Source: an uncultured Akkermansia sp. (lineage in GTDB: Bacteria > Verrucomicrobiota > Verrucomicrobiia > Verrucomicrobiales > Akkermansiaceae). From it: a stretch of DNA of 41,736 nt. The notes under the pieces are model-generated. The model saw nothing but the letters and a program-made list of their open reading frames with translations, had not been told where the DNA came from and did no database searches. The position numbers were made by a program, and so were the translations under genes. The stretch's first letter is position 1, and the number at the start of each line of letters is the position of its first letter. Shown in pieces: positions 1 to 41,736 of the stretch. The stretch is taken from contig CANRET010000012.1 in assembly GCA_947629715.1 (NCBI GenBank), positions 1-41,736 of the forward strand, written 5' to 3'.

Positions 1-36
1 AATTGCCCAAAAATCGCCAACTCCTGCCATCATCAT
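1..36 (-). CDS. Possible partial gene, start only
   Basis: Reading the minus strand, three consecutive ATG codons (at 36, 33 and 30) follow a good Shine-Dalgarno-like GGGAGGG at 41-47. The frame stays open to the window edge, reading MMMAGVGDFWAI. A ribosome-binding site at proper spacing is unusual for this window and is the only support. No family can be named from 12 codons. It could be chance. Confidence 0.3.
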   Translation of the reverse strand, partial: MMMAGVGDFWAI

Positions 37-269
37 GCTTCCCTCCCATGAATTACATTTTCTTGGGACGGATGTGATTCCATTGAGGAATTTGACAAAA
101 AAAAGAGCAAACAAGAGAACGAATAAGCGAAGTTGAGTCAGTATACACACGGGTAAAATGGTCTTTTATTGTATGCATTATTCTGGCGCTTATATTTGTT
201 TGTATATCTTATCCTGATATTGAACGTTTTTTTGATCGTACGCCCGATCCAGTTTGGCTAGGACCGCCG

Positions 270-1019
270 GTGCGGAGGGAGGATATCTTGATGGATGTGC
301 TAGGCATTCCACTGTTTCTCCTATTTCCTTTTATTTTTTTATTGAAGTCGAAAGCTGGTGTGGAAGTAGAAGGCGGAGTACAAGCCTTCTTCCTTTTCGG
401 TGCGGCGGTGGTTGCCGAATGTTGCGGTATATTTCTCGACGATGATAGATTTGCCGTTTATGCGTATTTTATGCTGTTAACTGGGGTGCCGGTCGTGACT
501 CTTTCATATACTTTAGATGGTTATTGTGATGACGGGGAAAAATGGGCAGTGGTTATGGCATGCATGGTGGTTGCCGCGCTTATCATTTATTTTAGTCACG
601 ATAAGAGCCCAGTAAATTCGTTTGACCTTTGGGTTTACGTGATCACGGCCTTCGGTGCAACGATTTTTGTAGCATGGCGATTTAAAATAGCATGTGTTGA
701 AGAAAGCGACAGATTACGGGAGTTGATATGCGAGTACGAAAAAAAGATAAAGGAGAAAAAGGCTTTTGAGGATAGGAAAAAGGGGTACGCGTATGAGTCT
801 ATCCTGGCGAAAAAGGCCCGACTTGAGGAGGAACTCCGAGCAAGGGAAGAGCAAATCGCCGAAATGTATGAGGAAGGAAGCGACCCGGAATGGGAGACGC
901 CAGCTTTCCAGCCGGAAGAAGAGTTATCGGATGAGGAAAAATTAAAGAGGGCTATAGATCGATTCAGAATACCATCCCCTCAAGCGGAGGATGAGTTCTT
1001 CTCCCCCTTCGGAGGGTAA
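270..1019 (+). CDS. Hypothetical multi-pass membrane protein with cytoplasmic coiled coil
   Basis: I do not recognise this 249-residue protein. From the GTG at 270 it has several hydrophobic segments (residues about 10-25, 38-52, 62-78, 91-107 and 123-138). A highly charged Lys/Glu/Arg-rich coiled coil follows (about 145-200), then an acidic tail ending in FFSPFGG. The frame is open upstream to 96, and codons 153-212 read as another convincing membrane segment (KWSFIVCIILALIFVCISYP), but no ATG, GTG or TTG lies in frame there. Either translation starts at a rare codon (CTG 183, ATT), the 5' end is damaged, or the GTG at 270 is the real start. It converges on the integrase gene with only 12 bp between stops. 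Confidence 0.6.
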   Translation: MRREDILMDVLGIPLFLLFPFIFLLKSKAGVEVEGGVQAFFLFGAAVVAECCGIFLDDDRFAVYAYFMLLTGVPVVTLSYTLDGYCDDGEKWAVVMACMVVAALIIYFSHDKSPVNSFDLWVYVITAFGATIFVAWRFKIACVEESDRLRELICEYEKKIKEKKAFEDRKKGYAYESILAKKARLEEELRAREEQIAEMYEEGSDPEWETPAFQPEEELSDEEKLKRAIDRFRIPSPQAEDEFFSPFGG

Positions 1020-1031
1020 GCCGGGTAGCGC

Positions 1032-2033
1032 TCAACTGACCAGCAGGGAGTCCTCGCGGCGGTACACGCCCTCCATGGCGATGTAGCGCGTGCGCAGCAG
1101 TTCCGTCGAGCGGTGTCCCATCTCTAATTGCAGCTCGGCATAGTTGCGGGAGGTGGCCAAATGGTGCGTGGCAAAAGTGTGCCGCAGGACGTCAGGTTGC
1201 CAAGTGGTGAAGCCGGCCTCCCGGTGCAGGCGAGTCCAGAGGTGACGCCAGTTCGGCGGACAGATCCGCTCGTTCCCGGGACGACGGACGCGTTGCAGGA
1301 TGCGCGCCAGAGGTGGGAAGATGGTGACGTGCCGCGCGCCGCCGGTCTTGCTGTGGCGTGGGGCAATGCAGATGACGCCGTCATCAATCCGCACATCACT
1401 CCAGCGTAACCGCTCCACCTCATTTGGGCGCACGCCGGCGTAGAGCATAATGGCGGTCGCGGCGAGGCAGACGCCGCCCTCGAAGGTCTCGGCGGTACTC
1501 ATCAACTTCGCGATTTCCGCCTTGTTCAGGATGCTGATGCGCTTTTCTTCAAGTCTCTCCGGCTCCACCTTGCGCACCGGGTTCTCCGCGCACCACCCGC
1601 GCTTGCAGGCGGTGGTAAATACCCCACTGAGGATGAGTCTTGCCTTATTTCGTTGTCGTGGCGTGTCGAAGGCCTCTCGGATATAGCCTCGACATTCCTC
1701 GGCGGAAATGCTGCGCATGCGCCGATTCGCCAGACCCTTGCACCGTCTCATGAACCGCTTCGCGATGCTGCGAAAGTCGCACAACGTCCGTTTCCGTCGA
1801 TCTTTCCTCGCCTCCAATGCCTCCTCCACGGCTCGGGCAAAGGTGACCGTCTTTTCGCGGCGCCGCAGTTCTTCCTCCCCTGCCGCAATGCACGCCACGG
1901 CGCGCTTCACGCGACCCCTCCCCGCCTCCAGCGCCCTCTTGGCCACCAACGCTGCTTCCAACACATCCACACCCGTCTGCCGCAGCACCTCCACCGCCGC
2001 CAGCTCCGTCTTTCTATCAGATTTCGTTTTCAT
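1032..2033 (-). CDS. Tyrosine recombinase / phage-type integrase, copy 1
   Basis: This 333-residue site-specific recombinase of the phage integrase family would cut and rejoin DNA through a 3'-phosphotyrosine. An N-terminal SAM-like core-binding domain (about residues 60-150, ending RQRNKARLILSGVF) precedes the catalytic domain. The box I Arg is in YAGVRPNEVERLRW, the beta-hairpin Lys in HSKTGGARHV, box II reads DVLRHTFATHH, and GHRSTELLRTRY carries the late His and the Tyr nucleophile. The first residue of the HxxR motif is Asp here, a variation also present in the second copy. The start MKTKS is shared by both copies. The gene is about 88% identical by eye at protein level to the gene at 9226-10224 and points away from the defence genes to its right. 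It probably moves or once moved the neighbouring island. Confidence 0.93.
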   Translation of the reverse strand: MKTKSDRKTELAAVEVLRQTGVDVLEAALVAKRALEAGRGRVKRAVACIAAGEEELRRREKTVTFARAVEEALEARKDRRKRTLCDFRSIAKRFMRRCKGLANRRMRSISAEECRGYIREAFDTPRQRNKARLILSGVFTTACKRGWCAENPVRKVEPERLEEKRISILNKAEIAKLMSTAETFEGGVCLAATAIMLYAGVRPNEVERLRWSDVRIDDGVICIAPRHSKTGGARHVTIFPPLARILQRVRRPGNERICPPNWRHLWTRLHREAGFTTWQPDVLRHTFATHHLATSRNYAELQLEMGHRSTELLRTRYIAMEGVYRREDSLLVS

Positions 2034-2378
2034 ATCGGTACGTATTTAGAATCCGTCTCACGCTCGACAAAAATCTTTGCCGTGATGCCCGGATTCACTT
2101 CCCCGGACATGTCCTCCTCGTTTCCGGTCACACTCGCGGCTTCAGAATATCCCGCTCCTTTTGTGTCATACTTTTGTTAAGGCACATCAAAATTGACTAA
2201 CTTTAAGATACTGATAACCAGCGCAAAAGAAAATAACCGCGTCTGCAAACCGTTGAAACCCTTAAGAATTTATTTTCGCCCCCAGGACGAAACCTCCGCC
2301 CTTATTTTTTTCCTTGCCCACCGCCGCCCCTCCACGATACAATGCGCGTCGTTAGACGAGATAACGCATCCAGGAATT
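2034..2378. other. Intergenic region between integrase 1 and the DUF262 operon
   Basis: These 345 bp hold the divergent start regions of the integrase and the DUF262 gene. Next to the integrase start lies TACGTATTT, also found at the same place beside integrase copy 2 (10230s). The sequence AAACCGTTGAAACCC near 2247 resembles AAACCGTTAAACTCC near 10411 in the second unit. A reading frame continuous with DUF262 runs back to a TTG at 2193, but its residues (MTNFKILITSAKENN) look non-coding and the ATG at 2379 is preferred. No RNA gene or attachment site could be recognised with certainty. Confidence 0.5.
2314..2343 (+). promoter_or_regulatory. Putative sigma70-type promoter of the DUF262 operon
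   Basis: TTGCCC (2314-2319) and TACAAT (2338-2343) are separated by 18 bp. Transcription would begin about 30 nt before the ATG at 2379. This supports that start over the TTG at 2193, which lies upstream of the promoter. Confidence 0.45.
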
Positions 2379-4433
2379 ATGAACGAAGAAGTGACGAAGA
2401 AGATAGGACTCGTACCCATCAATGATATCGTTACGGGGGAGCCTTTACCATTTTTTATTCCGCGATACCAACGTGGCTACCGGTGGACAAAGACACAGGT
2501 TGAACAATTCTGCGAAGATATCTATCAAACGCCGGAAGGGAAATGGAACTGCATTCAACCCCTCGTGGTTAAAGTGAGCAATGGACGTATTGAGGTCATC
2601 GATGGTCAGCAACGTCTGACAACCATTTATCTCATCCTGAAAGTCCTGGAAAAAGAACCGGGATTCTCCTTGAAATACGAAACAAGAGAGAAAAGTCAAG
2701 AATTCCTCGAAGAGATCGGAGATGAATCAGAGAACGAATCCAAAGACAATATTGATTTTTCCCGGATGTTCGCGGCATACAAGACCATAACGGATTTCTG
2801 TAGAGATAATGATAAAGGACGATTCGAAACGAACCTCCTTGAACGCACAAAATTCATCTGGCACGAACCGGAAGGGAACGAAGATTCGGAGAGACTCTTC
2901 AGTCGTTTGAATACGGGCAAAATACCGCTGACGGATGCAGAACTGATTAAAGCAACTCTCCTCAATAGAAGTAACTTTCAGGGGGAAAAAAGCAGTGAAA
3001 GCAATGAATACGTGCAGAGACGACAGTTTGAAATAGCCTCTGAGTGGGACGACATGGAAAACTCTCTCCATGATGAAGCGTTCTGGTGCTTCCTCTTTGA
3101 CCCTGTGGATAAGGATCGATTTAAGGGAGTGCGCCCGGATGTCATTTTTGAACTATGGGCGAGAAAGGCGAAGGCGGGCAAATATGACGAACATCAGAAG
3201 ATATATGGGGAGCACGCCGTATGGAAAGCAGTGGATGATAAGCTAAATCCGAAGAAGGATGACGGAAAGACGGATGAAAATGTGGGTGAGGGACAAGACT
3301 CTGAAAAGTCTAAGACCCCGGATGAGCGAGCTACTGCCTTTTGGGCAAAGATTCGCAAGCTGTATGGCACCCTGCAAACCTGGTACCGCGATCCCGAAAT
3401 TTACCATTATCTCGGGTATCTGCTGTGTAGGGAGGTTCGAAGAATTCGAAGAAAAGAGACACTAAATATGCTTGTTGAATACATGGGAGAGTGGGAGGGA
3501 GAATGTACGAAGAAAGAGTTTGTCGATAAAGTGCTAAAAGTAAAGGTAAAAGAGGACACTAAAGGGCTTGCTAAATACATTAACGACATCTTAGAAGGTT
3601 CCCCGAATTCAGAAGGAAGGTTTGATTACGGAGAAGAAAAAGTGCGTCCTGTATTGCTTTTACATAATGTCCTAACTTACCTGAAGCGGCTGCAAGTAGC
3701 GGGAGAACAGTATGACACTTTATCTCCCATTCGCTTCCCTTTCAATTTGTATAAAAGAGAAGATTGGGATGTTGAGCACATCGCATCCCAATCTGGGGAT
3801 AATCTGGACAATCCCAAGAGTATAAACGAATGGTTGGCATCCATCTGTTGGACATTGTATACACGGATGAACAATCATCCTAAAGACAGTGATTCAAATT
3901 CACGGGAGGAACAAACAATCAACATCGATATAGAGGAGTTAAAAAGGAGTGAGGAAGAAAAGAGTGAGGTTATAGGACATATAATAACATATTTACAGTC
4001 TAGAGGAAAGGGGGAGGAAAATAAAAAGGCGTTGGATGGGATTAAAGAGGGTGTTCAAGGATGGTTGTATAAAGAAGGAGAGGCAAGAGATTCCCTCGAT
4101 AATTTAGTTCTTCTCGATAAAAACACCAACCGAGCCTATAAAAACGCCGTGTTTCCTCTAAAAAGACGTTGGATTTTATACAAAGAACGAGGCGAAAAGG
4201 TAGAACCCCTTACAGTAAAAATAAAAGAGGACAAGTTACAAGTGGAGTTGAAGCCCTCTAAGAAAGGTTCAAGCTCCTATATTCTGCCCTGCACTAAAGA
4301 TGTGTTTACTAAATCGTATAATGATCACATGGAGCAGGTACTGGGGTGGACCCTCGAAGATGGCAAGCGCTACTTAAAGAGGATGAAGGAAATTTTCGAC
4401 CATTTCGGGTTACTTAATGAAGAACAAAACTGA
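2379..4433 (+). CDS. DUF262/DUF1524 (GmrSD-like) restriction protein
   Basis: This 684-residue protein has the layout of GmrSD/BrxU-type enzymes, which use a nucleotide-hydrolysing ParB-like DUF262 domain to control a DUF1524 HNH nuclease, usually against phage DNA with modified bases. In the DUF262 part I see FFIPRYQRGYRW (residues 25-36), the hallmark IDGQQRLTT (74-82) and SRLNTGKIPLTDAELIKATLL. The DUF1524 part has WDVEHIASQ (about 462) and DNLVLLDKNTNRAYKNA (about 573), where the usual HIxPQ reads HIASQ. The start at 2379 has AGGA just upstream and fits the promoter at 2314. The gene is AT-rich compared with the flanking integrases, suggesting separate transfer. The next gene overlaps its end by 17 nt, so the two are probably made together. 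Confidence 0.88.
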   Translation: MNEEVTKKIGLVPINDIVTGEPLPFFIPRYQRGYRWTKTQVEQFCEDIYQTPEGKWNCIQPLVVKVSNGRIEVIDGQQRLTTIYLILKVLEKEPGFSLKYETREKSQEFLEEIGDESENESKDNIDFSRMFAAYKTITDFCRDNDKGRFETNLLERTKFIWHEPEGNEDSERLFSRLNTGKIPLTDAELIKATLLNRSNFQGEKSSESNEYVQRRQFEIASEWDDMENSLHDEAFWCFLFDPVDKDRFKGVRPDVIFELWARKAKAGKYDEHQKIYGEHAVWKAVDDKLNPKKDDGKTDENVGEGQDSEKSKTPDERATAFWAKIRKLYGTLQTWYRDPEIYHYLGYLLCREVRRIRRKETLNMLVEYMGEWEGECTKKEFVDKVLKVKVKEDTKGLAKYINDILEGSPNSEGRFDYGEEKVRPVLLLHNVLTYLKRLQVAGEQYDTLSPIRFPFNLYKREDWDVEHIASQSGDNLDNPKSINEWLASICWTLYTRMNNHPKDSDSNSREEQTINIDIEELKRSEEEKSEVIGHIITYLQSRGKGEENKKALDGIKEGVQGWLYKEGEARDSLDNLVLLDKNTNRAYKNAVFPLKRRWILYKERGEKVEPLTVKIKEDKLQVELKPSKKGSSSYILPCTKDVFTKSYNDHMEQVLGWTLEDGKRYLKRMKEIFDHFGLLNEEQN

Positions 4434-6834
4434 AATTACGACGATGAATAAAGTTAGTCTGTTATCTTTGCTTAAGAAGTACGAAATAGAAGTCCCCAAG
4501 TTGCAACGCGACTACGCTCAAGGGCGTGAAGATGCGCATTCTCGTGCTGTACGAGAAAGATTTGTAAAGGATTTATGGGAGGTATTGCGCGAGAAAAAGG
4601 AACTGAACTTGGATCTCGTGTATGGTTACAAAGAATCTAATAAATTGATTCTCATTGATGGACAACAACGTCTTACCACGCTTTGGCTGCTGTATTGGTA
4701 TGTAGCTTGGAAAAGCGAGAAAACTCCTTCTGAAGAGGTAGATGATTCAAAGCGTAAAGTGGTAGATGACTTAAAGCGCTTCACTTACGAAACACGCGTA
4801 TCTTCACGCGATTTCATGGAAGAACTGCTGAAACCGCAGAATTGGAAACCTGCCGACAGAAACGCCATCGAAAACCTTGGGAAAACCATTAAGAATCAAA
4901 CGTGGTTTCTTGCTTCGTGGGCTCAAGATCCTACGATCAACTCGATGCTTACCATGTTGAATCAATTTGAAGAGTATGAGAAAGGTGAAACTATAGATTG
5001 GAAAGGGGAAGGCATAGATTATCTCGCCAGACTAGAAAAGATCACATTTAGTTTCCTTGACATGGGAGATTTCAAACTCGGGGATGATCTATACATCAAA
5101 ATGAATGGACGTGGTTTGCCTCTCACCCCTTTCGAGAATTTCAAAGCCGATCTCTTGGAACATATTAAAGGAGAAGCTGAGAAATACGGGAAATGGCTTG
5201 ACGGCCATTTTCTCGATTTCTTCTGGAAGATTGCACAAACCAGTGAGAAGAACAAAAAAGTGCTCCCTCCGGATCCGCTCATGATGGAGTTTGTCAACCG
5301 ATTTTGGGTATGGAAGTCTATCGAGGAGTCTATCGAAAATGAAGAAAACGAGGATGGCAATGAACAAAAAGAAAACATTGTCGATAAATTTTCTGTTCCT
5401 TATGAAAGCTTCGCGATTTATGAAAATTTCGCGGGTAGAGCAGCATTAGACGAAATGCAGCGTCTCTTGACTTTTATACGAAAGCTTGGCGTCAGTAAAA
5501 GTGAAGATGAACAAGAAAAGTGGGGTCCAGGACTTGAAACTGGTGGAGCATGGGACGTGCAGCCCGGACAAAAAGTTCTTCCTTCTTTTAATGAAAAGTC
5601 TGAAGTTTCAGCGATAACCTATACCGGACGATGCATTTTCGCGGCAATCTGTCTTTACGTGAAAAAAACGTGGAATAAAGAACAGAAAGAATCGGAAATC
5701 AATTCCGATCATTTCAGAAAATGGATGCGAATCTGCTGGAATATTACGGAAAACACGAATACGGATAGTTATGAAGGAATGTACAATTGCATCGGGTTAC
5801 TAAGGAGATTATCTGAACACATTTTAACTGGCAAAGATGTTTATGAATCTTTAGGGGCCTTTAATGAGGATAATATTGAACGATTAGGCTCGGTACAAAA
5901 ACGCGTTCTCCGCGAAGAAATCGAAAAAGCAAAGGTCTTTGGTGATTACGAAGAAACCATCCTTGCGGCAGAGGCTCGTTTCAAGGGCGCGATCTTTTTC
6001 CTCTTTGCGAAGGAATATGATGAAACTAACGGTTTTCGTAATAATCTGTGTTGGGGAGGAAAAGATACCTTTGAAGGGATGCTTAAGAAGGCAAAACAAC
6101 TACTAGGAAAGCAGCCTCCGAATGATATCAAGAATAATGAGGAAGAAAAGAGGAAAAGGTCTTTGTTATGGGCTAATTTCCTTTTCCAACTCTCATGCCC
6201 CCCTGACAAAATCGATAGTGATGGTGACAAATTCTTACGTGACAAGCAGATATTTGATTATAATAATGAAAAAGAAATTCTGACAGAAACCCATTTGCTT
6301 TGTGCTATATATGCGACAATTTCAGAATCACCGAAGGTAAATCCAGATGATTGTAAAGGATGGAGAAAGGGGCATTTTCGCAGATACAGTGGTACTATCA
6401 ACGATAAGGAGTTGTTGGATTTTATTGTTCAAGAAGAACCCGCCGCGCGATTGAAATGGCGCGGTAAGTTATGTCTATATAAACCCCATGCTCGAGATGG
6501 ACTCATTTTGGGACCGATAGGAGCCATACGTTCTGATGTGTTGCGGGGTCTTGAGAGAAAGGGCAAGATTATCATTAGCCCTGAGGCTAAACAAGGGACA
6601 AAGAATGGGAAGCTCTCCCGCTATTTATGGGGATGGGATATAAAATTTACATATAATGGGGTGAATTACATATGGCACTTTAATGATAGTATTTCCAAAG
6701 TTGGCGAAATTAAGGAGATTTGGGAGCTAAAGTATGAAGAGGACGAGGAAGAAAATATTGGAATAGCTAGGGAAAAATTTGAGAAAGATCTTGAAGAATT
6801 CTTAATGATCAATAAAACGGAGAAGAGTGAGTGA
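4417..6834 (+). CDS. DUF262 protein without recognisable DUF1524 domain
   Basis: This 805-residue protein belongs to the DUF262 family. VPKLQRDYAQGR (residues about 26-37) and ILIDGQQRLTTLWLLYWY (about 77-94) match the signature, and YIKMNGRGLPLTPFENFKADLLE corresponds to the conserved second motif. The long C-terminal part has no HNH or DUF1524 motif that I can see. It may be a recognition or regulatory partner for the nuclease-bearing DUF262 protein just upstream. Translation can start at 4417 (overlapping the upstream stop by 17 nt) or at the ATG at 4444; the overlap suggests coupling. Base composition is AT-rich like its neighbour. Tandem DUF262 genes are common in defence islands, but how the two proteins divide the work is not evident from sequence. 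Confidence 0.85.
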   Translation: MKNKTEITTMNKVSLLSLLKKYEIEVPKLQRDYAQGREDAHSRAVRERFVKDLWEVLREKKELNLDLVYGYKESNKLILIDGQQRLTTLWLLYWYVAWKSEKTPSEEVDDSKRKVVDDLKRFTYETRVSSRDFMEELLKPQNWKPADRNAIENLGKTIKNQTWFLASWAQDPTINSMLTMLNQFEEYEKGETIDWKGEGIDYLARLEKITFSFLDMGDFKLGDDLYIKMNGRGLPLTPFENFKADLLEHIKGEAEKYGKWLDGHFLDFFWKIAQTSEKNKKVLPPDPLMMEFVNRFWVWKSIEESIENEENEDGNEQKENIVDKFSVPYESFAIYENFAGRAALDEMQRLLTFIRKLGVSKSEDEQEKWGPGLETGGAWDVQPGQKVLPSFNEKSEVSAITYTGRCIFAAICLYVKKTWNKEQKESEINSDHFRKWMRICWNITENTNTDSYEGMYNCIGLLRRLSEHILTGKDVYESLGAFNEDNIERLGSVQKRVLREEIEKAKVFGDYEETILAAEARFKGAIFFLFAKEYDETNGFRNNLCWGGKDTFEGMLKKAKQLLGKQPPNDIKNNEEEKRKRSLLWANFLFQLSCPPDKIDSDGDKFLRDKQIFDYNNEKEILTETHLLCAIYATISESPKVNPDDCKGWRKGHFRRYSGTINDKELLDFIVQEEPAARLKWRGKLCLYKPHARDGLILGPIGAIRSDVLRGLERKGKIIISPEAKQGTKNGKLSRYLWGWDIKFTYNGVNYIWHFNDSISKVGEIKEIWELKYEEDEEENIGIAREKFEKDLEEFLMINKTEKSE

Positions 6835-6858
6835 TTTGATATTCAAATACCGAAAGAA

Positions 6859-7362
6859 ATGACCCGCTATATCAGCAATGAGAAGCACTACTCGGAGGTG
6901 CTGCGGCGGATGGAGCGTGTGAAGAGGGAGCTGTGGATCGGGACGGCAGATTTGAAGGACGTGTATATGCAGAATGGCACGCCGCTGCTGGGGTTGCTGG
7001 CAAAGTTGCTGAAGCGTGGGGTGAATGTGCGTCTCATCCACGCGAAGGAACCGGGGGAAAACTTCCGGGAAGATTTCGACCGTTACCCCATCCTCATCAA
7101 ATCGCTTGAGCGCATGCTGTGTCCGCGCGTGCACTTCAAGCTCATCATCTACGACCTGACGACCGCTTACATCGGTTCAGCGAACTTCACAGGAGCGGGG
7201 CTGGGCGCGAAAGGAGCGAAGCGACGGAACTTTGAAGCCGGCGTTCTCACGTCCGACCCCGCACTTGTGCAGGCTGCCGTGGAGCAATTTGACACCCTAT
7301 GGATGGGTGCGCCCTGCCGGAACTGCGCCCGCAAAGACTATTGCGCCGACGGAGCGGATTGA
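6859..7362 (+). CDS. Small phospholipase D-like protein with C-terminal Cys motif
   Basis: This 167-residue protein has a single HKD-type active site: VHFKLIIYDLTTAYIGSANF (about residues 95-114) with His and Lys of HxK and the following GSANFTGAGL. Single-HKD members (nucleases such as Nuc/BfiI, and DISARM DrmC) act as dimers. The N-terminal RELWIGTADLK forms the usual first strand. The last residues, CRNCARKDYCADGAD, contain three cysteines that might bind metal. It begins 24 bp after the DUF262 gene, preceded by GAAAGAA, but is much GC-richer, so it probably has a different origin. Its last 54 bp recur at 8906-8959. It could be a DrmC-like component left upstream of the DISARM-like operon; that is inference. 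Confidence 0.8.
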   Translation: MTRYISNEKHYSEVLRRMERVKRELWIGTADLKDVYMQNGTPLLGLLAKLLKRGVNVRLIHAKEPGENFREDFDRYPILIKSLERMLCPRVHFKLIIYDLTTAYIGSANFTGAGLGAKGAKRRNFEAGVLTSDPALVQAAVEQFDTLWMGAPCRNCARKDYCADGAD

Positions 7363-7365
7363 CCG
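7312..7365 (+). repeat. 54-bp direct repeat, copy 1 (3' end of PLD gene)
   Basis: It begins CCCTGCCGGAACTGCGCCCG and ends in GATTGACCG, covering the last 17 codons of the PLD gene including its stop. Copy 2 at 8906-8959 differs at three positions by eye. The two copies bracket the AbiEi/AbiEii genes. Confidence 0.9.
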
Positions 7366-7410
7366 ACATTGCGCGTTCCCACTTTATCTCCGGACAGGAG
7401 AAGATTTTTC

Positions 7411-7459
7411 TTGTCATTGGTGCTTTATTATTGTATTTTATTAAGCATAGACGACAATA
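7411..7459 (+). promoter_or_regulatory. Putative promoter and operator of the abiE pair
   Basis: TTGTCA (7411-7416) and TATTTT (7434-7439) are 17 bp apart, 36 nt before the AbiEi ATG. TATTGT (7429-7434) and ACAATA (7454-7459) form a short inverted repeat around the -10 region. AbiEi antitoxins are known to repress their own promoters by binding inverted repeats, so this is a candidate operator, though six base pairs is weak evidence. Confidence 0.45.
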
Positions 7460-7474
7460 TATGCAGAGCGAGAG

Positions 7475-8050
7475 ATGAAAGTCATGGAGTTCATAAAGAA
7501 TGGGATGATAACCACGGAAGAGGTGACGCAACGGGGAATATCGCGTGGGCACTTATCCTATTTGGTCAAGAAGGGGGAACTGGAGCGACGGACACGCGGG
7601 CTCTACAATTTGCCGGATGCGTGGGAGGATGAGCTGTATGCCCAACAAGTCCGTTTTTCACGCGGCATATATGGATTACGGACTGCTCTTTACTTGTGGG
7701 ATTTGACCGATCGCACTCCTCAAAGCTACGAAATGTTCTTCCCTTTCGGCTACAATCTGACGGCTGTAAAAACTGCGGAGATTCTGTGTCACCAAATCAA
7801 GAGAGACTGGTATGAGGCAGACATTTGCACTTGCGCCACACCGAGCGGCAACACGGTGCGCGTCTATAGTCGTGAGCGAACCCTCTGTGATATCCTCCGC
7901 CCCGTCAACCACGTTGATAAACACACGATACACGAGGGCATCCGACGCTATCTTCTTTCATCTTCGCGCGACATTTCGTACCTCACCGAAACTGCCAATC
8001 GGCTGCGTGTCACCCCTAAGCTGCGTCCCTTCCTGGAAATTCTTTTATGA
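7475..8050 (+). CDS. abiEi: AbiEi-type antitoxin / transcriptional regulator
   Basis: This 191-residue protein matches type IV toxin-antitoxin antitoxins of the AbiEi family. An N-terminal winged helix (ITTEEVTQRGISRGHLSYLV, then RRTRGLYNLPD, residues about 11-48) is followed by the AbiEi domain (YGLRTALYLWDLTDRTP, and VRVYSRERTLCDILRP around residues 129-144). In this family the protein represses the operon and counteracts the AbiEii nucleotidyltransferase without needing direct contact. Its end overlaps the toxin start (ATGA at 8047-8050), the usual arrangement. A GAGAG precedes the ATG. The pair lies between two copies of a PLD gene end, suggesting it was inserted or left by rearrangement. 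Confidence 0.9.
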   Translation: MKVMEFIKNGMITTEEVTQRGISRGHLSYLVKKGELERRTRGLYNLPDAWEDELYAQQVRFSRGIYGLRTALYLWDLTDRTPQSYEMFFPFGYNLTAVKTAEILCHQIKRDWYEADICTCATPSGNTVRVYSRERTLCDILRPVNHVDKHTIHEGIRRYLLSSSRDISYLTETANRLRVTPKLRPFLEILL

Positions 8051-8877
8051 AAAATCCTATGCAACTAAAGGCGCGAATAAAAAAATTCGCTATGGAGAAG
8101 AAAACCCCTCCTCAAATTGTCATGCAGAACTATGTGATGGAGCGTTTTCTTGAACGAGTAGCGCACTCAAAGTATCGTGATGCTTTTGTCTTGAAAGGAG
8201 GTATGCTCATATCATCGATGATAGGGATTGAAGCCCGAACAACGCGCGATATTGACATGACTCTTGTAAACACACCTCTCTCTCACGCGAGGCTCCGTGA
8301 GGTGTTTTCAGAAATTGCTTCTATCAATATTCATGACAGCTTTGCCTTTGAAATCGTAGATTTGTCTGATATCCGAGAAAATGGGAAATACCCCGGAATA
8401 CGACTTTCACTAAAAGCCTACTATCCTCCCATCTCAGAGCGACTAAAGGTCGATATCACAGTTGGGGACAGAATGACCCCAAGTGCAATCGAATATGCTT
8501 ATCCATGTATGTTTGAAAACAAATCTATCAAAATACAGGCCTACAACATAGAGACCCTGCTGGCAGAAAAAATTGAGACCATACTTTCGCGTGGAATCTA
8601 TAATACTCGAGCATGGGATTTCTATGATGTTCACGTATTATCGCATCTGTATCAGTTGAATATTTCAGTACTAAAGGATGCCCTTATTGAGACTTTCAAG
8701 GCTCGCGGGACGCATGACTCTTTACTAAGAGCAGGAGAAATTATCAACGACATAACAAACGAGCCGGAAATGCAAAAATCATGGAAATCATACGTAATCG
8801 GAAACCAATTCGCATGCGATATACCGTGGGAGAACGTATGCTCCTCCGTAAGAGCTCTTCTCAGTGGGCTCTTGTGA
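8047..8877 (+). CDS. abiEii: AbiEii-type nucleotidyltransferase toxin
   Basis: This 276-residue protein is the toxin partner of AbiEi. Near the N-terminus it carries FVLKGGMLIS (residues 47-56) and EARTTRDIDMTL (62-73), the GG...RxTxDID signature of DNA-polymerase-beta-like nucleotidyltransferases, in which the Asp residues hold the metal ions. The later ETLLAEKIETILSRG and ARAWDFYDVH-like stretch (NTRAWDFYDVHVL) are also typical of the family. These toxins transfer nucleotides and stop growth, giving abortive infection on phage attack. It is translated from an ATG overlapping the AbiEi stop codon. No truncation is seen. The next 348 bp contain no gene. Confidence 0.9.
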   Translation: MKNPMQLKARIKKFAMEKKTPPQIVMQNYVMERFLERVAHSKYRDAFVLKGGMLISSMIGIEARTTRDIDMTLVNTPLSHARLREVFSEIASINIHDSFAFEIVDLSDIRENGKYPGIRLSLKAYYPPISERLKVDITVGDRMTPSAIEYAYPCMFENKSIKIQAYNIETLLAEKIETILSRGIYNTRAWDFYDVHVLSHLYQLNISVLKDALIETFKARGTHDSLLRAGEIINDITNEPEMQKSWKSYVIGNQFACDIPWENVCSSVRALLSGLL

Positions 8878-8883
8878 CACGCG

Positions 8884-8956
8884 TTGAAAGCTCGGGCTCC
8901 CCGCACCCTGCCGGAACTGCGCCCGCAAAGCCTACTGCGCCGACGGAGCGAATTGA
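8884..8956 (+). pseudogene. 3' remnant of a PLD-family gene
   Basis: In the same frame as the PLD gene end, the sequence after a stop reads KLGLPAPCRNCARKAYCADG-AN and a stop at 8954-8956. This aligns with the last residues (WMGAPCRNCARKDYCADGAD) of the intact PLD protein. Nothing upstream resembles the PLD catalytic part, so only the tail survives. Confidence 0.7.
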
Positions 8957-8959
8957 CCG
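8906..8959 (+). repeat. 54-bp direct repeat, copy 2
   Basis: Matches 7312-7365 at 51 of 54 positions by eye, then diverges abruptly on the right side. The similarity on the left side fades within about 20 bp. Confidence 0.9.
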
Positions 8960-9191
8960 TTTTTCCTCTCCCTGTTTATTCAATCGAGAGACATGATTGC
9001 TTTTTGCACAGCTTTGACAAGCTCAACAGCTCGAGAAACGAGTCTGCTGGCTTTCATCCCCTGCTTGTGGCATGTACTTGATATCGCCTCCATGTATCGA
9101 ATTTGTTGAGTATTCATGTACAAGAAGTTGCAATATCTATTTTGCATTTTGTGTGATTTTAATTTTATGTTTTTAGAAATTCTGACCGACA

Positions 9192-9222
9192 GGGCAAACG
9201 CGTTGGAGTTATGCGTTTGCCC
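9192..9222. terminator. Perfect 10-bp hairpin next to integrase 2 stop
   Basis: GGGCAAACGC (9192-9201) pairs with GCGTTTGCCC (9213-9222) across an 11-nt loop. On the plus strand it is followed by four T, so it may end rightward transcripts from the AbiE side. For the leftward integrase the hairpin starts 3 nt past the stop but has no T run. A recombination-site role is an alternative. Integrase 1 has no equivalent at its 3' end. Confidence 0.5.
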
Positions 9223-9225
9223 CTT

Positions 9226-10224
9226 TTACGCGAGTAAGGAGTCTTCGCGGCGGTACACGCCCTCCATGGCGATGTAGCGCGTGCGCAGCAGCTCGGCAGA
9301 GCGGTGTCCCATTTCCAGCTGCAGCTCGGCATAGTTGCGGAAGGTTGCCAGGTGGTGCGTGGCAAAGGTGTGCCGCAACACGTCCGGCTGCCAACTCTTG
9401 AAGCCCGCCTCGCGGTGTAGTCGCGTCCAGAGGCGTCGCCAATTCGGCGGACAGATCCGTTCGTCCCCGGGGCGGCAGATGCACTGCAGGATGCGTGCCA
9501 GGGGCGGGAAGATGGTGACGTGCCGGGCACCACCGGTCTTGCTGTGGTGCGGGGCGATGCAGATAACGCCGTCGTCGAGTCGTATGTCGCTCCAGCGCAA
9601 CCGCTCCACTTCATTCGGGCGCACGCCGGCGTAGAGCATGATGGCGGTAGCGGCGAGGCAGGCGCCGCCCTCGAACTCCTCGGCGGTGTGCATTAACCGC
9701 CCGATTTCTTCCTTGTTCAGGATGCTGATACGCTTTTCTTCAATGCGTTCCGGCCCCACCTTGCGCACCGGGTTCTCCGCGCACCACCCCCGCTTGCACG
9801 CCGTGGAGAAGACCCCGCTGAGGATGAGCCTTGCCTTGTTCCTCTGACGTGGTGTGTCGAAAGCCTCTCGGATATAATCCCGACATTCCTCGGCGGAGAT
9901 GCTGCGCATGCGTCTGGTCGCCAGACCCTTGCAGCGTTTCATGAACCGCTTTGTGATGCCACGAAAGTCGCACAGCGTCCGTTTCCGTCGCTCTTTCCTC
10001 GCTTCCAGCGCTTCTTTCACCGCCCGGGCAAAGGTCACCGTCTTTTCACGCCGCCGCAGTTCTTCATCCCCCGTTTCAATGCACGCCATGGCGCGCTTCA
10101 CGCGTCCTCTCCCTGCTTCCAGCGCCCGCTTTGCCACCAACGCTGCTTCCAGCACATCCACCCCCGTCTGCCGCAGCACCTCTACTGCCGCCAGCTCCGT
10201 CTGTTTATTTGATTTCGTTTTCAT
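9226..10224 (-). CDS. Tyrosine recombinase / phage-type integrase, copy 2
   Basis: This 332-residue protein is a close paralogue of the integrase at 1032-2033 with the same domain order and catalytic set: Arg in YAGVRPNEVERLRW, Lys in HSKTGGARHV, DVLRHTFATHH, and GHRSAELLRTRY with the Tyr nucleophile. The frame extends to an ATG at 10332, but the shared MKTKS start at 10224 and the similar upstream DNA favour the shorter form. Differences from copy 1 are scattered (for instance RVRRPGN versus CICRPGD), so the copies are not a very recent duplication. Like copy 1 it is divergent from the defence operon on its right. The two copies could support homologous or site-specific loss of the DNA between them. 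Confidence 0.93.
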   Translation of the reverse strand: MKTKSNKQTELAAVEVLRQTGVDVLEAALVAKRALEAGRGRVKRAMACIETGDEELRRREKTVTFARAVKEALEARKERRKRTLCDFRGITKRFMKRCKGLATRRMRSISAEECRDYIREAFDTPRQRNKARLILSGVFSTACKRGWCAENPVRKVGPERIEEKRISILNKEEIGRLMHTAEEFEGGACLAATAIMLYAGVRPNEVERLRWSDIRLDDGVICIAPHHSKTGGARHVTIFPPLARILQCICRPGDERICPPNWRRLWTRLHREAGFKSWQPDVLRHTFATHHLATFRNYAELQLEMGHRSAELLRTRYIAMEGVYRREDSLLA

Positions 10225-10447
10225 AGTGATACGTATTTCAAATTCGCGTGCAAGCAAAAAATACGACAAGACAACAAATATTACCAGACCTGCATTGGAG
10301 AAGTACCCTTCGCGAGAAAGGGTAGCCCTCAAGGAGCGAAAGATGCACCATTTGCCTAAAATAAATCAACTGACAATCAATTAACAAGAATTAAAAAAAC
10401 ACGAATTTGAAAACCGTTAAACTCCCGCGGGGCATCGTGCCCTCATT

Positions 10448-13400
10448 ATGGACAATATTTTTCAATTCCACGAGGATCTTGTAGAAAAGTATAATGCTTT
10501 TTCTCAAGGATTTAACATTATCCGTGAAAAGGATATCCGGGATGTCGTTGACAAGTACATACAGAAAAAACGTAGGTTTTGTCCTGAGCCATTGGTCCAA
10601 CTCAATCTTAACTATAAGGAGGGAGCTAGCGTAAATGAGTTGGTTGAGCAAAACATCTTACACCCGGATTGCGGAAAGCTATTCGTAACAGGAAATCCGC
10701 CTAGATCTCTTAAACTTTATCAACATCAACAAGATGCGATTATTTATGCCAACGACAGGAAAAATTATGTAGTCACGACGGGGACAGGCTCCGGGAAATC
10801 CCTGACCTTTATCATCCCTATCATCAACGCGGTGCTGCGTTCCCGCGAAAAATCTCCCGCCCGCCGCACCAGAGCTATCATCATTTACCCCATGAACGCT
10901 CTGGCTAACAGCCAGGAAAAAGAGTTCACAAAGTACCTAGCAAATGCCCCTGATCTGGATATCACCGTTGGTCGCTATACAGGGCAGGAATCGGAGGGTG
11001 ATCGTAGAAAGTTTGCCGACAATCCCCCGGATATTCTGTTGACCAACTACATGATGCTGGAGTACCTGCTTACTCGAAGCGCGAAAGAAACAGATCGCAA
11101 GGTAATTGCCAACTGCCGCGACCTCGCTTTCCTTGCGCTGGACGAATTGCACACCTACCGTGGTCGCCAAGGCGCGGATGTTGCCCTGTTGGTGCGCCGA
11201 CTTCGCATCACGACCCATTCCGAGAACATGATTTGCGTGGGCACGTCCGCCACCATGTCAACCGATAAGGATCCAACTGTACGGAGAAAAGCTGTTGCCA
11301 ATGTGGCCACCAAGCTTTTCGGCGCTCCGTTCAGTAGCAAGCATATCATTGAGGAGTCTTTACTTCGCGTTACCAGTACGAGTGTGAGCGACGCTGATCT
11401 CCCCAAATTACTTAATGACTACCTCCATTCCGACTACAAGTTCGGTTGGCGGGAAAATGACCCCGCCTTACTCTCAAATCCTCTGGCAATATGGGTTGAG
11501 CGCAACATGGGCGTAAGGATGCAGAAACAAGGACTGGAACTTGAACGAGCCATCCCGAAAACGCTAAAAGAGCATGCTAAAAAATTGGCAAAAGATATCG
11601 GACTCAATGAGGAGGAGGCGCATAAGAAATCAGAGGAGTTTCATAAGAAATTGGAGGAGTTTCTTCAAGCTGCATGCAGCGTTCGTATCAACGACCGAAC
11701 ACCATTTGCGTTTAAATTACACCAGTTCATCAGCGGCCCCGGTTCAGTTTCGCTCTCACTGGAACCTCCCGGTCAGCGAACCATAACGCTGGAATCCCAA
11801 ACCTACATTCCCGGACGAACAGATAGAGCCCGACTCTTTACAGCCTATTTCTGTCGCGAGTGTGGTCAGGCTCACATACCGGCATGGTATGACCGGAAGG
11901 AAAAGCGCTACTCTCCGCGCTCGCTGGATGATACTGTCGTTGGAGATGAAGCTCTCAGCCAACTGGAGGCCTGCATCTTGACTCCCGTCTTCAGTGCTGA
12001 AGAGAAGCATGCCTTCGACCCTGAGGACCCGGAAACCTTACCTGAGGCGTGGCTTGAAGAGCGGCGCGGCGAAACGGTCGTTAAGCGTGACAAAAGGGCA
12101 CTCATTCCGCGTCAGGTTCAAGTGAACGTACGTGGCACCACGGTGGACGAAGAAAACGCTCCTTGCCACACTTTTTATCAAACGCACCACAAGTTCCCCT
12201 ACTGCGTACACTGCGGCAACGGGTTCGAAATACGGGGCAAAGTAGGCAATCGTATCTATGGGCTGTCGATCGAAGGCCGTTCATCTGCCTCCACAGTACT
12301 GATGCTCTCTGCGCTCAATCTCATGCAGGAAGAAATCCGTAATGCGAAGGATGAAAAACATCGTCAAGATTTACTAAAGGTGTACAAGATTCTCGGCTTC
12401 ACGGATAACCGACAAGACGCCGCCCTGCAAGCCGGGTTCTTTAATGACTTTGTGCACACAACCTTACTACGCGCTGCACTCATCCGCGCTCTATCGGGAG
12501 CGACGTCACCCATGGGCGAGACAGAACTTCTGGCCGCTCTGCAGAAAGCCTTGGGGGTGGATAAGGTGTTTGAATCCGGTAGTCAGACTCCATACAACCT
12601 CCGCGACTGCGTGCTAAATAACCCGGAGGCCAAGGGCGATGGATTGCGGAAAGCAGCCGATGCCATGCGCTTCTATCTGGGTTTCTCCCTTATCACGGAA
12701 CAGCGCTACGGCTGGAGACGCAATAATCCCAATCTGGAGCAGTTGGATGTCCTGCACATCAGCTATCAGGACATCGAGGACGTAGTCGAAGAGCCCGGCA
12801 TAGCGCAAGAGTTCCCCTTCTGGCTCAACCTTTCCTCCGCCAGCCGGGTGAGGATTCTGACCACGGTATTCGATGCCATGCGCAGCAAGCTCTGTATCAG
12901 TTGCGATTACCTTGACCACACTAAGCAGAGCGATTATCTGACAGCTTTGAGTCGTTGCCTCATGCCGCTCTGGACACTCCCGAAGGAGCGCCTGTCCGTT
13001 GGTAGGTTCAAGGGCAACCACCTCTCATTCAGCCAGGAAAAGAAAGATAAGTTCGACTCCAAGACCCAGAGGAGCGTTTCACTCTCCCCGTCGTCCGGCA
13101 TGGCGAAGGAATTGAGGAAGTGTCTGGATGGTACCGCCGACGCGGATTTCTGGAAAGGAAACTTCCAGAAGCGAGACTACTCGGCCCTTGTGTTCTGTAT
13201 CCTGGAAGAGGCAAAAAAATACGGCATTGTGGAGAAGAGACCCGATGATACGTGGGTTCTCAATTCCGGGGCCATGCGGTGGAGTGTTTCCGAACCATCT
13301 GATAAGGCACTTAAGGAGAATTCTTTTTTCTACAAATTATACCAGCAGATGGCAAAGCTGCTGGGCAACCCTGACCACGGACTGTTCGGACTTGAAGCAC

Positions 13401-15739
13401 AGGAGCACACTGCGCAGGTGGACAGCGACAGCCGCGAGAAGCTTGAAGACCGCTTCCGCAATGATCCTCCAAAAGAGGAGCGGCTGCCTCTTCCTCTCCT
13501 GTTCTGCTCCCCCACGATGGAACTGGGCGTGGATATCTCTTCGCTGGATATTGTCTATATGCGCAATGTCCCGCCCACCCCTGCCAACTATGCCCAGCGA
13601 GCCGGGCGAGCCGGGCGCTCCGGGCGCGCGGCTCTGGCGTTGACCTACTGTGCTGCTGCCAGCCCCCATGACCAGTGGTTCTTTGACAAGCAGAACGAGA
13701 TGGTCAGCGGCACCGTGAACCCTCCGGCGCTTGACCTCTCCAACCGCGATATGGTGGAAAGTCATATCCGCGCCATCTGGCTTCATGCGGCGGAGTACCA
13801 ACTTGCCGGGTCCATCGTTGGGATTTTGGATATATCCAGGGACAAATATCCGGTTCGCGAAGAGGTACGCGACACGCTTTGCGCCCCTATGGTGATAGAA
13901 AAGGCCTTGCCGGTAGCTCAGAAACTTATGGAATCACTGCTGCAAGGTAACAATCATATCCCCAAAGGCGAGGAATACGAGTGGGCTCGAGACCCGCTTT
14001 TCTGCCGAAATTGTCTGGAATCCGCATGGGACTTGTTCGATAGAGCCTTTGACAACTGGCGCGAACTTGTCTCTTCCACCAATCATCAGATAGAAGCCTG
14101 CAACAAAATCGTGCAGGACATGGCCGGGTCCACTCAGGCAGAAAAGGATGCCGCCAATCAGAGACGCGATGAAGCTTACAAGCAAAGGAGTTTACTGACC
14201 AGTGAGAACAACACCGCCAACAATGAGTTCTACTCGTATCGCTATTTGGCCAACCAAGGCTTCATGCCGGGATACGACTTTCCACGCCTGCCGCTGCTGG
14301 CTTGGCTCCCCGGCAAAAGCGGAGAGTCTGATTTCCTGCGCCCGTTGACTCGTCCGCGTTTTCTTGCCTTGTCCGAGTTTGGTCCTCTGAGTCTCATCTA
14401 TCATCAGGGGAGCATCTACGAGGTACACAAAATCAAGCTGGCTGCACAGGACAATCAGGTGGGACAAAAACTACCCACCCGAAGGATTCAGGTGTGCTCA
14501 CATTGCGGTCATTCTTACTTCGTTCCCACAGATGGAACGCCTCGCGATGTCTGCGAACACTGTCACTCGGAATTGACCCGGGATAACTCCATCCATAACC
14601 TCTATAAGGTGGAGACCGTGGAGACCCGTCGTAAGGAGCAAATCAACGCCATGATGGAAGAACGGCAGCGACAGGGCTATGATCTCCAAACGTGCTACCG
14701 CTTTGCAGCAAGCAGCAATGGCACGCTGAGCTTCTCCGAGAGGAAAATCAACCGGAAAGATTCCGAGGACAAATCGTTGGGTTCCTTTACCTATGGTCCC
14801 TCCGCTACCTTGTGGCGTGTCAATAAGGGATGGCGACGCCGGGCCGATGCTAACACCTTTGGCTTCAATATCAATCCCACTACCGGGCAATGGTCCTCCG
14901 ATGAAGAGACAAATCCCGAATTTGTGGACGACGATGCCAAAAAGAAGGAGAAGCCGCACCATGTGCAGCGCATCGTTCCTTATGTGGAAGACTGCCGCAA
15001 CATCCTGATATACCAGCTCCCCGTCGCTTTGCAGCATGAGGAAGCTGCCGCCACTTTGCAATCAGCACTGGCTGTAGGTATCGTGCGCACGTTCCAGACA
15101 GAAAGCTCCGAAATCATCGTCGAGGCCCTGCCGGACAGAGCCCACCGACAGAGTCTGCTACTCTACGAGGCCTCTGAGGGAGGAGCCGGCGTCCTCCATC
15201 AGCTCGTGGAATCGCACGAGCGACTCCAACAGGTGGCAGCCAATGCTCTGCAAGCCATGCACTATGAACTCCGGGATGGCGAATGGGTGGATTCTCATCG
15301 GGGAAAGTCGGAATCAGAGCGCTGCGTATGCGCCTGTTACCACTGTTTGCTCTCTTATCGCAACCAGCCGGACCACGAGAAAATCAACCGCGCCAATCCT
15401 GAAGTGCTAACCTTGCTGAAAGTACTGGCCAAGGGGGACTTCCAAATCTCTGCTCCTTCTCCAAAAGGAGTGCCTGAGGTCGACGGAGCGCCTGAGGCCG
15501 ACGGAATTCAAGAGCTTCTGATTCAAGCCGGGCTACCTCCTGCTGATGAGATTGAAAAGGAGCTTCCCGGAGGAGTCATCGCGGCAGCTTTTTATGCCAA
15601 ACCGTCTCTTGCTCTTCTGAGCGATCAATATATTAGGTCTTCTGATTTACTATTACAACAATCTGGGATCATCTGTCTGCCCTTGCCGACAGAGTGGTCG
15701 GACGACGATATTGCCAACATTTCAAAATACCTCTCCTAA
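10448..15739 (+). CDS. DEAD/DEAH helicase with DUF1998 domain (fused DrmA-DrmB-like)
   Basis: This 1763-residue protein has an N-terminal superfamily 2 helicase with Walker A TGTGSGKS (about 109-116), ALDELHTYRG (DEAH-type box II, about 230), CVGTSATMS (motif III, about 263), MELGVDISSLD (motif V) and QRAGRAGRSGR (motif VI, about 1048). Cys pairs CRECG (about 469), CVHCG (about 586) and CSHCG...CEHCH (about 1350-1376) look like zinc ribbons. The C-terminal DUF1998 domain has YEASEGGAGVLHQL (about 1574) and CVCACYHCLLSYRN (about 1626). DISARM splits these functions into DrmA (helicase) and DrmB (DUF1998); here they appear fused. The layout also resembles Druantia DruE and MrfA/YprA, but the SNF2 helicase and Eco57I methylase downstream favour DISARM. 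It ends in TAATG shared with the next start. Two in-frame tandem repeats are present (11621, 15467). Confidence 0.85.
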   Translation: MDNIFQFHEDLVEKYNAFSQGFNIIREKDIRDVVDKYIQKKRRFCPEPLVQLNLNYKEGASVNELVEQNILHPDCGKLFVTGNPPRSLKLYQHQQDAIIYANDRKNYVVTTGTGSGKSLTFIIPIINAVLRSREKSPARRTRAIIIYPMNALANSQEKEFTKYLANAPDLDITVGRYTGQESEGDRRKFADNPPDILLTNYMMLEYLLTRSAKETDRKVIANCRDLAFLALDELHTYRGRQGADVALLVRRLRITTHSENMICVGTSATMSTDKDPTVRRKAVANVATKLFGAPFSSKHIIEESLLRVTSTSVSDADLPKLLNDYLHSDYKFGWRENDPALLSNPLAIWVERNMGVRMQKQGLELERAIPKTLKEHAKKLAKDIGLNEEEAHKKSEEFHKKLEEFLQAACSVRINDRTPFAFKLHQFISGPGSVSLSLEPPGQRTITLESQTYIPGRTDRARLFTAYFCRECGQAHIPAWYDRKEKRYSPRSLDDTVVGDEALSQLEACILTPVFSAEEKHAFDPEDPETLPEAWLEERRGETVVKRDKRALIPRQVQVNVRGTTVDEENAPCHTFYQTHHKFPYCVHCGNGFEIRGKVGNRIYGLSIEGRSSASTVLMLSALNLMQEEIRNAKDEKHRQDLLKVYKILGFTDNRQDAALQAGFFNDFVHTTLLRAALIRALSGATSPMGETELLAALQKALGVDKVFESGSQTPYNLRDCVLNNPEAKGDGLRKAADAMRFYLGFSLITEQRYGWRRNNPNLEQLDVLHISYQDIEDVVEEPGIAQEFPFWLNLSSASRVRILTTVFDAMRSKLCISCDYLDHTKQSDYLTALSRCLMPLWTLPKERLSVGRFKGNHLSFSQEKKDKFDSKTQRSVSLSPSSGMAKELRKCLDGTADADFWKGNFQKRDYSALVFCILEEAKKYGIVEKRPDDTWVLNSGAMRWSVSEPSDKALKENSFFYKLYQQMAKLLGNPDHGLFGLEAQEHTAQVDSDSREKLEDRFRNDPPKEERLPLPLLFCSPTMELGVDISSLDIVYMRNVPPTPANYAQRAGRAGRSGRAALALTYCAAASPHDQWFFDKQNEMVSGTVNPPALDLSNRDMVESHIRAIWLHAAEYQLAGSIVGILDISRDKYPVREEVRDTLCAPMVIEKALPVAQKLMESLLQGNNHIPKGEEYEWARDPLFCRNCLESAWDLFDRAFDNWRELVSSTNHQIEACNKIVQDMAGSTQAEKDAANQRRDEAYKQRSLLTSENNTANNEFYSYRYLANQGFMPGYDFPRLPLLAWLPGKSGESDFLRPLTRPRFLALSEFGPLSLIYHQGSIYEVHKIKLAAQDNQVGQKLPTRRIQVCSHCGHSYFVPTDGTPRDVCEHCHSELTRDNSIHNLYKVETVETRRKEQINAMMEERQRQGYDLQTCYRFAASSNGTLSFSERKINRKDSEDKSLGSFTYGPSATLWRVNKGWRRRADANTFGFNINPTTGQWSSDEETNPEFVDDDAKKKEKPHHVQRIVPYVEDCRNILIYQLPVALQHEEAAATLQSALAVGIVRTFQTESSEIIVEALPDRAHRQSLLLYEASEGGAGVLHQLVESHERLQQVAANALQAMHYELRDGEWVDSHRGKSESERCVCACYHCLLSYRNQPDHEKINRANPEVLTLLKVLAKGDFQISAPSPKGVPEVDGAPEADGIQELLIQAGLPPADEIEKELPGGVIAAAFYAKPSLALLSDQYIRSSDLLLQQSGIICLPLPTEWSDDDIANISKYLS
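11621..11662 (+). repeat. 21-bp tandem duplication inside the helicase gene
   Basis: Two adjacent copies of CATAAGAAAN-CAGAGGAGTTT-like sequence encode HKKSEEF and HKKLEEF in a charged helical segment (about residues 392-405). It keeps the frame, so copy number could change without disrupting the protein. Confidence 0.8.
15467..15505 (+). repeat. 18-bp in-frame tandem repeat in the C-terminal linker
   Basis: GGAGTGCCTGAGGTCGAC is followed by GGAGCGCCTGAGGCCGAC and a further GGA, encoding GVPEVD-GAPEAD-G. It lies in the flexible linker between the DUF1998 Cys cluster and the last ~75 residues of the protein. Confidence 0.75.
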
Positions 15740-18528
15740 TGCCTGCTCTCAACTACACTCCCGGTTCTCTCATCCACGCCCGTGGCCGCGATTGGGTCAT
15801 TGAAAGCGACTCCTCACCGGAGCTGCTGCACCTGCGCCCACTTGCCGGTTCTGCTACCGAATCCTGCTGGCTTATCCCGGCTTTGGAACAGGAGGAGGAT
15901 GCCCCGGCTTCTGCCGTATTCCCTCCTCCCTCACCGGATCACCGTGGCAACCGTAACGAACTGAGATTGCTGCAGAACGCCATGCGTATGCGTATGCGTT
16001 CCGGTGCCGGTCCTTTTCGTTCCTTCGGCAATATCGCCGTGCAGCCCCGCACCTACCAGCTGGTACCCTTGCTCATGGCACTTCGTCAGCAGGTCATTCG
16101 CTTGTTGATAGCGGATGATGTGGGTATCGGTAAAACCATCGAGGCAGGGCTTATCGTGCGCGAACTGCTCGACCGTGGAGAAATCAGCCGTTTCTCTGTT
16201 CTTTGTCCGCCCAATCTGGCAGAACAGTGGCGCGAAGAATTGCAAACCCACTTCAATATCCGAGCGGTAGTCATCACTTCTTCCAGCATCACCCGACTTG
16301 AAAAACAGGTCCCTCCCGGTCTCTCTATCTTCGAGTACCACCCCTATACCATCATCAGTCTGGACTACATCAAGAGCGACCGCCACCGCGCCACCTTCTT
16401 GAACAAGGCCCCGGAATGCATCGTGGTGGACGAGGCCCACACCTGCACCTCCGTCACCGCCCGCAACCACCAGCGATACGACCTGCTGCGCACGCTGGCA
16501 GATGATGAGAAGCGCCACATACTTATGCTCACGGCTACGCCGCATTCCGGCATTGAGGAGGGATTCTACCATTTGCTGGGTCTGCTGGACCGTAAGTTCG
16601 AAGTCATGGGTGAGGTCGATCAGCGTCGGCGTAATTCCCTGCGCGAGGCTCTATCCCGCCATCTGGTCCAGCGTCGCCGCAAAGATATCCAACGCCTCTG
16701 GAAAGAGCAGGACGTGCTCCCTGAGAAGGAGACCGTGGAAATGACCTACCGCCTTACCGGACCATGGGGTGATTTCTTCGAAGAAGTACGCCAATACTGT
16801 TTGCACGAGGCTCAGTCGACCAATAATCGCATGATTTGGTACGCCATGCTGGCCATGTTGCGTTGTATCTCATCCAGTCCGGCCTCCGCCGTGTCCGCTC
16901 TGGAGGCTAAACTGCGCGGCGAGTTCCCGCCGGAATCGGAGGAGGAGTACACCTCCCACCTTGCAGACCCTTCCGATAACGACTCAGAGGACGACATCGA
17001 ACCGCCCGCTCCGGAGATAGGGCGCATCGAGGAATTATTGCGCAAAGCTCAGGATCTGAAACAGACCGCAGAGGATCCCAAGCTCGACAAGTTGCGCGTA
17101 GCAGTCAAGGCACTCCTCAAGGACAACTACCACCCCATCATCTTTTGTCAGTATATCAGCACAGCGGAATATGTGGCGGAAGCGCTGCAAAAGGCCTTCC
17201 CCAAGTATGCAATCCGTGCTATCACCGGCAAATTGTCTCCCGCAGAGCGTGCGGAAGGAGCGCAACTACTTATTGAACAGGAGAAGCGCATCCTTGTGGC
17301 TACCAACTGTCTCTCCGAAGGTATCAACCTGCAGAACGGCTTTGATGCCGTGGTGCACTACGATCTGGCATGGAACCCCACACGCCACGAACAGCGAGAG
17401 GGCCGCGTGGATCGATTCGGGCAGAAGAAAAAAGTGGTTCGCAGTCTCATGCTCTACGGGCAAGATAATCCTGTGGATGGTTTTATCCTCAAAGTCATCT
17501 TACGCAAGGCTGAAACCATCAGCAACGAGCTCGGTGTGCGCGTACCCGTTCCGGTGGACGAGAAGAAGACCGGCGAGGCCTTGGTGCACGCTTTGCTGCT
17601 CAACGATGAGAAACCGGCGGAAGCTCTCACTGAGCAAATGGTCCTCGATTTCGATGATTACAACATGCTCGATATCGCATGGAAAGATGCCTCTGCTGCC
17701 GATAAGACCCGCGTCACCACCTTTGCTCAACAGGCCTTGCAGCCCTCCGATGTCATGCCGGAGTATGAACGCATGGAAGAGCTTCTGGGTACCAAGGACG
17801 AACTGCGTCACTTCCTGCTGGAAACCTGCCATCGCTTCAAAGCACCACTAGAACCTCTGGCTCTGGAGGAAGATGCCTACAGCCTGCGCCTGTCCAACCT
17901 GCCGAAGGAGCTGGCTCGCCGCTTAATGGAGAACGGCATCCATGGCGACAAGAAAAACGCCTACCGTTTCAGCTTGCGCCCGGCCGGGTCGGAGCTGCCC
18001 TCGGTGTCTCGTGCGCATCCACTTGTTTCCACTATTGCGGACTATTTGGCAGAGTTGTCGCTGGACTCTCAGCCGGGCGAGTTTTCTCTCCCTCGCTGCG
18101 CTGTGGTACGCGTGAAGGATGCTGCCGTTCAGCAGCTCACCACGCTGTACAATCTGCGACTGCGTCACAATCTTACCTTCAGTAACGAGGGCCGCAACCG
18201 CCACTTCATGGCTGAGGAGCTGGTGACCCTCATTCGCGTAGGTTCCCTGCCGCTCCGCTTCGCCTCCGGAGTGGAACAACGGTTCTTCACGACACTGGCC
18301 CCGCAGGATAATGTGCCGGAAGCGGTGGCCAAGGTACAGCTCACCCAGGCTCTGAACCAGTGGCAGCATCTCCCAGTCGATGAGCTGCTGCAACAGCGTG
18401 CCAACGATCTGCTGCAGGACCATCTACGCGTGCGAGAGGCTGCTCGTCAGCGCTACGGCTCCGTCTCGGTCTCCTGCTGTACCCCGCCGGACCTTCTTTC
18501 CATTCTTATCTGTCAACCCGTTATCTGA
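15739..18528 (+). CDS. SNF2-family helicase (DrmD-like)
   Basis: This 929-residue SWI2/SNF2 ATPase resembles the HepA/RapA group and DISARM DrmD. It has the Walker A variant IADDVGIGKTIEAGLI (about 123-138), CIVVDEAHT (about 226-234), LMLTATPHSG (about 262) and, in the second RecA-like lobe, NCLSEGINLQNG and REGRVDRFGQ (about 550-560). Such enzymes translocate on double-stranded DNA; in DISARM, DrmD belongs to class 1 systems. The start was set at the ATG at 15739 because it shares TAATG with the upstream stop. A GTG at 15694 would give 15 extra residues with no support. An acidic insert (DPSDNDSEDDIEPPAPE, about 411-427) sits between the lobes. The next gene starts 8 nt after its stop. Confidence 0.9.
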   Translation: MPALNYTPGSLIHARGRDWVIESDSSPELLHLRPLAGSATESCWLIPALEQEEDAPASAVFPPPSPDHRGNRNELRLLQNAMRMRMRSGAGPFRSFGNIAVQPRTYQLVPLLMALRQQVIRLLIADDVGIGKTIEAGLIVRELLDRGEISRFSVLCPPNLAEQWREELQTHFNIRAVVITSSSITRLEKQVPPGLSIFEYHPYTIISLDYIKSDRHRATFLNKAPECIVVDEAHTCTSVTARNHQRYDLLRTLADDEKRHILMLTATPHSGIEEGFYHLLGLLDRKFEVMGEVDQRRRNSLREALSRHLVQRRRKDIQRLWKEQDVLPEKETVEMTYRLTGPWGDFFEEVRQYCLHEAQSTNNRMIWYAMLAMLRCISSSPASAVSALEAKLRGEFPPESEEEYTSHLADPSDNDSEDDIEPPAPEIGRIEELLRKAQDLKQTAEDPKLDKLRVAVKALLKDNYHPIIFCQYISTAEYVAEALQKAFPKYAIRAITGKLSPAERAEGAQLLIEQEKRILVATNCLSEGINLQNGFDAVVHYDLAWNPTRHEQREGRVDRFGQKKKVVRSLMLYGQDNPVDGFILKVILRKAETISNELGVRVPVPVDEKKTGEALVHALLLNDEKPAEALTEQMVLDFDDYNMLDIAWKDASAADKTRVTTFAQQALQPSDVMPEYERMEELLGTKDELRHFLLETCHRFKAPLEPLALEEDAYSLRLSNLPKELARRLMENGIHGDKKNAYRFSLRPAGSELPSVSRAHPLVSTIADYLAELSLDSQPGEFSLPRCAVVRVKDAAVQQLTTLYNLRLRHNLTFSNEGRNRHFMAEELVTLIRVGSLPLRFASGVEQRFFTTLAPQDNVPEAVAKVQLTQALNQWQHLPVDELLQQRANDLLQDHLRVREAARQRYGSVSVSCCTPPDLLSILICQPVI

Positions 18529-18536
18529 ACACTTCC

Positions 18537-21500
18537 ATGAGTATCTCCCGTTATTGTAAACACTATAATTTGCTGTTTTCGCCGGACCTCGTACAGCGTG
18601 TGTACGAGCGACAGCCTAAGTATGCCGTTCAGGTGGATAAAGGACTTTCCGTGCGCGATGAGGCGCAGCGGGCCTACCGTCTCGCACGTGCCGCCTGGCA
18701 CACGTGGCAGGCGGACGTTACCGAGACGCATCAGCGGCAATACATTTGCCATATTCTGGAAAAGGTACTAGGCTACTCCCACATGACGGAATGCCCCACC
18801 GGCGGCATCGCCCCGGAGGTGAAGGACACGCAGGATCTGTTCGGCCCCATTTTTAAGACCGATACAGACCCCGGAATGCACCTGTTTCCGATTTCTCTGC
18901 TATTGGGCGCCGGTACCAACAGTCCCGTGCTGCCGGTCATCATTGCCCCGGCAGATAAATCGCTGGATGACAAGATACGATTTGCCACCGGACAGCACCT
19001 CTCTGCTACTCAGATGATGCAGGCTTTCCTCAATGCGTCTGAATACTTTACGTGGGCTATCGTCACCAATGGCTGCAACTGGCGCTTGCTGCGCGACAAT
19101 CCCGCGCTCTCTCGCCCCTGTTATCTGGATATTGACCTTGACCGCCTGCTGGAGGATGAGGACAGCACCGCTTTCGATGGCCTTTTCTGGAACATATTGC
19201 ACGTTTCCCGCGCTGCCCGTCAGATTTCGGACAACGGCGAGACTTGTGTCTGGGAGTCATGGCGGCAGGATTTAGAGGAACACGGAACCCGCGCCCGCGA
19301 CGGTCTGCGCGAGGGTGTGGAAAATGCCATCTGCCAGTTGGGTACCGGTTTCCTGCAAGGGCACGGCTCAGGCAATGATGCCCTGAGAGCGGCCCTGCAA
19401 GATGGGACTCTCACCACACAAGCCTTCTATCAGGAGCTCATGCGCACGGTGTACCGCCTCATCTTCCTCACGGTACTGGAGAGTCGCAATATCCTGCACG
19501 AATACGACAAAACGCTCAAGGAACAGGCTATGCTCTACCACCGGGGCTACTCTATTTCTCGTCTCATTAAGCGGATGCTGAGAGAGGAAGCCGATTCCCG
19601 CCATGATGACCTCTGGCAGGCTCAGCTCATCGTCTTTCGCTCTCTGGCGAAGGATGGCGGCGAACCCGCGCTGGCCCTGCCCGCGCTGGGCGGTCTGTAC
19701 GATGCTCACCAATGCCAACTGCTGGATGCCTGCCGCCTGCCGAACAGTGCTTTCCTTGCGGCGCTGCGTTCCCTGTGCTGGACGAATACCGAGGGCAAGC
19801 GCACGCAGGTGGATTATGCTCACCTCGGCGCGGAGGAGCTGGGCTCCGTCTATGAAAGCCTGCTGGAGCTTACGCCCCGTATCTCCACCGAGCGGCAGAT
19901 TTTCTACTTCACAGGTGGCAGCTCCGACCCGGAAAAGGCCGCCAAAAAGCAGAAGGGCAATGCCCGCAAGCTCACCGGCTCCTACTATACTCCCACCTGT
20001 CTGGTAGAACAGGTGCTTAAGACCTCGCTCGACCCGCTGCTGGAGGACTGTTGCAAAAACCCCGTCTATGCGCAGCAGAAACTGCTCGCCCTGCGCGTCA
20101 TTGACCCCGCTTGCGGCTCCGGTCATTTCCTGCTGGGCGCTGCCCGCCGCATTGCGGAGAGGCTGGCAGATGCCCGTACCCCCGGTCAGATGGGCGGCGC
20201 TACACCTGATGTCTTCCACAGAGCCATGCACGAGGTTATCCGCCACTGCATTTACGGCGTGGACATCAACCCCATGGCGGTGGAGCTTGTGCGCATGAAT
20301 CTGTGGTTGGAAGGCTACGAGCCCGGCAAACCTCTCTCCTTCCTGGATGACCACTTGCGCTGCGGCGATTCCCTGCTGGGTCTTTTATCCGCAGAGACAT
20401 TCATGCAATTCCCCATACCCGGCGAGGCGTTCAAGCCCGCGCCTGGAGATGATAAGGCCGTCTGCAAGCAGCTGAAAAGCCAAAATCGGCAGAGTGCGCG
20501 CAATTACAGCAAATCGACTCACACGCTGGAGGAAGCTGCCGACCTCAAGGAACTTGAATCTGCGTATTCTGAAAACTCGCCTTCAGAGGTGCGTCAATAC
20601 GCCGGGCAATGGCAGGAAGTCATGCAGCAGCGCAATGCATCCAAACAGGCCGTGGCTGCCGATATCTGGTTGGGCGCTTTCCTCGTCCCCAAAAACAGCT
20701 CAAATAATGTGCCGACAACGGCGACCCTCAACAATTTTCGCAGCAATCCGTCCATAGCCGATGGCGATCCCGCCATACAAGCCGCTCGCCACGCCTGCCG
20801 CTCCGCCAATGCCTTCCACTGGTTCCTTGAGTTTCCGGAGGTGATGAAGAACGGCGGCTTTGATTGTGTGCTCGGCAACCCACCGTGGGAGAGGGTGAAG
20901 ATTCAGGAAAAGGAATGGTTTGCGAATACCTGTCCGAAAATTGCCGAATGCTCCAATACGAACACCCGGCGTCGCATGATTGAAGCCCTTTCAAAAGGGG
21001 AGCTTCCAGCCATGAATCCGGAGGCTCAAATTACGCTCTTTTCCCGTTTTCAAAATTCCCTGCGCGTCACGGCTGCTTCAAGCGCCTTCGTCCATATCGC
21101 CGGAGATCAAGGCGGCCGTTTTGCCCTCACAGGCGTCGGAGATGTCAATATGTTCGCTCTTTTTGCTGAGACCGCTTACCGCCTACGCAAAGACTCCGGC
21201 AGGATTGGTATCATCATTCCCACCAACATCATTACTGATATAAGCACTCATGTCTTCTTCAACCATCTCATCAGCAACAAACAGCTCCATGCAGTCTATG
21301 ATTTTAGAAATAATGAACTTTTCCCAAATGTTTGCAAAAATTATAAGTTTGCAATCTTATCCATAACCCCCTATTCTACCATAACTGACATTGCCTGCTA
21401 CATGACACACCCACGGCAACTGGATGAAAAAGAGCGCCATGTCCATGTGCAAGGAGAAGATTTGGCGCGTTTCAATCCCAACACAGGCACTTGCCCGCTA

Positions 21501-22469
21501 TTCCGCTGCGGCGCGGATGCTGAGCTGACGACGAAAATCTACCGCTCCGTTCCCATTCTCTGCAATGAGAAAACAGGGGAGAACTCGTGGGATGTATCAT
21601 TCGGTACCATGTTGCACATGTCCAACGACAGCCACCTCTTCCACGAAACAAGGGAAGAGGGGATGCTGCCGCTGTACGAGGGGAAGATGATTCACCACTA
21701 CGACCACCGCTTCAACACCTTCGAAACCACCGGAGGAAATGCGAAAGAAAACGAAGTAACCGCCGAGCAAAAACGCAACCCTCGTTTCGAACCCTCACCT
21801 CGCTACTGGGTGTACCGCGAGGATGTTCTGCGCAAGCTCCCGAAGTGTTGCAAGCAAGTCCCCGAGTGGTTGATCGGGTTCCGAGATATTACCAATGCCA
21901 CGAATGAGCGAACGTTTATCGTATCGTTTATACCATTTTCTGCGGTTGGACATACTATGCCAATCATTTTTTCAAAAGAACCACTAGGAAAGCAATGTGC
22001 ATTTGTTGCAAATGGCGCTTCTCTTGTTTTCGATTATATCGTCAGACAAAAATTAAGTGGTGTCCACATGACGTATTTCTACGTTGAGCAGCTTCCCTTT
22101 TTGCCACCGACCGCCTACAACAAACAGGATCTAGCATACATCAGTCAACGGGTGTTGGAACTGACGTACACCACCTACAGCATGCAGCCGTTGGCAAAGG
22201 CGTTGGGCTATGAGGGCGAACCGTTTGCATGGGACGAGGAGCGACGGTCTGAGCTGAAGGCCGAGCTGGATGCGTACTACGCAAAGTTGTATGGACTGAC
22301 GCGGGAAGAGTTGGCGTATATCCTCGATCCGACGGTGAAGTACCCTGGGAAATGCCCGACTGTGACATTCCCCGGCTTGCGCGCTAAAGAGGAGAGGAAG
22401 TACGGGGAATACCGAACGCAGCGGTTGGTGCTGGCCGCCTTCGACAACCTGAGTCAACAGGGAAAATAG
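18537..22469 (+). CDS. Eco57I-type N6-adenine DNA methyltransferase (DrmMI-like)
   Basis: This 1310-residue protein is a large class I SAM-dependent methyltransferase that would put N6-methyladenine on the host's own DNA. YYTPTCLVEQVLK (about 483-495) leads into motif I, VIDPACGSGHFLLGAARR (about 520-537). GVDINPMAVELVRMNLW holds the acidic SAM contact and CVLGNPPWER (about 777-786) is the catalytic NPPW. The remaining C-terminal half should contain the target recognition domain. Two AT-rich patches there (about 21295-21375 and 21900-22085) contrast with the GC-rich rest, suggesting exchange of specificity segments. I see no PD-(D/E)XK endonuclease motif in the N-terminal ~470 residues, so cleavage would have to come from partner proteins. 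Size and context match DISARM class 1 DrmMI; PglX of BREX is a related alternative, but no BREX partners are here. Confidence 0.9.
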   Translation: MSISRYCKHYNLLFSPDLVQRVYERQPKYAVQVDKGLSVRDEAQRAYRLARAAWHTWQADVTETHQRQYICHILEKVLGYSHMTECPTGGIAPEVKDTQDLFGPIFKTDTDPGMHLFPISLLLGAGTNSPVLPVIIAPADKSLDDKIRFATGQHLSATQMMQAFLNASEYFTWAIVTNGCNWRLLRDNPALSRPCYLDIDLDRLLEDEDSTAFDGLFWNILHVSRAARQISDNGETCVWESWRQDLEEHGTRARDGLREGVENAICQLGTGFLQGHGSGNDALRAALQDGTLTTQAFYQELMRTVYRLIFLTVLESRNILHEYDKTLKEQAMLYHRGYSISRLIKRMLREEADSRHDDLWQAQLIVFRSLAKDGGEPALALPALGGLYDAHQCQLLDACRLPNSAFLAALRSLCWTNTEGKRTQVDYAHLGAEELGSVYESLLELTPRISTERQIFYFTGGSSDPEKAAKKQKGNARKLTGSYYTPTCLVEQVLKTSLDPLLEDCCKNPVYAQQKLLALRVIDPACGSGHFLLGAARRIAERLADARTPGQMGGATPDVFHRAMHEVIRHCIYGVDINPMAVELVRMNLWLEGYEPGKPLSFLDDHLRCGDSLLGLLSAETFMQFPIPGEAFKPAPGDDKAVCKQLKSQNRQSARNYSKSTHTLEEAADLKELESAYSENSPSEVRQYAGQWQEVMQQRNASKQAVAADIWLGAFLVPKNSSNNVPTTATLNNFRSNPSIADGDPAIQAARHACRSANAFHWFLEFPEVMKNGGFDCVLGNPPWERVKIQEKEWFANTCPKIAECSNTNTRRRMIEALSKGELPAMNPEAQITLFSRFQNSLRVTAASSAFVHIAGDQGGRFALTGVGDVNMFALFAETAYRLRKDSGRIGIIIPTNIITDISTHVFFNHLISNKQLHAVYDFRNNELFPNVCKNYKFAILSITPYSTITDIACYMTHPRQLDEKERHVHVQGEDLARFNPNTGTCPLFRCGADAELTTKIYRSVPILCNEKTGENSWDVSFGTMLHMSNDSHLFHETREEGMLPLYEGKMIHHYDHRFNTFETTGGNAKENEVTAEQKRNPRFEPSPRYWVYREDVLRKLPKCCKQVPEWLIGFRDITNATNERTFIVSFIPFSAVGHTMPIIFSKEPLGKQCAFVANGASLVFDYIVRQKLSGVHMTYFYVEQLPFLPPTAYNKQDLAYISQRVLELTYTTYSMQPLAKALGYEGEPFAWDEERRSELKAELDAYYAKLYGLTREELAYILDPTVKYPGKCPTVTFPGLRAKEERKYGEYRTQRLVLAAFDNLSQQGK

Positions 22470-22484
22470 GAGGGAAAGCAGAAC

Positions 22485-23207
22485 ATGGACTCGATAGCCT
22501 TCGACACCTATCTCCGCACCGCTGCCTCGCGCAACGGCTGGGAGGTTTGCGAAAAAGACACGGACGGCGATGGATACCGGCTGAGCTCGACGGCGCACGA
22601 AGGGCTGCTGCACGTGCTGCAGGAAGGGGAGAAATTTTGCATCATCCCTGCCATGGCGGAGGTGCAGGTGGTGACACGGGAGGAGCTGGGGAAGACATTG
22701 CGGGAGCTGGTGAAAACCGATACCTCCCCCAAGGGCACGCCGCCCCTGCGCACGGAGCGCGAACAGATGATTCTGGCTCGCACTGCACAGCACCGCTACC
22801 GCAACGGGCTGGAAGCCCTATGGGGCGGCAGATGCGCCTGCACGGGCGTCGGCGTGGCGGAGCTGCTGCGCGCTAGCCATGCCAAGCCATGGAAAGACTG
22901 CACGGATGCCGAGAGGGTGGATCCATACAACGGCTTTTTGCTCGAAGCGCGCTACGATGCTCTGTTTGACCAGGGATATATCTCCTTCACCGATGAAGGC
23001 GAGCTCCTTATCTCCCCGAAACTGGCTGCGGCAGAGAGGCAAAAACTCGGACTCTTGCCGGGCCTGCATATCCACGGGCTTTCCCCTCGGCACCTTCCGT
23101 ATTTACACTGGCACCGAGAACACGTGTTTCTGGGGGCTGAAGGAAAAGAGGGTCTGGTCAATTTCGCTGGAGGAGTAATAGATTTGGCGTGTTTTAAGAA
23201 CAGATAG
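22485..23207 (+). CDS. HNH_2-family endonuclease
   Basis: This 240-residue protein has an uncharacterised N-terminal domain (about 1-85) and a C-terminal HNH_2 nuclease. The key residues are in CACTGVGVAELLRASHAKPW (Cys117, His132) and RVDPYNGFLLEARYDALFD (Asn149, Asp158, Asp162). HNH_2 proteins of this layout are frequent next to methyltransferases in restriction loci. Here it directly follows the Eco57I-type methylase (15 bp gap, AGGAGG at 22469-22474) and could be the cutting component. DISARM operons normally end with a PLD protein, DrmC, so this is a departure. The final residues (LACFKNR) lie where a decayed ISL3 transposase begins on the other strand, so the native C-terminus may have been altered. 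Confidence 0.87.
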   Translation: MDSIAFDTYLRTAASRNGWEVCEKDTDGDGYRLSSTAHEGLLHVLQEGEKFCIIPAMAEVQVVTREELGKTLRELVKTDTSPKGTPPLRTEREQMILARTAQHRYRNGLEALWGGRCACTGVGVAELLRASHAKPWKDCTDAERVDPYNGFLLEARYDALFDQGYISFTDEGELLISPKLAAAERQKLGLLPGLHIHGLSPRHLPYLHWHREHVFLGAEGKEGLVNFAGGVIDLACFKNR

Positions 23208-23931
23208 TTAATGTTATAGATGCCGCAGCATTTGCTTTGTATGCGTTTGATACCAGCATTAAGGGATTTTATCTTGGCTGAGTTAATTTTGTGACGAATG
23301 CCGTTGAGCACTTCTTTGAAACAGCAACTGATGCCACGTGCAAAGTTGATGAGGGGCTTTACTTATGATTGGGCCGCCATGGATATCCAACGTATAAGAC
23401 TCAATGAAGCCTCATTCTCACTGTCTTGCATGAAGACAGCACGAAACTGCTCTCTCATGGTGTAAACCTTATAAGGAGGGATGTTGTAGCAAAGCAGTTC
23501 AAGTTATCGCTTGCCGTCTTGATCAAGTTTGTCGGGAGCTTTGAGCAGGATGTAGCGCATCCCTGTAGCTTAGACGCTTCATCTCCTTCTCTGAAGAGAG
23601 AGAGTCGCGTTTTATCCACAACTTTGTTCATGTTGCTCGCAAGGTGGAAAGCATCAAAACAGACGATGCGGGAGATATTCTAATGCTATGGCTCGATAAG
23701 TATTGGAGCGATCACAATAGTTGGCAAATCCAAAACGTTAATGACTTTCTTGGTATGCAAACAAGGGGGACTCCCGCAGCGCGGACAATTAAAAGTCAGT
23801 TCTGAATTAACGTGCAGCTTGACAAGTACACCCTCATCGCACAAAATAGGCTCATCGGCACTCCAACCACAGCATTCATAAAGTGATTTGATCATAACAC
23901 TATTCTGCAACGAGTGTTGCAGAGAATGCAA
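23200..23931 (-). pseudogene. Decayed ISL3-family transposase
   Basis: On the minus strand, broken frames spell a transposase in order. First comes an N-terminal zinc-finger part with FNCPRCGSPP and INVLDLPTI (from 23931), stopped at 23686. A piece with RIVCFDAFHLASNMNKVVDK follows (about 23675-23600), which carries the ISL3 DDE-type Asp. A third piece is MREQFRAVFMQDSENE (about 23457), and the last is INSAKIKSLNAGIKRIQSKC followed by CGIYNINYLFL (to about 23200). Stops and frameshifts separate them, so it is not functional. The 3' end touches the end of the HNH gene. Terminal inverted repeats were not found. It marks an old insertion at the right flank of the DISARM-like operon. Confidence 0.8.
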
Positions 23932-24037
23932 GGCTGAAGTGCCGATTTTTTATCTTATCCCTTTAGTATCTGTCTCAGCGAATCTGCCGGAAACAAAAAA
24001 ATCACCAAAAGAAAAACCATACAAACCAATCAACAAC

Positions 24038-25699
24038 ATGAAAAATAGCAGAAAAGATGAAGACAATTCCATCGAATGGAAACCGGTGGGGGAATGGGGA
24101 GATATGTTGCCGCCCTCATACGAAAAGACGAGGCAGCTGGTGCAAAGCATTTGGAAAGGTCAAGCCACGGTCGAATCGGTGGATTCACTGCTCCAAGATG
24201 GAGCGGAGATAGAAGAAGACGTCTTCTTCTACAAAATCGGTTCGGACGGAGAAAGAATCCGCCTGGGAGGAAACGCCCTCATCGCAGCTGCCATGCGAGG
24301 AGACGCGAATATGGTTCGTCACCTGCTCTCCCTTGGCGCCGACCCCAATTCAAAAACGCGATTGGACTATTACACACCGCTCTCCGCTGCAGCCGGCAGC
24401 AAGGACATGGAGACGCTGAGGTTGCTGCTGGAGGCGGGTGCAAAAACGACCCGCAATGGCGCATCGCCGCTGGTGGAAGCCGCGAAAGTCGGTTGGCAGG
24501 AGGGTGTGCAGTGTCTGTTGGAGAGTGGGGCCGACGCGAACGAGGAGGGGCTGTGGAAGACGGATCCCTCGTCGCCGGAGGAGGAAGTATTACCCCTCAT
24601 CTGCGCTGTCCATAGCGGGAACATCGCGGTGGTGGATCAGCTGCTCGATGCCGGAGCACAACTTGACCCGGAAGAGGACGAGTCCATGGACTCTGCGCTT
24701 ACACAAGCCGTCCGGGATGGAAACCGCGAGATGGTAACCCACTTGCTGGAGCGGGGAGCGTCTCTTGAGGAGAGTCACACCTGGTGGAATCCTCCACTCG
24801 CGGAAGCCATTAAATGCCAAGATGCCGCGATGGTACGCTTGCTGCTGGAGTCCGGCGCGAGCGTAGAGAAGTATTTCACCGAACCATTTGCCGATTTCAG
24901 AACCACGCCACTCTGTGTTGCCGCGATGAACGAAGCGGAGGAAGTGGTTCGCACACTGATTGCCGCCGGAGCGCAGGTGAACGACCCCACGCCCCGTCAC
25001 ACTCCCTTGGAAATTGCCGCTTCAGAGGGAGATGTGAACATGGTGCGTCTCCTTCATGAATTGGGGGCGGATGTGAATGCTCCTTTACCCGAGGATTTCC
25101 CTCCCGGCTACACGGTCCTGATGGGGGCGGCTACAAGTGGTGTTCCCGAGGTCGTGAAACTGCTGCTGGATGCCGGGGCGGATGTCAATGCCCATCTCAA
25201 AGACCGATTTAACGCTCTTGAGATGGCGCCCTCGTACGGTCATTTGGGTATCGCGCGGCTGTTGATTGAGGCGGGAGCGGAGCCGCGTCCGGCTGACACA
25301 GAGTATTCCCCGCTTCGGGCAGCTGCGCGCGCTCAACATTTCCACCCCGAACTCCTGCGCCTCCTGCTCACCTATTACCCGGATGTGCGCACGGCTCCCC
25401 ATGTCCACAACGCCTTAGTGGGATCCGTCGATGATCGCCTTACCGATGCGACCGAAATTCTCCTCGCTGCCGGGGCGGATCCGAATGCCGTCGGTGAATC
25501 ATATTATGATGGAGAGGGACTCATCACCCCTCTCATGGCTGCTATTTCCAACGACAGTCTGCCGGTCATCCGACGGCTTCTTGCCGCCGGGGCAGACCCC
25601 AACAAGGCGGTCAATGGTAAGAATGCTCTGGATTACGCTTTATCAGACAATCCCAAACCGTGCGTGGTGCGCCTTCTCCGCATCGCCGGCGCTCATTAG
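24038..25699 (+). CDS. Ankyrin-repeat protein
   Basis: This 553-residue protein is built almost wholly of ankyrin repeats. About 14 units are visible from residue ~75 on, for example NALIAAAMRGDANMVRHLLS, TPLEIAASEGDVNMVRLLHE and TPLMAAISNDSLPVIRRLLA, most ending GADxN or GAxxx. Several units are longer or degenerate (the one near 25330-25400 ends LLLTYYPDV). Ankyrin stacks bind other proteins; the partner is unknown. There is no signal peptide or membrane segment, so it should be cytoplasmic. The frame is open back to 23888, but that part overlaps the transposase remnant, so the ATG at 24038 (MKNSRKDED) is preferred; it has no Shine-Dalgarno. It stands alone between the island and the convergent housekeeping operon. 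It may be an accessory gene of the island. Confidence 0.88.
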   Translation: MKNSRKDEDNSIEWKPVGEWGDMLPPSYEKTRQLVQSIWKGQATVESVDSLLQDGAEIEEDVFFYKIGSDGERIRLGGNALIAAAMRGDANMVRHLLSLGADPNSKTRLDYYTPLSAAAGSKDMETLRLLLEAGAKTTRNGASPLVEAAKVGWQEGVQCLLESGADANEEGLWKTDPSSPEEEVLPLICAVHSGNIAVVDQLLDAGAQLDPEEDESMDSALTQAVRDGNREMVTHLLERGASLEESHTWWNPPLAEAIKCQDAAMVRLLLESGASVEKYFTEPFADFRTTPLCVAAMNEAEEVVRTLIAAGAQVNDPTPRHTPLEIAASEGDVNMVRLLHELGADVNAPLPEDFPPGYTVLMGAATSGVPEVVKLLLDAGADVNAHLKDRFNALEMAPSYGHLGIARLLIEAGAEPRPADTEYSPLRAAARAQHFHPELLRLLLTYYPDVRTAPHVHNALVGSVDDRLTDATEILLAAGADPNAVGESYYDGEGLITPLMAAISNDSLPVIRRLLAAGADPNKAVNGKNALDYALSDNPKPCVVRLLRIAGAH

Positions 25700-25775
25700 T
25701 TTTCCTCCAGCAGGAAGCACGGCACTCGTCTTCTGAAGAAAACATCAAAGCATTCGAAAGCGTGCGTTCTTTTTG

Positions 25776-26630
25776 CTACTCGGGGCACTGAGTGGAGAGG
25801 CAGGTTTTCCTTTTGTTCAGCCATGCCCATGTCAAATAGATCGGGCAGCAGAGGGTGAGCTGGAACATCGTATCCGGAAAACTGAGCAGGATGGGCGCAG
25901 ACATGGGGACAAGACGCAAGGTCGAGGAAAATGCACACACGATGCTCGTTGGACAAATCAGGCATTTTGCGATGCCGTGCGCCTCGTTATCACCTGAGCA
26001 GGCAAGTGTCCAAAGGAGGAAGAGCAAGGAGTTGTTACAGCAGCCCCACATGAGTAAGCCGAGGAGTATGATTAGCGCAGGCACACCGTTGATTTTCCCC
26101 AAGGTCACAGCTGCGAAGAGCATCAGGAGTATACTACCGATGGACAGGAATTCGATCACGATGAAAATGGCGCAGCTGCGTGCCGTTCGATTGGGAAAAA
26201 GCGCATGGAGGAGAGGTGTACGTTGTTGGGAGGCGCGGCGTTTGCGCCGTGCCGCAGTAAAATTGAGGATGGCGGCTGTTAAAACACTCAGCCATGAGAA
26301 AACGAGGGTGAGCAGTCCGCCTTTTATCACGTATGACATGAGGATAAGGCTGGTGTCTTCCCCGGAATCGTGACTTTGAAAAGCTCCATCTCGCACCGCT
26401 GCAGAACCCAGGCAGGCGTCGAATGATAACCCAAGAATCACCCCCACAAACAAGCACCATCCTGTCCGTCTGCACACGCAAGATTGGGAGTGCAGCAGCT
26501 TACGTGGTACGAGCATGGCAAACTCTGCAATGCAGATGAAGACCAGCGTGAGGACATGGAAGCGGAAAGCGATCAGGCCGATGACCGGGAAGAGCAAGAG
26601 CGCGAGGTTGCTGACGCGGCGGGCATTCAT
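25776..26630 (-). CDS. Hypothetical multi-pass membrane protein
   Basis: I do not recognise the family of this 284-residue protein. It is strongly hydrophobic with about six or seven predicted membrane segments, such as LALLLFPVIGLIAFRF, TGWCLFVGVILGLSF, IKGGLLTLVFSWLSVLTAA, SCAIFIVIEFLSIGSILLML and VPALIILLGLLMW. A basic loop (ARRKRRASQQR, about 128-138) should face the cytoplasm. The frame starts with ATG at 26630, 35 bp downstream of mutL and on the same strand, so it is probably the last gene of that run. Overlapping plus-strand frames have no protein-like pattern. Confidence 0.65.
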   Translation of the reverse strand: MNARRVSNLALLLFPVIGLIAFRFHVLTLVFICIAEFAMLVPRKLLHSQSCVCRRTGWCLFVGVILGLSFDACLGSAAVRDGAFQSHDSGEDTSLILMSYVIKGGLLTLVFSWLSVLTAAILNFTAARRKRRASQQRTPLLHALFPNRTARSCAIFIVIEFLSIGSILLMLFAAVTLGKINGVPALIILLGLLMWGCCNNSLLFLLWTLACSGDNEAHGIAKCLICPTSIVCAFSSTLRLVPMSAPILLSFPDTMFQLTLCCPIYLTWAWLNKRKTCLSTQCPE

Positions 26631-26665
26631 TGTTTCGGGTGTACGCTGCGGGGCAAAAAAGCTTG

Positions 26666-28534
26666 CTACTGCGCTTGGAAACGACGCTGAATTTCGCTGA
26701 AGGAGAACGGAATCATTGTGGGCTTGCCGCGCGGGGTGCAGTAGGGAATTTCACAGTGCAGCAAGTCGCGCATCAGGGAGAGAGGCTCCCTCAGCCAGCC
26801 GCTCAGTTCTTCTTTGCGCACGTATTGCTGCGCAAGACGAATCGCAAAAAGCTCGTAGGGATCTCGGTGGCGTTTGACTCGCGTTTCTCCCGCGCTGAAA
26901 GAGTTGATGAGTTCTTCAGTGAAGTTTTCAACCTCGCTGAGCTTTAAAAATATGGGGATGGCTTCTACTCGGAGCGTCTTTTTCCCGAACAATGACACCC
27001 GGAACCCGGCTTGGTTGAAAAGAGGATGCAGCTCTGCCACCAGTCCCATGTCTCGCGCATCAAGCTCCAGCAGCGCAGGAGCCAGCAGCTGTTGCGAAGG
27101 GATGGCGCGCTTGTTGGCCTCGACAAGGCGTTCAAATAGGATCCGTTCCCTGGCCGCTCGGACGGAAAGCATCACCAATCCTTCTGCATTTTCAAAGAGC
27201 ACATATTGCTTGTGGATGATGCCCAGGACGCGGAAGTCAGAGCCCGGCGAGGACTCAGTCTCCTCCGTCGATTTTTCGGGAAGGGAGAGTTCTGTCTGCA
27301 TCGGCTCCGGACTGAGACGCAGGTTGTGCGTAGGAGAGGGAGGAGGGGGCAGATTGTGCTGTTCCGGGGATTTTGCCGTTTCTGCCAGGCGCGGGAAAGG
27401 CTGTGTATTCGTGCGGATCGGAGCAGGGGGAGGCAGGGGTGTCTCGACCGGCCGCTCTTGATCTCCTCTTTGCGGTTCAGGGGGGGCCGAGGCAGGTTGG
27501 GCTTCTCGCTCTCCGGGTTGCAGTCCGCGCGCATATTCCGCCAGTGTGGCCGCCACGGCATCAATGACTGCGGCGTTGATTTCCGCAGGTCTGCGAAAGC
27601 GAACCTCCCGTTTGGCCGGATGCACATTGACATCGACCAGAGCCGGCTCCACGTCCAGATAGATGTAGTATCCCGGGTGCACTCCCGTCGGAAATCCGCC
27701 GTAGCCATCGCGTACAGCTCGCGTCACCAATTTGTCCTCGATGGCGCGCCCGTTGAGAAACACATACTGCTCGCGGCGATTGCGACGAGCGTTTGTGAGG
27801 GGTGTCAGAAAGCCCTCCACATGCACGCCGACCCCGGTCGTGGGACGTATGCGCAGCAAGTCTGCGGCGGCGGTGTGCGAGCCGAGTTCAGCGATGCGCT
27901 GACGCAAGTCATGAGTGGCCGCTACATCAAGGATCATTTCCCCGTCGCGTACCATGGTGAAGCGTATATGCGGGCAGGCCAGGGCGTGCAGACGCAGCTG
28001 CTGTTCAGCGTGACCCGCCTCAGTTTCTGCGCTTTTCAGAAACTTTCGGCGTACGGGCGTGTTGTAAAAAAGTTCGCGCACCTCGACGCAAGTGCCCGGC
28101 GGACAACCTGCGGCGCGGATTTCCTCTTCCTGGCCTCCGTGACAAACGATTTGAGAACCCTCTACATCTTGCCCGCGACGCGTGGTGATATTCACGTGCG
28201 CCACGGATGCGATGCTGGGCAGAGCTTCTCCACGGAAGCCGAGTTGACGTATGTCGTAGAGATCCTCATAGGTGGTGAGCTTGCTGGTGGCGTGGCGTTG
28301 CAGACAGAGAGCCAAGTCTTGCCGACTCATTCCTTTTCCGTCATCGCTCACCTTGATGCAGGCGATGCCGCCGCGCGAGATTTCGACTCGAATGACGTGC
28401 GCACCGGCGTCAATGCTGTTCTCAACAAGTTCTTTGATAACCGATGCAGGCCTTTCCACCACCTCCCCGGCAGCCACCTGGCTGGCGAGCACATCATCCA
28501 TCCGGTGGATTGTCTGGCTCCTTTCGTCTTCCAT
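26666..28534 (-). CDS. mutL: DNA mismatch repair protein MutL
   Basis: This 622-residue protein is the GHKL ATPase that links MutS mismatch recognition to strand removal. The N-terminal domain is clear: VLASQVAAGEVVERPASVIK (15-34), ELVENSIDAGA (35-45, Mg/ATP-binding Glu and Asn), DDGKGM (64-69) and LGFRGEALPSI (98-108). A proline-rich linker spans about residues 345-430. The C-terminal dimerisation domain lacks the DQHAxxE nuclease motif: the equivalent place reads SVRAARERILFE (about 452). The late CPHGRP motif reads CTPRGKP. It is thus probably a MutL without endonuclease activity. The start was set at MEDERSQ (28534), one base after the glgB stop, rather than at 28633 inside glgB. Tight spacing implies cotranscription with glgB. 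Confidence 0.95.
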   Translation of the reverse strand: MEDERSQTIHRMDDVLASQVAAGEVVERPASVIKELVENSIDAGAHVIRVEISRGGIACIKVSDDGKGMSRQDLALCLQRHATSKLTTYEDLYDIRQLGFRGEALPSIASVAHVNITTRRGQDVEGSQIVCHGGQEEEIRAAGCPPGTCVEVRELFYNTPVRRKFLKSAETEAGHAEQQLRLHALACPHIRFTMVRDGEMILDVAATHDLRQRIAELGSHTAAADLLRIRPTTGVGVHVEGFLTPLTNARRNRREQYVFLNGRAIEDKLVTRAVRDGYGGFPTGVHPGYYIYLDVEPALVDVNVHPAKREVRFRRPAEINAAVIDAVAATLAEYARGLQPGEREAQPASAPPEPQRGDQERPVETPLPPPAPIRTNTQPFPRLAETAKSPEQHNLPPPPSPTHNLRLSPEPMQTELSLPEKSTEETESSPGSDFRVLGIIHKQYVLFENAEGLVMLSVRAARERILFERLVEANKRAIPSQQLLAPALLELDARDMGLVAELHPLFNQAGFRVSLFGKKTLRVEAIPIFLKLSEVENFTEELINSFSAGETRVKRHRDPYELFAIRLAQQYVRKEELSGWLREPLSLMRDLLHCEIPYCTPRGKPTMIPFSFSEIQRRFQAQ

Positions 28535-28535
28535 C

Positions 28536-30569
28536 TTACATCGGGGGCAAATGGCATGGTCTCGATTGCGATACGCGGCGCAGCACGATAGCTGTGCGTG
28601 GCAACAGGTAAACTGAAATGCACCCATCCTCATCCGTCACGTGATGCACTGCGGCATCCTGCCGTCCGAACCCGCCGAACTCGGCAGCATCGCTGTCCAG
28701 CGCCACTTCCCACTCGCCGGCTTCCGGGGCGGGCAAGCGGTAGTTCGACAAGGCCTGCTCTCCGCCCCAGGCGAACACAAAAATCAGGCCCCCGCGCTCA
28801 AAGGCCATCACGTGATTCATCTCATCCATATTGAGCGGGCGGGCAGGGGCGCTGCCCAGCCATTCCGTCTCTTTGGCGAGTCGCAGCATCGCCGCGTCAA
28901 AGGCATTCAGGAAGCGGTAGCGTAACAGTGGGCTGTCCACCAAGCTCCATTGGCGGCGGCAGTACTGGTAAGAGTAACCGTTGCCGTCGCGGGGAAAATC
29001 GATCCACTCCGGATGCCCGAACTCATTGCCCATGAAGTTGAGCCATCCTTCTCCACCCGCAGCCAGGGTCACCAGGCGGATCATCTTGTGCAGCGCGATC
29101 CCTCGGTCGATGATGAGGCTCGGCTTGTCGCACGCCATGTGGGTGTACATCTCCGCATCCATGAGGCGGAAAGCAATGGTTTTGTCGCCGACCAGCGCCT
29201 GATCGTGACTCTCCGCGTAGGCGATATTAGGCTCGCCGTAGCGGCGGTTGATCAGGGTGTACCACATGTCGCCCATGCTCCATTCTTCGTCCTTTTTCTC
29301 TTTGATAAGCTTGATCCAATAGTCCGGCAACCCCATCGCCAGTCGGTGAGTAAAGCCCAGCCCCCCTTCGTCCACCGGTCTGCACATGCCCGGCATCCCG
29401 CTCATATCCTCCGCCACGATGATGGCGCCGGGGCGCACTCGTTGGATGAGTGTGGTGGCGAGTTGCAGGTAGGTGATGGCATCGCCGTTCACTTGGTCGT
29501 CGTAGTAGCGCCCCAGATTGTTGAAGGCTTCGTGTCCGTGGTGCAGGTAGAGCATGCTGGTCACTCCGTCGAAACGGAAACCGTCGAAACGAAATTCCTC
29601 CAACCACCACCTCAGGTTGCTGAGCAGAAAAATTTGCACTTCTTCGCGTCCATAGTCAAAGAGGCAGCTGTCCCAATCCGGATGTGTGGCATCCCGCTTC
29701 CCTGCGTGAAAATACTGTCCGCCCGAACCGTCGAAATTGTTGAGTCCCTCGGCCATGTTCTTCACCGCGTGGGAATGCACGACATCCAGCAGGACTGCCA
29801 GTCCCAGCCCGTGCGCGGTGTCAATGAGCCGCTTGAGTTCGTCCGGCGTGCCGAACCTGCTGCTCGGCGCAAAGAATGAGGAGACGTGGTAGCCGAAGGA
29901 GCCGTAGTAGGGGTGCTCCTGCACAGCCATGAGCTGGACGGTATTGTAGCCAAGCGCCGCTATGCGCGGCAGCACGTTGTCAGTGAATTCGGCGTAGCTG
30001 TGCAGCTTCGGTTCTTCTCCGGCCATGCCCACGTGCGCTTCGTAGATGATCGGCTCGCGCACGCGCGCGGGGGTCCAGCGCTTGTTTTTCCATCGGTAAG
30101 GCTTTGGCGGATCCCACACAACGCCCGAATAGTCGAAAGTCTGAGGGTCCTGGCGCGTGTAGCGAATCCAGGCGGGAATGCGGTCGTGGCGCTGCATATC
30201 CGCTCCCAGCACATGCACTTTCACGCGATCATCGTGGTGCAGGGCATTGGCGGGAAGCCGTACGCTCCACATGCCGGCGGCATCGGGTTGCAGCGGGGTG
30301 GCTTCGCGGTTCCACCCGTTGAAGTCGCCGATGAGCCAGAGCCCGCGCGCGCCCGGCGCCCATTCGCGATACGTCCATTCCCCGGTGTCTGCATCCCGCA
30401 CAATTCCCATGCGTTCGTAGCCTCGCGCCGCCTCCTCCAAGCTTCCGAACTTGCGGGCAAGCTCCTCCATCCGGCCGTCATAGAGCTTCAGGCGCATCTT
30501 GATGACGTGCTCATAGGGCGCCAGCCAGCTGTCAGCCAGGACGATTCCGGGTATCGGAGGCCTTCTCAT
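28536..30569 (-). CDS. glgB: 1,4-alpha-glucan branching enzyme, eukaryote-type (GH13_8-like)
   Basis: This 677-residue enzyme would transfer alpha-1,4 glucan chains to form alpha-1,6 branches in glycogen. A CBM48-like N-terminal region (YREWAPGARGLWLIGDFNGW, about 67-86) leads into the GH13 barrel. LLDVVHSHAVKNM is region I and FRFDGVTSMLYLHHG (about 331) carries the Asp nucleophile. IIVAEDMSGMPG (about 382) has the general acid Glu, and AYAESHDQALVGDKT (about 452) has the transition-state Asp. Motifs such as YYGSFGYHVSSFFAPSSRFG match the GBE1 branch found in eukaryotes and some bacteria rather than the E. coli type. The gene starts 30 bp after clpC and ends 1 bp before mutL. No other glycogen gene is in the window. 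Confidence 0.94.
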   Translation of the reverse strand: MRRPPIPGIVLADSWLAPYEHVIKMRLKLYDGRMEELARKFGSLEEAARGYERMGIVRDADTGEWTYREWAPGARGLWLIGDFNGWNREATPLQPDAAGMWSVRLPANALHHDDRVKVHVLGADMQRHDRIPAWIRYTRQDPQTFDYSGVVWDPPKPYRWKNKRWTPARVREPIIYEAHVGMAGEEPKLHSYAEFTDNVLPRIAALGYNTVQLMAVQEHPYYGSFGYHVSSFFAPSSRFGTPDELKRLIDTAHGLGLAVLLDVVHSHAVKNMAEGLNNFDGSGGQYFHAGKRDATHPDWDSCLFDYGREEVQIFLLSNLRWWLEEFRFDGFRFDGVTSMLYLHHGHEAFNNLGRYYDDQVNGDAITYLQLATTLIQRVRPGAIIVAEDMSGMPGMCRPVDEGGLGFTHRLAMGLPDYWIKLIKEKKDEEWSMGDMWYTLINRRYGEPNIAYAESHDQALVGDKTIAFRLMDAEMYTHMACDKPSLIIDRGIALHKMIRLVTLAAGGEGWLNFMGNEFGHPEWIDFPRDGNGYSYQYCRRQWSLVDSPLLRYRFLNAFDAAMLRLAKETEWLGSAPARPLNMDEMNHVMAFERGGLIFVFAWGGEQALSNYRLPAPEAGEWEVALDSDAAEFGGFGRQDAAVHHVTDEDGCISVYLLPRTAIVLRRVSQSRPCHLPPM

Positions 30570-30599
30570 GCTCTCATTGTACGCTATATCCGTCGAATT

Positions 30600-33260
30600 T
30601 CAATCCTTTTTGCGGCGGAGGCTCGGCTTTGCTTCGCTTTGCGTTTTTCGCGGGCTGCGGCGTGCGGGTGTTTTTCGAGAGGATTGGCTATGAGTCTGTT
30701 CTGACTTTGCCTTGCTGCGAAGTCTGCCTGCCATGCGGAAGGTGATGGAGGAACTCTGTTCATCCTTTCGCTCTGCTTTCGAACTCTGCCCGGGAAGCAA
30801 TTCCCCGCGCAACATCGCTTCGGCTATCGGATCTTCAAGCAGTGTCTCGATTGCCCTCCGTATCGGTCGCGCTCCGTACTGCACGTCGCTTCCCCGGTCC
30901 ACAATCATCCGGATGACCTCCGGCGAGAGGGTGAGTCGTATCTGCTTGTCTGCGAGGCGTTGGATGAGCTTATCCGTCTCCAACTTCACGATGCGTTGCA
31001 GATCGGTCGGCGTGAGGCGGCGGAAAACGATGAGATCATCGAAGCGGTTAATGAATTCCGGTCGGAACTGCTTCTTGGCTGCATCGTAGATGCGTTCCTT
31101 CATCACCTCGTAATTCGCGTCATCGTCCTCGGCAAAGCTGAAGCCCATCTGTCCGCCGGAATTGGCCAGCGACGCTCCCACGTTGGAGGTGAGGATGATG
31201 ATGGTGTTGCAGAAGTTCACCTTGTGCCCCATGGAATCCGTGAGACTCCCGTCTTCCAGGATCTGCAGCAGCAGGTTCATCACGTCCGGATGAGCTTTTT
31301 CTATTTCATCGAAGAGTACGACTGAGTAGGGCCGACGGCGTATCCTTTCGGTGAGCTGACCGCCCTCATCGTGTCCCACGTACCCCGGAGGAGAGCCGAT
31401 GAGGCGGCTCGTGCTGAACTTCTCCATGTACTCGCTCATGTCCACCTGGATGAGCGCGTCACTCGTACCGAACATTAATTCAGCCAAATTTCGCGCCAGA
31501 TAGGTCTTGCCCACGCCGGTAGGTCCCATGAAAAGGAAAGAACCGATGGGGCGCTTCGGGTCTTTGATGTCTGCCCGACTTCTGCGCAAGGCACGCGATA
31601 TGGCGGAACAGGCCTGATCCTGCCCGATCACTCGGTTGCGCAGCTCGTTCTCCATGTTGAGCAGTTTTTCCGCCTCCTTTTCCTCCATGCGGGCGAGCGG
31701 GATGTTCGTCCATTTGGAAACGACATTCATGATATCTTCATCGGTGACGGTCGCGTAGTCGTCCTTCATGTTCTGTTTCCAAGCCGCTACCTTTTCTTTG
31801 AGGTCGCTGTCCAGCGCGTTGATTCGATCGCGCAGGCTGGCCGCCAGCTCAAAGTTCTGCGCTTCCACGGCGCCCACTTTCTCCTGGCGCAGCTCATACA
31901 GCTCTTTCTCCCGCTGCTTGAGGTGCGGCGGTCGCGTCATCATTCCGACGCGCTTGTAGGAGCCGGCTTCATCGATTACATCAATCGCTTTATCCGGCAG
32001 AAAGCGTCCCGTAAGGTAACGGCTGGACAGTTGCACGGCCGTTTCGAGCGCCCCGGGTGTGTAACGCACGTGGTGGTGCTCTTCGTAGCGCGCTTGCAGT
32101 CCCTTGAGGATGAGTATCGCTTCCGCCAGCGAGGGCTCGCCGACAGGCACCTGCTGGAAACGTCGTTCGAAAGCGGCATCCTTCTCCATGTACTTGCGAA
32201 ATTCCTCCAGAGTGGTGGCGCCTATGGCCTGCATCTCGCCGCGAGAAAGGGCGGGTTTGATGATGTTGGAGGCATCCATGCTCCCCTCGGCTGAGCCTGC
32301 GCCGATGAGAGTATGCACCTCGTCCACAAAGAGGATGATGTTGCGCTCACGCAGGATTTCGTCCATCACCGCTTTCAGACGTTCCTCAAATTGTCCCCGG
32401 TATTTCGTGCCTGCCACCATCATCGGCAAATCGAGCGAGATGATTCGCTTGTCGATGAGAAACTCCGGGACATCATGCTTGGCAATGAGTTGCGCAAGAC
32501 CTTCGACGATAGCCGTTTTGCCCACGCCCGCCTCTCCCAGCAGAATCGGGTTGTTTTTTGTGCGCCGGCACAGGATTTGAATGACTCGCTCAATCTCGCG
32601 TTCGCGACCAATCACCGGATCCAGCTCACCCTTCAGTGCGCGTGCCGTCAGATCACGACCGTAGGTGAGCAAGGCCGAACGCTTGCGACCTTGGGGACTG
32701 TTGCCGCTTCCCGTGGTACGGGGATCGGCATTGAACAAGGCGCCGAAGTTGTCTTCTTCCTCCTCCTCTTCTTCCTCTTCTGAGTTTGACTCCCCTTGTT
32801 CGGGGTACTGTTCACTTCCATTTCCTCGTTGAGAAGACTCCTCCATCATTTTGCGAGCCGCTTCATAGCTTGCCCCGGATTGTTCCAGAGCATGGTGCGC
32901 CATCCCGTCCTCGTCTTTCAGTATGGCCAGCAGCAGATGCTCGGTGCCTACGTAGGCGTGATGGAGTTCCTCCGCTTCCTGCCCGGCAATCTCCAGGATG
33001 CGCTTCACACGCTGGGTGTACGGCAGCGACCCGACGTTTGTCACGTTTGCCGTGCCGGGAACGAGGGATTTTTCAATGACATCGATGAGCGCCGGTATGT
33101 TGACGCCGGCATTGTTGAGGATGGGGATGGCAAAGCCCTGCCCAAGTTTGAGCAGACCGAGCAGGATATGTTCGGCGCCGATGTAGTTGTGGTGAAACCT
33201 CAGCGCTTCACGCCTTGCCAAATTGATGACCTGTTGTGCTCGGGGTGTAAAGTTGTTCAT
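30600..33260 (-). CDS. clpC: ATP-dependent Clp protease ATPase subunit ClpC
   Basis: This 886-residue Hsp100 unfoldase feeds proteins to ClpP. It has two Clp_N repeats ([16 protein letters not shown] onward, 4-145), AAA+ domain 1 with [15 protein letters not shown] (about 240), and a UVR motif typical of ClpC ([20 protein letters not shown], about 455-475). AAA+ domain 2 has [15 protein letters not shown] (about 580). QMGFSF should be the hydrophobic-Gly-Phe loop that docks on ClpP. Two additions are unusual: a run of nine or so Glu near residue 160, and a C-terminal tail of about 60 residues rich in Lys, Arg and Ser ending SLRRKKD. In Firmicutes McsA and McsB act as adaptor and arginine kinase for ClpC; both genes lie directly upstream. 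Confidence 0.96.
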
Positions 33261-33266
33261 ACAGAG

Positions 33267-34379
33267 TTATACGATAGTGAGTTGCAATTGGTCTTCGATA
33301 AGTCTTCTCAGGCATTCGCCGCGTCGTTCGTCGAGATCTTTCGGGAGAGTTTCGTCCGGTACGAGCTGCATGTAGCCTTCCGTCGTGCGTACGTGGGCCT
33401 GCGACAGAGCCTTGCACACCGTGGACGCCGTTCGCTTGCTGTGCAGCTTGCGAAGAGATATTCCGAGACGAAGTTCTGAAAGCAGCCTCGGCGTTTCCTC
33501 TTTCGTGACGACACGTCCGTTCTTCAGGCCATCAAGAACGGCGTACAGCCTTTCGCTCCATTCGTTGGCGGAACCTTTTCGGGAGATCAATAGGCGACGC
33601 TCCGCATTTTCCTCGCGGCACAGCCGGTGCACGACTTTGCGCAGAAGGGGGAACGATTCGTACAGGGGCCTGTCCCCGTACATCGGCGCTTCAAGGCGGA
33701 ACACGTCCGCATCTTCATGTCCCGGAGCTTCAAAGGCCGGACGGTACTGGATCCCGTGACTTTGCAGCATGTTGTCCACCTCTCCCATGCGACCGGCTTT
33801 TGCCAGAGCCGACAGGCTCATCCAGCACGCCACGCTCATCCCGTTGCCGCTCTTTTTCGGATCGGACATCAGGTGCAGGAAGTCATCGTCCCACGCCAGC
33901 TCTGCAGACATCTCACAGCATACCCTGTCCTGCATGATGAGGGCTTCGCAGAGAGCCGTGTTCAAGCATTGCCCCTCGTCGGCATCGACAAACAATTCCA
34001 TCGTCAAATGCTCCTCGCCGTTGATGACGGCAACGCGGGTTTGCTTGCGGTCGTAAACGAGGGCTGTGCAAGGATTGCCCGCACGCGCTTCTTCGGGGAG
34101 CTGTTCGAGTTCTGTCAGCAGTTGCCTTTCCCAATCGCACAGACTGTTCACCCGCACGGGGTCCTTGTCCCATGAGACGTCACGCTGTTGTTGGAGCGTT
34201 TCACAGATGAGTCTTTCGACTTCCTCTGTTTGTTCCGGCTTGGCCCAGTGTGGAAATGGGTAGTCTGCCAAGTTCAGAGAGATGATGCCGTGCGCTCCGA
34301 ACAACACGCCGCCCTTCGCCAAAGCCTGAGTTATGGCCGGCTCTTTGGTCATCCAACTCCTCATTTCGTGCGGCTTCAT
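33267..34379 (-). CDS. mcsB: McsB-like ATP:guanido phosphotransferase, probably catalytically degenerate
   Basis: Position between mcsA and clpC and partial sequence match identify this 370-residue protein as the McsB protein-arginine kinase homologue. Recognisable remnants are VINGEEHLTMELF (118-130) in place of NEEDHxR, and SGNGMSVACWMSLSALAKAG (177-196) in place of the CPTNxGTGxRASV stretch. The preceding cysteine motif reads SDPKK, so the conserved Cys is missing, and the N-terminal SSRVRLARN segment is not present (LFGAHGIISLNLADYPFP instead). Several ATP-binding arginines of active McsB therefore seem absent. It may be a pseudokinase that only binds phosphoarginine, McsA or ClpC. Its start overlaps the McsA stop (ATGA) and clpC begins 6 bp after its stop, so production is coupled. 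Confidence 0.75.
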   Translation of the reverse strand: MKPHEMRSWMTKEPAITQALAKGGVLFGAHGIISLNLADYPFPHWAKPEQTEEVERLICETLQQQRDVSWDKDPVRVNSLCDWERQLLTELEQLPEEARAGNPCTALVYDRKQTRVAVINGEEHLTMELFVDADEGQCLNTALCEALIMQDRVCCEMSAELAWDDDFLHLMSDPKKSGNGMSVACWMSLSALAKAGRMGEVDNMLQSHGIQYRPAFEAPGHEDADVFRLEAPMYGDRPLYESFPLLRKVVHRLCREENAERRLLISRKGSANEWSERLYAVLDGLKNGRVVTKEETPRLLSELRLGISLRKLHSKRTASTVCKALSQAHVRTTEGYMQLVPDETLPKDLDERRGECLRRLIEDQLQLTIV

Positions 34380-34951
34380 GTTTTCGGCATCCGTTTAATG
34401 CGGTCGCGTATTCGGGCAGCCTCTTCGTAATTTTCTCGTTCTACGGCAGCGCGCAGACGCTCCTCCAGTTCCTCACGCGTCTCTGCTCTCTCACTCATGA
34501 CCGTCCCTTCAGCGCCGTCTTCGTCCTCCTCTGCCTCCAGCGTTTCGCGGAATGCGGCGTAGCATGCGGGACAACCCAGTTTGTGGGTCCTCTTGTACTC
34601 AGACAGAGGATAGCCGCATTCCGGACACTCCTTGACAACTCCTGACCTCTCCTTTTTCTTGTCCTCTTCATTGTTGAGTGCGAACACGGTACCGAGCGAG
34701 CCTGCTCCTTCGTCGCCTCCTTCTCCGTTGAGCATTTGCCTGATCAGCTGTTCAATGTGACCGCTGAGTTCTTTCGGGAAGAATTGACTGGCCAGGGACA
34801 ACTGGTTTGGGTCAAATATCCCACGCTGTTTCGCGCACTCTCGGCACAAGGCGACATCCCTGAGCTTTCCGTCCGCTATTTGCGTCAGGAACACAGTCGC
34901 CGGCTTCCCGCATATTTGGCATCTTTTCACTCTCCCCGCATTGTACCACAT
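34376..34951 (-). CDS. mcsA: McsA-like zinc-binding ClpC adaptor/McsB activator
   Basis: This 191-residue protein has the McsA layout: two N-terminal CxxC pairs (CQICGKPA, residues 11-18, and CRECAKQRG, 36-44), a second zinc finger (CPECGYPLSEYK and LGCPACYAAF, about 112-138) and a C-terminal UVR motif (ELEERLRAAVERENYEEAAR, about 160-179). McsA activates McsB and controls ClpC in Firmicutes, and homologues occur in chlamydiae. I chose the ATG at 34951 because AAGGGG lies six bases upstream. Other options are the ATG at 34984 and a GTG at 34930 just before the first cysteine; TGGTACAAT at 34942-34950 (minus strand) could be an extended -10 element, favouring the GTG. It is the first gene of the leftward operon. 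Confidence 0.88.
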   Translation of the reverse strand: MWYNAGRVKRCQICGKPATVFLTQIADGKLRDVALCRECAKQRGIFDPNQLSLASQFFPKELSGHIEQLIRQMLNGEGGDEGAGSLGTVFALNNEEDKKKERSGVVKECPECGYPLSEYKRTHKLGCPACYAAFRETLEAEEDEDGAEGTVMSERAETREELEERLRAAVERENYEEAARIRDRIKRMPKT

Positions 34952-35122
34952 CCTATGCCCCTTTCCCAAAACAAAGCGCGTCATTTTTCAGAACCGATAC
35001 ATTTGAGGGTTCGATCGCCTATTCGACCGGTTGACATTTTTCTCGAGTGAAAGGACGGGGGCGGGAAGACGGTCTGCTTCTTATGACCCGTTGGAAAAAA
35101 TGGACCAATCGGTGAATCTGTC

Positions 35123-35151
35123 TTGCTTTTTGGGGAGAGGTAGGTTAAACT
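35123..35151 (+). promoter_or_regulatory. Putative sigma70-type promoter of sdhCAB
   Basis: TTGCTT (35123-35128) and TAAACT (35146-35151) are 17 bp apart. The sdhC ATG follows 24 nt downstream. The 190-bp gap between the divergent mcsA and sdhC starts holds no gene. Confidence 0.5.
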
Positions 35152-35175
35152 GCGTCCGCACGACGTTACTGCACT

Positions 35176-35847
35176 ATGAACGATATCATCACGACAGCCT
35201 GTAAGTTCGTCACGTCATCCATAGGCCGCAAGATATTAGTGGCGCTCACGGGGGCGTGTCTTCTTCTCTTCCTCGTCGGTCATTTGGCCGGTAACATGAC
35301 GATTTACGGAGGATGCGCCGCCTGTGGCGGAAAGTCTTGGATTGACTACTATGCGATGGGGTTGCACAGCATGCCGGCATGGCTGCTGTGGTCAATTCGG
35401 CTTGGTCTGCTGGCTGTGTTTGCCGTGCATGTGCTGCTGGCGCTGGTGCTTAAGTACGAGAACTACAATGCCCGCACGCACTACCAGAGGGAAGGCACGC
35501 TGAAGGCTACTCTCTCCTCCCGCACCATGGTCATCACCGGGGTGATGATTCTTGCGTTCCTGCTCTTGCACCTTTGGCAGCTCACTCTTAACGGCGACCC
35601 TGCCAACTGCTATGAACACGTCGTGCTCGGCTTCCAAAACCCGGTGTGCAGCGCAGCCTACATCGTGGCGATTTGCTGCCTGTTCATGCACGTGCGCCAC
35701 GGTGTGCAAAGTGTGATGCAGACGCTGGGACTGGGCACGCGTAAGGTGCGTCCGCTCTATAACATCGTGGCCGTGCTTTTTGCCCTTGTAGTTTGCGCCG
35801 GCTTCATTTCCATTCCTCTGGCGGTTCTCACCGGCATCCTTCACTAA
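35176..35847 (+). CDS. sdhC: Succinate dehydrogenase cytochrome b subunit (b558 type)
   Basis: This 223-residue membrane anchor binds heme and quinone in succinate:quinone oxidoreductase. Five membrane segments are visible (about 18-38, 68-92, 116-137, 155-175 and 195-218), the count expected for a single-anchor type B complex that needs no SdhD. Histidines suited to bind two hemes occur in LVGHLAGN, GLHSMP, FAVHVLLAL, LLLHLWQLT and MHVRHGVQS. It is the first gene of sdhCAB, with sdhA starting 21 bp after its stop. No Shine-Dalgarno precedes its ATG (CGTTACTGCACT). Type B complexes with this subunit set are known from Bacteroidota, Firmicutes and PVC bacteria. Confidence 0.94.
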   Translation: MNDIITTACKFVTSSIGRKILVALTGACLLLFLVGHLAGNMTIYGGCAACGGKSWIDYYAMGLHSMPAWLLWSIRLGLLAVFAVHVLLALVLKYENYNARTHYQREGTLKATLSSRTMVITGVMILAFLLLHLWQLTLNGDPANCYEHVVLGFQNPVCSAAYIVAICCLFMHVRHGVQSVMQTLGLGTRKVRPLYNIVAVLFALVVCAGFISIPLAVLTGILH

Positions 35848-35868
35848 ACCTCTACCTCTTCTCCCAAT

Positions 35869-37833
<1,965 letters not shown>

Positions 37834-37869
37834 TCGAGCAGAGCTGAATCCCTAACACCTTTTTATACT

Positions 37870-38637
37870 ATGGCTACACTTAATCTTACGCTCAAGGTCT
37901 GGAGGCAGGAGAACGCTCAGGCCCAGGGTCGCATTGAAACCTACCAGGCGAAGAACATCCCGGACGAAGCCTCTTTCCTCGAGATGCTCGATATTGTGAA
38001 TGAGGAGCTTGTCCACGAAGGCAAGGAACCCATCCACTTCGATCACGACTGCCGCGAGGGCATCTGCGGCATGTGCTCGCTCACCATCAACGGTGTGCCC
38101 CACGGCGGCAAGAAGGTGACGACCTGCCAGCTGCACATGCGCCAGTTCAAGGACGGCGATACGATCTGGATTGAGCCTTTCCGCGCCAAAGCGTTCCCGC
38201 TGCTGCGCGATCTCATTGTCGATCGCTCGGCGCTGGACAAGATCATCGCCGCCGGCGGCTTTGTGGATATCCGTACCGGCTCCGCGCCGAACGCCAACAA
38301 CATGCCCGTGCGCAAGAAGACGGCGGATGCCGCTTTCGACGCCGCCGCGTGCATCGGTTGCGGCGCTTGCGTGGCCAGCTGCAAGAACAGCTCCGCCATG
38401 CTCTTCACCTCCGCCAAGGCAGCGCACCTCAACCTGCTGCCCCAGGGCTACCCGGAGAAGAACAAGCGCGTGCTCGCCATGGTGCGTCAGATGGATGCCC
38501 TCGGCTTCGGCAACTGCACCAACCAGTACGAGTGCGAGGCCGCCTGCCCGAAGGGTGTCTCCGTGGACAATATCGCCAAGCTCAACCGCGACTACATGAT
38601 CGCCTGCGCCTCCGAGGCCGTCGGCGTATTCTCCTGA
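37870..38637 (+). CDS. sdhB: Succinate dehydrogenase iron-sulfur subunit
   Basis: This 255-residue subunit passes electrons from FAD to heme and quinone through three Fe-S centres. [18 protein letters not shown] (about 58-74) followed by TCQLHM supplies the [2Fe-2S] ligands. [14 protein letters not shown] (about 161-174) and [16 protein letters not shown] (about 217-232) supply the [4Fe-4S] and [3Fe-4S]/[4Fe-4S] ligands. The gene starts 36 bp after sdhA, again without a Shine-Dalgarno (CTTTTTATACT), and is followed within 25 bp by a strong terminator, so it closes the operon. Confidence 0.97.
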
Positions 38638-38660
38638 TGCTGTCCGACAGCAAACTTTCC

Positions 38661-38690
38661 AAGGGAGGGCTTAGGTCCCTCCCTTTTTTT
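38661..38690 (+). terminator. Rho-independent terminator of sdhCAB
   Basis: AAGGGAGGG (38661-38669) pairs with CCCTCCCTT (38677-38685) across a 7-nt loop, and seven T follow or overlap the stem end. The stem starts 23 bp after the sdhB stop. Confidence 0.92.
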
Positions 38691-38721
38691 GTCTCAGAGA
38701 GCTGTTCCTTGTTGTTTTCTC

Positions 38722-38749
38722 TCGACAGATGCTCGAAAATCGCTAGAAT
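38722..38749 (+). promoter_or_regulatory. Putative promoter of the first Sel1-repeat gene
   Basis: TCGACA (38722-38727) and TAGAAT (38744-38749) each match the sigma70 consensus at five of six positions, spaced by 16 bp. The ATG at 38775 follows 25 nt later. No similar pair precedes the second Sel1 gene, so that gene may depend on this promoter. Confidence 0.55.
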
Positions 38750-38774
38750 AGGCTTAACTGTTATCAATCACGGT

Positions 38775-40394
38775 ATGGAAACGAACCAAAGAAAGAACAC
38801 GAAATCGGCGCTCCCCGTGCGGGGCCTGGGGGCACTGGCGGTGGCGGTCGGCATGCTGGTGGGCATGGCGCACGGGCAGGAGGAGGAGAAGAAGGAGAAT
38901 TCCCTGCCGTGGGAGCTGCAGGCGGTGCGCCTGATACGCAAAGAAAAGCCGGAGTCCGAAAAAGAACTGCAAGAGCTGCTGAAGTCGGAGCAGGAAAAGG
39001 GCAATAAGAAGGCGGGTTTGGTGTTGGCGCTCCGGTTGGCCGGAGGTTTCAGCGGGGAGCAGAATCACGATGAGGCACGCAAAATCATAGAGCCTCTGGC
39101 AGCGGGGGGAGATGTGGATGCGCAGTGGTTGCTGGCGTATGACGAGATGACGCGAATCCTCCTGCAAAAAGGGGGAAATAAAGAGCGGGTCAAATCACTC
39201 GCGAAGAATGCGGCGGACCAGGGACACCACGGCGCTCAGGCCACTTGTGCGGCATTTGATTGCTACTCCACCAATGAAGAGGCGAAAGCTACGGTCTTGA
39301 AATACGCCAAGAAAGCAGCGGAGCAGGGGAATTCTTACGGAATGAATGTTGTCGCCCGCGTTGATGTGGCAAATATGAAAGAGTTTGAAGAGTACGACAA
39401 GTGTTTGGCCGCGTGGAAAGCCGGGTGTGTGCAGGCCGCTGGCGGCGTTGGCACGTTCATGAAGGAACGCTCTGCGGAGTTTGCGGAATCAGGTTCGTCC
39501 TTTCTCATGTATGAGGGGATGGCGATTCAGTGTCGTAAAGAAGGAGACCGGATGAACGAGACCAAGTGGCTCACTCTGGCTGCTGAGGGCGGCGACATGT
39601 TTGCTGTGCAGGCGCTCTCGAACATGACTGCCACGGAGGCCGAAAAGGACTACCGTGACGCCTTCGGGTACGAGCACGATAAACTTGCATATTTTGATGT
39701 GCCGCAGGATTTGCCCAAGGCGGTGGAATTGTACACCAAGGCGGCGGAAGGCGGGCATGTCCTCGCTATGTACAGATTAGCGAACTGCTACGAGCTCGGT
39801 CGCGGTACGGAGCGCGATGAGAAAAAAGCGGAGGAGCTGTATCGCAAGGCGGCAGAACAGAAACTGGACATAGCCGCGTTGCGTCTGGGGCAGTTGCTCC
39901 TGCGGCGCGGCGGGAAAGCTGCCAAAGAAGCCAACAAGTGGCTCGCTCAAGCCGCGGAGCAGGGAAACGTCGTGGCGAAGTACACGCTCGGTCTTTGCTA
40001 TCTGAAGGGGAAGGGCGGCGTCAAAAAAAGCCCGCAGCGCGCTCAAAGTCTTTTTACGGAAGCGGCGGCGTTGTGTGACATTTGCAGCAAGTACGAGCTG
40101 GGCTTTGCCGCATACTTTGCCAAAGGCAGCGGCAAGGATAAAAAGCAGGCTGCCCTGGAAACTCTCAATCATGCGGGGATGGACTGTGGTCCGCTCTGCA
40201 TGGCTACCCCGATGATCTCACCGGGCTTTGGTGATCAACATTATTGGCAAACGGCATACGATATCATCGTCGACGGACGCGATAAGACAGATCACTCGGA
40301 AGCTGACTTCAAGCGCGTGATGCAGGGGAATACCAACGCCCTCTGCCTCTACTACCTGCTGCGCGATCTCAAACTCCCCAAAAAAGGCTCATGA
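38775..40394 (+). CDS. Secreted Sel1-repeat (TPR-like) protein, copy 1
   Basis: This 539-residue protein starts with a signal peptide: basic METNQRKNTK, a hydrophobic core (ALAVAVGMLVGMAHG) and a likely cut before QEEEKKENS (residue ~35). It should be exported to the periplasm or beyond. Sel1-type helical pairs follow, clearest at KAVELYTKAAEGGHVLAMYR, ELYRKAAEQKLDIAALRLGQ and KWLAQAAEQGNVVAKYTLGL (about 315-430). Sel1 repeats act as protein-binding scaffolds; the partner is unknown. The upstream frame runs on into sdhB, but the signal peptide and promoter fix the start at 38775. The last ~90 residues (from about 450) have no visible repeat. A second, partly near-identical gene follows 62 bp downstream. 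Confidence 0.88.
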   Translation: METNQRKNTKSALPVRGLGALAVAVGMLVGMAHGQEEEKKENSLPWELQAVRLIRKEKPESEKELQELLKSEQEKGNKKAGLVLALRLAGGFSGEQNHDEARKIIEPLAAGGDVDAQWLLAYDEMTRILLQKGGNKERVKSLAKNAADQGHHGAQATCAAFDCYSTNEEAKATVLKYAKKAAEQGNSYGMNVVARVDVANMKEFEEYDKCLAAWKAGCVQAAGGVGTFMKERSAEFAESGSSFLMYEGMAIQCRKEGDRMNETKWLTLAAEGGDMFAVQALSNMTATEAEKDYRDAFGYEHDKLAYFDVPQDLPKAVELYTKAAEGGHVLAMYRLANCYELGRGTERDEKKAEELYRKAAEQKLDIAALRLGQLLLRRGGKAAKEANKWLAQAAEQGNVVAKYTLGLCYLKGKGGVKKSPQRAQSLFTEAAALCDICSKYELGFAAYFAKGSGKDKKQAALETLNHAGMDCGPLCMATPMISPGFGDQHYWQTAYDIIVDGRDKTDHSEADFKRVMQGNTNALCLYYLLRDLKLPKKGS

Positions 40395-40456
40395 CGGGAG
40401 GAACTTCCCTCATTCCACGAGTAAGCTGAAACATGAAGAATCATCTCAATCACGGT

Positions 40457-41736
40457 ATGAAAGCAAAGCAAAAAAAGAACACGAAATCGGTGCTCCCCGT
40501 GCGGGGCCTGGGAGCGCTGGCGGTGGCGGTCGGCATGCTGGTGGGCATGGCGCACGGGCAGGAGGAGGAGAAGAAAGAGAATTCCCTGCCGTGGGAGCTG
40601 CAGGCGGTGCGCCTGATACGCAAGGAAAAACCGGAGTCCGAGCAGGAGTTGCAGGAGTTGTTGAAGGCGGAGCAGGAAAAGGGTAATAAGAAGGCGGGCC
40701 TGGTGTTGGCGCTTCGGTTGGCCGGCGGCTTCAGCGGGGAGCAGAATCACGATGAGGCGCGCAAAATCATAGAGCCTCTGGCAGCGGAGGGAGATGCGGA
40801 TGCGCAGTGGTTGCTGGCTTATGACGAGACGACGCGACTTCTCCTGAAAAAAGGGGGAAATAAAGAGCGGATTGCATCGCTCCTCAAAGATGCAGCAAAT
40901 CAGGACCACCATGGCGCGCAGGCCGCTTATGCAGCATTCTGCCGCAAATCCAGCGACGAAGAGGCGAAGACCATGGCATCAAAATATGCCGAGAAAGCGG
41001 CGAAGCAGGGAAATTCTTACGCGATGTATCCCATTCCTACTGCCGATAACCTTGCCAATTCAGATGATCTTATGGAACGTAGTAAGAAAAGTTTGGACGC
41101 GTGGAAAGCCGGGTGTGTGCAGGCAGCGGGCAATATCATCGACTTCAATGAAGAACATATGAAGGAGTTCGCCGAGTCGGGCTCGTCTTCTTGCATGAGC
41201 TTAAGGATGGTAGAGATCTGTCGACAGAAAGGAGACCGGATGAACGAAACCAAGTGGCTCACTCTGGCTGCTGAGGGCGGTGATCTGTCTGCCGTGCATA
41301 TACTCTCAAACATGACCGCCACGGAGGCTGAAAAAAACTACCATGACGCCTTCGGATACGAGCACGATAAACTCGTGTACTTCGACGTGCCACAGAATTT
41401 GTCCAAGGCGGTGGAATTGTACAACAAAGCAGCCGAAGGCGGGCATGTCCTCGCTATGTACAGATTGGCGAACTGCTACGAGCTAGGTCGCGGCACGGAG
41501 CGCGATGAGAAAAAAGCGGAGGAGCTGTATCGCAAAGCTGCAGAGAAGAAACTCGATTTAGCGGCGTTGCGTCTGGGACAGCTGCTCCTGCAGCGCGGCG
41601 GGAAAGCTGCCAAAGAAGCCAACAAGTGGCTCGCTCAAGCCGCGGAGCAGGGGAACGTGGTGGCGAAGTACACGCTCGGTCTTTGCTATCTGAAGGGGAA
41701 GGGCGGCGTCAAAAAAAGCCCGCAGCGCGCTCAAAG
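40457..41736 (+). CDS. Secreted Sel1-repeat protein, copy 2 (cut by window end)
   Basis: The frame beginning MKAKQKKNTKSVLPVRGLGA is open to the window edge (426 codons) and repeats the organisation of copy 1: the same signal peptide, the same ELQAVRLIRKEKPESE start of the mature part and the same Sel1 repeats at the end. Similarity is uneven. The first ~125 residues and the last ~130 seen here are almost identical to copy 1, while about residues 150-245 are clearly different (KSSDEEAKTMASKYAEKAAK versus NEEAKATVLKYAKKAAEQ, and the stretch after it). The leader CAATCACGGTATG is also shared. It is a tandem duplicate, probably reshaped by gene conversion or by selection on the variable part. 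Confidence 0.88.
   Translation, partial: MKAKQKKNTKSVLPVRGLGALAVAVGMLVGMAHGQEEEKKENSLPWELQAVRLIRKEKPESEQELQELLKAEQEKGNKKAGLVLALRLAGGFSGEQNHDEARKIIEPLAAEGDADAQWLLAYDETTRLLLKKGGNKERIASLLKDAANQDHHGAQAAYAAFCRKSSDEEAKTMASKYAEKAAKQGNSYAMYPIPTADNLANSDDLMERSKKSLDAWKAGCVQAAGNIIDFNEEHMKEFAESGSSSCMSLRMVEICRQKGDRMNETKWLTLAAEGGDLSAVHILSNMTATEAEKNYHDAFGYEHDKLVYFDVPQNLSKAVELYNKAAEGGHVLAMYRLANCYELGRGTERDEKKAEELYRKAAEKKLDLAALRLGQLLLQRGGKAAKEANKWLAQAAEQGNVVAKYTLGLCYLKGKGGVKKSPQRAQ

Follow-up and report, generated by a model that had tools for sequence, protein, structure and literature searches.

ARMADA Type I systems consist of a YprA-like helicase, a BrxHII-like helicase and a PglX-like methylase, encoded in that order, and their YprA-like helicase, with OB-CON-DUF1998 in one chain and a BrxA-like insert after RecA1, is closest to DruE (Bell et al. 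2025 preprint, PMC12458937). The helicases of both ARMADA Types I and II have at their C-terminus a Vsr nuclease predicted to be active, and helicases of the same lineage in Druantia Types I and II carry an inactivated C-terminal Vsr (PMC12458937). YprA-family helicases ordinarily consist of one chain, the split found in DISARM being the exception (PMC12458937). Anti-phage activity of ARMADA has been shown only for a four-gene Type II system from E. coli, which stops phages while the cell survives and which requires each of its genes (PMC12458937). In the DUF499-centered, BREX-related Type 1 (Hma) systems, nearby nucleases, including HNH enzymes, have been proposed to compensate for the helicase-fused nuclease where it is missing (PMC12839542).

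We analyzed a stretch of 41,736 nucleotides (the window) from the 2.2 Mb genome of a gut Akkermansia, in which ORF calls placed four intact and tightly packed genes on the + strand at positions 10448-23207. The first gene (10448..15739, +) encodes a YprA/DruE-like SF2 helicase of 1763 residues that resembles ArmC, with DEAD (residues 92-272), Helicase_C and MZB/DUF1998 (residues 1538-1634) domains in Pfam scans. The second (15739..18528, +) encodes a SNF2/RapA-like helicase related to BrxHII, DrmD and DpdE and resembling ArmA, with SNF2 and Helicase_C domains; its 929 residues are counted from the ATG at 15739, while the mechanically called ORF begins at a GTG at 15694. These are followed by a gene for an ArmB-like N6-adenine DNA methyltransferase of the Eco57I/PglX kind (18537..22469, +; 1310 residues; Pfam Eco57I/N6_Mtase, with 84 bits for Eco57I) and by one for an HNH_2 endonuclease of 240 residues (22485..23207, +; Pfam HNH_2). 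The domain assignments in all four genes exceeded the Pfam cut-offs, and the catalytic motifs are intact in the helicase (GTGSGKS, DELH), the SNF2 protein (DDVGIGKT, DEAH), the methylase (DPACGSG, NPPW) and the HNH protein (ASH/NG/DALFD). The initial annotation had described four packed genes, and the ORF coordinates confirmed this: the helicase and SNF2 genes share a TAATG stop/start overlap, and gaps of 8 bp and 15 bp separate the SNF2 gene from the methylase gene and the methylase gene from the HNH gene, respectively. Since the helicase-SNF2-methylase trio was found together in nearly all related loci with enough flanking sequence, and a second Akkermansia MAG contains the whole four-gene unit with 94.5% identity at the DNA level, the operon is not a chance arrangement. 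Operons of the ARMADA type were present in only 2 of 76 Akkermansia species genomes.

We then compared the individual proteins with curated profiles. The gene order is that of ARMADA Type I, and the one-chain, DruE-like helicase with its MZB domain agrees with that type as well. Helicase homologues of 30-45% identity head ARMADA-I-type loci, and the trio occurs in Verrucomicrobiota genomes and on plasmids of Pseudomonadota, Campylobacterota, Deinococcota, Actinomycetota and Chloroflexota. The methylase resembles DrmMI (PADLOC, 276 bits) and type IIG enzymes. We consider it likely that the operon is a variant of ARMADA Type I with a nuclease acting in trans, carried on an integrase-headed mobile unit; membership in Type I is predicted from gene order, profile scores and architecture, and the tree that we built covers this helicase's own relatives.

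Three other assignments were weighed against these scores. The initial annotation had proposed a distinct DISARM subtype, or a related undescribed system, with DrmA and DrmB in one chain and an HNH nuclease in the place of the PLD gene (drmC), and it had named profile scores as the check. By that check the DISARM label fell, as the helicase scored best against DruE (320 bits with PADLOC DruE1, compared with 60 bits for DrmA) and reached only 18 bits with the NCBIfam DrmA model, whose cut-off is 999. The helicase and DUF1998 regions do lie in one chain, but this chain is not a DrmA/DrmB fusion: its MZB/DUF1998 zinc-binding domain (15059..15349, +) gave the only MZB match in the whole genome, so there is no separate DrmB. 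A DISARM subtype of this kind is thus very improbable even though the SNF2 gene is a homologue of DrmD and the methylase gene one of DrmMI, and the DISARM scores all fell below curated cut-offs (for the SNF2 protein, 259 bits with PADLOC DrmD and 297 with NCBIfam DrmD, cut-off 610). What held of that proposal is a DISARM-related, presumably defensive operon that standard libraries leave unlabeled; no ARMADA model scored on the operon in PADLOC-DB v2.0.0. A system derived from Dpd is hardly plausible. It would account for the 566 bits, over the whole length, that the SNF2 protein scored with the PADLOC DpdE model PDLC02853, but the NCBIfam DpdE model gave 200 bits, under its cut-off of 500, and no Dpd component was found among the neighboring proteins scanned. 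Moreover, the same SNF2 family is present at every ARMADA-I locus with enough flank, and PDLC02853 therefore probably includes ARMADA proteins. We give next to no credence to a Druantia-like helicase that came by chance to lie beside restriction genes: DruE is indeed the best helicase model, but the order of the trio is conserved across phyla, which rules this out, and no Druantia partner genes (DruH and others) were found among the neighbors scanned, genes 2 and 3 being the SNF2 and methylase genes.

The operon departs from a standard Type I member at the end of its helicase. Residues ~1664-1763 (15437..15736, +) form a decayed Vsr-type nuclease domain, as judged from alignments, hhalign and a structural model. 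In the alignments, the Vsr motifs PD...Y, DG and PHD were missing from the window helicase, and about 10 residues were deleted; the catalytic motifs were likewise absent from its nearest relatives and present in more distant ones. By hhalign, the decayed branch that includes the window matched the intact Vsr profile with a probability of 98.9 (E 3e-17), and a second, mainly alphaproteobacterial decayed branch matched it with a probability of 76 (E 2e-5). Pfam scans of two intact members returned a clear DUF559 match with a weak Vsr match for one and weak matches only for the other, and scans of two decayed members returned none. The model of the window domain was of moderate confidence (pLDDT 69). 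Its best structural match was the catalytic domain of I-Bth0305I, a homing nuclease that we take to be a Vsr relative (Z 7.5, rmsd 2.5, 78 residues aligned), followed by NGO0050 (Z 7.1, rmsd 2.8, 79 aligned), Z scores of such size not being decisive alone. Because the Vsr fold is kept but its catalytic motifs are lost, we file the operon as a variant of ARMADA Type I and not as a standard member.

The HNH protein encoded at the end of the operon consists of an N-terminal alpha/beta domain (residues 1-84) and a VcaM4I-like HNH domain. A profile search matched it to the VcaM4I structure (PDB 6yex) with an E of 9e-37; the match was confined to the HNH domain, and the EVE reader of VcaM4I lay outside it. 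In a model with a mean pLDDT of 81, residues 85-219 superposed on VcaM4I with Z 16.9 and rmsd 3.4 over 132 aligned residues at 34% identity. H132, N149, D158 and D162, invariant in an alignment of 18-19 HNH homologues, are the equivalents of the VcaM4I active-site residues H224, N241, D250 and D254, for which H224A, D250A and D254A drastically impaired cleavage (PMC7897488). Residues 1-84 gave middling matches to unrelated folds, such as a subunit of Mediator (Z 8.8, rmsd 2.5, 79 aligned), from which we drew no inference. We suspect that this N-terminal domain docks the nuclease.

We further investigated how the HNH gene is distributed with respect to the state of the Vsr domain. A scan with the single helicase gave one close relative, its patterns having been taken from variable peptides, and the sample was widened by genome searches and plasmids to 51 related loci from Verrucomicrobiota genomes and from plasmids of several phyla. 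A profile of the HNH gene was run on all loci, and then on whole genomes where the stretches were short; the HNH genes of G091, G088, G235, G571 and G408 were seen on longer stretches or by genome search, and their early absences were windowing artifacts. A homologous HNH gene was present downstream at 23 of 27 loci with a decayed Vsr domain and at 0 of 24 loci with an intact one, although some of the latter genomes hold HNH-domain matches elsewhere that are not of the full-length type. The decayed loci with HNH comprise the window and further genomic loci (L025/G338, G091, G088, G235, G163, G196, G571, G408, G484 and G763), together with plasmids of Acidithiobacillus, Acinetobacter, Mesorhizobium (AR02 and AR07), Croceicoccus, Sphingomonas, Paracoccus, Rhizobium (two), Agrobacterium, Methylorubrum and Hydrogenimonas. 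At the four decayed loci lacking a linked HNH gene, the contig stops right after the methylase gene (G204; G763, of the same genus, has the HNH gene), the methylase is truncated (G593), an IS21 element follows the methylase gene and a second plasmid carries an HNH homologue (Kozakia), or the helicase is truncated (Mesorhizobium loti 582). The three loci from genomes first searched after the pattern had been seen all fit it, G763 being decayed with HNH and G758 and G705 intact without. Within the Verrucomicrobiae sample, the strongest HNH matches (E below 1e-30) came only from genomes with decayed-Vsr ARMADA loci, with the exception of Akkermansia G137. Fisher's test on 23/4 versus 0/24 gives p 1e-10, but the loci share one ancestry, and we therefore do not use this value as a measure of significance.

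These data bear out the earlier proposal that the HNH gene is a real and recurrent component, which the absence of HNH_2 from related loci would have contradicted. The idea of a nuclease substitution also stood, with the correction that the part that gave way is the C-terminal Vsr domain of the helicase itself and not a PLD gene; the PLD gene of the window (6859-7362) lies upstream, in another cassette, and not after the operon. One locus with a half-decayed domain, on a Candidatus Chlorohelix plasmid (L099), was left out of the counts. Its Vsr domain has kept PDF and lost DG, its helicase falls outside the main decayed clade, and no HNH gene was found in the stretch read; this is possibly a second loss of Vsr.

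In a tree of the helicase from which the C-terminus had been left out, the decayed rows fell as one clade inside the intact rows, plus L099, for a total of 2 changes. As the decayed rows form one clade, this amounts to one loss and one gain that were long retained rather than many independent events. An independent-pairs test comprised 2 pairs, which is too few, with p 1. The decay of Vsr and the gain of HNH are thus essentially one evolutionary swap. The identity matrices of the HNH protein and the helicase were correlated (Mantel r 0.89 without near copies, compared with a permutation maximum of about 0.6), and this value lies between those of the core genes with the helicase, 0.76 for the methylase and 0.98 for the SNF2 protein. 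Such co-divergence supports a working HNH-helicase partnership. In an HNH tree built on 128 columns, the ARMADA HNHs clustered, but not as one clade, and the family also occurs outside ARMADA, including a 60% identical gene in Akkermansia G137. In Akkermansia genomes other than that of the window, HNH homologues (L073, L074, L076, L077 and L078; 60-64% identical) were seen without the ARMADA operon, one of them frameshifted and others short N-terminal remnants.

It is nevertheless conceivable that genes 1 to 3 make up an ARMADA Type I system with its nuclease absent or encoded elsewhere, and that the HNH gene serves restriction independently of them and simply rides the same mobile unit. HNH relatives do stand alone or beside other restriction genes, as on a P. 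aeruginosa plasmid where one adjoins a methylase and an S subunit. The spacing between methylase and HNH genes also varies, often amounting to one to three genes and once to about 32 kb. We consider this explanation unlikely, however, because the HNH gene is linked to decayed and never to intact Vsr loci, diverges together with the helicase across phyla, and follows the methylase gene by just 15 bp in the window. In G235, moreover, the HNH gene and an SMC-like gene are still on the same strand despite about 30 kb of largely opposite-strand genes between, an apparent insertion. Taken together, we lean, with some reserve, toward a distinct ARMADA I subtype, present in at least Verrucomicrobiota, Pseudomonadota and Campylobacterota, in which Vsr was inactivated once, a VcaM4I-like HNH nuclease replaced it and has since co-evolved with the helicase, and the dead Vsr domain may serve as a docking or regulatory part.

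The mobile unit is headed by a tyrosine integrase (9226..10332, -; Pfam Phage_integrase). Another Akkermansia MAG carries the DNA of positions 9238-23163, the integrase included, at 94.5% identity, and since the similarity stops at both edges, the HNH gene forms the distal end of the mobile unit. A second tyrosine integrase (1032-2033, -) has 89% protein identity to the first. Each integrase adjoins a different + strand defense cassette, in what looks like two elements of the same family side by side. The upstream cassette (2193-8877) encodes two GmrSD-N (DUF262) proteins, an AbiEi/AbiEii toxin-antitoxin pair and a small PLD protein whose DrmC-like scores are weak. Just past the operon lies a gene for a 603-residue ankyrin-repeat protein (23888-25699; PADLOC PDC-M72A, 172 bits). 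We note that a gene for an SMC-like/DUF2326 protein of about 650-690 residues recurs after the methylase gene (L083, L090-L092, L094, L031, L117, L102), at ARMADA I loci with intact or decayed Vsr, and could be an accessory gene.

As to mechanism, the methylase would mark host DNA as self, and the SNF2 translocase and YprA helicase would locate invading DNA that lacks the mark, load onto it and unwind it. The HNH nuclease may be recruited to this putative complex, perhaps via its own N-terminal domain or the decayed Vsr domain, and would do the cutting for which other ARMADA systems have their fused Vsr. Since protection by the E. coli Type II system is non-abortive and depends on each of its four genes, direct restriction of DNA is expected if the operon indeed acts in defense.

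A dead fused nuclease accompanied by a substitute suggests that the system depends on having a nuclease rather than on one specific nuclease, and the natural branch described here would separate sensing and translocation from cutting. In practical terms, a decayed Vsr together with an HNH gene could be an annotation marker for loci that PADLOC-DB v2.0.0 would split among DruE, DpdE and DrmMI; with the full-length match of PDLC02853 to the SNF2 protein, PADLOC may call dpdE in ARMADA loci.

Several of these elements were already known, namely ARMADA I (from a preprint), the proposed compensation by other nucleases, HNH enzymes included, in the unrelated DUF499-centered systems and the inactive Vsr of Druantia I/II. 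The main text of PMC12458937 makes no mention of HNH in ARMADA, and a literature search, with subscription papers and supplements outside its scope, found no description of an HNH-bearing ARMADA. We considered whether the Type-1 BR systems of PMC12839542 might be ARMADA I and rejected this; they are built around a DUF499 ATPase and have no YprA helicase. Druantia Types I/II have other partner genes and no SNF2/methylase pair of such kind. DISARM Class 1 shares a DrmD-like SNF2 helicase and a DrmMI-like methylase with our operon, but has a split DrmA/DrmB and a DrmC, neither of which is found here, where an HNH gene takes the following position. VcaM4I, an EVE-HNH modification-dependent nuclease (PMC7897488), has the HNH domain and the H/N/D/D active-site residues in common with the fourth protein, whereas its modification-reading EVE domain is unmatched here and a different small N-terminal domain is present. 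ARMADA Type II shares the three homologous genes, a total of four genes and carriage as mobile-element cargo, but its order is SNF2-methylase-YprA and its fourth gene encodes a GajB-like helicase with a RelE-like domain instead of an HNH nuclease. Closest is ARMADA Type I, with the same gene order, a DruE-like helicase and carriage on integrase elements; it differs in that its Vsr is predicted to be active, whereas here the motifs are lost and an HNH gene follows.
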